Below, one piece after another: positions 1 through 53,155 of a DNA stretch of 53,155 nt. The notes under the pieces were generated by a model. The model searched no databases, was not told where the DNA came from, and worked only from the letters and a program-made list of their open reading frames with translations. Made by a program: the position numbers and the translations under genes. Each line of letters opens with the position of its first letter. Position 1 is the stretch's first letter. The stretch covers positions 1 through 53,155 of the forward strand of contig JAJYTA010000009.1 of assembly GCA_021793295.1 (NCBI GenBank). Reading direction: 5' to 3'. The DNA comes from Actinomycetes bacterium. Lineage in GTDB: Bacteria; Actinomycetota; Actinomycetes; Jiangellales; Jiangellaceae.

Positions 1-1
1 T

Positions 2-82
2 GTGCGTGCGTTCATTGATGAAGGGCGGGTGGAGCCCATGACCGCTTCGGAGGTCTGGCGTTACCTGCGTGGAGTTGCGTGA
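2..82 (+). CDS. C-terminal end of a small protein, position of an excisionase (partial)
   Basis: An open frame runs in from the left edge and ends at a TGA at 80-82. Only 26 residues are visible, ending in WRYLRGVA, too few to assign a family. Its stop overlaps the start of the integrase, so the two are translationally coupled. In actinomycete integrative elements the gene directly upstream of and overlapping int is usually xis, a small helix-turn-helix excisionase; that is a positional inference only. Confidence 0.45.
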   Translation: MRAFIDEGRVEPMTASEVWRYLRGVA

Positions 83-1284
83 TGCCTGCTCGTCGACGAT
101 TTGGCAGTGTGCGGCGGCGAGACTCGGGCCGGTGGCAAGCGCGGTATCGCGGCCCAGACGGGCAATTGCGGTCGGCTCCCCACACCTTTGAGCGTAAGTC
201 GGATGCTGAACGGTTCCTGAGCCTGGTCGAGGCACAGATCATGCGGGGGGAGTGGCTGGATCCAGAGCGCCAAAAGGTGCGACTCGTCGACTACGCCGAA
301 CGCTGGATCGCCGAACGTCCGGGGCTTCGGCCTCGCACTGTCGAGCTGTACGAGATGCTGTTGCGCAAGCACATCGCGCCGTATATCGGCGGCGCTCCGC
401 TCGGAAAGATCACCACGCCACTCGTTCGGGAATGGCGCGCGCAATTGCTGCGCGACGGTCGATCGCAGTCGACGACGGCCAAGGCGTATCGGCTGCTTCG
501 AGCGGTGTTGATGACGGCTGTCAAAGAAGACCACATCCTTGCGCGTAACCCTTGCCGCGTGAAGGGAGCAGATCAGGAGACGCCTGAGGAACGTCCCGTG
601 CTCACGCCAGGGCAGGTCTTCCGGCTAGCTGATGCGGTCAGGCCTCGCTACCGGGCACTCGTGCTGTTCGCCGCATTCACCGGCCTTCGTTATGGCGAGC
701 TCGCAGCACTCCGGCGTTCTGACATCGACTTGAACAGCGCTGTGGTGACCGTTGTGCGCGCCTACGTGGAGCAGAAGGGCAAAGGGCCGGTGATCGGTCC
801 GCCAAAGTCACGTGCCGGTCGTCGACGAGTCGGGTTTCCACGTCGGCTCGTGCCCATACTCGTCGACCACATGGCCGAGCATGTGGGCCCGGGCCACGAT
901 GCGTTGGTCTTCGCCGGACCCAAAGGTGCGGTCATTCGGCGTAGCAACTTTCGGCGCCAAGTCGGTTGGAAGTCCGCAGTAGAACAGATCGGTGTTCCCG
1001 CGTTGCACTTCCACGATCTGCGTCACACAGGGAACATGCTCGCCGCTCGAGCGAATGTCAGTACCCGCGATCTGATGGACCGGATGGGTCACGACTCTAT
1101 GCGTGCCGCCTTGATGTACCAGCATGGATCGGACAGTGCGACGCGCACCATCGCTGATGCTCTCGATGTGCACATGGACGGACTGAATGGCGCCGAGAAC
1201 GATGCCGCCGTGGCCCAAACGTGGCCCAGGGGCGGACCTGCCGCTAGCGATGCCGAGATCGAACAGGTCGAATCCGGCCCGTGA
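82..1284 (+). CDS. Tyrosine-type site-specific integrase
   Basis: A protein of 400 residues of the phage-integrase family, which recombines attP with attB through a covalent 3'-phosphotyrosine. An N-terminal arm and SAM-like core-binding domain (about residues 1-165) precede the catalytic domain. The conserved set is visible: Arg in FTGLRYGE near residue 205, HDLRH near 310, a GH box (MGHDS) and the nucleophile Tyr in MYQHG near 348. ATG 82 is preferred over GTG 79 because GGAG at 71-74 is better spaced for it. The gene ends 16 bp from the 3' end of tRNA-Gly, the classic place for an integrase reading toward its own attachment site. The element body would extend leftward out of the window. 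Confidence 0.93.
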   Translation: MPARRRFGSVRRRDSGRWQARYRGPDGQLRSAPHTFERKSDAERFLSLVEAQIMRGEWLDPERQKVRLVDYAERWIAERPGLRPRTVELYEMLLRKHIAPYIGGAPLGKITTPLVREWRAQLLRDGRSQSTTAKAYRLLRAVLMTAVKEDHILARNPCRVKGADQETPEERPVLTPGQVFRLADAVRPRYRALVLFAAFTGLRYGELAALRRSDIDLNSAVVTVVRAYVEQKGKGPVIGPPKSRAGRRRVGFPRRLVPILVDHMAEHVGPGHDALVFAGPKGAVIRRSNFRRQVGWKSAVEQIGVPALHFHDLRHTGNMLAARANVSTRDLMDRMGHDSMRAALMYQHGSDSATRTIADALDVHMDGLNGAENDAAVAQTWPRGGPAASDAEIEQVESGP

Positions 1285-1300
1285 CCTGGATCGGTCGTCG

Positions 1301-1345
1301 TGGAGCGGGTGACGGGAATCGAACCCGCATGACCAGCTTGGAAGG
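1301..1345. other. Presumed attachment-site junction (3' half of tRNA-Gly)
   Basis: The 3' half of tRNA-Gly faces the integrase stop codon with only 16 bp between. Integrases of this type commonly recombine within the 3' part of a tRNA so that the tRNA stays intact. The exact core repeat cannot be drawn because the other junction is outside the window; the boundaries given are the T-arm to CCA end of the tRNA. Confidence 0.45.
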
Positions 1346-1374
1346 CTGGGGCTCTGCCATTGAGCTACACCCGC
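1301..1374 (-). tRNA. tRNA-Gly(TCC)
   Basis: Read on the minus strand this folds as a full cloverleaf: acceptor GCGGGTG pairs with CACCCGC, the anticodon loop is CTTCCAA giving anticodon TCC, the T-arm contains GGTTCGATTCC, and the discriminator T is followed by an encoded CCA (1301-1303). Length is 74 nt with CCA. It is transcribed away from tRNA-Pro and its 3' end abuts the integrase gene. Confidence 0.96.
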
Positions 1375-1399
1375 ATGGGCGGCGAACCGCCCGCGGTAC

Positions 1400-1426
1400 A
1401 GAGTACCCTGTCGCCTGGCCTAGACT
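1400..1426. promoter_or_regulatory. Divergent tRNA promoter region
   Basis: The 64-bp spacer between the two tRNAs holds a TAGACT -10-like box at 1421-1426, 12 nt before tRNA-Pro, and on the minus strand a TACTCT box at 1400-1405, about 26 nt before tRNA-Gly. No good -35 match was seen for either. Assignment is by position and the TANNNT form only. Confidence 0.4.
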
Positions 1427-1438
1427 TGTCCGGGCACG

Positions 1439-1514
1439 CGGGGCGTAGCGTAGTGGCTAGCGCGCCTGCTTTGGGAGCAGGAGATCGCAGGTTCGAGTCC
1501 TGTCGCCCCGACCA
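1439..1514 (+). tRNA. tRNA-Pro(TGG)
   Basis: Cloverleaf of 76 nt. Acceptor CGGGGCG pairs with CGCCCCG, discriminator A, encoded CCA at 1512-1514. Anticodon stem CCTGC/GCAGG encloses the loop TTTGGGA, giving anticodon TGG. The T-loop GTTCGAGTCC is canonical. It lies 84 bp upstream of tig, a common actinobacterial arrangement. Confidence 0.97.
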
Positions 1515-1598
1515 GCCAGCGTTCGCGGTGGTGGTCCGGTTCGCCGGCCCCCGCTGTGACCGTGCCAGACAGACCACCATTACAGGAGACACGTCAGC

Positions 1599-3086
1599 GT
1601 GAAGAGCGTCGTCGAGACCCTCAATCCGACGCGGGTCCGGCTTGCGGTCGAGGTTCCGTTCGCCGAGCTTGAGTCGAACATCAAGTCCGCTTACCAGCGG
1701 ATCGCCGCACAGGTGACGGTGCCCGGCTTCCGTAAGGGCAAGGTGCCTCCTGTGGTCATCGATCAGCGGATCGGCCGGCCCGTCGTGCTCGAGGAGGCCG
1801 TCAACGAGGCACTTCCCAAGCTCTACGGTGACGCGATCCGCGAGAACGACCTGCAGCCGTTGGGCCAGCCTGAGGTCGACATCTCGGAGTTCAACGACGG
1901 CGAGGAGCTGAAGTTCACCGCCGAGGTCGCCGTACGGCCCAAGATCACCCTGCCGGAATGGGAGGGCCTGGAGGTCCAGGTCGACGACGCCGTGGTCGAG
2001 GACTCCGACGTCGAGGAGCGCCTCGAAGCGCTGCGCGCCCGGTTCGGCACGCTCGTCGGCGTCGAGCGGCCGGCGGCGGACGGCGACTTCGTCCAGATCG
2101 ATCTCAACGCCACCGCTGACGGCGAGCCCATCGAAGGCGGGCAGGCCACCGGCGTGTCGTATCAGATCGGCAAGGGCGGCATGATCGATGGCCTCGACGA
2201 GGCCGTCACCGGCTTGTCGGCGGGTGAGTCGACGACGTTCCGCACCAAGCTGGTCGGCACCCACGAAGGTGAAGAGGTCGACTGCGAGGTCACCGTCACT
2301 GCGGTGAAGGAACAGCAGCTGCCTGAGCTCGACGACGAGTTCGCCCAGCTCGCCAGCGAGTTCGACACGCTCGAAGAGTTGAAGGCGGACGTACAGGAGC
2401 AGGCCCTGCGCGCCGCGCGGATCGAGCAGGCGATGTCGGCTCGTGACAAGGTGCTCGACCTGCTGCTGGAGAAGGTCGGCGACGTGCCGTTGCCGGACGA
2501 GCTGGTGCAGGAACAGGTCGAGGAGCACTTCTCGGACGGTCACGGCGACGACGACCACCGCGCCGAGTACGAGGAACAGTTCCGCAAGAACCTCAAGTCG
2601 CAGTTCGTGCTCGACGAGCTCGTCAAGGCCGAGAACATCGAGGTCGCGCAGGACGAGCTGAGCTCCTACATCATCCAGCAGGCGATGCAGCAGCGGATGG
2701 ACCCCAACCAGCTCGCTCAGCGCATCGTCGACCAGGGCAACCTCCCGTCGGTCATGGCCGACGTCGCGCGCGGCAAGGCCCTCGCGCAGGTGGTCGAGAA
2801 GGCCAACGTCGTCGACGCCTCGGGGAAGCGGGTCGAGCTGGACCGGCTGCGTGAGGACGGCACGATCGCCGAGCCCGGCGAGGACGATGGCGCGCAGCAG
2901 GTCGGGGACTCGTTCGAGTTCGCCGAGATCGAGGACGACTCCGCGGCTGGTGACCAGGCCGCTGATGCGGACGCCGTCGAGGGTGCGGAGGCCGCTGACG
3001 ACGCGGCCGAAGTCGCTGACGATGCGGCAGAGGCTGCTGACGGCGATCAAGACGACGCTGACGACTCGGGCGAGTCGAAGGCCTGA
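1599..3086 (+). CDS. tig: Trigger factor (ribosome-associated chaperone and prolyl isomerase)
   Basis: Trigger factor binds ribosomal protein L23 at the exit tunnel and shields nascent chains. The N-terminal ribosome-binding domain carries the signature region VPGFRKGKVPP near residues 48-58. The FKBP-type isomerase domain follows at about 155-245 (GDFVQIDL, GKGGMIDGLDEA, GTHEGE), then a helical C-terminal substrate domain. Of 495 residues, the last 90 or so are an Asp/Ala/Glu-rich disordered tail (DDAAEVADDAAE), longer than in E. coli (432 aa) but common in actinobacteria. The GTG start has AGGAG at 1584-1588. Its position before clpP1-clpP2-clpX is conserved. A strong hairpin follows the stop. 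Confidence 0.97.
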   Translation: MKSVVETLNPTRVRLAVEVPFAELESNIKSAYQRIAAQVTVPGFRKGKVPPVVIDQRIGRPVVLEEAVNEALPKLYGDAIRENDLQPLGQPEVDISEFNDGEELKFTAEVAVRPKITLPEWEGLEVQVDDAVVEDSDVEERLEALRARFGTLVGVERPAADGDFVQIDLNATADGEPIEGGQATGVSYQIGKGGMIDGLDEAVTGLSAGESTTFRTKLVGTHEGEEVDCEVTVTAVKEQQLPELDDEFAQLASEFDTLEELKADVQEQALRAARIEQAMSARDKVLDLLLEKVGDVPLPDELVQEQVEEHFSDGHGDDDHRAEYEEQFRKNLKSQFVLDELVKAENIEVAQDELSSYIIQQAMQQRMDPNQLAQRIVDQGNLPSVMADVARGKALAQVVEKANVVDASGKRVELDRLREDGTIAEPGEDDGAQQVGDSFEFAEIEDDSAAGDQAADADAVEGAEAADDAAEVADDAAEAADGDQDDADDSGESKA

Positions 3087-3105
3087 CCGGAACACCGGTT
3101 TTCGT

Positions 3106-3143
3106 GACGGTCGGACGAGGCTTCGGTGCCTCGTTCGACCGTC
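3106..3143 (+). terminator. Hairpin terminator of tig
   Basis: A 15-bp stem (GACGGTCGGACGAGG against CCTCGTTCGACCGTC, one G-U) closes a loop containing CTTCGG, a stable tetraloop. It begins 20 bp after the tig stop. No T-run follows, which is normal for high-GC actinobacterial terminators. The remainder of the 317-bp gap before clpP1 holds a dispersed repeat (3202-3278) and the clpP1 leader. Confidence 0.7.
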
Positions 3144-3201
3144 GCCGTTCGAGGTCGGGTCAGGCGGCCGCGGTCGGCCATCGCGTCCCTGTATGGCGCT
3201 A

Positions 3202-3278
3202 CACCACGAGGTTTTCTGCTGCGCCAACAGGCGTGCACGGGTGGTGCGGCAGGGAATTGCCAAGTGAACATGATCATT
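3202..3278. repeat. Dispersed 77-bp intergenic repeat, copy A
   Basis: This stretch aligns without gaps to 39363-39439, about 64 of 77 positions identical by eye. The last 49 bp (3230-3278) differ at only three positions. The shared core contains GGGTGGTGCGGCAGGG, a GGCA...TGCC inverted repeat around GGGAAT, and ends in AACATGATCATT, which holds the palindrome ATGATCAT. It lies between tig and clpP1 and encodes nothing recognisable. No transposase or target duplication is seen. It may be a short mobile or REP-like element or a regulatory module; the class is not known to me. Confidence 0.8.
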
Positions 3279-3403
3279 CAGGAGCACGCCGTGAGCGAAC
3301 AGGGGCGCGCAGCGGATGGGCGCGGACCTGTGCTTGGTTAGTGTCAGTGAAGCAACCGAACCCAGGTCGTGACGACCATCTGTACTGCCCCTAGGAGATC
3401 ACG

Positions 3404-4054
3404 GTGAGCACACGCCCCGAGACGTCCGGCCCGGTCGAATTTCCGCAGGCCCAGACACCCACTCCCGGCTCGTCCATGGGCCTGGACGACCACATCTACA
3501 ACCGGCTGCTCCGCGAACGGATCATCTTCCTGGGCTCGGAGGTCCGCGACGAGAACGCCAATGCCATCTGTGCGCAGTTGCTGCTGCTCGCAGCCGAGGA
3601 CCCCGAGCGTGACATCGAGCTGTACATCAACTCGCCCGGCGGCTCGGTGTCGGCGGGCATGGCGATCTACGACACGATGCAGTTCGTCCGGCCCGACGTC
3701 ATGACGGTGGCGATGGGCTTCGCGGCCTCCATGGGCCAGTTCCTCCTCACCGCCGGAACCCCGGGCAAGCGCTACGCCCTGCCGCACTCGCGCATCCTCA
3801 TGCACCAGCCCTCCGGCGGGATGGGTGGCTCGGCCAGCGACATCCGGATCCAGGCCGAGCAGATGCTGCGCACCAAGCAGGAGATGGCCGAGATCACCGC
3901 CCACCACACCGGGCAGCCGGTCGAGACCATCGTGCGCGACTCCGACCGCGACCGCTACTTCACGCCGCACGAGGCGCTGGAGTACGGATTCATCGACCAC
4001 GTGATCGAGAGCGCCACGCAGCTGCCGCGCAACGGTAACGGCGCCAGCTCGTGA
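3404..4054 (+). CDS. clpP1: ATP-dependent Clp protease proteolytic subunit ClpP1
   Basis: Serine peptidase subunit (family S14) of the ClpP barrel, which degrades proteins fed by ClpX or ClpC. The triad is visible: Ser109 in FAASMGQF, His134 in LMHQPSGG and Asp183 in DRDRYF. The 216 residues match the family. The GTG start is preceded by AGGAG. It lies 56 bp before clpP2; actinobacterial ClpP1 and ClpP2 generally form a mixed tetradecamer. The upstream leader was inspected for a ClgR-type operator and none was convincing. Confidence 0.96.
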
Positions 4055-4110
4055 TCACGGCTCGTCCGTTCGACTCCGGCCCCCTCGCAGCGCACATCTA
4101 GGAGACTTCG

Positions 4111-4716
4111 ATGAACTACTACATCCCGCAATGGGAGGAGCGCACCTCCTACGGCTACCGGCGTATCGATCCGTACGGCAAGCTGTTCGAGGAACGCATC
4201 ATCTTCCTCGGGACCCCGATCAGCGACGATGTCGCCAACGCCGTCATGGCCCAGCTGATCTGCCTGGAGTCCATGGAGCCCGACCGCGACATCGAGATCT
4301 ACATCAACTCGCCCGGTGGTTCGTTCACCGCGATGACGACCATCTACGACACCATGCAGTTCATCAAGCCCGATGTGCGCACGGTGTGCATGGGCCAGGC
4401 GGCCTCGGCGGCTGCGGTGCTGCTGGCGGCCGGCGCGCCGGGCAAGCGGCTGGCCGTCCCGAACGCGCGGATCCTCATCCACCAGCCCTACACCGAGGGC
4501 ACCTACGGCCAGGCCAGCGACATCGAGATCCAGGCGAACGAGATCCTCCGGATGCGCTCGCTGCTGGAGAAGATGCTCTCCGAGCACTCCGGCCGCGACG
4601 TCGAGCAGGTCCGTCAGGACATCGAGCGGGACAAGATCCTCACGACCCAGGAAGCCATCGACTACGGCTTGGTCGACAACTTCACGTCCTCGCGCAAGGC
4701 CAGCCTCGTCGGCTGA
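4111..4716 (+). CDS. clpP2: ATP-dependent Clp protease proteolytic subunit ClpP2
   Basis: Second ClpP paralog, 201 residues. The triad is Ser99 in QAASAAAV, His124 in LIHQPYTE and Asp174 in ERDKIL. The ATG start has AGGAG at 4100-4104. It is probably cotranscribed with clpP1 and forms the partner ring of the ClpP1P2 complex. A perfect hairpin follows the stop, separating the pair from clpX. Confidence 0.96.
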
Positions 4717-4733
4717 CCGGCCGGACCCGGATC

Positions 4734-4764
4734 GTGGCGCGTCGCCGTCCGTGCGACGCGCCAC
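4734..4764 (+). terminator. Perfect hairpin after clpP2
   Basis: An uninterrupted 11-bp stem, GTGGCGCGTCG with CGACGCGCCAC, encloses a 9-nt loop, starting 18 bp after the clpP2 stop. It has no T-run. It probably ends the clpP1-clpP2 transcript, leaving clpX to its own promoter in the 185 bp that follow. Confidence 0.75.
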
Positions 4765-4949
4765 GCCCGATCTGGCGAGGGGGTGCCCGATTGTCGGGCC
4801 GACGTTGTACCGTCAAAGGACGCGGGGCTCGAGAGGTCCGCGATACGCACGACGTCGATTCGCGCGTGGGTCGTTGAAACAGCGGCCCGTCTCGCGGATC
4901 CTCGGTCGTTACGGCCGGGAATGCAGTTCAGGACGGAAGGACGTACCGC

Positions 4950-6236
<1,287 letters not shown>

Positions 6237-6316
6237 ATCCCGGTAGGCTCGCCGCCGCTGCCGACCGTCGCCCGGCGTCGCGGCGACTACCTGTCGATCA
6301 TGTCGTCGGGGCCCCG

Positions 6317-6322
6317 TAAGGT
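6317..6322 (+). promoter_or_regulatory. -10 box of a likely leaderless transcript (metallophosphoesterase)
   Basis: TAAGGT lies six bases before ATG 6329. A TANNNT box 6-8 nt before the start codon, with no Shine-Dalgarno sequence between, is the known signature of leaderless actinobacterial mRNAs. Confidence 0.4.
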
Positions 6323-6328
6323 CAGCCC

Positions 6329-9507
<3,179 letters not shown>

Positions 9508-9524
9508 CGAGGAGAGGGAGTCAG

Positions 9525-10442
9525 ATGACCCAGGCAGTCCGCTACGACCGGTACGGCGGTCCCGAGGTCCTGCGGATCGTCGATCTGCCCACGCCGGAGC
9601 CGGCGCCCGGCCAGGTCCGGGTCGCGGTGCACGCCGCCGGGGTGAACCCCCTCGACTGGAAGTTGCGCAGCGGCCTGTACTCCGGGGGCAAGCCGTTGGG
9701 CAAGCCGGCCGGGGTAGGGTTCGACTTCGCCGGGACGATCGACGCCGTCGGCTCGGACGTCACCGGCTGGGCTCCTGGGCAGGCGGTGTTCGGGCAGACT
9801 CGCCCGGGCGCCGCGGCCACGCACGTGCTGGCCGATCCGGCCGCGCTCGTCGCCAAACCGGACTGGCTGTCGTTCGAGCAGGCCGCCGCGTTGCCGGCGC
9901 CGACCGAAGCCGCGCATCGCACCGTGCACATGCTCGACATCAAGGCCGGGCAGCGGCTGCTCATCCATGCTGTGGCCGGCGGGGTCGGGCTGGTGGCCGC
10001 TCAGCTCGCCCGGGCGCGTGGCGCCACGGTGATCGGCACGGCCAGCGCGGAGCGCCACGACCTCCTCCGCGACTTCGGCGTCACCGCGGTGACCTACGGC
10101 GACGGCTGGGCCGACCGGGTCCGGGCGGTCGCCCCCGACGGTGTGGACGCGGTCCTCGACGCCTCCGGCCGGGGCGTGCTCAAGGAGTCCGTCGAGCTGG
10201 CCGGCTCACCTGACCGCGTGGTGACCCTCGCCGACAACTCCGCCGCCGACCACGGCGTGCGGCTGACCACCAGCGGCCAGGCCACCATCCCCGAGGTGTT
10301 CGCCGAGGTGCTGCCGTTGATGGAGCGCGGCGATCTGACCCTTCCGGTGACGGCGACCTACCCGCTGGAGCAGGTCGCCGAGGCACACCGCATCAGCGAA
10401 GAGGGTCACCTGTTCGGCAAGATCGTCATCGTCGTGGCGTAG
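9525..10442 (+). CDS. NADP-dependent zinc-independent oxidoreductase (MDR/quinone reductase type)
   Basis: Medium-chain dehydrogenase/reductase of 305 residues. The N-terminal GroES-like fold starts MTQAVRYDRYGGPEVL; the Rossmann domain carries AVAGGVGLVAAQLA (about residues 146-159). No structural-zinc cysteines are present, which places it in the quinone oxidoreductase-like branch. Probable role is NAD(P)H-dependent reduction of quinones or enones; the substrate cannot be read from sequence. GAGGAGAGGG at 9509-9518 supports ATG 9525. It follows guaB1 by 17 bp and is probably cotranscribed. Confidence 0.85.
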   Translation: MTQAVRYDRYGGPEVLRIVDLPTPEPAPGQVRVAVHAAGVNPLDWKLRSGLYSGGKPLGKPAGVGFDFAGTIDAVGSDVTGWAPGQAVFGQTRPGAAATHVLADPAALVAKPDWLSFEQAAALPAPTEAAHRTVHMLDIKAGQRLLIHAVAGGVGLVAAQLARARGATVIGTASAERHDLLRDFGVTAVTYGDGWADRVRAVAPDGVDAVLDASGRGVLKESVELAGSPDRVVTLADNSAADHGVRLTTSGQATIPEVFAEVLPLMERGDLTLPVTATYPLEQVAEAHRISEEGHLFGKIVIVVA

Positions 10443-10516
10443 GCCGGCACGTCGCCGATGACGCCTGCTCCGTACATCACATCGGCCACGGTCACACGTT
10501 GCCGTCTCGACGTCGG

Positions 10517-10522
10517 TAGACT
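10517..10522 (+). promoter_or_regulatory. -10 box of a likely leaderless valS transcript
   Basis: TAGACT ends eight bases before GTG 10531, and no Shine-Dalgarno sequence is present. The -35 region is weak (TTGCCG at 10499-10504 is too close). Confidence 0.4.
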
Positions 10523-10530
10523 TCGCCCGC

Positions 10531-13158
10531 GTGACCGAGACCATGCGACCCGACTCCACACTGCCGACCACCTTCGACCCGGTGGAGGTCGAACAGCCGA
10601 CCTACGAGCGGTGGGTCGAGCGTGGTTACTTCGAGGCTGACGACCACAGCGACAAGCCGCCGTTCTGCATCGTCATCCCGCCGCCGAACGTCACCGGCTC
10701 GCTGCATCTGGGGCACGCCTTCGAGCACACGCTGATCGACGCTCTGGTCCGGCGCCGGCGGATGCAGGGCTACGAGGCGCTGTGGATGCCGGGCATGGAC
10801 CACGCCGGCATCGCGACCCAGAACGTCGTGGAGCGTGAGCTGGCCAAGGCCGGCCAGTCCCGCCATGACCTCGGGCGCGAAGCCTTCGTGCAGAAGGTCT
10901 GGGAGTGGAAGGCCGAATCCGGCGGCAAGATCCTGGCGCAGATGCGCCGACTCGGCGACGGCGTGGCGTGGAGCCGCGAACGATTCACCATGGACGACGG
11001 GTTGTCCCGCGCCGTGCAGACGATCTTCAAGCGGCTCTACGACGACGAACTCATCTACCGCGCCGAGCGGATCATCAACTGGTGTGTGCGCTGCCACACG
11101 GCGCTGTCGGACATCGAGGTCGAGCACAGCGACGACGACGGCGAACTGATCTCCATCCGCTACGGCGACGAGGACAGCGGCATCGTCGTCGCGACCACGC
11201 GGGCCGAGACGATGCTCGGCGACACCGCGGTCGCCGTGCACCCCGACGACCCGCGCTACCAGCACCTGATCGGCACCGAGGTCGAGCTGCCGCTGACCGG
11301 GCGGCGCATCCCCGTCATCGCCGACGCGCACGTCGACCCCGAGTTCGGCACCGGCATGGTCAAGGTCACCCCGGCTCACGACCCGAACGACTTCGAGATC
11401 GGCCGGCGCCACGATCTGCCGCAGCTGACGATCATGGACGAGCACGGCGTCATCACCGCGCACGGACCGTTCGAGGGGCTGGACCGGTTCGAGGCCCGTC
11501 CGGCCATCGTCGCCGCGCTGCGCGAGCAGGGTCGCATCGTGGCCGAGAAGCGTCCCTACGTGCACGCCGTGGGGCACTGCTCGCGGTGCAAGACGGTGGT
11601 GGAGCCGCGGCTGTCGCTGCAATGGTGGGTCAAGGTCGCCCCGCTGGCCCAGGCCGCCGGGGACGCCGTGCGCGACGGCCGGGTGCGCATCCACCCGTCG
11701 TCGATGGAAGCACGCTGGTTCGGCTGGGTGGACGACATGCACGACTGGTGCATCTCTCGCCAGCTGTGGTGGGGCCACCGCATCCCGGTCTGGTACGGCC
11801 CCGATGGCGAGGTCGTCTGCGTCGGGCCGGACGAGCAGCCGCCGTCGGGCGAGGGCTGGCACCAGGACGAGGACGTGCTGGACACGTGGTTCTCGTCGGC
11901 GCTGTGGCCGTTCTCCACGCTGGGCTGGCCCGAGCGCACCCCGGCGCTGGCCAAGTTCTATCCGAACCAGGTCCTGGTGACCGGCTACGACATCCTGTTC
12001 TTCTGGGTCGCCCGGATGATGATGTTCGGCATTTACGCCAACGCCGAGAACGGTCCCGACGACGCCGTGCCGTTCCGGACCATCGCCTTGCACGGCATGG
12101 TCCGCGACGAGCGGGGCAAGAAGATGTCGAAGTCGTTCGGCAACGCCGTCGACCCGATGGACTGGATGGACGCCTACGGCTCGGACGCGTTGCGCTTCAC
12201 GCTCGCGCGGGGCGCCAACCCCGGTACCGACGTGCCGATCGGCGAGGACTGGGTCCAGGCGTCGCGCAACTTCTGCAACAAGCTGTGGAACGCCACGCGC
12301 TTCGCGCTGATCAGCGGTGCGCGCCTCGGCGACGTTCCGCCGGCCGACGAGCTCACCGCGCCGGACCGGTGGATCCTGTCGCGGTTGGCCGCCACCGTCG
12401 CCCAGATCGATGCCTTCTATGAGGACTTCCAGTTCGCCAAGCTCACTGACGCGCTCTACCACTTCGCCTGGGACGAGTTCTGCGACTGGTACGTCGAGCT
12501 GGCCAAGACACAGTTGAGCGCCGGCGGGGAACGGGCCGAGCGGACCCGGCTGGTGCTCGGGCACGTCCTGGACACGCTGCTGCGGCTGCTGCATCCGGTG
12601 ACGCCGTTCGTCACCGAGGCGCTGTGGACGACGCTGACCGGGCACGAGTCGGTCGTCATCGCCGAATGGCCGCAGGCCGAGAACGCCCGGGCCGACGCCG
12701 CCGCCGAGGCGACGGTGGCCGAGCTGCAGCGCATCGTCACCGAGGTCCGCCGTTTCCGTGGCGACCAAGGGGTCAAGCCCGGCCAGCGGGTCCCCGCGCG
12801 CATCATCGAAGAGACCGGCAGCGTCGTCGCCGACCACGAGGACGCGTTCCGCTCGCTGACCCGCCTCGACCGGCCGGGCGAGGCGTTCTCGCCGACGGCC
12901 CGCGTGGTGGTGGGCGCCGTCACCGTCGAGCTCGACCTGTCCGACGCCGTCGACGTCGAGGCCGAACGCCGCCGCCTGACCAAGGACCTCGCCAACGAGC
13001 GCAAGGCGCTGGAGCAGGCGAACCGCAAACTCAGCAACGAGCAGTTCCTCGCCAAGGCTCCGGAGGCCGAGGTGGCCAAGGTCCGCCGCCGCCGCAGTGA
13101 TGCCGAGGCCGACATCGCCCGACTGGAAGCCCAGCTCGCACAACTGCCGACGACGTGA
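10531..13158 (+). CDS. valS: Valyl-tRNA synthetase
   Basis: Class I aminoacyl-tRNA synthetase that charges tRNA-Val and edits threonyl-tRNA. The HIGH-type motif is LHLGHA in [14 protein letters not shown] (about residues 51-64); KMSKS is at about 531-535. The CP1 editing domain (about 190-350) contains [10 protein letters not shown]. The anticodon-binding domain is followed by a C-terminal coiled coil ([16 protein letters not shown]). Length 875 is typical. The start is GTG 10531, preceded directly by a TANNNT box. folC follows 90 bp downstream. Confidence 0.97.
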
Positions 13159-13248
13159 CAGTTGCGGCGATGCCGGTGGGCGAGGCGACCGGGTGGTGGG
13201 GGAGAATTGCCCCGGAGGCCGTGGTGGAGTCGTCGAGATGGGTGAGCT

Positions 13249-14583
13249 GTGAGCAGTGACGTCGTGCGCCGGATCGAAGCCGAACTGCTCGCTCGGCGGC
13301 CGGAGTCGCACGTCGAGCCGTCTCTCGAGCGCATCCGCGACCTCGTCGACATGCTGGGTAACCCGCAGCGGGCGTTTCCGGTCGTGCACGTGGCGGGAAC
13401 GAACGGCAAGACGTCGACGGCCCGGATGATCGACGAGCTCTTGCGTGAGCTCAACCTGCGCACGGGCCGGTTCACCAGTCCGCACCTGCAATCGGTCACC
13501 GAACGTATCGTCCTCGACGGTGAGCCGGTCGCCGCCGAGCGCTTCGCGGCGACCTACGCCGAAGTGGCGCCGTTCCTCGACCTGGTCGACTCCAAACACG
13601 ACGTCGCGCTGGGCTACTTCGAGGTCCTGACGGCGCTGGCATACGCGATCTTCGCCGACGCCCCCGTGGACGCCGCCGTCGTCGAGGTCGGCATGGGCGG
13701 GTCGTGGGACGCCACGAACGTCGCGGACGGCAAGGTCGCCGTCGTCATGCCCATCTCGGTCGACCACGCCGACTATCTGGGCGACACCGTCGAGGTGATC
13801 AGCGAGGAGAAGGCGGGCATCATCAAGCCCGGCTCGTACGCGGTGCTCGCTGCGCAGGATGCGGCCGCCGCCGAGGTTCTGCTGGCCCGCTCGGTCGAGG
13901 TCGGCGCCACGGTGGCGCGCCAGGGCGTGGAGTTCGGGGTGCGGCGGCGCGAGATGGCCGTGGGCGGACAGATGCTGGACATCCAGGGTCTCGCCGGCTT
14001 GTACGACGACGTCTTCCTGCCGCTGCACGGTGAGTTCCAGGCGCACAACGCCGCCGCGGCTGTGGCGGCGGTCGAGGCGTTCGTGGGCGGGGGCCGCGAC
14101 GAGCTCGACGCGGAAGGGGTGCGCGCGGCGTTCTCCCGGGTCACGTCGCCAGGCCGGGTCGAGGCGCTGCGCCGGGGCCCGGTGGTGCTGGCCGACGCGG
14201 CACACAACCCGGCCGGCGCTGCCGCCCTGGCCGCGACGCTGTCGGAGGAGTTCTCGGCCACGTCGTTGGTGGCGGTCGTGGCGGTGCTGGGCGACAAGGA
14301 CGCTGCCGGCATCCTCGCTGCGCTGGAGCCGGTGGTGGCCGCGGTCGTCGTCACCGAGAACTCCTCGCCGCGTTGTCTTCCGGTCGCCGACCTGGAGGCC
14401 GTGGCCGTCGACGTGTTCGGCGAACAGCGCGTCAGCGTCGCCACCCCGCTACCCGAGGCCATCGACACCGGCCTGGCCCTGGCTGAGCGCGAAGGCGCCA
14501 TCGGCGGTCACGGCGTCGTCGTGACCGGCTCGGTGGTGACGGCGGGCGACGCTCGGCAGGCGTTCCTGGGGGACAGCGGATGA
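13249..14583 (+). CDS. folC: Bifunctional folylpolyglutamate synthase / dihydrofolate synthase
   Basis: Mur-ligase family enzyme that adds glutamate to dihydropteroate and to folates. The ATP loop GTNGKTSTA is at about residues 51-59; VGMGGSWDATN and the central DHxxYLG block (VDHADYLGD) are also visible, with the C-terminal ligase domain from about 300 (DAAHNPAGA). Length 444 is normal. The start GTG 13249 overlaps a GGTGAG purine stretch. The stop overlaps the ATG of the DUF4233 gene, indicating coupling. Confidence 0.95.
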   Translation: MSSDVVRRIEAELLARRPESHVEPSLERIRDLVDMLGNPQRAFPVVHVAGTNGKTSTARMIDELLRELNLRTGRFTSPHLQSVTERIVLDGEPVAAERFAATYAEVAPFLDLVDSKHDVALGYFEVLTALAYAIFADAPVDAAVVEVGMGGSWDATNVADGKVAVVMPISVDHADYLGDTVEVISEEKAGIIKPGSYAVLAAQDAAAAEVLLARSVEVGATVARQGVEFGVRRREMAVGGQMLDIQGLAGLYDDVFLPLHGEFQAHNAAAAVAAVEAFVGGGRDELDAEGVRAAFSRVTSPGRVEALRRGPVVLADAAHNPAGAAALAATLSEEFSATSLVAVVAVLGDKDAAGILAALEPVVAAVVVTENSSPRCLPVADLEAVAVDVFGEQRVSVATPLPEAIDTGLALAEREGAIGGHGVVVTGSVVTAGDARQAFLGDSG

Positions 14584-14912
14584 GCCGGATCGCTGCGACG
14601 ATCCTGACCTTCGAGTCGATCGTCATCCTGCTGGCGGTGCCGGTCGCGGTGAACGTCTCCGACGTGCGAACGTCGACGGCGTGGCTGGCCGCGGGCGCAC
14701 TGGTACTGATGTGCGTCGTGGCCGCCGGTAGCCTGCGTCACGGCCGAGTGGGTTACGTCCTCGGCTCCGTCGCGCAGGTGGCCGTCGTGCTCGCCGGGTT
14801 CGTGGTGCCGGTGATGTTCGTGCTGGGCGGGTTGTTCGCCCTCATCTGGTTCATCCTGATGCGCATCGGCCCCGAGGTCGAGCGCGCCAAGGCCGCCCGC
14901 GAGGGCGAGTGA
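14580..14912 (+). CDS. DUF4233 membrane protein
   Basis: A 110-residue protein with four hydrophobic segments (TILTFESIVILLAVPV, WLAAGALVLMCVVA, VAQVAVVLAGFVVPV, MFVLGGLFALIWFIL) and a charged tail. It matches the DUF4233 family, found almost always directly after folC in actinobacteria. Function unknown. The ATG overlaps the folC stop. A strong bidirectional terminator follows. Confidence 0.88.
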   Translation: MSRIAATILTFESIVILLAVPVAVNVSDVRTSTAWLAAGALVLMCVVAAGSLRHGRVGYVLGSVAQVAVVLAGFVVPVMFVLGGLFALIWFILMRIGPEVERAKAAREGE

Positions 14913-14916
14913 CGAA

Positions 14917-14954
14917 GCAGGATCTGCCAGCGCTTCGGCGCCGGCAGATCCTGC
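14917..14954. terminator. Bidirectional terminator between DUF4233 and ndk
   Basis: A perfect 12-bp stem, GCAGGATCTGCC with GGCAGATCCTGC, extended by further pairing inside (GCGC around TTCG). It fills the 48-bp convergent gap between two opposing genes and can serve both strands. Confidence 0.85.
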
Positions 14955-14960
14955 GTCGAC

Positions 14961-15368
14961 TCACAGCCCAGGGAACCAGAGCTCGAGCTCGCGCTTGGCG
15001 GAGTCGGCCGAGTCCGAGGCGTGCACCAGGTTCTCCGACGTCGACAGTGCATAGTCGCCGCGGATGGTGCCGGGAGCGGCCTTACGCCCGTCGGTGGCGC
15101 CGTTGAGCCCGCGTACGACGTCGATGGCCTGGTCTCCTTCGAGGACGAGCGCGACCAGCGGCCCGCCGGTGACGAACTCGCGCAAGGCCGGGTAGAACGG
15201 CTTTTCGACGTGCTCGGCGTAGTGAGCGTCGGCCAGCGAAGCATCGATGGTGCGCTGATCCATCGCGACGATGGACAGTCCCTTGTTCTCGTAACGGGCC
15301 AGAATCGTTCCGACCAGGCCGCGGCGGACGGCGTCGGGCTTGATCAAGACGAGCGTGCGCTCGGACAC
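14961..15368 (-). CDS. ndk: Nucleoside diphosphate kinase
   Basis: Transfers the terminal phosphate of NTPs to NDPs through a phosphohistidine. The 135-residue protein begins SERTLVLIKPDAVRRG and carries the active-site block NLVHASDS with the histidine near residue 114. The GTG start at 15366-15368 has AGGAG seven bases upstream; the longer open frame reaching 15503 has no such support. In many actinobacteria mreB lies near ndk; here the neighbour is a Tad locus. Confidence 0.96.
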   Translation of the reverse strand: MSERTLVLIKPDAVRRGLVGTILARYENKGLSIVAMDQRTIDASLADAHYAEHVEKPFYPALREFVTGGPLVALVLEGDQAIDVVRGLNGATDGRKAAPGTIRGDYALSTSENLVHASDSADSAKRELELWFPGL

Positions 15369-15422
15369 GGGGATTCTCCTGTGCGAAAAGTGATACGGAC
15401 GTTGTGCAGACATTAACGCGTT

Positions 15423-15437
15423 CTGCCCGCCGGGCAG
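15423..15437. promoter_or_regulatory. 15-bp palindrome between ndk and the Tad locus
   Basis: CTGCCCG and CGGGCAG flank a single C, a perfect dyad in the 227-bp divergent region between ndk and the SAF-domain gene. It could be an operator, but GC-rich palindromes also arise by chance. No clear promoter for the Tad operon was seen in the rest of this gap. Confidence 0.25.
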
Positions 15438-15595
15438 GCGCCGGCAGTGACCTGGCCGGCCATGCTCATGGTCAAGATTCGCGATACAGTGCCCCACGGA
15501 CAAGTACGCGGTGCGGGGCCGCGGCGCGCGGCGCGAGCGGCGAGCGGATCGCCCGCCGACGACATGGACCGATTCTGGAGCGGTAGAGCGACCTC

Positions 15596-16393
15596 ATGGC
15601 GGGGACAGTGCAAAGCGGCGATGCGACCAGTGAACGACAGCGAGCACGCGAACAGCGCGGCATCCGCAGCACTCAACGAGTCAAGAGCGAAGCCAACCGG
15701 CTGCCCGCTCCGCCGCGCCAGCGCCGCCCGGCGCTGGCCGCGCTGGCGGTCCTGCTGATCGTCGGCGGCGCGGCGGTGGCCGCGCTGCTGGCGCTGCGGG
15801 TGGACGAACGGGTCGAGGTGGTCCAGGCCGGTGCCACCATCCAAGCCGGCCAGCAGATCACCGCGGAGCACCTCACCACCACTCGTGTCGCCGCCGAAAG
15901 CGACCTGCTGGTGCCGGAGTCTCAGGCCGACCGCCTCATCGGCACCTACGCGTCGTCCCAGATCACCGAGGGCCAGCTCATCGACGTCACCATGCTCAAC
16001 GAGTCCGGCCCGATCGAAAGCGACGGCGTCGCGGTGGGTGCCTCGTTGGCCACCGGGTTCGCGCCGGCCGAGGGTCTGCGTGCCGGCGACATCGTCGACT
16101 TGGTCTCCATCGTCACCGGGCAGGGCGAGACCATCGTCGAAGACGCTCGCGTCGCGTCCGCGTCGACCACCGGCGGCAACGACGGTACGCAGGCGGGTGT
16201 GTCGGCGACATTCATCGTCGACCGCGAAGATGCCGCGCAGGTGGCCGGCGTTGCCGCCACCAACCAGTTGGTCGTCGTGCTGGTCGAGCGCGGTGTGCCG
16301 TTCGAGGACAACGCCGACGACGCCGACAACGCCGACGATGGCGGCGGCGACGACGCCGGGTCCGACGAGGAATCCGCTGAGGAACAGGGGTGA
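15596..16393 (+). CDS. SAF-domain protein, CpaB/RcpC-like (Tad pilus)
   Basis: A 265-residue membrane protein. A basic N-terminus (1-45) is followed by one transmembrane segment (ALAALAVLLIVGGAAVAALLAL, about 46-67) and an extracytoplasmic SAF domain (AGATIQAGQQITAEHL, ASSQITEGQLID). The C-terminal 25 residues are Asp/Ala-rich and disordered. SAF proteins of the CpaB class stabilise the Tad pilus machine and in Gram-positive loci open the operon, as here. The TadZ gene starts 4 bp after its stop. Start ATG 15596 has only a weak GGAGCGG upstream. Confidence 0.8.
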   Translation: MAGTVQSGDATSERQRAREQRGIRSTQRVKSEANRLPAPPRQRRPALAALAVLLIVGGAAVAALLALRVDERVEVVQAGATIQAGQQITAEHLTTTRVAAESDLLVPESQADRLIGTYASSQITEGQLIDVTMLNESGPIESDGVAVGASLATGFAPAEGLRAGDIVDLVSIVTGQGETIVEDARVASASTTGGNDGTQAGVSATFIVDREDAAQVAGVAATNQLVVVLVERGVPFEDNADDADNADDGGGDDAGSDEESAEEQG

Positions 16394-16397
16394 GCCG

Positions 16398-17177
16398 GTG
16401 CTGATCGCCTTTGTCTCGGCCAAGGGCTCGCCCGGCGTCACCACCACGGTGAACGCGCTGGGCGGAATCTGGCCTTCGGACGTCGTCGTGGCCGATTTCG
16501 ACCCGGCCGGAGGCGACTTCGCCTTGCGTCACCGCGGGGTGGACGGCGAGCCGTTGGACAACGACCGCGGCCTGCTGTCGCTCGCGGCCGCTGCCCGGCG
16601 CGGTACCGGCGAGGCCGATCTCGGCGAGCACGTCCAGGTCGCCTCGGGAGGGCTCCAGGTCATCCCTGGTGTCACCCGGCCGGAGCAGTTCACCGGTATC
16701 GGCGCTGCGTGGCCGGCCGTTGCCACCATGCTGGCCAACAGCCCCTTCGACGTGCTCGTCGACTGCGGGCGGGTGGTGCCCGGCACCCCGCTCCTGCCGG
16801 TGCTCACCGCCGCCGACGCCGTCATCTTCGTCGTCCGGCCCGGCATCGAGTATTACGCGCACCTGCGTGAACGGCTGCGCTGGCTGGCCGAGCCGCTGCA
16901 CATCGGCGAGCTCGGCAGCATCCCGCTCGGCATCGCGTTGATCGCCGGTAGCTCCGACACCTCTGCTCCTCGTGATCTCGACCGGTTGCTGCAGTACGAC
17001 GGGCACCAGGTCAGCGTCCTCGGCCGGATCGCCGAGGACCCCAAGGCCGCCGGCGCCCTGGCGGGGCGATGGAGCCGTCGCATCGACCGGTCGTTGTTGA
17101 TCCGGTCGGCGCGCGAGCTGGCCGAGTCCGCACGCGCGCTGGCCATGGCACGAACGCGGACTTCGGCAAGGAGCTGA
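16398..17177 (+). CDS. tadZ: TadZ/CpaE-like ParA-family protein
   Basis: A 259-residue MinD/ParA-like protein that in Tad systems localises the secretion machine. It starts VLIAFVSAKGSPGVTTT. The deviant Walker A signature Lys9 is present, but the second P-loop lysine is replaced by Val14, so ATP hydrolysis is doubtful. The switch region DFDPAGGDFALRH is clear. The GTG start at 16398 overlaps no upstream gene and gives a family-like N-terminus; the longer open frame upstream lies inside the SAF gene. tadA follows by 6 bp. Confidence 0.8.
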   Translation: MLIAFVSAKGSPGVTTTVNALGGIWPSDVVVADFDPAGGDFALRHRGVDGEPLDNDRGLLSLAAAARRGTGEADLGEHVQVASGGLQVIPGVTRPEQFTGIGAAWPAVATMLANSPFDVLVDCGRVVPGTPLLPVLTAADAVIFVVRPGIEYYAHLRERLRWLAEPLHIGELGSIPLGIALIAGSSDTSAPRDLDRLLQYDGHQVSVLGRIAEDPKAAGALAGRWSRRIDRSLLIRSARELAESARALAMARTRTSARS

Positions 17178-17183
17178 TGGCAC

Positions 17184-18485
17184 GTGGATCAGAACCTCAT
17201 CCGACGCCTGCGCGAGGAGGTCGCCGACACCCTGGCGCGCCAGCGGCGCGACGACGCCGCCAACGGCGTGCCGCCCATGACCGGCGAGGACGAGCGCCAG
17301 TTCGCCCGAGCCGTCATCGGGCGGGTGCTCGACTCCTACGCCCGCGAGGAGATCAGCGCCGGGCGAACCCCGCCGACGGCCGAAGAGGAAGAGGAGATCT
17401 CTTCGGGTATCCACGCCGCTCTGTTCGGTGTGGGTCGGCTGCAGCCGCTGCTCGACGACCTCGAGGTCGAGAACATCGACATCAACGGCTACGACAACGT
17501 GTTCATCCAGTACGCCGACGGGCGTGAGGTGAACGGCGCCCCGGTGGCCGAAAGCGACGACGAGCTGGTCGAACTCGTGCAGATCCTCGGCGCCTACTCC
17601 GGGCTGACCAGCCGTCCCTTCGACTCCGCCAACCCGCAGCTCGACATGCGCCTGCCCGACGGCAGCCGGCTCTCCGCGGTCATGGGCGTGTGCGCACGCC
17701 CGGCGGTGTCGATCCGGCGCGCCCGGCTGTCGCGGGTTCACCTCGACGAGCTGGTCTCCTACGGCTCAGTGACCGAGGAACTGGCGGCCTTCCTGTCCGC
17801 AGCCGTGGCCGCGCGGAAGAACATCATGATCGCCGGTGCCACGAACGCGGGCAAGACGACGCTGCTGCGCGCGCTGGCCAACGAGATCCCGCCGTCCGAG
17901 CGGCTCATCACCGTCGAGCGGGCCCTCGAGCTCGGGCTGGGGGAGTTCCCCGACCTGCACCCCAACGTCGTCGCGTTCGAGGAGCGGCTGCCCAACTCCG
18001 AGGGCCAAGGCGCCATCACCATGGCCGAGCTGGTCCGCCGCAGCTTGCGGATGAACCCCAGCCGGGTGATCGTCGGCGAGGTGCTCGGTGACGAGATCGT
18101 CACGATGCTCAACGCCATGAGCCAGGGCAACGACGGTTCACTGTCGACCATTCACGCCAACAGCTCCATCGAGGTGTTCAACCGCATCTCGACCTACGCC
18201 ATCCAATCGGTCGAACGACTGCCGGTGGACGCGACCATGATGTTGATCGCCGGTGCCATCGACTTCGTCGTGTTCGTCGAGAAACGCAACGAGTTCAACG
18301 AGGGCGGCAAGCTGCGCCGGTTCGTGTCGAGCATCCGGGAGATCAACGGTGTGGACGGCCGGGTGCTGTCCAGCGAGGTCTTCGCCGCGGGCCCGGACGG
18401 AGTCGCCGTGCCGGCGGCTCCGATCTCGTGCCTGGACGATCTCGTCGCCGTCGGGTACAACCCGCATTCCCAGGTGATCGCGTGA
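17184..18485 (+). CDS. tadA: TadA/CpaF secretion ATPase
   Basis: Hexameric ATPase of the type II/IV secretion superfamily that powers Tad pilus assembly. The N-terminal domain (1-150) precedes the catalytic domain: P-loop GATNAGKTT (218-226), Asp/Glu block RVIVGEVLGDE (about 294-304) and His box STIHANS (about 321-327). Length 433. AAGGAG at 17168-17173 supports GTG 17184. The stop overlaps the GTG of tadB. Confidence 0.93.
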   Translation: MDQNLIRRLREEVADTLARQRRDDAANGVPPMTGEDERQFARAVIGRVLDSYAREEISAGRTPPTAEEEEEISSGIHAALFGVGRLQPLLDDLEVENIDINGYDNVFIQYADGREVNGAPVAESDDELVELVQILGAYSGLTSRPFDSANPQLDMRLPDGSRLSAVMGVCARPAVSIRRARLSRVHLDELVSYGSVTEELAAFLSAAVAARKNIMIAGATNAGKTTLLRALANEIPPSERLITVERALELGLGEFPDLHPNVVAFEERLPNSEGQGAITMAELVRRSLRMNPSRVIVGEVLGDEIVTMLNAMSQGNDGSLSTIHANSSIEVFNRISTYAIQSVERLPVDATMMLIAGAIDFVVFVEKRNEFNEGGKLRRFVSSIREINGVDGRVLSSEVFAAGPDGVAVPAAPISCLDDLVAVGYNPHSQVIA

Positions 18486-19351
18486 GCCCGTCCATCCTGC
18501 TCATCACGCTGATCGGTGCCGGTATCGGCGCCGCGATCATGTTGTTGATCGTGGCGCTGCGGGGGACCGAACCCAAGCCGCCGCAGCCGGGGACCTCGGC
18601 GCGGTCGATGGTGGAGAAGCTCGGCCGGCAGACCGTTCTGGGCATCGGCGCGGGCGTCGCGACGCTGGCCGTGACGCGGTGGCCGGTGGCCGCCATCGGC
18701 GGCGGCTTGTTGGTGACGTTCTGGCCGGCGCTGTTCGGCGGGGCGAAGTCCGAACGTGACGCCATCGCGCGCCTGGACGGGCTGGCGTCGTGGACGGAGT
18801 CGCTGCGCGACACCATCGCCGGCGCGGTGGGCCTCGAGCAGGCGATCCCGGCCACGGTCTACGCCGCTTCGCCGTCGATCCAGCCGCAGCTGCGCCTGCT
18901 CGCCGACCGCCTGCGCATCCGGGTGCCGATGCCCGAGGCGCTGCAGAGCTTCGCTGACGACCTCGACGACGCCAGCGCCGACCTGGTCGTGTCAGCGCTG
19001 ATCCTCAACGCGCGGCTGCGCGGGCCGGGTCTGCGCCAGGTGTTGAGTTCGCTGGCCGACTCCGCACGCGCCGAGCTCGACATGCGCCAGCGCGTGCTGG
19101 CCGGGCGAGCGAGCACGCGGCGCTCGGTGCAGATCGTGGTGATCTTCAGCCTCGGGTTCATGCTCTTCCTCGCCGTGGTCAATCGGGACTACGTCGAGCC
19201 CTACTCCCAGCCGCTGGGTCAGATCGTGCTGGGAGTCATCATGGGCATCTTCGCGCTGGGCTTCATCTGGATGCGCCGGCTGGCGGCCTTCGAGACCCCG
19301 GCGCGGTTCCTGGTCACCGCAGAAGCCGAGGGTAGCGGGGTGCGGTCATGA
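18482..19351 (+). CDS. tadB: TadB inner-membrane platform protein
   Basis: Type II secretion F-domain protein of 289 residues. Hydrophobic segments occur at the N-terminus (ILLITLIGAGIGAAIMLLIVAL), near 60-80 and at the C-terminus (SLGFMLFLAVVNRDY, IVLGVIMGIFALGFIWM). A T2SSF core lies between (WTESLRDTIAGAVGLEQAI). GTG 18482 overlaps the tadA stop. Forms the pilus platform with TadC. Confidence 0.88.
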   Translation: MSPSILLITLIGAGIGAAIMLLIVALRGTEPKPPQPGTSARSMVEKLGRQTVLGIGAGVATLAVTRWPVAAIGGGLLVTFWPALFGGAKSERDAIARLDGLASWTESLRDTIAGAVGLEQAIPATVYAASPSIQPQLRLLADRLRIRVPMPEALQSFADDLDDASADLVVSALILNARLRGPGLRQVLSSLADSARAELDMRQRVLAGRASTRRSVQIVVIFSLGFMLFLAVVNRDYVEPYSQPLGQIVLGVIMGIFALGFIWMRRLAAFETPARFLVTAEAEGSGVRS

Positions 19352-20274
19352 CCCTGATCATGCTCGGCGGTGCCGTGGTCGGCCTCGGGCTGTTGCTGCT
19401 CGGGGTGCTGATCTCGGCTCCGCGGGTCAACCCGGCCGCGGCGTTGGCCAAACTGGACGCCGAACGCACCCGGGCGAAACACGAACGCCTGGTCGCGGTG
19501 TCGATCGACCCGCGCCAGGTGCGCGAGTCGCCGACGCTGCGCCGGTTCGGCGGGCAACTGCGCGAGACGCTGGAGAACGCGGGCATCAACCTAGGCTCGC
19601 TGCGCCGCGACCTGTCGCTGATGGGCCGCTCGCTCGAAGGACACTTGGCCACGACCGTGCTCACGGGGCTGATCGGGTTCATGACCCCGGTGGTCGTGTC
19701 GACGATCCTCACGGTCGGCGGCATCTCATTCGGCATCCCTGCCTCGGCCGTGCTTGGTTTCGTCCTGGCCCTGGTGTTCGCCGTCATCCCGACGCTCACC
19801 TTGCGGTCCAACGCTGCCGACCGGCGCCGCGACTTCCGCCATGTCGTCGGCTCCTTTCTCGACCTCGTCGCCATGAACCTCGCCGGTGGCCGGGGCGTTC
19901 CCGAAGCGCTGCAGGCGGCCTCGTCACTCAGCGACGGGTGGGGGATGGTCCGCATCCGCGACACGCTGCTCACCGCCCGGCTGCACGGAGTGACGCCGTG
20001 GGCCGCACTGGGCGAGCTCGGGGACGAGGTCGGCGTGGAGGAGTTGCGCGACCTCGCCGCGGCGCTGGCCCTGGTCGCCGAGGACGGCGCGAAGGTGCGT
20101 GAGTCGCTGGCAGCCCGTGCGGCGTCGATCCGCCGGCGGGAGCTGGCCGAGATCGAGGGCAAGGCCGGGCAGAAGTCGCAGTCGATGCTCGTGGCGCAGT
20201 TGCTGCTGTGTGTCGGCTTCCTGATCTTCCTCGTCTACCCGGCCCTGGTCGACGTCATGACCCAGAGCGGCTGA
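19348..20274 (+). CDS. tadC: TadC inner-membrane platform protein
   Basis: Second T2SSF-domain platform protein, 308 residues. N-terminal segment LIMLGGAVVGLGLLLLGVLI, a central pair of membrane segments (about 105-155), and a C-terminal segment LLLCVGFLIFLVYPALVDVM. The core FLDLVAMNLAGGRGVPEAL is typical. The ATG overlaps the tadB stop (ATGA). Confidence 0.88.
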   Translation: MTLIMLGGAVVGLGLLLLGVLISAPRVNPAAALAKLDAERTRAKHERLVAVSIDPRQVRESPTLRRFGGQLRETLENAGINLGSLRRDLSLMGRSLEGHLATTVLTGLIGFMTPVVVSTILTVGGISFGIPASAVLGFVLALVFAVIPTLTLRSNAADRRRDFRHVVGSFLDLVAMNLAGGRGVPEALQAASSLSDGWGMVRIRDTLLTARLHGVTPWAALGELGDEVGVEELRDLAAALALVAEDGAKVRESLAARAASIRRRELAEIEGKAGQKSQSMLVAQLLLCVGFLIFLVYPALVDVMTQSG

Positions 20275-20335
20275 CGGAGGCTGACGAGGCGAACAAGGCA
20301 TAATCCCGACGCAACCGATCCGGACCTGGAGACCG

Positions 20336-20569
20336 ATGAGTATGAATCTCGATCTGAAACCCAACACCCCCCTGGGTTGGCTGATGCTGACCCTGACGGC
20401 CCACGTCGAACGGGCCCGGCGCGCCCCCGACCGTGGCGCCTCGGCCATCGAGTTCGTCATCATCACCGCCGTGCTGGTGGCCCTCGCCGCGGCCGTGGGG
20501 GTCGTGATCTATCGGCTCGTCAAGACCGAGGCCGACTCCATCGACATCCCGGACGCTCCCGGCGGCTGA
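20336..20569 (+). CDS. Flp-like pilin or pseudopilin
   Basis: A 77-residue protein with a class III (type IVb) prepilin pattern: a leader of 34 residues ending in Gly34, then ASAIEF with Glu at +5, then a hydrophobic helix (VIITAVLVALAAAVGVVIYRLV). It is the most likely major pilin by position after tadC. The leader is longer than usual for Flp. ATG 20336 has GGAG at 20328-20331. A CATAAT box at 20299-20304 could give it an extra promoter, as often seen for abundant pilins. No prepilin peptidase gene is in the window. Confidence 0.78.
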   Translation: MSMNLDLKPNTPLGWLMLTLTAHVERARRAPDRGASAIEFVIITAVLVALAAAVGVVIYRLVKTEADSIDIPDAPGG

Positions 20570-20583
20570 GCCTCGAGGTCACC

Positions 20584-20991
20584 ATGGTGCTGGAACGCCT
20601 CAGGCGGCTGCGATCACAACGCGGGGTCAGCTCGATCGAGCTCGTGCTGTACACCCCGCTCATGTTCTTGATCATTTTTGTGATCGTGCAGTTCACCCTG
20701 ACGTGGCACGGCAACCAGATCGCCGCGGCGGCCGCGCGTGAGGCCGCTCGGGAGGCCCGCATCGGCGGGGGTACCCCAGCGGCTTTGTCCGCTGCCGAGG
20801 CCCGCGGCCACGAGTACGCCGAGGTCGTGGGCAACGGCCATCTGGTCGACATCGAAGTCGATGCCGTCCAGGTGGGTGAGAACGTCCGAGTGACGGTGAG
20901 CGGGCGGGCCACCGAGATCGTCAACAACCTCGCTCCGCGGGTCTCACAGACCGTGGAAGGCCCGATCGAACAGTTCATCCCGGACCTATGA
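20584..20991 (+). CDS. tadE: TadE-like minor pilin
   Basis: A 135-residue pseudopilin: leader ending Gly14, then VSSIEL with Glu at +5, helix VLYTPLMFLIIFVIVQFTL, and a small extracellular domain (EVDAVQVGENVRVTVSG). This is the TadE-family form. ATG 20584 follows a GAGGT; the longer frame beginning at 20377 lies inside the pilin gene. The stop overlaps the next ATG. Confidence 0.85.
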   Translation: MVLERLRRLRSQRGVSSIELVLYTPLMFLIIFVIVQFTLTWHGNQIAAAAAREAAREARIGGGTPAALSAAEARGHEYAEVVGNGHLVDIEVDAVQVGENVRVTVSGRATEIVNNLAPRVSQTVEGPIEQFIPDL

Positions 20992-21413
20992 CACGTATCC
21001 AGCAGGTGGCGCGGACGCTGGGCCGGCAGCGCGGATCGATGGCCGTGGAGGTCGTGATCCTGGCGCCGGTCCTCGTCGCCGTCATGATGCTCGTCGTCGG
21101 CTTCGGCCGCTACGTCGACCGCTCCGCCGACGTCGATTCGATGGCCCGCGACGCGGTCCGGGCGGCATCGCTGCAGCGTGACTACGGATCGGCCAGTGCC
21201 GCCGCACAGGCGATCGTCGAGTCGTCGACGCCGCCGGGCGTGTCGTGTGGGCAGGCTTCGCTGGGCGGGACGTTCGCGGCCGGCGAGATCATCACGGTCG
21301 AGGTCAGCTGCAAGGTGTCGTTCGACGGTCTCGGCTTCATCGGGCTGCCGGGCTCGGCGACATTGACCGGGGAGAGCTCGGCGCCGCTGGACGTGCTGCG
21401 GAGAACATCGTGA
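20988..21413 (+). CDS. TadF/TadE-like minor pilin
   Basis: A 141-residue pseudopilin: leader ending Gly16, then SMAVEV with Glu at +5, helix VILAPVLVAVMMLVVGFGRYV, and an extracellular part with two cysteines (GVSCGQ and EVSCKV) able to form a disulfide. ATG overlaps the tadE stop. Its own stop overlaps the next GTG. Confidence 0.82.
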   Translation: MTRIQQVARTLGRQRGSMAVEVVILAPVLVAVMMLVVGFGRYVDRSADVDSMARDAVRAASLQRDYGSASAAAQAIVESSTPPGVSCGQASLGGTFAAGEIITVEVSCKVSFDGLGFIGLPGSATLTGESSAPLDVLRRTS

Positions 21414-21847
21414 TCCGCCGCACGCGCAGCGAGCGCGGCGCCATCAGCGCGATGCTCGTCACGCTGATCGTCATGCTGTTCGTGCTCGCCGGTCTGGTCG
21501 TCGATGGCGGATTCGCCATCAACGCGCGGCAGAAGATCTACGACGACGCCGAACAAGCCGCCCGCGCGGCGGCGAATCAGATCGACATCGAAACCTTGCG
21601 AGCCACCGGCGAGATCGTCATCCTCGAAGGGCAGGCCCGGCAGAAGGCCCAGGAGTACATGAGTGCTCGAGGCTATCCGCCGAGCCAGGTTCAGGTCTCG
21701 GTCGACGACGTTGCGGGCGAGGTGACCGTGGCTGCTCGGGACACCGTCAACACGACACTGCTGCAGCTGATCTTCATCTCGGACTTCGACGTCGAAGGCC
21801 AGGCCACCTCGCGCCCGGCCGTCGGCATCACGGGGGAGATGCCATGA
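21410..21847 (+). CDS. TadG-like (TadE/G family) membrane protein
   Basis: A 145-residue protein starting VIRRTRSERG-AISAM, with helix LVTLIVMLFVLAGLVVDGG followed by INARQKIYDDAEQAARAAANQ, the TadG-type pattern. Unlike its three neighbours it lacks the +5 glutamate (Met instead), so it may not be processed like the pilins. GTG 21410 overlaps the previous stop. It is shorter than proteobacterial TadG and has no von Willebrand domain. Confidence 0.78.
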   Translation: MIRRTRSERGAISAMLVTLIVMLFVLAGLVVDGGFAINARQKIYDDAEQAARAAANQIDIETLRATGEIVILEGQARQKAQEYMSARGYPPSQVQVSVDDVAGEVTVAARDTVNTTLLQLIFISDFDVEGQATSRPAVGITGEMP

Positions 21848-21917
21848 TCGGGAGACGTTCGCACCCGAACGATGCGCACTGCCAGCGATTGACCAGGAGC
21901 GGAACGGACAAGCCAGC

Positions 21918-24900
21918 ATGAGCGGTAACGAACGGGGCGCACGCAGTACCCGCCGGGCCGGGCGGCGCGCGAGTCAGGCGTCGCGCCAGGTACAACCGGT
22001 CAGCCCGGACGACGTCCAGCCGGTCGGGGCCGACGACCTGCGCCCGGCCGAGCCGTACGGTCCCGCACCGGAGGCCGGCGGCGTCATCGCGCCGACCGCG
22101 ACGCTGCGCGAGACCGGGCCGGAACGGTTCCAACGCCGCGAGCAGGTCGAGCCCGAACGCAACCTGTTGCAGGCGTTCGCGGCAGGTTTGGCACTGGCGG
22201 CGCTGATCGTCGGCGTCCCGGTGGCGCTGGTCATTCTCGGCGGATCGCCGCCGGTGCCCACGTCCTGGCCGACCCGCGACGATCTCACCGCCACCATCGG
22301 CACCGAGCAGCTCGTCGGCGTGCTGCTGTGGATCGTCTGGCTGGCGTGGTTGCAGTTCACCGTCTGCGTGCTGATCGAGATGCGCAGCGCCGTTCGTGGC
22401 GTCGGGCTGCCGAGTCGTGTGCCGCTGTCCGGGCCGACCCAACGCTTCGCCCGCGCTCTGGTCGCCTCGCTCCTGGTGGCCACGGCCACGGTCGGGCAGG
22501 CCAGCGCTGCGGCACCGTCGACGGTCGACGACTCGCCGACGGTCTCCACGTCGGCGAGCGCAGAGTACGACGGCACGGTGGAAGCGACGGTGCAGGAGTC
22601 GCAGGCGCCGGAAGCCGAGGTGGAAGCCGACCAGGGCGAGGTCGAGTACCGGCTGGGTGACATGGTCCTCGGGCCCGAAGAGGGCAAGGAGCTGGTCGGG
22701 CACAGGGTGTATGTCGTCCAGCCGCCCGAAGGCCGCTATCACGACAACCTGTGGGACATCGCCGAGCGCACGCTCGGTGACGGCCGGCGCTATCAGGAGA
22801 TCTTCGAGCTCAACCGGGGCCGGGTGCAGCCGGACGGACACGAGCTTTCGCTGGCTCGCCTGATCTATCCGAACTGGCTGCTGATCGTGCCCAACGACGC
22901 CACCGGCGTCGACGTCGTCACCGTCGAGAAGCCCGCTCCGGCGGAAACCCCGCCCACGTCCGAGACCCCGGTGCCGCCGGGTGAAGAGGGCACGGGCGGC
23001 GAGTCCGGCGAGGCCGGCCATGACGTCGGAGCCGACGCTTTCAGTCAGTTCGCCGCGGTGGGCGAGGCCGAAGCCGTCTCCACGAACCCGCATGCCGGGC
23101 TGATCGACGCCGGCCTACTGGCCGCCGGTGTGCTCGGAGCGATCGAGGTGCTGCGGCGTCGCCGACGTACCCCCGAGCCCGGAGACGACGAACTCGAGGC
23201 CGAGGTCGCCCTGCGCATCGGCGCCGACCCCGACCGCGCCCGCTGGCTCGACCACGCGCTGCGCAGTCTGGCGGCCGGCTGCCAGCAGGAGCGCAGCCCG
23301 CTGCCGCCGGTCTACGCCGCGGTCGTCGACAACACCTCGGTGGAGCTTCTGCTCGCGCCGGCGCGCACCGAGGCGCCGGCGCCCTGGTCGGTCACCGACG
23401 AAGGCCGCCGTTGGCGTCTCGAGCGGTCCGAGGTCAAGATCGGCGACGAACTGCGCGGCAACGTGCTGGCTCCGTACCCGGGCCTGGTGTCCCTGGGCCA
23501 CAGCGGCGAGCGTGACGTGCTCATCGATCTCGAGGCCGCCGGCGGACCCATCAGCGTCGACGGAGACCCGGAAGCGACCATCGAGGTCGTCACCGCGCTC
23601 GCCGTCGAGCTGGCCACGAACCAGTGGTCCGACCACCTCCGGGTCACCGCCGACGGCTTGCCTGAGTCGCTGAGCGCATTCGACTCCGGGCGGCTGCGGC
23701 TCGTCGACGGCGTCGAGGATCTGTTGCCGGAACTGGTGGCGCGCCGCTCGGACCGTCTCGGCACCGATGTCCTGACCGGACGGGTACGGCCCGGGGGTGC
23801 CGGTAGTTGGATGCCGGAGTACCTGGTGCTGGGCACCCCGCCGTCCGGTGAGCTGGCCGAGCAGCTGGTGGCGTTGACCGACGCCGCGGGCCGCTCGCCG
23901 CTCGGCGTGATCTGCGCCGGCGACGTGCCCGGCGCGCGGTGGCGGATCTCCGTGGATGCATCCGGGACCCTCGAGCTGCCCGCGCTGGGCCTGAGCGTGC
24001 GTGCCAACCGCCTGCCGTGGCGCAGTGTCGAGGCCGTGGCCGGGCTCGTCGATCCGGATCGCGGCGGCGATCCGGGTGCCGGCACACTCAACGAGGCGTG
24101 GCTGACCGAGCAGCGCCCGGAGGTGCCCCAGGTCCGCTCGGTCTCCAGCGAGGCCGACCTCGCCATGGCGCCGGTGCGCGTATACATCCTGGGGCCCGTG
24201 GCCGTCCAGGCCGCCACCGAGATCGACGAGGAACGCCGGGCGCTGGCGACCGAGATCGTCGTGTACCTCGCGCTGCATCGTGAGGGGGTGCACCCGACGG
24301 TGCTCGCCTCGGCGATCTGGCCGCGTGGCGTCACGGCGGCGGTGCGCGAGGCGACCTTCGCCCGGGTCCGCGACTGGCTCGGTGTCGATCGGTCCGGGTC
24401 GCCCTACCTGCTCAGTACCGAAGACGGGCGGATGCGCCTCAGCGATGCTGTGGCGGTGGACTGGGAGGTCGTGTGTAGTCTGCTCAGCCAGGCGCGCCAG
24501 GTTCGCCAGCCCGCGGAAGAGGCAGATCTGCTACGCCGGGCCCTGCGGGTCGCGCGCGGTCCCGTGCTCAGCGAGCGCCCTGCGGGCCGCTACTCGTGGA
24601 TCGCCCGCGCGCGCGTCGAGCGGATCGCGTCGGATCTGTTGGTCGACGCCGCCCACCGGTTGTCGACCATCACCCGTGAGGGCGGTGATCCGGCTACCGG
24701 CGCTGCGGCGGCACGAGCCGGGCTGCGGGTCCGGCCGGCCGAGCAATTGTTGTGGCGCGATCTGCTGCACGCCCAGCACAGCGTGGACGGGCGCGGGGGA
24801 GTCATCGCGGTCGAGAGCGAGATGAGCCAGACCTTAACCGAGATCGGCAATATCCAACTCGCACCCGAAACACTGGCATTGCTCGACGAGTTGTTGCCGA

Positions 24901-24932
24901 GTCCGGGCGGTCGCCACCGTGATCTTGCATGA
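21918..24932 (+). CDS. Membrane protein with LysM domain and C-terminal SARP-type BTAD domain
   Basis: A 1004-residue fusion. Residues 1-75 are a basic disordered tail. Membrane segments follow at about 83-107, 131-150 and 178-197. An extracytoplasmic part carries a LysM-like domain (about 264-325; DNLWDIAERTLGD, YQEIFELNRG, YPNWLLIVP). A fourth membrane segment (about 391-410) returns to the cytoplasm. The C-terminal region (about 752-990) resembles a winged-helix plus bacterial transcriptional activation domain: YILGPVAVQ, LHREGVHPTVLASAIWP, FARVRDWLG, then helical repeats ending in RVRPAEQLLWRDLLHAQH. It could sense the cell wall and control the Tad genes, or act as a scaffold; both are inference. 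It starts 70 bp after the TadG-like gene. Confidence 0.82.
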   Translation: MSGNERGARSTRRAGRRASQASRQVQPVSPDDVQPVGADDLRPAEPYGPAPEAGGVIAPTATLRETGPERFQRREQVEPERNLLQAFAAGLALAALIVGVPVALVILGGSPPVPTSWPTRDDLTATIGTEQLVGVLLWIVWLAWLQFTVCVLIEMRSAVRGVGLPSRVPLSGPTQRFARALVASLLVATATVGQASAAAPSTVDDSPTVSTSASAEYDGTVEATVQESQAPEAEVEADQGEVEYRLGDMVLGPEEGKELVGHRVYVVQPPEGRYHDNLWDIAERTLGDGRRYQEIFELNRGRVQPDGHELSLARLIYPNWLLIVPNDATGVDVVTVEKPAPAETPPTSETPVPPGEEGTGGESGEAGHDVGADAFSQFAAVGEAEAVSTNPHAGLIDAGLLAAGVLGAIEVLRRRRRTPEPGDDELEAEVALRIGADPDRARWLDHALRSLAAGCQQERSPLPPVYAAVVDNTSVELLLAPARTEAPAPWSVTDEGRRWRLERSEVKIGDELRGNVLAPYPGLVSLGHSGERDVLIDLEAAGGPISVDGDPEATIEVVTALAVELATNQWSDHLRVTADGLPESLSAFDSGRLRLVDGVEDLLPELVARRSDRLGTDVLTGRVRPGGAGSWMPEYLVLGTPPSGELAEQLVALTDAAGRSPLGVICAGDVPGARWRISVDASGTLELPALGLSVRANRLPWRSVEAVAGLVDPDRGGDPGAGTLNEAWLTEQRPEVPQVRSVSSEADLAMAPVRVYILGPVAVQAATEIDEERRALATEIVVYLALHREGVHPTVLASAIWPRGVTAAVREATFARVRDWLGVDRSGSPYLLSTEDGRMRLSDAVAVDWEVVCSLLSQARQVRQPAEEADLLRRALRVARGPVLSERPAGRYSWIARARVERIASDLLVDAAHRLSTITREGGDPATGAAAARAGLRVRPAEQLLWRDLLHAQHSVDGRGGVIAVESEMSQTLTEIGNIQLAPETLALLDELLPSPGGRHRDLA

Positions 24933-25017
24933 GGCTGTTGACGCAACGTGGAGGAAGTGTTTACTACTCAGACGGATAGGGCAATCGCGCGGGCAATTAA
25001 TTGACGAGTCCCCGATG

Positions 25018-25045
25018 TTGCCCATCTGGACATGGCAGGTAGGCT
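25018..25045 (+). promoter_or_regulatory. Probable promoter of the WXG100 gene
   Basis: TTGCCC (25018-25023), a 16-bp spacer and TAGGCT (25040-25045) form a vegetative-type promoter, with a start near 25052 and a leader of about 52 nt. A stronger -35 match (TTGACG at 25001) is too far from this -10. Confidence 0.4.
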
Positions 25046-25103
25046 CTGCCGTGTCGTGCCGCGCCCGACCGGTGCGGCAAAGTCATCACGAGGGAGACAA
25101 ACA

Positions 25104-25376
25104 ATGGGTGTTGGTGCAGAACTAAGCACGCTTGCAGAGCTTCACAAGACGTTCACCAACAAGGCCGAGGACGCCGAGTCCATCAAGACCGAGGTTGACA
25201 ACGGTCTGTCCAGCGCGGTCTGGACCGGTCGTTATTCCGAGGACTTCCGCAACGCGTGGGAAGACTACAAGAAGAACCTCGACACGCTGCGTGACGCTCT
25301 GAACGGAGCGGCTGATGACGTGCGGACGAACCACAACAACATCGCTGAAGCGACGGGTGAGCCCGACCGCATCTGA
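25104..25376 (+). CDS. WXG100 family protein (EsxA-like)
   Basis: A 90-residue helical hairpin protein with the WXG turn at Trp40-Thr-Gly42 (SAVWTGRYSEDF). WXG100 proteins are secreted as dimers by type VII systems and contact the EccC/EssC ATPase. ATG 25104 is preceded by AGGGAG at 25091-25096. No C-terminal YxxxD/E signal is evident. A rho-independent terminator follows, and the EssC-like gene starts 178 bp downstream. Confidence 0.9.
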   Translation: MGVGAELSTLAELHKTFTNKAEDAESIKTEVDNGLSSAVWTGRYSEDFRNAWEDYKKNLDTLRDALNGAADDVRTNHNNIAEATGEPDRI

Positions 25377-25396
25377 GCGCTGCAGGTCATTTGCTG

Positions 25397-25440
25397 GTGG
25401 CCCACATCCTGTCACGTCGGGTGTGGGCCACTTTGTTGTG
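25397..25440 (+). terminator. Terminator after the WXG100 gene
   Basis: Perfect 10-bp stem, GTGGCCCACA with TGTGGGCCAC, followed by TTTGTTGTG. It lies 20 bp after the WXG100 stop. It probably lets the small substrate be expressed at a higher level than the large ATPase. A TAAGAT box at 25504-25509 with TGAGCC 17 bp upstream may start the ATPase transcript. Confidence 0.82.
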
Positions 25441-25554
25441 TCAGGTCACCGATTCTGTGACATCACGCAGGGCCACTGAATGAGCCATGACACCGCCTGA
25501 CGGTAAGATGCCGACCGGGAAGGTGTGATCACGCGCTAGGTCTGGGGCGAGTAC

Positions 25555-28500
25555 GTGCGGCTGTTGTTGAGTGCCACCTCTTCAGTCGACGGCGAGGTCG
25601 TCGACCTCGCGATCGACTGCGAAGAGGACGCCACGGTCGCCGACATCGCCCGGCAACTGGCCGTGCACGTCGCCCCCACCGAGCCCCAGGTGGTCCGCAC
25701 GGGTGGACGCCATCTCGGGGTGGTGGGCGGAGCTCAGCCGGTGCTGCAAGACGACATGGCACTGCCACCGACGCTCTTTCTCGGGCAGACCCCGCTCGAT
25801 CCCTCCACCCCGGTGGCCGAGTCGGAGCTGCGCCACGGCGCGCTGGTCGGTGTCGGCGTCGCCTTGCCCGACGTGTTCGCCGAGCGCACCGGGGTGGCTC
25901 AGGTCCGCATCGTCTCCGGGCCGGGCTCGGGCCACGTCCACACCTTGTCCCCGGGCAGCCACGAGGTCGGATCCGCCGCGGGCTGCACGGTCCGGCTGCG
26001 CGGCGACGACGCTCCCGACGTCGCGCTACGCCTCGACGTCGCCCTCGACGGCACCGTCACCGCCGTTCCCGACCCCTCCCTCGTCGGCCTCACGCTGACC
26101 TCGATCGTGCGCGAGCGGCCGCTCGAAGGCCCCATCGTCATCCCGAAGCTCGAGGAGGACACCGGGCAGTCCCGGAAGCGCCGCAAGCGCAAGCGCCGGC
26201 ACAAGAAGCAGATGGAGGAGCTGGCCCGGCTCAAGCACCCGCACCTGACCATTGACCCCGAGGCCGAGCGTCCGTTCGTCCACCTCGACCGGGTTGCGCT
26301 CGATGCCCCGGTCGTGTGGACGCCGGGCAGCGCGCTCGTCGTCGGCGACACCGTGCTCGACCTCGCCCTGCCCGACGAGCCCGACGCGTCGTTGTCGCCG
26401 AGCCCGGGCGGGGCGACGCTGGATTACAACCGGCCGCCGCGGCTGCTGCCGCCGCCTCGCCAAACCGACTTCCGGCTGCCCAACGAGCCGCAGAAGCCGG
26501 AGAAGACGCCGCTGCCGTGGGCTATCGCCATGGCGCCGATGATCATGGGCGGCGCGATGTTCTACTTCACGCGGTCGCCGTTCAGCCTGATGATCATGAT
26601 CTTGTCGCCGATGATGATGATCGCGCGGTACAAGAGCTCCAAGACGCAGAGCCAGAACCGGTACGCCGAGCAGATGAAGAAGTACGTCGAGCGGATGCGC
26701 AACATCGAGAACCAGGCGTACCAGGCCCTGGTCTCCGAGCGCGCCGCTCGCCGGCGCGACATGCCCGACCCGGCCGCGGTGCTGCTGTTCGCTACCGGCC
26801 CGCGGGCCCGGCTCTGGGAGCGACGACGTACCGACCCGGACTGGATGCACGTGCGGGTGGGCACTGCCGACGTCCCCAGCGAGGTCTCGCTGACCGACCC
26901 GGCCCGCGAAGACCACGAGCGGGTGCTGCGTTGGACCGCGCCCAACGTCCCCGTGGGCGTACCACTGGAAAATGCTGGTGTCACCGGTATCGCCGGCGAC
27001 GATCCTGTTCGGCGGCAGGTGGCCGGCTGGATGGTGGCACAGCTCGCGGCGCTGCACAGCCCGGCTGATCTCGAGATCATCGTGCTGTCCGACACTGACG
27101 GCGGCGAAGCGTGGAACTGGGTGCGCTGGCTGCCGCACACGCGCCGGAGCGAAGAGTCCGAGGTGATCGCCGGGGTCGGCGCCGACGACGAGACCACGGG
27201 CCGGCGAGTCGCCGAGCTCATGGCCATCTTGGAACGCCGCAAGGCCGTCGTGGCCGATCGCGGCGGCGGTATCAGCGCCGCGCGCGAGGTGAACTTTCCG
27301 CCGCTGCTGGTCGTCCTGGACGGTGCCCGGCGCATCAGGCTGATCCCCGGGTTGATCTCGCTGCTGCGTGAAGGTCCCCGGCTGGGCATGTTCTTCGTGT
27401 GCATCGACGCTGATGAGCGCTTGCTCCCCGAGGAATGCCGGGCCGTCGTGGCCATCGGGGCCGAGTCCACCACAGTCCGGCGTAGCGGCGAGCCCACCAT
27501 CGAGGGGGTCTGCCCCGACCTCGTCTCGCCCGCCTGGTGCGAACGGATGGCCCGCGCGCTGGCGCCGGTCAAGGACGTCAGCTCCGAAGACCTCTCGTCG
27601 TCGCTTCCCACATCCAGCCGCCTGCTCGACGTCCTCAAGCTCGACCCGCCGACGGGGGAGGCCATCGAGGGCTGGTGGGCCAGGATCGGGCGCACGACGA
27701 AGTCGGTCATCGGCGAAGGCATGGACGGCCCGTTCTCCGTCGACATCCGCGCCGACGGCCCGCACGGCCTGGTGGCCGGTACCACCGGTTCGGGTAAGTC
27801 CGAGCTCCTGCAGACGATGATCGCCTCGCTGGCCGTGGCCAACCGACCGGACGAGATGACGTTCGTCCTGGTCGACTACAAGGGTGGCGCGGCCTTCAAG
27901 GACTGCAACAATCTGCCGCACACCGTGGGCATGGTGACCGACCTCGACGGTCACCTCACCACGCGAGCTCTCGAGAGCCTCGCCGCCGAGCTGCATCGCC
28001 GCGAACATCAGTTGGCCGACTCCGGCACCAAGGACATCGAGGACTACCTGGCGGCCAAGGGCCCCGACGACGAGCCGATGCCGCGGCTGATGATCGTCAT
28101 CGACGAGTTCGCCGCGCTGGTGGCTGAGTTGCCCGACTTCGTCAAGGGTCTCGTCGACATCGCCCGGCGTGGCCGGTCGCTGGGTGTGCACCTCATCCTC
28201 GCGACGCAGCGCCCCGCCGGTGTCGTCAGCGCAGAGATCAAGTCCAACACCAACCTGCGCATCGCGCTGCGTGTCACTGACGGCAACGACAGTCAGGACG
28301 TCATCGAGGCCAAGGACGCCGCCGAGATCTCCAAGTCCACCCCGGGGCGCGCCTATGCCCGGCTGGGCCATTCGTCGCTGATCGCGTTCCAGTCCGCCCG
28401 GGTCGGGGGCCGGCCCAACGCTCCGGATGCCGTCGCCGCCGTCGACCTGCGCCGGCTGTCCTGGGAGAGTCTCGGTCAGGTGCCGCCCCGGCCCGACGAC

Positions 28501-30216
28501 GATGACGACGACGAAGACGTCAGCATCCCCACCGACCTGGAGAGCGTGGTCGCCGCCATCAACGAGGCGGCCGAACGCACCGGCATCCATGCGCCGCCGC
28601 CACCGTGGCTGCCGCCGTTGGACGACGTCGTGACGCTCGACGAGGTGTTGGCCGACCCGGCCGCCACCGTGGAGTCCGACCGCGAGATCCGGCTCCCGTT
28701 CGGCATCGTCGACGTGCCCAAGGAGCAGCGGCGCACGGTGGCCGTCTACGACTTGTCCGGTGGGGGACACCTGTCGATCGTCGGTTCTCCGCGGAGCGGA
28801 CGTTCCAGCGTGCTGCGCGCCTTCGCCGGCGTCGTGGGGCGCACGATGTCGCCCAGCGACATCCACCTCTACGGCGTCGACTGCGGCAACAATGCGCTGC
28901 TGTCCATGGTGGGGCTGCCGCACACGGGCGCCGTCGTCAGCCGGGACCAGCCGGATCGTCTGTCGCGCCTGTCCACGCGTATCCGTGCCGAGATCGGTCG
29001 GCGCCAGCAGATCCTGGCCGAGCAGGGCTACTCCGACCTCAGCGAGCAGCGAGCCGGTGCGGCACGTCCGGAGGACCGGCTGCCGTACATCCTCGTGCTG
29101 TTCGATCGCTGGGAGGGCTTCATCCAGTCGTTCGAGAACTTCGACAGCGGGCGGCTGGTCGATCAGTGGATGCAGATCCTGCAGGAGGGTCCCGGCGTCG
29201 GCGTCAAGGTGATCATGGCCTCGGATCGTACCGCCCTGGTCGGGCGGCTCTCGGCGCTGCTCGAAGACAAGATGATGCTGCGGATGACCGACAACGCCGA
29301 TTTCAGCTCCATCGGCAAGACACCTAAGTCGGTTCCCGAGCACATGCCTCCGGGGCGGGCGTTCCGAGCCGAGGGGTTGCTCGAGACGCAGGTCGCATTG
29401 TTGACCGCCGACGCCGAGGGCACCGCTCAAGTCGCCGCGCTACAAGAGATCGGCCGGCAGGCGAGCGAACAGTACGCTCACGTGCCCCGGTCGCAGCGTC
29501 CTTTCCGCGTCGATCCGCTGCCCACTCGCATCTCCTACGCCGACGCGTTGGCGCTGGCCGAGCGCGAGTTGGTCCCCACCGAGGTTCCGGTGGCCGTCGG
29601 CGGCGACACGCTGACGTTGCGCACGCTCGACGCCATCGATCACGGTCCGGGGTTCCTGATCCTCGGCCCGCGTCGATCCGGACGCAGCACCACGTTGCTG
29701 ACCATGGCCACGTCAGCGCTCGACCGTGGGTGGCGGATGCTGATCATCACCCCGCGGCGCAGTCCGCTGGCGTCGCTGGCTGGGCGCGACGGCGTCGAGG
29801 AGGTCATCGATCTCGAACGCGAGAAGGACGAGGTCACCGCGTTGTTCGAGAAGATGGTCCCCGAGAAGGGTGGGTCTCCCACCGCGGTGGTCATCGACGA
29901 CATGGAGCTGATGGGGGTCGACGGCTGGCTCGTCGACCTGCTGACCAAACACGTCCCGAAGCTGCGCGACACCGGCAGCGCGGTCATTGCTGCGGCTACG
30001 ACCGACGACCTGGGCAGCAGTTACCGCGGACCTGCGGCGGTGCTGAAGAAGTCGCGCTCGGGCATCCTTCTCTCCCCGGGCGCGCCGGCCGACGGCGACC
30101 ACTTCGGTGTGAAATTGCCGAGGTCGATGACCGGTGGCATGCCTCCTGGCCGTGGCTTGTACGTGGCGGCGGGCCAGTGGCAGCTCGTCCAGGTCCCGGA
30201 GACCACGGTGTCGTGA
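25555..30216 (+). CDS. Type VII secretion ATPase, EssC/EccC-like (FtsK/SpoIIIE family)
   Basis: A 1553-residue membrane ATPase that drives WXG100 substrate export. The N-terminal 290 residues hold two FHA-like beta regions (second near 115-180, HEVGSAAGCTVRL) and a basic linker (RKRRKRKRRHKK). Two membrane segments lie at about 322-355. Three FtsK-type ATPase modules follow. D1 has a canonical P-loop GTTGSGKSE (about 742-750) and Walker B LMIVIDEF. D2 (GSPRSGRSS, about 1076) and D3 (GPRRSGRST, about 1370) replace the catalytic lysine by arginine, so only D1 looks active. The FHA-like N-terminus resembles Firmicutes EssC more than mycobacterial EccC. No eccB, eccD, eccE or mycP is in the window. 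The start is GTG 25555; no strong ribosome site was seen. Confidence 0.9.
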   Translation: MRLLLSATSSVDGEVVDLAIDCEEDATVADIARQLAVHVAPTEPQVVRTGGRHLGVVGGAQPVLQDDMALPPTLFLGQTPLDPSTPVAESELRHGALVGVGVALPDVFAERTGVAQVRIVSGPGSGHVHTLSPGSHEVGSAAGCTVRLRGDDAPDVALRLDVALDGTVTAVPDPSLVGLTLTSIVRERPLEGPIVIPKLEEDTGQSRKRRKRKRRHKKQMEELARLKHPHLTIDPEAERPFVHLDRVALDAPVVWTPGSALVVGDTVLDLALPDEPDASLSPSPGGATLDYNRPPRLLPPPRQTDFRLPNEPQKPEKTPLPWAIAMAPMIMGGAMFYFTRSPFSLMIMILSPMMMIARYKSSKTQSQNRYAEQMKKYVERMRNIENQAYQALVSERAARRRDMPDPAAVLLFATGPRARLWERRRTDPDWMHVRVGTADVPSEVSLTDPAREDHERVLRWTAPNVPVGVPLENAGVTGIAGDDPVRRQVAGWMVAQLAALHSPADLEIIVLSDTDGGEAWNWVRWLPHTRRSEESEVIAGVGADDETTGRRVAELMAILERRKAVVADRGGGISAAREVNFPPLLVVLDGARRIRLIPGLISLLREGPRLGMFFVCIDADERLLPEECRAVVAIGAESTTVRRSGEPTIEGVCPDLVSPAWCERMARALAPVKDVSSEDLSSSLPTSSRLLDVLKLDPPTGEAIEGWWARIGRTTKSVIGEGMDGPFSVDIRADGPHGLVAGTTGSGKSELLQTMIASLAVANRPDEMTFVLVDYKGGAAFKDCNNLPHTVGMVTDLDGHLTTRALESLAAELHRREHQLADSGTKDIEDYLAAKGPDDEPMPRLMIVIDEFAALVAELPDFVKGLVDIARRGRSLGVHLILATQRPAGVVSAEIKSNTNLRIALRVTDGNDSQDVIEAKDAAEISKSTPGRAYARLGHSSLIAFQSARVGGRPNAPDAVAAVDLRRLSWESLGQVPPRPDDDDDDEDVSIPTDLESVVAAINEAAERTGIHAPPPPWLPPLDDVVTLDEVLADPAATVESDREIRLPFGIVDVPKEQRRTVAVYDLSGGGHLSIVGSPRSGRSSVLRAFAGVVGRTMSPSDIHLYGVDCGNNALLSMVGLPHTGAVVSRDQPDRLSRLSTRIRAEIGRRQQILAEQGYSDLSEQRAGAARPEDRLPYILVLFDRWEGFIQSFENFDSGRLVDQWMQILQEGPGVGVKVIMASDRTALVGRLSALLEDKMMLRMTDNADFSSIGKTPKSVPEHMPPGRAFRAEGLLETQVALLTADAEGTAQVAALQEIGRQASEQYAHVPRSQRPFRVDPLPTRISYADALALAERELVPTEVPVAVGGDTLTLRTLDAIDHGPGFLILGPRRSGRSTTLLTMATSALDRGWRMLIITPRRSPLASLAGRDGVEEVIDLEREKDEVTALFEKMVPEKGGSPTAVVIDDMELMGVDGWLVDLLTKHVPKLRDTGSAVIAAATTDDLGSSYRGPAAVLKKSRSGILLSPGAPADGDHFGVKLPRSMTGGMPPGRGLYVAAGQWQLVQVPETTVS

Positions 30217-30355
30217 GGAACGGGATCCCGAGATCACCGCGTCGTGGTGAACGGGATATGGTGTGCGGGCGCCAGTGCGCAGTGTCGACATGTGACGGCT
30301 GGAAGTCGAGCCCGCTCGGGCGATGAACGGGAGCGAATGAGGAGCTGGGTGGGCC

Positions 30356-30640
30356 ATGGCGGAAGAGGTTGACAACCAGTACCGGCTGGCGATGGAGGAC
30401 GAGATGCCCCGGCTGCGTGGGCATGCGAGCATCTGTTCGTTCGCGTACTACGAGGTCGAGAACGCGCTGGAGAACGGCGCGTGGACGAGCACGGCAGCCG
30501 ACACGTTCTCCAACGAGCTCGCTGACCATCATCGGTTGGCCGGCAACGACGGTGAGGATGCCGGCGCCGCGCTGGAGACGCGATTCGACAACGAGCCCGA
30601 GAAGGTGCCCGAGGACGACGACCGCGCCAACTGGCCGTGA
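30356..30640 (+). CDS. Small WXG-like protein (W-x-S variant), partner of the next gene
   Basis: A 94-residue, mostly helical acidic protein. A WXG-like turn occurs at Trp43-Thr-Ser45 in ENGAWTSTAADTFS, with Ser in place of Gly. It resembles the protein at 36786-37223 (EDGAWVSRRADEFS). The order small WXG-like protein, then large protein recurs on the opposite strand. Type VII partners often bind and escort a larger substrate; this role is inferred. TATGGT at 30257-30262 may be a -10 box. The large gene starts 53 bp downstream. Confidence 0.7.
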   Translation: MAEEVDNQYRLAMEDEMPRLRGHASICSFAYYEVENALENGAWTSTAADTFSNELADHHRLAGNDGEDAGAALETRFDNEPEKVPEDDDRANWP

Positions 30641-30693
30641 CGGGGACACTCGGGAGGCACAGGTGAACAGAGACATGAACCGGGGAGCACGTC

Positions 30694-32784
30694 GTGGCCA
30701 AGAAGGCTGAGATCGTCATCGCGGAGATGCGCAATCTGGTCACTGGCGTCGAGAATGGCATCGAGAACCTCACCGAGGCCAAGTCGGCCCTGACCTCGGC
30801 ACTGGACAGGTTCAACATCGATCACACCCTCGGGGCCAATGTGCAGAAGGCCATCGACTGGGGCGAGACCGAGTTGCCCGGGGTCCGGCGGCGGTTGTCG
30901 CTGGCCGAGGCGCTCGAGGGCAGCGAGCCCGAGTGGGAGCCTGGCACGGCGAAGATCGACGAGAGCCAGATCTCCGACGTTCCGCCGGGCGAAGCCGAGC
31001 GGAACGGTGAGGAAGCGGCGCTGGCGCTGTTGGACAGTCCCGGAGAGATCACGCCGGAACTGGCCGCCGAGATCGAAGAGAACATGAACGACCCGTACTT
31101 CGCTGCGGGTTTCGCCAAGAACGCCGATCCTGAGCAGCTTGCGGCGGCGCTGGACACGCTGGATGCGTTCGTCGAGGCCACCGAGATCCCGATGGAGCTG
31201 CGCAACCGGATGGTCGAGGCCGTCGGGGCCACCATCGGTACCGCCACGCGCAACGTCGGCGATCTCGCGATGCCCGACGACTACCAGCAGCAGTGGACGT
31301 CGGCCATCACCGCGGATTCGTACGACCAGGGTGGTGACGCGCCGCAAAACCAGGCGCAGTATCTGGCCTTGCTGATGCAGCAGGGCACGTACGATCGCCA
31401 GTTCCTCAATTACGTCGGCGCCACGATCTACGACTACGAGACCAGCGGCGATGGCCCGGTGTGGGGTCCCAAGAGCAATCACATGGACCCCGTGCTCGAC
31501 ACCAACGGCGAGAAAGTCATCGACGTGATGGCCGCCTATATGGGGGCGCTGGAGAACAACCCGCTGGCCGCCCAGGACTTCTTCAGCCGCGGCGGCACGG
31601 TCGAGGTCGACGTCGAGGGCGAGAAAGTCCAGATGAACGAGCGCCTCGCGTACATGATCCAGGACCGTACGTGGGACTCGTTCGCCGACCCGAGCAACGG
31701 CGGCCAGTTCGGCGCTGCACTCGAAGCGGCGACCACGTACTTCCGCAACGACGAAGAAACCGGCCGGATCTCAGCCGAGATCGCCTCTCAGACATTCGCG
31801 CTGATCGGCGACCGTACTGGTGACGATGCCAGCGGTGGATTCCTCGGTATCGGGGCGAGCGACGGCTGGCAGATGTGGCGTGGGATGCGCGAAAACGTCG
31901 CCAACATCATGGCGAGTTACGGACCCGACATGTTGCGCATTGCTCGTACTGAGCAATCCGACGGCATCGGCCCGCCGTGGACCGTCGGTCCGGAAACCGA
32001 GATCCTCGGTGATGGCGCGCCGTACGGCGCGGCCATGGACCCAGAGTTGGTCCAGCAAATTCTCGGCACGTACGGTAAGGACGGCCAAGATGAGTACCTC
32101 AACATCGTCCTCGCCGGGGTAGGCGCCGCGTCACAGTGGCGGATGGGGACTGCGCTGGAAGGCGCGCTCGACGACGGCACACCGCCGCCGGCGCCGGTCG
32201 CCATCTTGCAAGGTCAGAACGTTCCGCAGCTGACGACAGCCACCAACGAGATGGCCGCTGCTTTCGGCTGGGTGATCAACGGCGCCTACCACGGGGCGCT
32301 GGACGAAGAGGAGCTCGAAGAGAAGCAGGCCGAGCTGCGCTCTCAGGTCTTCGGTGCCATGACCTCGATCCCTGGGGTGGCGCCGGCCGGCAAGTGGTCG
32401 GAGTTCGCCTTCGACCAGATCACTTCGCAGATCGAGGACAAGATCGGCGAGACCGACCCCGACGCCAGCGGCCAATTCTCCGAGCTGTCAGCGAATGAGA
32501 AGGAACAGCTGGAGCAGATGATCCTCAATCAGATGCTCGCCAATGGCTACTTCGACGAGGAGTACATCGACGAAGCCAACGGGGGAGAAGGCGGCACCCG
32601 CTACGAGGGTCCGCCGGACGACGCGATCGTTCCGGGCAGTGATCCGCCGCAGTTCGACTTCGACAGCCCGGCGTACAACGAGTGGCTGCGGACGAAGTTC
32701 CCGATGGATGACTTCTTGAACAGCAACGTGTACCCGCCGTTCAACGAGCACCTCGAAGCCGGCTTGGACCTGGCGGGCGGATGA
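30694..32784 (+). CDS. Large uncharacterised protein, candidate type VII substrate
   Basis: A 696-residue acidic protein without signal peptide or membrane segment. Residues 1-60 are a helical region (AEMRNLVTGVENGIENLTEAKSAL is its character). Shared blocks with the protein at 35638-36789 are ELPGVRRRLSLAEALEG (60-76), NDPYFAAGF (132-140) and GDLAMPDDY (189-197). The rest is helical with DVMAAYMGALENNPLAAQDFF and similar, recalling uncharacterised actinobacterial families found beside WXG100 genes (possibly DUF6571; unverified). No nuclease or other toxin motif was recognised. The stop overlaps the ATG of the lipoprotein gene, indicating an operon. Confidence 0.75.
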   Translation: MAKKAEIVIAEMRNLVTGVENGIENLTEAKSALTSALDRFNIDHTLGANVQKAIDWGETELPGVRRRLSLAEALEGSEPEWEPGTAKIDESQISDVPPGEAERNGEEAALALLDSPGEITPELAAEIEENMNDPYFAAGFAKNADPEQLAAALDTLDAFVEATEIPMELRNRMVEAVGATIGTATRNVGDLAMPDDYQQQWTSAITADSYDQGGDAPQNQAQYLALLMQQGTYDRQFLNYVGATIYDYETSGDGPVWGPKSNHMDPVLDTNGEKVIDVMAAYMGALENNPLAAQDFFSRGGTVEVDVEGEKVQMNERLAYMIQDRTWDSFADPSNGGQFGAALEAATTYFRNDEETGRISAEIASQTFALIGDRTGDDASGGFLGIGASDGWQMWRGMRENVANIMASYGPDMLRIARTEQSDGIGPPWTVGPETEILGDGAPYGAAMDPELVQQILGTYGKDGQDEYLNIVLAGVGAASQWRMGTALEGALDDGTPPPAPVAILQGQNVPQLTTATNEMAAAFGWVINGAYHGALDEEELEEKQAELRSQVFGAMTSIPGVAPAGKWSEFAFDQITSQIEDKIGETDPDASGQFSELSANEKEQLEQMILNQMLANGYFDEEYIDEANGGEGGTRYEGPPDDAIVPGSDPPQFDFDSPAYNEWLRTKFPMDDFLNSNVYPPFNEHLEAGLDLAGG

Positions 32785-33377
32785 TGCGGCGCGCAGTCGT
32801 AGGTGCCGCGCTGGTGCTGAGTGTGTCGATGTTGTCCGCATGCGGCGGAGACGACGAAGGAGAACCGACCGTGCACGATCCCACCCCCTTGTCGAGCGCC
32901 GCGCCGTCGGGCGACCGGTTGTGTGACTTCCTGCCGCGGGCCAGCGTCGAGCAGGTCGTCGGTACCGACAGTTTCGAGGTCGAAGGTGGCCAGGTGTCGC
33001 GCGACTCGGCCGGTGCGCTGTCCGGCGCCGGGTGCCGGGTAGCCGTCGATGGTGACGTCGTGGTGTCGGTGAAGGTCGACTTCATGTTGGGCTACGCCGG
33101 CAGCGGCTTCCGAGACGGACTCAAGGACGAGCGCTACAACCAGCTTCCCGAGGACGCCGGTCTCGGCTACTCGTGGATCGCCAAGTCCGGCGAAGACGGC
33201 CCGACCACAGCCGAAGCTCGGCTTTCGCGCGGCGACTACATCATCGAGACCGAGGTCGTCGGCATCGTCGACGGGCGTGACCCTGAGGCTGATGCGGTCG
33301 CGCTGGCGCAGCAGGCCGGTGAGACTCTGGAGATCCCCGACACGTGGACGTTGCCCGAAGCTCCTCCGTCGAGGTAG
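32781..33377 (+). CDS. Lipoprotein of unknown function
   Basis: A 198-residue protein with a lipoprotein signal: basic start MMRRAV, hydrophobic core, and lipobox LSAC with Cys at about 21. The mature part starts DFLPRASVEQVVG, resembling small actinobacterial lipoproteins of the DUF3558 type. ATG overlaps the stop of the large protein gene, so it is the last gene of that operon. A decayed relative lies directly downstream. It may anchor or protect against the operon's product; this is a guess from context. Confidence 0.72.
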   Translation: MMRRAVVGAALVLSVSMLSACGGDDEGEPTVHDPTPLSSAAPSGDRLCDFLPRASVEQVVGTDSFEVEGGQVSRDSAGALSGAGCRVAVDGDVVVSVKVDFMLGYAGSGFRDGLKDERYNQLPEDAGLGYSWIAKSGEDGPTTAEARLSRGDYIIETEVVGIVDGRDPEADAVALAQQAGETLEIPDTWTLPEAPPSR

Positions 33378-33397
33378 GGCAGCGCACGTACCCTGAC

Positions 33398-33788
33398 ATG
33401 GTCGCGTCGGAAAGGGTGACAACCACATGGCGTCGACTACTTGTGGCGTCGCTCGTGCCGGGTGTGGTCGTGGTATCAGCGATCAGGTGGTGAGCTTCGA
33501 TCTGACAGAGTTCCAGCACGGGCTGTCCGATGATGATCACCACCAGCTCCCCGACGAGGCCGGGCTGGGATTCTCGTGGCCCGCAGAGTCGGACGCACGG
33601 CGTGTCGGGTATGCGTCGGCTCGGTGGCCGTCCTCGTGCACGACGCACAGGCGGCGACGGCCATGGCCCCCGTGAGCGCCGTCGCTCTGGACGGCGATCA
33701 ACTCTATGCCGCGGGTGAGACCGCTGAGGCCGGGCCGGAGTCGGAACTGCTGATCGTCTCCCAGCCGGTTGCGAGCGACTGGCGCTGA
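33398..33788 (+). pseudogene. Decayed copy of the neighbouring lipoprotein gene
   Basis: Three fragments in different frames recall the intact gene just upstream. From ATG 33398 a signal-like segment reads WRRLLVASLVPGVVVV and stops at a TGA near 33493. A second frame (from about 33427) gives FQHGLSDDDHHQLPDEAGLGFSW, matching FRDGLKDERYNQLPEDAGLGYSW of the lipoprotein. A third frame ending at 33788 gives AVALDGDQLYAAGETAE, matching AVALAQQAGETLE. The part between signal and middle is missing. This fits duplication, deletion and frameshift. Confidence 0.65.
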
Positions 33789-33794
33789 CCTCGA

Positions 33795-34820
33795 TCAGTC
33801 GGTGACCACGGACTGCACTTCTGCCACCGAGATGTTGACCGTCGTGTCTGTGGTGATGGGATCCAGCGCCCCGCTGTCGGTCTCGGCGCCACCGATTCCG
33901 CCGCGCCACGAGGTCGTCCACGCCGACGAGACAGTGACCGGGAAGCCGCCGGGGTAGTGGGTGGAAGCGCGGTTGAATGCCACCGCGCAGGCCGGGTCCT
34001 GGCCAGGCTCCCATGCGGTGAGGGCCTCGTGCGGGGCGCACGTCGTCGATCCCACTGGGGAGGCGATCTGCAAGCCATCGGTCTCGGCGCGAACCTCGAC
34101 CCATACGCCGGTCTCCGGAATCGTGGCTCGCAGCTCGTGGACACCGTCGTCACCACCGACGGCGGCCGGATCGGTGACCCAGAAGGCAGTGTCCAGGTTG
34201 ACGAGGGTGGTGTTGTCGGTGCCGGCGAGCTTGGGGTTCTGCTCGACCTGCGGCTCGGGGATCTCGATCAGCGCCTGCGCGGCGAGGGCGAGTTCCTCAG
34301 GCTGGATGATCGTGGGTGGCTCGCCTCTGGACTCTTCGTACCAGCCGAACCACTTCGGGATGCACGCATCGGGGAACCATGTCTGGCACGCGCCGAGGTA
34401 CTTCGTGTAATCGGCTGCGGTCGCGTCTTCGACGCATTCACCCATGTACCACTGACCGGGGGTCTTCTTGTCCTTCTCGATGGCCTCGTTGACCTCGTCC
34501 AGGGTGGGCATGAACAACGCGCTCAGCGGAATCAGCCCCACATAGACCATCCACACCCCGGCGAATTCCTTCTCGTCGCCGGGGAACGCCGACCACCAGC
34601 ACTTGGCCGGCACCGAAACGGTGATCGTGTCAGTGCCGCCCGGGACGACGTCACCGTCGATGGTGATGGTCTGCTCGACCGTCCCCTCGACGGAGTTGTC
34701 GCCGTCGTCGGATTCACCGTCGCCATAGCCGGCCACCGCGACGCCGTGACTGGACACGGCGAGCATCAGCGTGGCGCAGATCGCCACCAGGCCTCGCTTG
34801 AGACTCTTCCGGGTCGTCAC
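33795..34820 (-). CDS. Secreted protein of unknown function
   Basis: A 341-residue protein with a Sec-type signal peptide (MTTRKSLKRG, then LVAICATLMLAVSSHGVAVA). The mature part has several cysteines (AKCWWSAF, MGECVED, LGACQTW, FPDACIP) and many tryptophans. No family is recognised. The ATG overlaps the stop of the upstream lipoprotein gene, so both are cotranscribed. It is the last gene of the minus-strand operon and converges on the pseudogene. Confidence 0.75.
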   Translation of the reverse strand: MTTRKSLKRGLVAICATLMLAVSSHGVAVAGYGDGESDDGDNSVEGTVEQTITIDGDVVPGGTDTITVSVPAKCWWSAFPGDEKEFAGVWMVYVGLIPLSALFMPTLDEVNEAIEKDKKTPGQWYMGECVEDATAADYTKYLGACQTWFPDACIPKWFGWYEESRGEPPTIIQPEELALAAQALIEIPEPQVEQNPKLAGTDNTTLVNLDTAFWVTDPAAVGGDDGVHELRATIPETGVWVEVRAETDGLQIASPVGSTTCAPHEALTAWEPGQDPACAVAFNRASTHYPGGFPVTVSSAWTTSWRGGIGGAETDSGALDPITTDTTVNISVAEVQSVVTD

Positions 34821-35515
34821 GAGAAGACTCCCTCACAGGGTGATACGTCATCGGCGTACTCGACGCGGCTCGATTTCCAGGCGCCCTCGACGACCTCGAA
34901 GGTCATGGTGCCGAGGTAGAGCTCGTCATCGAACTTCGGTGGTGAACCCTCGGACACGTCGGCCCAGCCTGAGCTGTCGACGCAGAACTTCACTGTCGCG
35001 GTCTCGGCATCGGCCTCGACCGAGAGCAGGTGTTGCGGCATGGGAGGCCCGAGGCTGACGCGTTGCAGCTCGACAGATTCTTCGGCGTAGTCGCGCATCG
35101 TGTCGAGGTGCTCGCCGGTCGAGTACCGCTCGATACCGGTCTGCTCGAACGGCACACCCCACAGGATCTGCTCCCAGGAAGCCTGGACGTGCTGAAACGC
35201 CGTGACCACTGCTGTCTCGTCATCGGTGGCGTCTGCGGGTAGCTCCACCGGCACCGTGTCACGCAGTTCGACGACGCGTTCTTCCGGCAGATACGGCTGG
35301 GTGAACGTCGACGTGGGTTCCGGGTTGGTCTCGTTGCTGTCGGGGGAGCCCGGCTCGCTGACCTCCGGCGTTTCACTGGGCGCTGCGGAGTCGGTGGCAT
35401 CTGGTGCCGTCGTCGAGTCCCCGGTCAAGCCAGCCGGTTCGTCGGCTGAGTCCGAACACGCGGCCAGCGCGAGAATGGTCGACACGGCGGCCGCTGCGCC
35501 GATGGAGCGGAACAT
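34817..35515 (-). CDS. Lipoprotein of unknown function
   Basis: A 232-residue protein with signal MFRSIGAAAAVSTILALAAC: lipobox LAAC, Cys20. A Ser/Thr/Glu/Asp-rich linker (about 21-65) is followed by an alpha/beta domain (VVTAFQHVQASWEQILWG, ATVKFCVDSSGW, TMTFEVVEGAWKSS) resembling NTF2-like folds. ATG 35515 is chosen over the longer frame because AGGGGGG lies at 35520-35526 (complement) upstream of it. It follows the large-protein paralog by 122 bp and overlaps the next gene. Confidence 0.72.
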   Translation of the reverse strand: MFRSIGAAAAVSTILALAACSDSADEPAGLTGDSTTAPDATDSAAPSETPEVSEPGSPDSNETNPEPTSTFTQPYLPEERVVELRDTVPVELPADATDDETAVVTAFQHVQASWEQILWGVPFEQTGIERYSTGEHLDTMRDYAEESVELQRVSLGPPMPQHLLSVEADAETATVKFCVDSSGWADVSEGSPPKFDDELYLGTMTFEVVEGAWKSSRVEYADDVSPCEGVFS

Positions 35516-35637
35516 GATCCCCCCTGTGAGCATGAACAAGTGCGCGCGCAATTTATCGCAAAGTGCGCGCCGCGTCATGTCGGGGTGCGGGGGACCGGGA
35601 AAGCCAGGCGACTTCCACGCTGACTGGCAGCGAAGGC

Positions 35638-36789
35638 TCAGTCTGGCGTTGCCTGCGCGGGCCGAAGTCGCGCAGCGAGGGCAGCCGTTTGCGGGTCGTC
35701 ACTGTTCCGCAGCGCTTCCCACCGCGCCTCGTACCCCTCGGGTGGCGCCAACTCGCCGGTTCCTCGTGACCCGGTGGCGACCGTTGCTGCCGTCAGCCGC
35801 ACGAGTTCGTCGTGGTCACCGGACTCGCCCTCCCCGCCCGAGGTGGCCTGCAGCACGACGCGCACGACCTCTTGCGGATCGGTGTTGTGCACGAACTCCT
35901 TGGCGAAATAGGGATCGTGCCGTCCCGACCGTAGGTCGGCGATGATCTCGCCGGTGGCCGGCTTCTCGTGTGTCACGGCGAAGCGCTGGGCGGCTTCTTG
36001 GCCGGCTTGGTACGACTGCTTCGGCGGGTAGTCGGGAACGAGGTTCTCGTCTCCGACGTAGGGAATGCGCACCACCGGCACACGCGGGTCGTCCGGACGG
36101 GGCCGAGGGCTGTCGCCCTCGAGATCCTGGGCCAGGGCGAGTCGTCGGCGCAAGCCCGGCAGCTCGTCCTCGATCCATGCTGCGATCTGGTCGAACGTGT
36201 TGGTGTCCGAGGTGTCGACCTGCACGCCGCGAAGGATGGATCGCAGTTCGCCCTGCAGCTCGACGACCCGCTCACCGGCGCGTTCCATGGCAGCCACCAG
36301 GCGCGTCATGGCCTCGATGTCGATCGACACCTTGTTCTCGGGCGGGATGTGATCGTCGGTGCCGCCGTCGTGGTCGAGCTCGCCGTGATCGGGCTCGCCG
36401 ATGTCGTGGTCGCCGGAGTCGTCGGGTTCGCCGCCGACGTGCAGCGGCTCGTCCGGCGCCTCGTCCGTGGAGTCGTCGGAACCGGTGTCGTCGCCGGAAT
36501 CGGAGTCGTCGGGGGACTCGGAGTCGGAATCGTCAGAACCAGAATCGCCATCGGCGTCAGCGTCGGTGTCGGTGCCTCCGCCCGAGTCCGAACCACCCGA
36601 GTAGCCCGAATCGCCGGAGTAGCCCGACCCGCCGGAGTAATCCGAGCCACCCGAGTAGTCGACGTCGTAGTCGGCATCGGCGCTGTCGGGTGCGAGGGCG
36701 TCCTTGTCGAGTTCGCCCCCGGTTTTGCCCTCGATGGTTCCGACGCTCTTGCCGGGTTCGTTCTGAAAGCCACCGGCTGCCTTGGTCAT
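35638..36789 (-). CDS. Acidic repeat protein sharing a domain with the 30694-32784 product
   Basis: A 383-residue protein. Residues 40-145 are low-complexity Asp/Ser/Gly with four YSGGSD-like hexapeptides (45-68). From about 151 it aligns to the first 215 residues of the large protein at 30694: ELPGLRRRLALAQDLEG (209-225), HDPYFAKEF (291-299), GELAPPEGY. It then stops, lacking the 480 C-terminal residues of that relative. No signal peptide. Start ATG overlaps the stop of the WXG-like gene (ATGA), so the two are coupled, mirroring the plus-strand operon. It may be a truncated or exchangeable form of the same substrate. Confidence 0.72.
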   Translation of the reverse strand: MTKAAGGFQNEPGKSVGTIEGKTGGELDKDALAPDSADADYDVDYSGGSDYSGGSGYSGDSGYSGGSDSGGGTDTDADADGDSGSDDSDSESPDDSDSGDDTGSDDSTDEAPDEPLHVGGEPDDSGDHDIGEPDHGELDHDGGTDDHIPPENKVSIDIEAMTRLVAAMERAGERVVELQGELRSILRGVQVDTSDTNTFDQIAAWIEDELPGLRRRLALAQDLEGDSPRPRPDDPRVPVVRIPYVGDENLVPDYPPKQSYQAGQEAAQRFAVTHEKPATGEIIADLRSGRHDPYFAKEFVHNTDPQEVVRVVLQATSGGEGESGDHDELVRLTAATVATGSRGTGELAPPEGYEARWEALRNSDDPQTAALAARLRPAQATPD

Positions 36790-37223
36790 AGCGGCCTCAA
36801 GATCGGGTCGGGCATTTCGCCTCCACGAGTGTCAATGGCCTCCTGGATGGCGTCGACACAGCGTTGCGCGGCAGATTCGGCCATCCCCGCGTGGGTGGTC
36901 AGCCCGGTGGAGAACTCGTCGGCTCTGCGGCTGACCCAGGCGCCGTCCTCCATCGCCTTGAGCGCGGGTTCCAGCAGAGCCGACATGTCCTCCATGACCA
37001 GCTGGGCGCGGTGCAGGGCCATCTCGAGCTCTTCGAGCGAGGGCTGCGGAAAGCAGTCGATGATGTCGTCATCGGGCGGTGTGATGACGACCCCGTCGGG
37101 GAGTCCGTGCTGGTCCGGCGGCACCTCGACCCGGTCGGGGAGGGTGTGATAGTCCGGCGACACGTCGACGCGGTCCGGCTGGGTTTCGAACTCCGGCCCG
37201 AAGGATTCGGAGCTGTCCGCCAT
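36786..37223 (-). CDS. WXG-like protein with three N-terminal 13-residue repeats
   Basis: A 145-residue protein. Residues 15-53 are three head-to-tail 13-residue repeats (QPDRVDVSPDYHT, LPDRVEVPPDQHG, LPDGVVITPPDDD). From about 60 it is helical with a WXG-like turn at Trp96-Val-Ser98 (EDGAWVSRRADEFS), similar to the 94-residue protein at 30356. It heads a four-gene minus-strand operon. Function unknown; a chaperone or co-secreted partner is inferred. Confidence 0.7.
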   Translation of the reverse strand: MADSSESFGPEFETQPDRVDVSPDYHTLPDRVEVPPDQHGLPDGVVITPPDDDIIDCFPQPSLEELEMALHRAQLVMEDMSALLEPALKAMEDGAWVSRRADEFSTGLTTHAGMAESAAQRCVDAIQEAIDTRGGEMPDPILRPL

Positions 37224-37346
37224 CGGGGCTGCCTGCCTTCCATCATCACTGACGTACGGGCGACGTCGGTGTCGGGCGATTCAGCGTGCCCAGCCCGTCC
37301 GACAGGCACACCTTACCGTCCGTCAGCAAGCGCGCACTATCGACGG

Positions 37347-37390
37347 CGGTTGCCCTGAGTGCGGCCGCCGGTTGCCCTGACTGCGACCGG
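37347..37390. repeat. 22-bp tandem direct repeat upstream of the radical SAM gene
   Basis: Two adjacent 22-bp units (37347-37368 and 37369-37390) share CGGTTGCCCTGA and most of the rest, 19 of 22 positions. They end directly before a TAGGCT -10-like box at 37392-37397, which would give a leader of about 32 nt for the TIGR03960 gene. Spacing of two helical turns suits paired protein binding. They sit in the divergent gap between the WXG-like operon and the radical SAM gene. Confidence 0.6.
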
Positions 37391-37435
37391 TTAGGCTTGT
37401 TGGTGAACCGAATCCAGCCTCGTCACAGGACCATC

Positions 37436-39358
37436 ATGCCCGTCGAGTCGTTGTTTCCTCAGCTCGAGCCGTTGTTGTCGAAGGTCGCCAAGCCGATTCA
37501 GTACGTAGGCGGCGAGATGGGAGCGGTCACCAAGTCGTGGGAGGACGCCGACGTGCGGTGGGCCCTGATGTACCCCGACGCCTACGAGGTCGGGCTGCCC
37601 AACCAGGGCGTGCAGATCCTCTACGAGATCCTCAACGACCTGCCCCGGGTGCTGGCCGAGCGTACGTACGCCGTCTGGCCCGATCTCGAGAAGCTGATGC
37701 GCCAGCACGGCGTGAGCCAGTTCACCGTCGACGCGCACCGACCCGTCGGCGCCTTCGACCTGCTGGGCGTCTCCTTCGCCACCGAGCTCGGCTACACGAA
37801 CCTGCTCACGGCTCTCGACCTGGCCGGTATCCCGATCCTGGCAGCCGACCGCGACGACACGCACCCCGTCGTCGTCGCCGGCGGGCATGCCGCGTTCAAC
37901 CCGGAGCCGGTCGCTGATTTCGTCGATGCCGTCGTCCTCGGCGACGGCGAAGAGATCGTGCTGGCCATCACCGAGGTCGTGCGCGAGTGGAAGGCCGAAG
38001 GACGCCCGGGCGGGCGGGACGGGCTGCTCGAGCGGTTGGCCGCAGGCGGCGGCGTCTACGTCCCCCGGTTCTATGACGTGGACTATCTACCAGACGGGCG
38101 CATCGCCCAGGTGGTGCCCAACCGTCCAGGGGTTCCCGCGCGGGTGCGCAAGCACACCGTCATGGACCTCGACCAGTGGCCGTATCCGCGCAAGCCGTTG
38201 GTTCCGCTGGCCGAGACCGTGCACGAGCGCTACAGCGTGGAGATCTTCCGCGGGTGCACGCGCGGCTGCCGGTTCTGTCAGGCGGGCATGATCACCCGGC
38301 CGGTGCGTGAGCGCTCCATCACCACCATCGGCGACATGGTGCAGACCGGGTTGGAGAACTCCGGGTTCACCGAGGTGGGGTTGTTGTCGCTGTCCAGTGC
38401 CGATCACTCCGAGATCGGCGAGATCGCCAGCGGACTGGCTGACCGCTACGAGGGCACCAACACGTCGTTGTCACTGCCGTCCACGCGGGTCGATGCGTTC
38501 AACGTGACGCTGGCCAACGAGCTTTCGCGCAACGGTCGCCGTACCGGGCTGACCTTTGCGCCCGAGGGCGGCTCGGAGCGGCTGCGCAAGGTCATCAACA
38601 AGATGGTCAGCGAAGACGACCTGATCCGTACGGTGTCCACGGCCTTCGGGCACGGGTGGCGCCAGGTCAAGCTGTACTTCATGTGCGGGCTGCCCACCGA
38701 GACCGACGACGACGTGCTCGCCATCGCTGACCTCGCCAAGCGCGTCATCGACGCCGGCCGTGAGGTGTCCGGGCGCCGCGACATCCGGTGCACGGTGTCC
38801 ATCGGCGGGTTCGTGCCGAAGCCGCACACGCCGTTCCAATGGGCCGGGCAGGCCGATCACCAGGTCGTCGACGACCGTCTGCGTAAGCTGCGCGATGCCA
38901 TCCGGGCCGACCGGTCCTACGGCAAGGCCATCGGCCTGCGCTACCACGAGGGCAAGCCGAGCATGATCGAGGGGCTGCTGTCGCGTGGTGACCGCCGGGT
39001 CGGGCGGATCGTGCGTGCGGTCTGGGATGACGGCGGTCGGTTCGACGGCTGGGGTGAGTACTTCTCCTACGAGCGGTGGGTGAAGTGCGCCGAGGAGGCA
39101 TTGCGCGACGAGCCGGTCGACCTGGCCTGGTTCACCACGCGGGAACGTGAACGCGACGAGGTCCTGCCCTGGGACCACCTCGACGCGGGCCTGGATCGCG
39201 ACTGGCTGTGGGAGGACTGGCAGGACGCCCAGGACGAGATCGAGCTGGACGACTGCCGGTGGACGCCCTGCTTCGACTGCGGAGTGTGCCCGCAGATGGG
39301 CACGGAGATCCAGACGGGGCCGACCGGGCAGAAGCTGCTGCCGCTGACCGTCGTGTAG
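37436..39358 (+). CDS. TIGR03960 family B12-binding radical SAM protein
   Basis: A 640-residue protein. An N-terminal cobalamin-binding-like domain (DLLGVSFATELGYTN, VVVAGGHAAFNPEPVADFVD) precedes a radical SAM domain whose cluster motif is CTRGCRFC (about residues 274-281). The C-terminus has cysteines in CFDCGVCPQMG. In actinobacteria it normally neighbours the TIGR03936 gene and rne; here three genes intervene. Its reaction is not established. ATG 37436 follows CACAGGA and gives the family length; the earlier in-frame start has no support. Confidence 0.93.
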   Translation: MPVESLFPQLEPLLSKVAKPIQYVGGEMGAVTKSWEDADVRWALMYPDAYEVGLPNQGVQILYEILNDLPRVLAERTYAVWPDLEKLMRQHGVSQFTVDAHRPVGAFDLLGVSFATELGYTNLLTALDLAGIPILAADRDDTHPVVVAGGHAAFNPEPVADFVDAVVLGDGEEIVLAITEVVREWKAEGRPGGRDGLLERLAAGGGVYVPRFYDVDYLPDGRIAQVVPNRPGVPARVRKHTVMDLDQWPYPRKPLVPLAETVHERYSVEIFRGCTRGCRFCQAGMITRPVRERSITTIGDMVQTGLENSGFTEVGLLSLSSADHSEIGEIASGLADRYEGTNTSLSLPSTRVDAFNVTLANELSRNGRRTGLTFAPEGGSERLRKVINKMVSEDDLIRTVSTAFGHGWRQVKLYFMCGLPTETDDDVLAIADLAKRVIDAGREVSGRRDIRCTVSIGGFVPKPHTPFQWAGQADHQVVDDRLRKLRDAIRADRSYGKAIGLRYHEGKPSMIEGLLSRGDRRVGRIVRAVWDDGGRFDGWGEYFSYERWVKCAEEALRDEPVDLAWFTTRERERDEVLPWDHLDAGLDRDWLWEDWQDAQDEIELDDCRWTPCFDCGVCPQMGTEIQTGPTGQKLLPLTVV

Positions 39359-39362
39359 CGCG

Positions 39363-39439
39363 CACCACAAGGCAATGTGTCGCACCACGAGGCGTGTACG
39401 GGTGGTGCGGCAGGGAATTGCCACCTGAACATGATCATT
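39363..39439. repeat. Dispersed 77-bp intergenic repeat, copy B
   Basis: Matches 3202-3278 in the same orientation. Here CGCACCAC (39381-39388) and GTGGTGCG (39402-39409) form a perfect 8-bp stem, which is imperfect in copy A. The last 5 bp contain the stop codon of the MBL-fold gene (39435-39437, minus strand), so the element occupies the whole convergent gap and may act as a terminator there. Confidence 0.8.
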
Positions 39440-40151
39440 TGTCCAGCAGGTCGGGGGGAAGGTCGTCGCGGTGGCGGGGGACGTCGTGGCTCTCGACGTA
39501 CCACTCGATATCGTCACTGATCAGCGAGGCGACCATGTCGAGGTCAGGTTCGTCACCGGGTTGGCGCAGGTGAAACGGTGGCGGGTAGTAGCAGTCTCCG
39601 AGGAACAGCACGCCGTCGCCGGGAACCGTCACGACGATCGACTCCGGCGTGTGCCCACCTCCGACATGGCGAAGGTGCACGGTGGCGCCGCCTGCGATGA
39701 CGGTGAGCTCCTCGGTGAAGGTGCGCTCCGGCAGCACGATGCGCAGCTCGTCGAAGTCGTCGACGGCGCGGCCTCTGGCCCGGTAGCTCGGGCCCAGTGA
39801 GGGATCGCGGGCGATCTCGGCGTGCAGGTACGCCTGACTCCACGGTTTGGCCGCCTCGGCGGCGAGCAGCTCGGTGCACAGCTCGTGAGCGACCGCCGGG
39901 ACCTCCCAGGCGCCGGCGCCCCAGGTGTGGTCCCAATGGTGGTGGGTGTACACCAGCAGCTGCGGCGTGGGGATCCCGGCCTCGTGCACGGCCTGGCGGA
40001 TCTGGCGAGCCAGGGCGGGACCGTGTCCGGCGTCGATCACGATCGACCCAGTCTCACCGGCGACAATGCCTACGCTGGCCTGCACATTCTCCGAGTCCGG
40101 ATCGTGCGGCCACAACCATACGGACGCTGTCAGTTGCCGCAGAGCGGGCAT
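39435..40151 (-). CDS. MBL-fold metallohydrolase
   Basis: A 238-residue metallo-beta-lactamase-fold protein. The metal motif HHHWDH (THHHWDHTWG) is present, with later ligands in VGGGHTPES and LFLGDCYY. Substrate unknown; glyoxalase II-like or other hydrolase. ATG 40151 has GGAGGTGG upstream at 40158-40165 (complement). It is divergent from phzF with 46 bp between starts. Its stop lies in the dispersed repeat. Confidence 0.85.
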   Translation of the reverse strand: MPALRQLTASVWLWPHDPDSENVQASVGIVAGETGSIVIDAGHGPALARQIRQAVHEAGIPTPQLLVYTHHHWDHTWGAGAWEVPAVAHELCTELLAAEAAKPWSQAYLHAEIARDPSLGPSYRARGRAVDDFDELRIVLPERTFTEELTVIAGGATVHLRHVGGGHTPESIVVTVPGDGVLFLGDCYYPPPFHLRQPGDEPDLDMVASLISDDIEWYVESHDVPRHRDDLPPDLLDK

Positions 40152-40185
40152 GATCAGCCACCTCCGTCGCCTCGCGGCCCTACCG

Positions 40186-40191
40186 TACGCT
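40186..40191 (+). promoter_or_regulatory. -10 box of a likely leaderless phzF-like transcript
   Basis: TACGCT ends six bases before GTG 40198 with no ribosome site in between, the leaderless pattern. Confidence 0.3.
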
Positions 40192-40197
40192 GAGGCC

Positions 40198-41013
40198 GTG
40201 CGTATCAGCGTGGTGGACGCCTTCACCGATCATCCGTTCGCCGGCAACCCGGCAGGTGTGTGTCAGGTGCCTGCCTCGGTCGACACCGCATGGATGCAAC
40301 GCCTCGCCGCGGAGATGAAGCACTCCGAGACGGCGTTCGTGCGCCCGGTCGATCAAGCCACGGCGGACTACGAGCTGCGGTGGTTCACCCCGGCCGCCGA
40401 GGTCGAACTGTGCGGGCACGCCACGTTGGCCACGGCCCACGTGCTGTTCGACGCGGGGACGCCGAGCCCGCTGCGCTTCACCACCCGCAGTGGCATTCTC
40501 ACCGTCCGCCGCGGCACGGACGGCCTGATCAGCATGGACTTCCCGGCGTATCCGCCGACGGCGGCGCCGGCACCGCCCGGTCTGGCCGACGCCCTGGGCA
40601 TCGAGCCGGTATGGACCGGAACCAGCAACTTCGACCTGCTCGTGGCGGTGAGCGACGAGGACGCCGTGCAGCACCTGACCCCGGACATCGAGGCTCTCGG
40701 GGCGCTGCCGGCGCGGGGTGTGATCGTCACGGCGCGGGCGTCCAACCGTGGCGACGCCGATTTCGTGTCCCGGTTCTTCGCGCCCCGCGTCGGTGTGCCC
40801 GAGGATCCGGTCACCGGTTCGGCGCACTGCGTGCTGGCGCCGTACTGGGCCGGTGTGCTGGGGCGAGACGACGCGACGCCGATGATCGGGCGTCAGCTGT
40901 CGCCTCGGGGCGGGACGGTGATCACGACCATGCGCGGTGACCGCGTGGAACTCGCCGGACGGGCCGTCACGGTGCTCGAGGGGACGGTTACACCGGCGAC
41001 GGTGCCGGAATGA
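40198..41013 (+). CDS. PhzF family isomerase/epimerase-like protein
   Basis: A 271-residue diaminopimelate epimerase-fold protein. Family marks are DAFTDHPFAGNPAGV at the N-terminus, ELCGHATLA in the first half and EDPVTGSAHC in the second. PhzF proteins isomerise small molecules; the substrate here is unknown and there is no phenazine cluster. The GTG start is placed at the family N-terminus. Its 3' end overlaps the convergent FAD oxidoreductase gene by 26 bp. Confidence 0.9.
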   Translation: MRISVVDAFTDHPFAGNPAGVCQVPASVDTAWMQRLAAEMKHSETAFVRPVDQATADYELRWFTPAAEVELCGHATLATAHVLFDAGTPSPLRFTTRSGILTVRRGTDGLISMDFPAYPPTAAPAPPGLADALGIEPVWTGTSNFDLLVAVSDEDAVQHLTPDIEALGALPARGVIVTARASNRGDADFVSRFFAPRVGVPEDPVTGSAHCVLAPYWAGVLGRDDATPMIGRQLSPRGGTVITTMRGDRVELAGRAVTVLEGTVTPATVPE

Positions 41014-42376
41014 TGTTGTGGTTGAGCCGGAAGACGTTGTCCGGATCGTAGGTCGCCTTCACCGCAGCCAGCCGCTGGTAGTGCTGGCCGAACCCGGCTG
41101 CGACGCGATCGTGCCCCTCGTCGCCGATGAAGTTGAGGTAGACGTCACCGGTCGCCCACGGGCGCATCGCCGCGCGCACGTTCCGGGTCCACTGGATGCC
41201 CCGCTCGTCGTCGCCGGCGTCGGTCCACAGCCCGAACGGGTGCACCACCCATGGCGCCGTGCGCCACGGGATCGGGTCGTCGACCTCGGCCCGTGCCGTG
41301 GCTCCGCCCATCGGGAACAGGACGTGCTGCGACGCTGACGAGGTGATCATGTCGTCGACGGCCGCGCAGAAGGCGTCGATGGCGTCGTCCGGCAGCGCGT
41401 CGAGATGTTCGGCCGACCAGTAGTTCCGTTGTCCGGGCGGATCGTCCAGTGCGCGCTGGATGTCGGCGTAGGGCATCGGCTCGACCATGGTGCCCTCGGG
41501 GCCGAGTCCGAACAGCGGCGCGGCGAGTTCGCGCAAGTCCGCAGCGCTACCGGCGTAGATCAGCACGACGGCGAAGCAGAGTCGCTCGACGAGGTGGCTG
41601 GGCACGAATTCGTCGGCGGTGCCGGTGAGGTAGATCGCCGCGCCGCCGAGGTCGTCCGGAGCGGTCTGCATCAGGTCACGGAACGCTCGGACGACGGCGG
41701 GTCCGTGCTCGGGACTCCAGAGCAACAGCGCCAACGTGGTCTCGGGCAGTTCGTGCAACGCCAGGGTGAGCGAGGTGACGACGCCGAAGTTTCCGCCGTC
41801 GCCGTGCAGCGCCCAGAACAACTCCGGATGCTCGTCGGCCGAGGTGTGAACCACCTCGCCCGCAGCGGTCACCAGCTCCGCGGCGACCAGGTTGTCGCAG
41901 GCCAGGCCGAACTTGCGATCCAGCCAGCCGGTGCCGCCGCCGAGCGTGAAACCGCCGACGCCGGTCGTGGACACTCGCCCGCCGGTGGTGGCCAGGTGGT
42001 AGGGCTGGCAGGCGGCGTCGAGGTCGGCCATCGTCGCGCCGCCGCCGACTTCGGCGGTGCGTGTCTGCGGATCGACCCGGACGTGGTTCAGGTGCCGCAG
42101 GTCGATGACCAGCCCGCCGTCAGTCGACGATGAGCCGGCCACGCTGTGACCACCACCTCGGACGGCCACCTCGAGCCCGGCGTTGCGGGCGTGGTTGAGC
42201 GCCGTCACGACGTCGGCGGTGTCCGTGCACTGGGCGATGAGGCTCGGATGCCGGTCGATCATGGCGTTGAACACGACGCGAGCGGCGTCGTAGCCGACTG
42301 TGTCCGGGGTGAGAAGGGTGCCGCCGAGACTCGTGCGAAGCCGGGCGATGGTGGAGTCGTCGCGAAGGTCTGTCAT
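40988..42376 (-). CDS. FAD-binding oxidoreductase with BBE domain
   Basis: A 462-residue flavoenzyme of the berberine-bridge class. The FAD domain (about 40-210) has the covalent-attachment type motif RGGGHSVAGSS and STTGVGGFTLGGGTGWL. The C-terminal BBE segment reads YDPDNVFRLNHNI. Only the histidine attachment is evident. Reaction unknown. ATG 42376 is preceded by AGGGGG, so the longer frame reaching 42508 is not used. Divergent from the TIGR03936 gene. Confidence 0.9.
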   Translation of the reverse strand: MTDLRDDSTIARLRTSLGGTLLTPDTVGYDAARVVFNAMIDRHPSLIAQCTDTADVVTALNHARNAGLEVAVRGGGHSVAGSSSTDGGLVIDLRHLNHVRVDPQTRTAEVGGGATMADLDAACQPYHLATTGGRVSTTGVGGFTLGGGTGWLDRKFGLACDNLVAAELVTAAGEVVHTSADEHPELFWALHGDGGNFGVVTSLTLALHELPETTLALLLWSPEHGPAVVRAFRDLMQTAPDDLGGAAIYLTGTADEFVPSHLVERLCFAVVLIYAGSAADLRELAAPLFGLGPEGTMVEPMPYADIQRALDDPPGQRNYWSAEHLDALPDDAIDAFCAAVDDMITSSASQHVLFPMGGATARAEVDDPIPWRTAPWVVHPFGLWTDAGDDERGIQWTRNVRAAMRPWATGDVYLNFIGDEGHDRVAAGFGQHYQRLAAVKATYDPDNVFRLNHNIIPAPSPV

Positions 42377-42492
42377 CGAGTGCCCCCTGTGTGACGCGTT
42401 CGTGACGCTACGCCCGGCACATGGTGTCCACAATGAGCCTTTTGTCCTTTTGTTCGGAATCGCTGGTGGTTCGCGTCGGGGAGAATGGGCGG

Positions 42493-43263
42493 GTGACCCC
42501 CTCGACACCCCCGCATGAACAGCTCCCCCCTGTGCAGAAGCTCCGGGTGCGCTTCGCCAAGCGGGGGCGGCTGCGTTTCACCAGCCACCGCGACTTCCAG
42601 CGTGCTTTCGAGCGTGCGCTGCGCCGCAGCGGCGTGCCGGTGGCGTACTCCCAGGGATTCACGCCGCATCCCAAGGTCTCCTACGCCGGAGCGGCGCCCA
42701 CGGGAGCGATCAGCGAAGCTGAGTACCTGGAGCTTTCCATGACGCGCCGGTGCGTGCCGAGCGAGGTCGGTGCCGCGCTCGACGAGGTCCTGCCGCCTGG
42801 GCTCGACATCGTGGAGGTCGTCGAGGCGGGCTCGGGTGCGCTGGCCGACCGGCTGCAGGCGTCGGTGTGGCACATCGAGCTCCCGGACACCCACGTGGCG
42901 CAGGTCGGTGCCGCGCTGCGGACGTTCCTGTCGGTCGACTCCGTGCCGGTCGAGCGGCTGACGAAGAACGGCGTGCGAGTGCTCGACGCGCGTGCGGCAG
43001 TGCTGGCAGCCGAGGCGGTCGGGGACGAGCCGCCGGCGATCCGGCTGACGGTGCGCCATCAATCACCCACGGTCCGCCCGGAGGAAGTGATGAAGGGGCT
43101 CGAGGCGACGTCCGGATTCATCCCGTCCGCGCCCATTCAGGTGACCCGGCTCGAGCAGGGCATCTTCACTGCACCGGGGAGCGCTCTCACAGACCCGCTC
43201 GAGCCGGATCGTGCTGGTGGAGGCGGTGATCCCGCCGACGCCGGCCGCCCGGGCTCGACGTGA
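42493..43263 (+). CDS. TIGR03936 family radical SAM-associated protein (DUF2344)
   Basis: A 256-residue protein beginning QKLRVRFAKRGRLRFTSHRD after a short Pro-rich lead, with GVPVAYSQGFTPHPKVSYA, the family hallmark. Function unproven; it accompanies the TIGR03960 radical SAM protein and rne in actinobacteria. GTG 42493 is preferred; an in-frame ATG at 42421 would add 24 residues without a ribosome site. Confidence 0.85.
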   Translation: MTPSTPPHEQLPPVQKLRVRFAKRGRLRFTSHRDFQRAFERALRRSGVPVAYSQGFTPHPKVSYAGAAPTGAISEAEYLELSMTRRCVPSEVGAALDEVLPPGLDIVEVVEAGSGALADRLQASVWHIELPDTHVAQVGAALRTFLSVDSVPVERLTKNGVRVLDARAAVLAAEAVGDEPPAIRLTVRHQSPTVRPEEVMKGLEATSGFIPSAPIQVTRLEQGIFTAPGSALTDPLEPDRAGGGGDPADAGRPGST

Positions 43264-43658
43264 TCTAACGCACATACGCGCCGGCCGGGTAGGCGCTGTC
43301 ACGGGGTTCGGGGTCCCGTGTGCGATACTCGTAACAGGTTGTACGGCATCAAGTCGTGCGACTCGACGACGTTCTCGCCGACGTCCTGCGCCACGACCCC
43401 ACGGGCCGCGCAGAGACGCTTGGCACGGTGGGCCGGTGTCGGCTCAGCCGCGAGGCGCCCTGGTGACGGGATGCGCCGCCGCGGCGGGTGAGACATCTGG
43501 TTGCCGACGTTCTGGTGCGGTGGGCGTCGCCGACGACAGGCTTTCCACCTGACGCGGCCACCGAAGGCTGCGTGAGGTGGCCGATGTGTAGCTCTGCCTC
43601 GGGCAGCAGCGCGCCGAAGGGCGCGGCGCCTCGGGGCGGAGCTGACGGGAGTACCCGC
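43264..43658 (+). other. Long leader region upstream of rne
   Basis: 395 bp without a convincing gene. A GTG-started frame at 43356-43466 would encode 36 residues (VRLDDVLADVLRHDPTG at its start), without a good ribosome site. RNase E mRNAs in other bacteria have long self-regulating leaders; that is an analogy. No terminator or repeat was seen. Confidence 0.35.
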
Positions 43659-46529
43659 ATGCAGGAAGAGAACACCACCCCGGGTGATGATGCCGGGGCG
43701 TCGGCGGGCGCAGTCACCGCCGATGATGCCGCCACATCGTCTCGGCGCCGGCGTGCCGCTAGCCGGGCTGCAGGCCCGCCGGAGGACGCGCTGACGCCCG
43801 GCGACACCGGTGGCGAGACCTCGGTCGCACCACCGGATGCGCTGGACACAGAGCCGGAGACCCCGACGAAGAGGGCCCCGGCCAAGAGGACTCCGGCGAA
43901 GAAGGCGGCGACCAAGAGGGCAACAGCCAAGAAGGCCACCACGACGAAGAAGACCGCGGGGAGCAAGCAGCCCGAAGCGGCAGCGCAGGGGGAAGCGCCG
44001 GCGCCGGACGACGTCGCAACGCCGAGCGAATCGACGCAGGCCGAATCGACGCAGGCCGAAGTGCCGAAGGCTGAGCCGCCGAAAGTCGAAGCGTCGCAGG
44101 ACCAGGCGCCGGCGCGGTCCAAGAGCGTCGATGCCGCCGCCACGACCACGGCCAGCGAGCCCGACGGTGCCGTGGCCGCGCCCGTCCTGTTCCAGCCTCC
44201 GGCTTTCGATGCCACACCGCTGTTCGCCGCGCCTACGCCCGTCCCGGCCGGTCGGGCGCAGAACAAGCATGACTCCGCCGTCGGGGCGAGCAACCGGTCC
44301 GACGAGTTCGCTGACACCGATGCCTCGGACGACCACGACTCCGGCGACATCGACGACTCCGACGACACCGGTGACACTGACGCCGACGGTTCTCGTCGCC
44401 GTCGTCGCCGCCGTGGTGGCCGCGGCCGTCGCCGCAAGGCCGACGGCTCCGGCGATGTTTCGACCGATGACACGTCGAGCACGAACGACCAGCCGAGTCT
44501 CAGCTCGGACGAGTCGGCCGAGCCCGACCACGACATCGACGATTCCGGCGCCGCAGATGGTGACGGCGACGCCGAAGGTGAGGGCGAGGGCGGTAGCCGT
44601 CGTCGTCGCCGCCGTCGTCGCCGCCGCAGCGAGTCCGACACCGACGAGACCCGGGCTGACGACCCGCCCAACACCGTCGTCAAGGTCCGAAGCGCCCGAG
44701 AGGTCGACGACGAGGTGGCCTCGGTCAAGGGGTCGACCAGACTCGAGGCGAAGAAGCAGCGGCGACGTGAAGGCCGCGAGGCCGGCCGGCGCCGCCCACC
44801 CATCCTGTCCGAGGCGGAGTTCCTCGCCCGCCGCGAGGCGGTCGACCGCGTCATGGCCGTTCGCCAGTCCGGCGACCTCACCCAGATCGCCGTGCTCGAA
44901 GACGGCGTCCTGGTGGAGCACTACGTCAGCCGTGCATCGCAGCAGTCGCTGATCGGCAACGTCTACCTCGGCCGGGTGCAGAACGTGCTGCCGGCCATGG
45001 AGGCGGCGTTCATCGACATCGGCCGCGGCCGCAACGCGGTGCTCTACGCCGGCGAGGTCGACTGGGCCGGGCTGGGCACTGGCGATGGTCAGAAGCGGAT
45101 CGAAGACGTCCTGAAGTCCGGGCAGTCCGTGCTCGTGCAGGTGACCAAGGACCCCATCGGGCACAAGGGCGCCCGGCTGACCAGCCAGGTCAGCCTGCCG
45201 GGCCGATACGTCGTCTACGTGCCCGGCGGCTCGATGAACGGCATCAGCCGCAAGCTGCCGGACAACGAGCGCAACCGCTTGAAGAAGATCCTCAAACAGG
45301 TCGTACCCGAAGACGCCGGCGTCATCGTGCGCACTGCCGCCGAAGGTGCTTCAGAAGAGGAACTGACCAACGACGTCGCGCGATTGCAGGCCGAGTGGGA
45401 GGCGATCCAGAAGAAGTCGTCCGGCAGTGCGCCGGCGCTGTTGCACGGTGAGCCGGACCTGGCGATCAAGGTGGTCCGCGACCTGTTCAACGAGGACTTC
45501 ACCAAACTCGTGGTCTCCGGCGACCGCGTGTGGGACACCATCGAGGAGTACGTCACGCACGTGGCGTCGTCGCTGAGCGATCGGGTGGAGCGCTGGACCC
45601 GTCACGAGGACGTGTTCGCCGAGTTCCGCATCAACGAGCAGATCGCCAAGGCCATGGATCGCAAGGTGTGGCTGCCCAGCGGCGGATCACTGGTCATCGA
45701 CCGGACCGAGGCGATGACCGTCGTCGACGTCAACACCGGAAAGTTCACCGGGTCCGGGGGCAACCTCGAAGAGACGGTCACCAAGAACAACCTCGAGGCG
45801 GCCGAAGAGATCGTCCGGCAGCTGCGGCTGCGCGACATCGGCGGCATCATCGTCATCGACTTCATCGACATGGTGCTCGAATCGAACCGCGACCTGGTGT
45901 TGCGTCGCCTGGTCGAGTGCCTCGGCCGCGACCGGACGAAACATCAGGTGGCCGAGGTGACGTCGCTGGGCCTGGTCCAGATGACCCGAAAACGCATCGG
46001 TACCGGTCTGCTCGAGGCGTTCAGCGAGCCGTGTCCGCACTGCAAGGGCCGCGGCGTTCTGGTGCACGACCACCCGGTCGAGTCCGGCTCGTCGGAGTCC
46101 GGCAACGGCCATGGCAACGGCAACGGCAACGGCTCGGGCAAGTCCAACCGCTCGGACAAGCGTGGCCGCAAGCGCAAGGCCGAGCAGACGGCGAAGCAGC
46201 AGAGCCCGGAGATCGTGGTGCCCAAGCTCGAAGCGTCGGCCAGCCCGGGCGAGGCGTCGCCGGCGGACCTGATGCCCGCGTCGAGTGACAACGGCACCTC
46301 CGTGCAGGCCGAAGCCGATGAGCAAGCCGAGCAATCTGAACAGCAGCCCGAGCAAGCCGAGCAGAAGCCCGGTCAACTCGAGCAGCAGCCCGAACCGGCC
46401 CAGCCGCCGGCCCGGCGCCGTCGCCGCGCTCAGCGCCCGGCCGGTAGCCCGGAAGCCGGTAGCCCGGAAGCCGAGAACCAGGGTGAAGGCCGCGAGTTTG
46501 ACCAGGCGGTGGCTGAGTCCGTACCCTAG
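43659..46529 (+). CDS. rne: Ribonuclease E/G family protein
   Basis: A 956-residue endoribonuclease for rRNA maturation and mRNA decay. The first 380 residues are low-complexity (Lys/Ala-rich, then Arg runs and Asp/Ser stretches). The S1 domain follows (NVYLGRVQNVLPAMEAAF, about 434-451). The DNase I-like catalytic part has VVDVNTGKFTG (about 688) and IIVIDFIDM (about 732). The zinc-link CPHCKG is at about 791. The 165-residue C-tail is rich in Gly-Asn and Glu-Gln repeats. ATG 43659 is the first in-frame start with family character; GTG 43488 is the alternative. rplU follows. Confidence 0.93.
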   Translation: MQEENTTPGDDAGASAGAVTADDAATSSRRRRAASRAAGPPEDALTPGDTGGETSVAPPDALDTEPETPTKRAPAKRTPAKKAATKRATAKKATTTKKTAGSKQPEAAAQGEAPAPDDVATPSESTQAESTQAEVPKAEPPKVEASQDQAPARSKSVDAAATTTASEPDGAVAAPVLFQPPAFDATPLFAAPTPVPAGRAQNKHDSAVGASNRSDEFADTDASDDHDSGDIDDSDDTGDTDADGSRRRRRRRGGRGRRRKADGSGDVSTDDTSSTNDQPSLSSDESAEPDHDIDDSGAADGDGDAEGEGEGGSRRRRRRRRRRSESDTDETRADDPPNTVVKVRSAREVDDEVASVKGSTRLEAKKQRRREGREAGRRRPPILSEAEFLARREAVDRVMAVRQSGDLTQIAVLEDGVLVEHYVSRASQQSLIGNVYLGRVQNVLPAMEAAFIDIGRGRNAVLYAGEVDWAGLGTGDGQKRIEDVLKSGQSVLVQVTKDPIGHKGARLTSQVSLPGRYVVYVPGGSMNGISRKLPDNERNRLKKILKQVVPEDAGVIVRTAAEGASEEELTNDVARLQAEWEAIQKKSSGSAPALLHGEPDLAIKVVRDLFNEDFTKLVVSGDRVWDTIEEYVTHVASSLSDRVERWTRHEDVFAEFRINEQIAKAMDRKVWLPSGGSLVIDRTEAMTVVDVNTGKFTGSGGNLEETVTKNNLEAAEEIVRQLRLRDIGGIIVIDFIDMVLESNRDLVLRRLVECLGRDRTKHQVAEVTSLGLVQMTRKRIGTGLLEAFSEPCPHCKGRGVLVHDHPVESGSSESGNGHGNGNGNGSGKSNRSDKRGRKRKAEQTAKQQSPEIVVPKLEASASPGEASPADLMPASSDNGTSVQAEADEQAEQSEQQPEQAEQKPGQLEQQPEPAQPPARRRRRAQRPAGSPEAGSPEAENQGEGREFDQAVAESVP

Positions 46530-46622
46530 AGCGTCGGCGCGAACTGCGCCCCAACCCGCGTGCCTGCTCACCCGAGCGAGGCGTGCGCGCCCGAAAAGCC
46601 CAAGCGAGAGAGTGAGTCCGCG

Positions 46623-46934
46623 GTGTACGCGATCGTCCGCAGCGGCGGTAACCAGCAGAAGGTCTCCGTCGGAGATGTCATCGACGTCGATCGCCTTGAT
46701 GGCGAAGTCGGTGCCACGGTCACGCTCCCGGCGGTGCTCGTGGTCGACGGCGAGACCGTCACGTCCGACCCGAAGGCACTGGCCGGTGTGTCGGTGAACG
46801 CGGAGATCGTCGGCGACCACAAGGGCCCGAAGATCACGATCCTCCGGTACAAGAACAAGACCGGGTATCGGCGGCGCCAGGGGCACCGCCAGCGCTACAC
46901 CCAGGTCAAGGTCACCGGTATCGAGACGAAGTAG
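46623..46934 (+). CDS. rplU: 50S ribosomal protein L21
   Basis: 103 residues, large-subunit protein contacting 23S rRNA and L20. It begins [13 protein letters not shown] and ends with the [21 protein letters not shown]-type basic segment, typical L21. GTG 46623 follows a GAGAGTGAG purine stretch. rpmA follows after 13 bp as usual. Confidence 0.97.
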
Positions 46935-46947
46935 GCAGGAAGAAGTC

Positions 46948-47205
46948 ATGGCTCACAAGAAGGGCGCCTCGTCCAGTAAGAACGGGCGCGATTCCAACGC
47001 ACAGCGACTGGGCGTGAAGCGGTTCGGTGGCCAGGTCGTCAACGCCGGTGAGATCCTCGTCCGGCAGCGTGGCACCCACTTCCACCCGGGCGAGAACGTC
47101 GGCCGGGGCAAGGACGACACGCTGTTCGCGACGTCGCCCGGCGCCGTCGAGTTCGGCGTACGGCGGGGCCGCAAGGTCGTCAACATCGTCCCGGCGGGGG
47201 AGTGA
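46948..47205 (+). CDS. rpmA: 50S ribosomal protein L27
   Basis: 85 residues, near the peptidyl-transferase centre. It starts [19 protein letters not shown], with the family motif [10 protein letters not shown]. No N-terminal cleavable extension of the Firmicutes type. AGGAAG lies just before ATG 46948. A terminator follows. Confidence 0.98.
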
Positions 47206-47235
47206 CCTCCCGCTCCACACGAGTCTTCCAACACG

Positions 47236-47267
47236 AGCGGGCCGGTCGCCTCGACTGGCCCGCTTTT
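47236..47267 (+). terminator. Rho-independent terminator after rpmA
   Basis: Stem AGCGGGCC with GGCCCGCT, extended inward by five pairs (GGTCG with CGACT, one G-U) and a CCT loop, followed by TTTT. It separates the ribosomal protein genes from obg. Confidence 0.85.
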
Positions 47268-47312
47268 CGTCGTCCAGCACATGTCGATCACATGAAGGGG
47301 TGAGGTGCAGCC

Positions 47313-48662
47313 ATGGCGATTCCGTCGTTCGTCGACCGCGTTGTGCTGCATCTGGCGGCCGGATCCGGTGGGCATGGCTGCATGTCGATCCATCGGGAGA
47401 AGTTCAAGCCGCTGGGTGGCCCCGACGGCGGCAATGGCGGGCGCGGTGGCGACATCGCGCTCGTCGTCGATCCCAGCGTCACGACGCTGCTGGACTACCA
47501 CCGCTCGCCGCACCGGAAGGCGCGCAACGGCACGCCGGGTGCGGGCAGCCACCGCAACGGCGCCGACGGCGAGGACGTCGTGCTGCCCGTGCCCGACGGC
47601 ACCGTCGTGACGACCCGTGACGGCGAACTGATCGCCGACCTCGTGGGCGCCGGCACTCGGATCGTCGTCGCCCGCGGCGGCGCCGGCGGGCTGGGCAACG
47701 CCGCGCTGGCGACGAGGCGGCGCCGCGCTCCCGGGTTCGCCCTGCTGGGCGAGCCCGGCGAGACGCTGGACGTCGTCCTCGAGCTCAAGAGCGTGGCCGA
47801 TGTCGGCCTGGTGGGCTTCCCCAGCGCCGGCAAGTCCAGTCTGATCGCGGCCATGTCGGCTGCCCGCCCCAAGATCGCGGACTACCCGTTCACCACCTTG
47901 GTGCCGAATCTCGGTGTGGTCGAGGCCGGCGACGTCCGGTTCACCGTCGCCGACGTTCCGGGCCTGATCGAGGGCGCGAGTGAGGGCCGTGGCCTGGGCC
48001 ACGAGTTCTTGCGCCACATCGAGCGATGCCAGGCGTTGGTCCACGTCGTCGACGGCGCCACCATCGAGCCCGGCCGCGACCCGGTCAGCGACATCGAGGT
48101 CATCGAAGCCGAGCTCGAACGGCACGGTGGTCTGTCCGACCGGCCGCGGCTGGTCGCGCTGAACAAGATCGACGTGCCGGACGCGCGCGACCTGGCCGAG
48201 ATGGTCCGCGCCGACGTCGAGGCGCTCGGCTGGCCGGTGTACCCGATCTCCGCCGTCACCGGCGAGGGCATGCGCGAGCTGGCGTTCGCGATGGCCGAAG
48301 CGGTCGAGACCGCGCGCGCGGCAGCGCCGCCGCCGGAGGCCACCCGCATCGTGTTGCGGCCCACCGCCGTCGACGACGCCGGGTTCACCGTCACCAAGGA
48401 AGGCGAGCGGTTCCGGGTCCGAGGCGCCAAGCCGGAGCGGTGGATTCATCAGACCGACTTCGCCAACGACGAGGCGGTCGGCTACCTCGCGGACCGCCTG
48501 GCGCGGTTGGGAGTCGAGACCGAGCTGGTCAAGGCCGGTGCGCAGCCAGGCGACGAGGTCGTCATCGGCGGCGAGGACGCCGTGGTGTTCGATTGGGAAC
48601 CCAGTGTGCATGCCGGCTCGGAACTGCTCGGCCCGCGTGGCACCGATTCCCGCCTCGGATGA
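47313..48662 (+). CDS. obgE: Obg family GTPase (CgtA)
   Basis: A 449-residue GTPase in 50S assembly and stress signalling. The glycine-rich Obg domain (1-160, GGNGGRGGD) precedes the G domain: G1 GFPSAGKSS (168-176), G3 [10 protein letters not shown]4 NKID (about 284). A C-terminal OCT domain (about 345-425) is followed by a short tail. Length is normal for actinobacteria. ATG 47313 has GGGGTGAGGTG upstream. proB follows directly. Confidence 0.97.
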
Positions 48663-48672
48663 GGTGGGTGAG

Positions 48673-49809
48673 GTGAACGGTAGCGCTGGGCGCGAGGCGC
48701 TGGCCCAGGCACCCCGAGTGGTGGTCAAGGTCGGCTCGTCCTCGCTGACCACCACCCGTGGCGGCATCGACGACGCCAAGGTCGCGTCGCTGGTCGACAC
48801 GCTGGCCAAGCTGCGCGCCGCCGGCCGCGCCGTCGTGCTCGTCTCGTCCGGCGCCATCGCCGCTGGGCTGGCGCCGCTGGGCATGCCGAGCCGTCCCCGC
48901 GACCTCGCCCGTCAACAGGCGGCGGCCAGCGTCGGGCAGGGCCTGCTGATGGCCAACTACACCAGTGAGTTCGCCGCCCACGGACTGCAGGTCGGCCAGG
49001 TGTTGCTGACCGTCGACGACGTGACGCGCCGCGCGCACTACCGCAACGCGTACCGGACGCTGCACAAGCTGCTCGACCTGGGCGTGGTCCCGATCGTCAA
49101 CGAGAACGACACCGTCGCCACCCACGAGATCCGCTTCGGCGACAACGACCGCCTCGCCGCGTTGGTCGCGCAGCTGGTGCACGCGGACCTGTTGGTCCTG
49201 CTCTCCGACGTGGACGGGTTGTACGACAGCAATCCGCACCACCGCGAGGCCAAGCGGATCGCCGAGGTCCACGACGTCGGCGAGCTCGACGGCCTGGACC
49301 TCGGTTCGGCCGGGCGGTCCGGGCTGGGCAGCGGCGGAATGCAGACCAAGGTCGAGGCGGCGGCCATCGCGACGGGCTCCGGCATCGACGTGGTGCTGGC
49401 CTCGGCGCCGGAGGCCGCAGCCGTGCTGGCCGGTGACCAGGTCGGCACCTGGTTTCACCGCCGTGCGGCCCGTCGCTCCACACGGTTGCTGTGGCTGGAG
49501 CACGCCACCGACGGCCGAGGCAGCCTGACCCTGGACGCCGGGGCGGTGCGGGCGGTGGTCGAACGCGGCGCCTCGCTGTTGCCCGCCGGTATCACGGCGG
49601 TGGACGGGACATTCTCCGCCGGTGATCCGGTCGACCTGCTCGATACCGAGGGCACCCGGGTCGCGCGCGGACTGGTGAACTTCGACGCGGCCGAGCTGCC
49701 CGCCTTGCTCGGGCGCTCGACGAAGGAGCTGGCGCTCGAGTTGGGCCCGGCCTACGAGCGCGAGGTCGTGCACCGCGACGACATGGTGTTGCTGAAGCCG
49801 TCCCGGTGA
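48673..49809 (+). CDS. proB: Glutamate 5-kinase
   Basis: First step of proline synthesis: phosphorylates glutamate with ATP. A 378-residue protein with amino-acid kinase domain ([40 protein letters not shown]) and a C-terminal PUA domain (about 290-370). GTG 48673 is chosen because GAGGT at 48661-48665 is well placed; GTG 48664 is possible. It lies 10 bp after obg. Confidence 0.95.
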
Positions 49810-49845
49810 CCGGTCGCGCCGAAGGGGTGTGCCGGTGGCCCGGAC

Positions 49846-49851
49846 TAGACT
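49846..49851 (+). promoter_or_regulatory. -10 box of a possible leaderless proA transcript
   Basis: TAGACT ends seven bases before ATG 49859. A ribosome site GGAGG at 49861-49865 instead suits GTG 49871, so both start modes may occur. Confidence 0.35.
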
Positions 49852-49858
49852 GCCGAAC

Positions 49859-51121
49859 ATGGAGGACGACGTGACCGTATCGGTGGCAGAGCTGGGTCGG
49901 CGCGCGCGTGTCGCGGCTGCCGACCTCGCCGTTCGCACGCGCGCGAACAAGGACGCGGCACTGCTGGCGATGGCCGAGGCGCTCGAGGCGAACGCCGGGT
50001 CGATCGTCACGGCCAACGCCGACGATGTCGCCCGGGCGCGCAGCGCCGGCACCAGCGAAGCGATCATCGACCGGCTTCGCCTCGACGAAGCACGTGTCGG
50101 CGCGATGGCTGACGGCCTGCGCCAGGTGGCGGGCCTGCCCGACCCGGTGGGTGAGGTGGTCCGCGGCTACGCGCTGCCCAACGGTCTACAGGTCAGTCAG
50201 CGGCGGGTGCCGTTCGGCGTCGTGGGCATCATCTACGAGGCTCGGCCCAACGTCACCGCCGACGCCGCAGGTCTGGCGCTCAAGAGCGGTAACGCCGTGC
50301 TGTTGCGCGGATCGTCCAGTGCCGCGGCGTCCAACGCCGCCATCGTCGACGTGCTGGCGCGGGCAGTCGCCGACGCGGGGCTGCCGGTCGACGCCGTCCA
50401 ACTGGTCCGGGGCGGGGGACACGACGCGGTCAAGCAGCTCATGCGGGCTCGCGGGTTGGTCGACGTGCTGATCCCGCGCGGTGGGGCCGGCTTGATCCGC
50501 AGCGTGGTCGAGGAGTCCACCGTGCCCGTCATCGAGACGGGCGTGGGCAACTGCCACGTGTACGTCGACGCCGACGCCGACCTCGCCCGCGCACTCGAGA
50601 TCGTCCTGAACGCCAAGGTCCAACGGCCCAGCGTGTGCAATGCCGCCGAGACCCTGCTCGTCCATGCCGACGTCGCTGACGCCTTCCTGCCCGGTGCGCT
50701 GGCCGCGCTGCGTGAGCACGGGGTGACGGTGCACGGTGACGAGCGTGTGCAGGGCTACCGCGACGACGTCGTGCCGGCCACCGATGACGACTGGGCGCAG
50801 GAGTACCTCTCGCTCGACCTCGCCGTGGCGGTCGTCGATTCGCTCGACGACGCCGTCAGCCACATCCGCCGGTGGGGCAGTGGTCACACTGAGGCCATCG
50901 TCACCGACTCGCTGGCGGCATCGCGCCGGTTCACCGCGACCACGGACTCCGCTGCGGTCATGGTGAACGCGTCGACCCGGTTCACCGACGGCGAGCAGCT
51001 GGGCTTCGGGGCCGAGATCGGCATCTCGACGCAGAAGCTGCATGCGCGTGGTCCGATGGGCCTGCCGGAGCTGACCACGACCACCTATGTCGTCACCGGC
51101 GACGGCCACGTCCGAAGCTGA
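49859..51121 (+). CDS. proA: Glutamate-5-semialdehyde dehydrogenase
   Basis: Second step of proline synthesis: NADPH reduction of glutamyl phosphate. 420 residues from ATG 49859 (416 from GTG 49871, close to E. coli at 417). Catalytic Cys lies in [12 protein letters not shown]; other marks are [16 protein letters not shown] and [10 protein letters not shown]. It sits 49 bp after proB with a promoter-like box in the gap. Confidence 0.96.
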
Positions 51122-51134
51122 CCTGAGCCTCGGA

Positions 51135-51140
51135 TAGGGT
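51135..51140 (+). promoter_or_regulatory. -10 box of a likely leaderless small-gene transcript
   Basis: TAGGGT ends seven bases before ATG 51148, with no ribosome site between. Confidence 0.35.
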
Positions 51141-51147
51141 GCACGGC

Positions 51148-51291
51148 ATGAACACGGTTGTCCTGCTGGCTGAACAGGCGCACGGCGATGACGGATTTCC
51201 GGCCTGGGGCTGGGGCGTCGGAGCGCTCACCATCCTGTTGGTGTTGCTCATCATCACCTTGATCTTCGGCAAGGGACGGCCCCACGCCTGA
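51148..51291 (+). CDS. 47-residue membrane protein
   Basis: A small gene between proA and nad[16 protein letters not shown] is followed by one transmembrane helix ([19 protein letters not shown]) and a short basic tail GKGRPHA. Small proteins of this form occur at this place in other actinobacteria. Function unknown. nadD starts 28 bp later. Confidence 0.75.
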
Positions 51292-51319
51292 TGGGGCGGC
51301 GGACCCACGGTGTCAAGAG

Positions 51320-51916
51320 ATGAGCGAACGCAGGCGGCTGGGTGTGATGGGGGGCACGTTCGACCCCATCCACCACGGCCACCTGGTAGCCGCCAGCGAG
51401 GTCCGGCACTGGTTCGGCCTCGACGAGGTCGTTTTCGTGCCGACCGGCAGGCCGTGGCAGAAGGAGGAGCACGAGGTCTCCGCGGCCGAAGACCGCTACC
51501 TCATGACGGTCATCGCCACCGCGTCCAACCCGTCGTTCTCCGTCAGCCGCGTCGACATCGACCGTCCGGGCCTGACCTACACCGTCGACACGCTGCGCGA
51601 CCTGAAAGCGCAGCGCGGTGACGACACCGATCTGTACTTCATCACCGGTGCCGACGCGCTCACGCAGATCCTGTCGTGGCGCAACCACGATGAAGTGTTC
51701 GACCTCGCGCACTTCGTCGGCTGTACCAGGCCCGGGCATGTGCTGTCCGACGCCGGGCTACCGGAGGGCAAGGTGACCCTGGTCGAGGTGCCCGCCTTGG
51801 CGATATCGTCCAGCGAGTGCCGCGAACGGGTGAAGGCCGGCGAGCCGATCTGGTACCTGGTTCCGGAGGGAATCGTTCAGTACATCAACAAGCGCGGCCT
51901 GTACGTCCAGTCATGA
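51320..51916 (+). CDS. nadD: Nicotinate-nucleotide adenylyltransferase
   Basis: 198 residues; makes deamido-NAD from NaMN and ATP. The nucleotidyltransferase motif is [11 protein letters not shown] (about 11-21), with the second motif [10 protein letters not shown] near the C-terminus. ATG 51320 has a weak AAGAG upstream. It is followed by rsfS after 47 bp; the LytR-type gene often found here is absent. Confidence 0.96.
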
Positions 51917-51963
51917 GACGCTTGGGGAGCAGGGCACGCATGCACAAGAGGGGTCATTGAGGT

Positions 51964-52377
51964 TTGACAGCAACCGATCGCGCTGTAGAGCTCACGGTCG
52001 CAGCCGCCCAGGCTGCCGCCGACAAGCTGGCTGACGACATCGTCGCCTTCGACGTGTCCGATCAGCTGGCCATCACCGACGCGTTCCTGGTGTGCTCGGC
52101 CGGCAGCGATCGTCAGGTTCGTTCCATCGTCGACGCCATCGAGGAGCGGCTGCGTGACCTCGACGCCAAGCCGGTGCGGCGCGAGGGTGAGCGCGAGGGC
52201 CGGTGGGTGCTGCTCGACTACATCGACGTCGTGGTTCATGTGCAACACGCCGAAGACCGCGTGTTCTACGCACTGGAACGGCTGTGGAAGGACTGCCCCA
52301 CCATTCCGCTCCCGGACCAGCACGGCGCTGGGCAGAACGGCGCTGGGCAGAACGGCGCGGGCGGAGAGCAGGAGTGA
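51964..52377 (+). CDS. rsfS: Ribosome silencing factor RsfS
   Basis: 137 residues; binds L14 and blocks subunit joining in starvation. Core DIVAFDVSDQLAITDAFLVCSAGSDRQV and RWVLLDYIDVVVHV are typical. TTG is the only start at the family N-terminus. The tail holds two copies of a 15-bp unit (GAGQN). The stop overlaps the next GTG. Confidence 0.94.
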   Translation: MTATDRAVELTVAAAQAAADKLADDIVAFDVSDQLAITDAFLVCSAGSDRQVRSIVDAIEERLRDLDAKPVRREGEREGRWVLLDYIDVVVHVQHAEDRVFYALERLWKDCPTIPLPDQHGAGQNGAGQNGAGGEQE

Positions 52378-53009
52378 GCCGCAGGATCGTCCTGTGGCGG
52401 CACGGCCGGACCGAGTGGAACGCCGCAGGCCGGTTCCAAGGTCAGACCGATGTGGCCCTCGACGACGTCGGACGCGAACAGGCACGTGAGGCCGCCACCC
52501 GGCTGGCGGCCCTGTCTCCCGAACTGCTCGTCTCATCGGACCTGCAGCGCACCCGCGACACCACGGCGACTCTGGCCGACCTGGTCGGACTGGACGTCGA
52601 GCTGGATCCGCGACTGCGTGAGACCTACGCGGGGCAGTGGCAGGGCTGCACGTCTGCGCAGATCGCCGAACGCTGGCCCGACGACTACAAGGCTTGGCGC
52701 GCCGGCGACCCGTTGCTGCGCGTCGGCGGCGGTGAGACTCGACAGGAGGTGGCCGAGCGGATGTTCGCCGCGGTCACCGATGCCGCGGCGAAGCTGTCCG
52801 AGAACGGCCTGGCGGTGCTGACCTCCCATGGCGGCGCGGCCCGACTGGGCATCGCCGCACTGATAGGCCTTCCCCTGCACCGATTCACCAACGTGGGCGG
52901 GCTGTCGAACTGCTCGTGGTCGATGCTGCGCGAGGGCGACGACGGCTGGATTCTCGTCGAGCACAACGCCGGAACCCTGCCGACGCCAGTGGCCATCGAG
53001 GAGGGTTGA
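52374..53009 (+). CDS. Histidine phosphatase family protein
   Basis: 211 residues of the phosphoglycerate mutase-like superfamily. The phosphohistidine motif is LWRHGRTEWN (about 8-17); the second catalytic His is in TSHGGAAR. Substrate unknown; genes here are often annotated as phosphoglycerate mutase. GTG 52374 overlaps the rsfS stop. Confidence 0.92.
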   Translation: MSRRIVLWRHGRTEWNAAGRFQGQTDVALDDVGREQAREAATRLAALSPELLVSSDLQRTRDTTATLADLVGLDVELDPRLRETYAGQWQGCTSAQIAERWPDDYKAWRAGDPLLRVGGGETRQEVAERMFAAVTDAAAKLSENGLAVLTSHGGAARLGIAALIGLPLHRFTNVGGLSNCSWSMLREGDDGWILVEHNAGTLPTPVAIEEG

Positions 53010-53028
53010 GTCGACGGCGGGGGCGATT

Positions 53029-53057
53029 ATGACCTTCGGCCCACCGTCAGCTAAGCT
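53029..53057 (+). promoter_or_regulatory. Promoter of tRNA-Ala
   Basis: ATGACC (53029-53034), 17-bp spacer, TAAGCT (53052-53057), 19 bp before the tRNA. Confidence 0.45.
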
Positions 53058-53076
53058 AGCGGAGCCGATTCGGCAC

Positions 53077-53149
53077 GGGGCTGTGGCGCAGCTGGTAGCG
53101 CACCTCCATGGCATGGAGGGGGTCAGGGGTTCGAGTCCCCTCAGCTCCA
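53077..53149 (+). tRNA. tRNA-Ala(GGC)
   Basis: Cloverleaf of 73 nt. Acceptor GGGGCTG pairs with CAGCTCC, including the G3-U70 pair that marks tRNA-Ala. Anticodon stem CCTCC/GGAGG encloses ATGGCAT, anticodon GGC. Discriminator A; CCA is not encoded (CCC follows). Confidence 0.97.
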
Positions 53150-53155
53150 CCCCGC

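Follow-up and report, generated by a model that had tools for sequence, protein, structure and literature searches.

In actinobacteria, Tad pili function in adhesion and in the uptake of DNA. The locus described here raises the question of how Tad machines whose operon has no recognised secretin or pilotin gene are fixed in a thick cell wall, for which the conserved last gene of the operon is a concrete candidate. This gene lies in a stretch of 53,155 nucleotides (the window) of a 4.67-Mb actinobacterial assembly in 320 contigs. An earlier note had described its product as one protein combining a LysM domain, membrane segments and a SARP-type BTAD domain, and this description holds, as the reading frame, four predicted membrane segments, a LysM-like unit and a predicted AfsR/EmbR fold were all found. 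The same note read the protein as a possible cell-wall sensor controlling the Tad genes, the type VII genes or both, and whether it is a regulator or a structural part is the question followed below.

The gene and its place in the tad operon

The gene is a single uninterrupted open reading frame with an ATG start, encoding 1004 amino acids. Its closest named relatives, from Haloactinopolyspora and Jiangella, are 75–78% identical to the protein, while those from Cellulomonas, Nocardioides and Actinomyces are about 37–53% identical, and since relatives align across most of the length, we consider it a real gene. By the same identities, the source genome falls within or close to the Jiangellaceae. 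It is the last gene of the window tad operon, with WXG100 and EssC-type genes directly after it, exactly the place that the earlier note had given it. The preceding genes of the operon are as follows:

15596–16393, + strand: SAF-domain protein (RcpC/CpaB-like), first tad gene (Pfam SAF, E 3.5e-6)
16390–17177, + strand: TadZ/CpaE-like protein, start approximate (position, conserved synteny and custom profile; no significant Pfam or NCBIfam match)
17184–18485, + strand: TadA ATPase (Pfam T2SSE, NCBIfam TIGR03819)
18428–19351, + strand: TadB (Pfam T2SSF)
19348–20274, + strand: TadC (Pfam T2SSF)
20377–20991, + strand: TadE-like pilin (Pfam TadE)
20988–21413, + strand: TadE-like pilin (Pfam TadE)
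21410–21847, + strand: TadG-like protein, start approximate (Pfam Tad PF13400)

No secretin or pilotin gene was recognised in this operon. The position of the LysM-BTAD gene is strongly conserved across many genera: in 49 of the 51 close loci (the named loci), the nearest tad gene on the same strand is no more than 700 bp upstream, and tadA, tadB and tadC all precede the gene on its strand in 46 of these 51 and in 18 of 20 distant loci; most exceptions among the close loci are short contigs. Three Tad sets of the source genome include such a gene, namely the window copy and those on contigs C45 and C62 (loci L087 and L088), and the C45 copy is one of the two distant exceptions, with tad genes that are adjacent but divergent on the opposite strand. 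The plasmid loci that were opened (from Streptomyces, Rhodococcus and Cutibacterium) are full tad operons with the LysM-BTAD gene last, which indicates that Tad sets travel on plasmids. Divergence of the LysM-BTAD protein also follows that of TadA, with a distance correlation of 0.84 over 63 loci (permutation maximum 0.32), a value confounded by shared species history. TadE, which is present in 223 of 296 genomes, was too common to inform.

The start of the LysM-BTAD gene often overlaps the stop codon of tadG, which suggests translational coupling. In the window, a frame of 25 codons (21844–21921) lies between the two genes, with an ATGA overlap at the tadG stop and another at the LysM gene start; in Jiangella, tadG and the LysM gene overlap directly in the same stretch, and the window frame may reflect coupling or chance.

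Membrane topology and the LysM-like domain

The protein was modelled with AlphaFold2 from 37 natural relatives as input, with pLDDT of at least 90 in 537 residues; a sequence-profile search of the PDB with the same protein returned no significant match. Its parts are listed here:

21918–24932, + strand: membrane protein of 1004 amino acids with LysM, FtsK-like, winged-helix and BTAD parts, in this order (open reading frame, relatives, model)
22164–22241, + strand: TM1, residues 83–108 (hydropathy; helix in model)
22302–22394, + strand: TM2, residues 129–159 (hydropathy; model)
22428–22508, + strand: TM3, residues 171–197, preceded by an Arg-rich loop predicted inside (hydropathy; model)
22698–22907, + strand: LysM-like domain, residues 261–330, predicted outside (NCBIfam, relatives, model, Pfam)
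23097–23162, + strand: TM4, residues 394–415, followed by an Arg-rich stretch predicted inside (hydropathy; model)
23184–24050, + strand: predicted degenerate FtsK/EccC-type ATPase fold, residues 423–711 (Foldseek; Pfam FtsK_SpoIIIE in 2 of 21 distant relatives)
23550–23585, + strand: site of the Walker A loop, residues 545–556, without the motif (alignment of homologues)
24174–24467, + strand: predicted OmpR/SARP-type winged helix, residues 753–850 (Foldseek with AfsR and EmbR; alignment)
24336–24380, + strand: equivalent of the recognition helix, residues 807–821, approximately neutral in the close clade (alignment, tree)
24459–24893, + strand: BTAD, all-helical and TPR-like, residues 848–992 (Pfam; Foldseek)

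Hydropathy and the model agree on the four membrane segments, with approximate boundaries, and together with the charge distribution they predict an N-terminus inside, LysM outside and a C-terminus inside. The loop between TM2 and TM3 holds on average 3.4 Lys/Arg against 1.0 Asp/Glu, and the Arg-rich stretch directly after TM4 is also on the inner side, while the TM1–TM2 loop and the stretches flanking LysM are acidic. Ahead of TM4 there is a long disordered linker (pLDDT below 50 for residues 341–388). The anchored arrangement proposed in the earlier note is therefore the one predicted, with BTAD on the inner side. Its remark that SARP regulators are normally soluble also stands, yet Tad loci of actinobacteria widely encode the membrane form, which is already annotated there as a LysM protein.

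Sequence support for LysM is weak in the window protein and firm across the wider family. Pfam LysM reached only E 0.054 on the segment, below the cut-off, and the NCBIfam LysM protein PRK11198 gave E 6e-4 over residues 275–303, while Pfam LysM matches 15 of 21 distant relatives (best E 1.5e-11). The model contains a LysM-like strand-helix-helix-strand unit at residues ~263–324, and the motif YHDNLWDIAE in this region is unchanged across 37 relatives.

The middle domain

The earlier note had missed an alpha/beta domain at residues ~423–711, which the predicted topology places in the cytosol. In a Foldseek search of the PDB with the full model it matches FtsK (2ius) and EccC, and when modelled alone it matches 2ius (E 1.1e-6), TcpA (5e-6) and EccC (3e-5), although these are fold-level matches of a predicted model, with high rmsd and low sequence identity in the FtsK alignments. 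Among the distant relatives that match Pfam FtsK_SpoIIIE, the best E value is 0.0011. The domain thus resembles the FtsK motor domain, EccC and EssC in its fold, but unlike them it has no Walker A motif: G-x4-GK[S/T] occurs in none of 57 homologues, and the P-loop position reads ISVDGDPEATIE, with a single invariant glycine. As modelled, this would be an ATPase fold unable to bind ATP in the usual way. Descent of the domain from the neighbouring EssC gene is not claimed, as the comparison of its profile with the EssC family was not significant (P 0.61).

The SARP module

At the C-terminus, the model predicts an OmpR-type winged helix followed by BTAD, as in SARP activators, since this part matches AfsR (8k60, 8hvr; E 1e-8 to 1e-7) and EmbR (2ff4; E 2.4e-6) in the Foldseek search of the PDB. 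Profile searches recovered the domains proposed in the earlier note only in part. Pfam BTAD scores 18.7 bits in the full protein, just under the cut-off of 22.1, and 23.2 bits when the C-terminal segment is searched alone (10 of 21 distant relatives match, best E 3.2e-25); LysM is weak, as given above, and Pfam Trans_reg_C has no match in the window protein, where the AfsR fold match stands in its place.

The contacts of AfsR to DNA and RNA polymerase are known from cryo-EM (PMC10936776), and we compared the equivalent positions in three sets: the close family (37 sequences), a distant Tad-linked group (20) and ordinary SARPs (36, among them AfsR, EmbR and SARPs from the source genome and its relatives). 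The AfsR sequence is numbered as in that paper. Position equivalence rests on the sequence alignment, which is least certain for Q48, where helix 1 begins, and within a shortened loop; the counts come from related sequences and do not represent independent events. Net charge of the recognition helix is +2.78 (sd 0.75) in the ordinary SARPs, −0.03 (sd 0.85) in the close family and +2.0 (sd 1.67) in the distant set. Of the DNA contacts, the equivalent of R87 is Asp/Glu in 29 of 37 close members, that of T88 is Ala in 26, that of S91 is Ala, Glu or Asp in 36 and that of K95 is Asp/Glu in 24, with the Q48 and P79 contacts also lost. The same holds for RNA polymerase contacts, where D71 is replaced by Ala, Gly or Ser in all 37 and E76 by Arg in 25, while ordinary SARPs have Asp/Glu at these positions in 31 and 22 of 36, respectively. 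Furthermore, the helix-turn-helix loop is 2–3 residues shorter in the close family. Kept are R92, a base contact (36/37), R94 (29/37) and W74 (37/37), and with the two arginines kept, proteins of the close clade may still bind DNA.

In a tree calculated without the helix columns (a quick tree, with long branches), all 24 rows of a clade with SH-aLRT 100 have a neutral helix (−2 to +1); outside this clade, most rows lie between +1 and +5. Within the source genome, the helix of the window copy is approximately neutral (+1), against +4 for each of the copies on C45 and C62. Most AfsR-type contacts to DNA and RNA polymerase thus appear to be lost in the clade of the window protein, judging from the alignment, and this weakens the transcription-sensor reading of the earlier note. 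A lack of DNA-binding residues is largely seen in the close clade and not in the family as a whole; with a mean of +2.0 in the distant Tad-linked set, DNA binding is conceivable for some relatives, and the wider family may contain real regulators.

The type VII neighbours

In most of the close loci (L036–L086), an EssC-type ATPase, usually with WXG100, stands beside tad; in the window these genes occupy 25104–30216. An EssC-type gene, whose side and strand vary, is present in the fetched flank of 44 of the 51 close loci, and all 20 distant loci lack one, so the constant partner is Tad and not type VII. In addition, WXG100 is preceded by a promoter-like site at 25018–25045 (TTGCCC-16-TAGGCT), which aligns with a conserved TTGCAA-16-TAGAAT in Jiangella and is probably a separate promoter of the type VII genes, as far as sequence can tell, and WXG100 probably starts at 25104 rather than at 25032. 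Of the two systems that the earlier note supposed to be controlled, the Tad link is accordingly strong and conserved, and the type VII link is not supported.

An EssC-like ATPase may nevertheless work with Tad. In Micrococcus luteus, Mlut_07490 of the FtsK/SpoIIIE family adjoins tad-1, and its point mutation lowered transformation at least 1000-fold (PMC8467076); the Walker A GTTGSGKS is common to Mlut_07490 and the window EssC. Further downstream, the window encodes a 696-amino-acid protein (30694–32784) that begins with a helical, WXG-like part and lacks a Pfam match, a possible type VII substrate with related genes in 18 close loci, and its gene is followed by a lipoprotein-like gene (32781–33377).

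Function of the LysM-BTAD protein

Its place in the operon, its topology, the degenerate ATPase fold and the loss of DNA contacts together make us lean towards the view that the LysM-BTAD protein is a Tad accessory, i.e., that it is anchored in the wall and acts as a scaffold or in the control of assembly, with a SARP module put to a new use. Its membrane anchor would consist of the three N-terminal helices and the fourth helix, and the LysM-like domain, which lies between TM3 and TM4, probably binds peptidoglycan outside, while two degenerate modules would lie inside (the FtsK/EccC-like ATPase fold, and the SARP module with its winged helix and TPR-like BTAD). In the close clade, the SARP module would most probably dock proteins, not promoter DNA, e.g., the Tad ATPase, the TadZ-like positioning protein or the TadB/TadC platform. 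By analogy with FimV/HubP, the protein would then link the pilus machinery to the cell wall and govern the place or the time of its assembly. A possible counterpoint is that regulators, too, can sit in an operon under their own control.

It seems rather unlikely that the window protein is a membrane-tethered one-component regulator, whose LysM domain would sense the wall or the growing pilus and whose SARP module would bind promoters (of tad or other genes), as in CadC/ToxR. Although the SARP fold is intact, the C-terminus is cytosolic and the R92 and R94 equivalents are kept, the K95, R87, S91 and T88 equivalents are acidic or Ala in the close clade, both RNA polymerase contacts are gone, and the recognition helix is neutral behind a shortened loop. 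A quick look by eye at aligned sequences of eight Jiangellaceae also gave no obvious conserved SARP-like direct repeat upstream of the tad operon (the sigma-70 consensus promoter scan, with no sites and 0.6 expected by chance, was uninformative). The regulator reading is likelier for paralogues whose helix is basic, as distant Tad-linked relatives, two of them in the source genome, carry helices such as NTAISKLRRWL.

Proteolysis near TM4 could also free the cytosolic part to act elsewhere, perhaps with partner DNA-binding proteins, and a single TM4 connecting the outer and inner parts behind a long disordered linker would suit this; with DNA-contact residues lost and no protease gene identified among the named neighbours, we regard such regulated release as very improbable. 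There is hardly more than a slight chance that the protein is a partner or regulator of the type VII-like system, with its ATPase-fold domain docking on EssC, since the nearness of EssC-type genes ends with the close loci, the EccC-like fold is not accompanied by a significant profile match, and WXG100 follows a promoter-like site of its own.

Within the Tad accessory reading, we tentatively suggest a narrower proposal, which could well be wrong: in one Gram-positive Tad clade the SARP module was converted to a non-DNA-binding part of a wall-anchored pilus hub that also carries a dead FtsK/EccC-like ATPase domain, with paralogues in the same genome that maybe still bind DNA. The contrast between clades with a neutral and a basic recognition helix makes the choice between regulator and structural part directly testable.

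Relation to known proteins

CadC and ToxR combine a winged helix inside and a sensor outside in a single polypeptide. The window protein is predicted to have its winged helix on the inner side of the membrane and a putative sensor outside, but in reversed domain order and with a degenerate DNA-binding surface from which contact residues are mostly lost. AfsR and EmbR share with it the fold of OmpR-type winged helix plus BTAD; unlike in these regulators, the module is C-terminal and membrane-tethered, and most of the AfsR contacts (PMC10936776) are not conserved in the close clade.

By architecture only, the nearest functional parallel would be FimV/HubP, with LysM outside, a membrane segment and a TPR or TPR-like helical domain inside; FimV of Pseudomonas putida binds peptidoglycan via LysM (PMC12918733), and some FimV/HubP proteins serve type IV pili. 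These proteins are gammaproteobacterial, whereas the window protein has four membrane helices and additional ATPase-fold and winged-helix domains, and neither the FimV core nor its C-terminal family was matched in it (NCBIfam, E up to 1; Pfam).

No functional study of LysM-BTAD Tad proteins was found in the open-licence literature on the subject or its neighbours, and as far as our literature searches show, four points are new, namely the topology, the hidden ATPase fold, an operon position that is nearly universal, and the loss of DNA-contact residues in one clade. LysM and BTAD in one protein were tabulated already in 2013, without function, for PAGK_2369 of a Cutibacterium acnes plasmid Tad locus (PMC3666418, Table 2; NC_021086.1), where the protein is named 'TadB'. 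As in the window, its gene closes the tad locus and immediately follows a tadG-related gene, but the protein is distant in sequence and was reached via a source-genome paralogue (34% identity over 24% of the query). More than 100 plasmid records annotate relatives only as LysM protein, which hides the ATPase-like fold and the SARP module; in all, relatives are annotated on ~165–225 actinobacterial plasmid records, mostly of Streptomyces and Rhodococcus.
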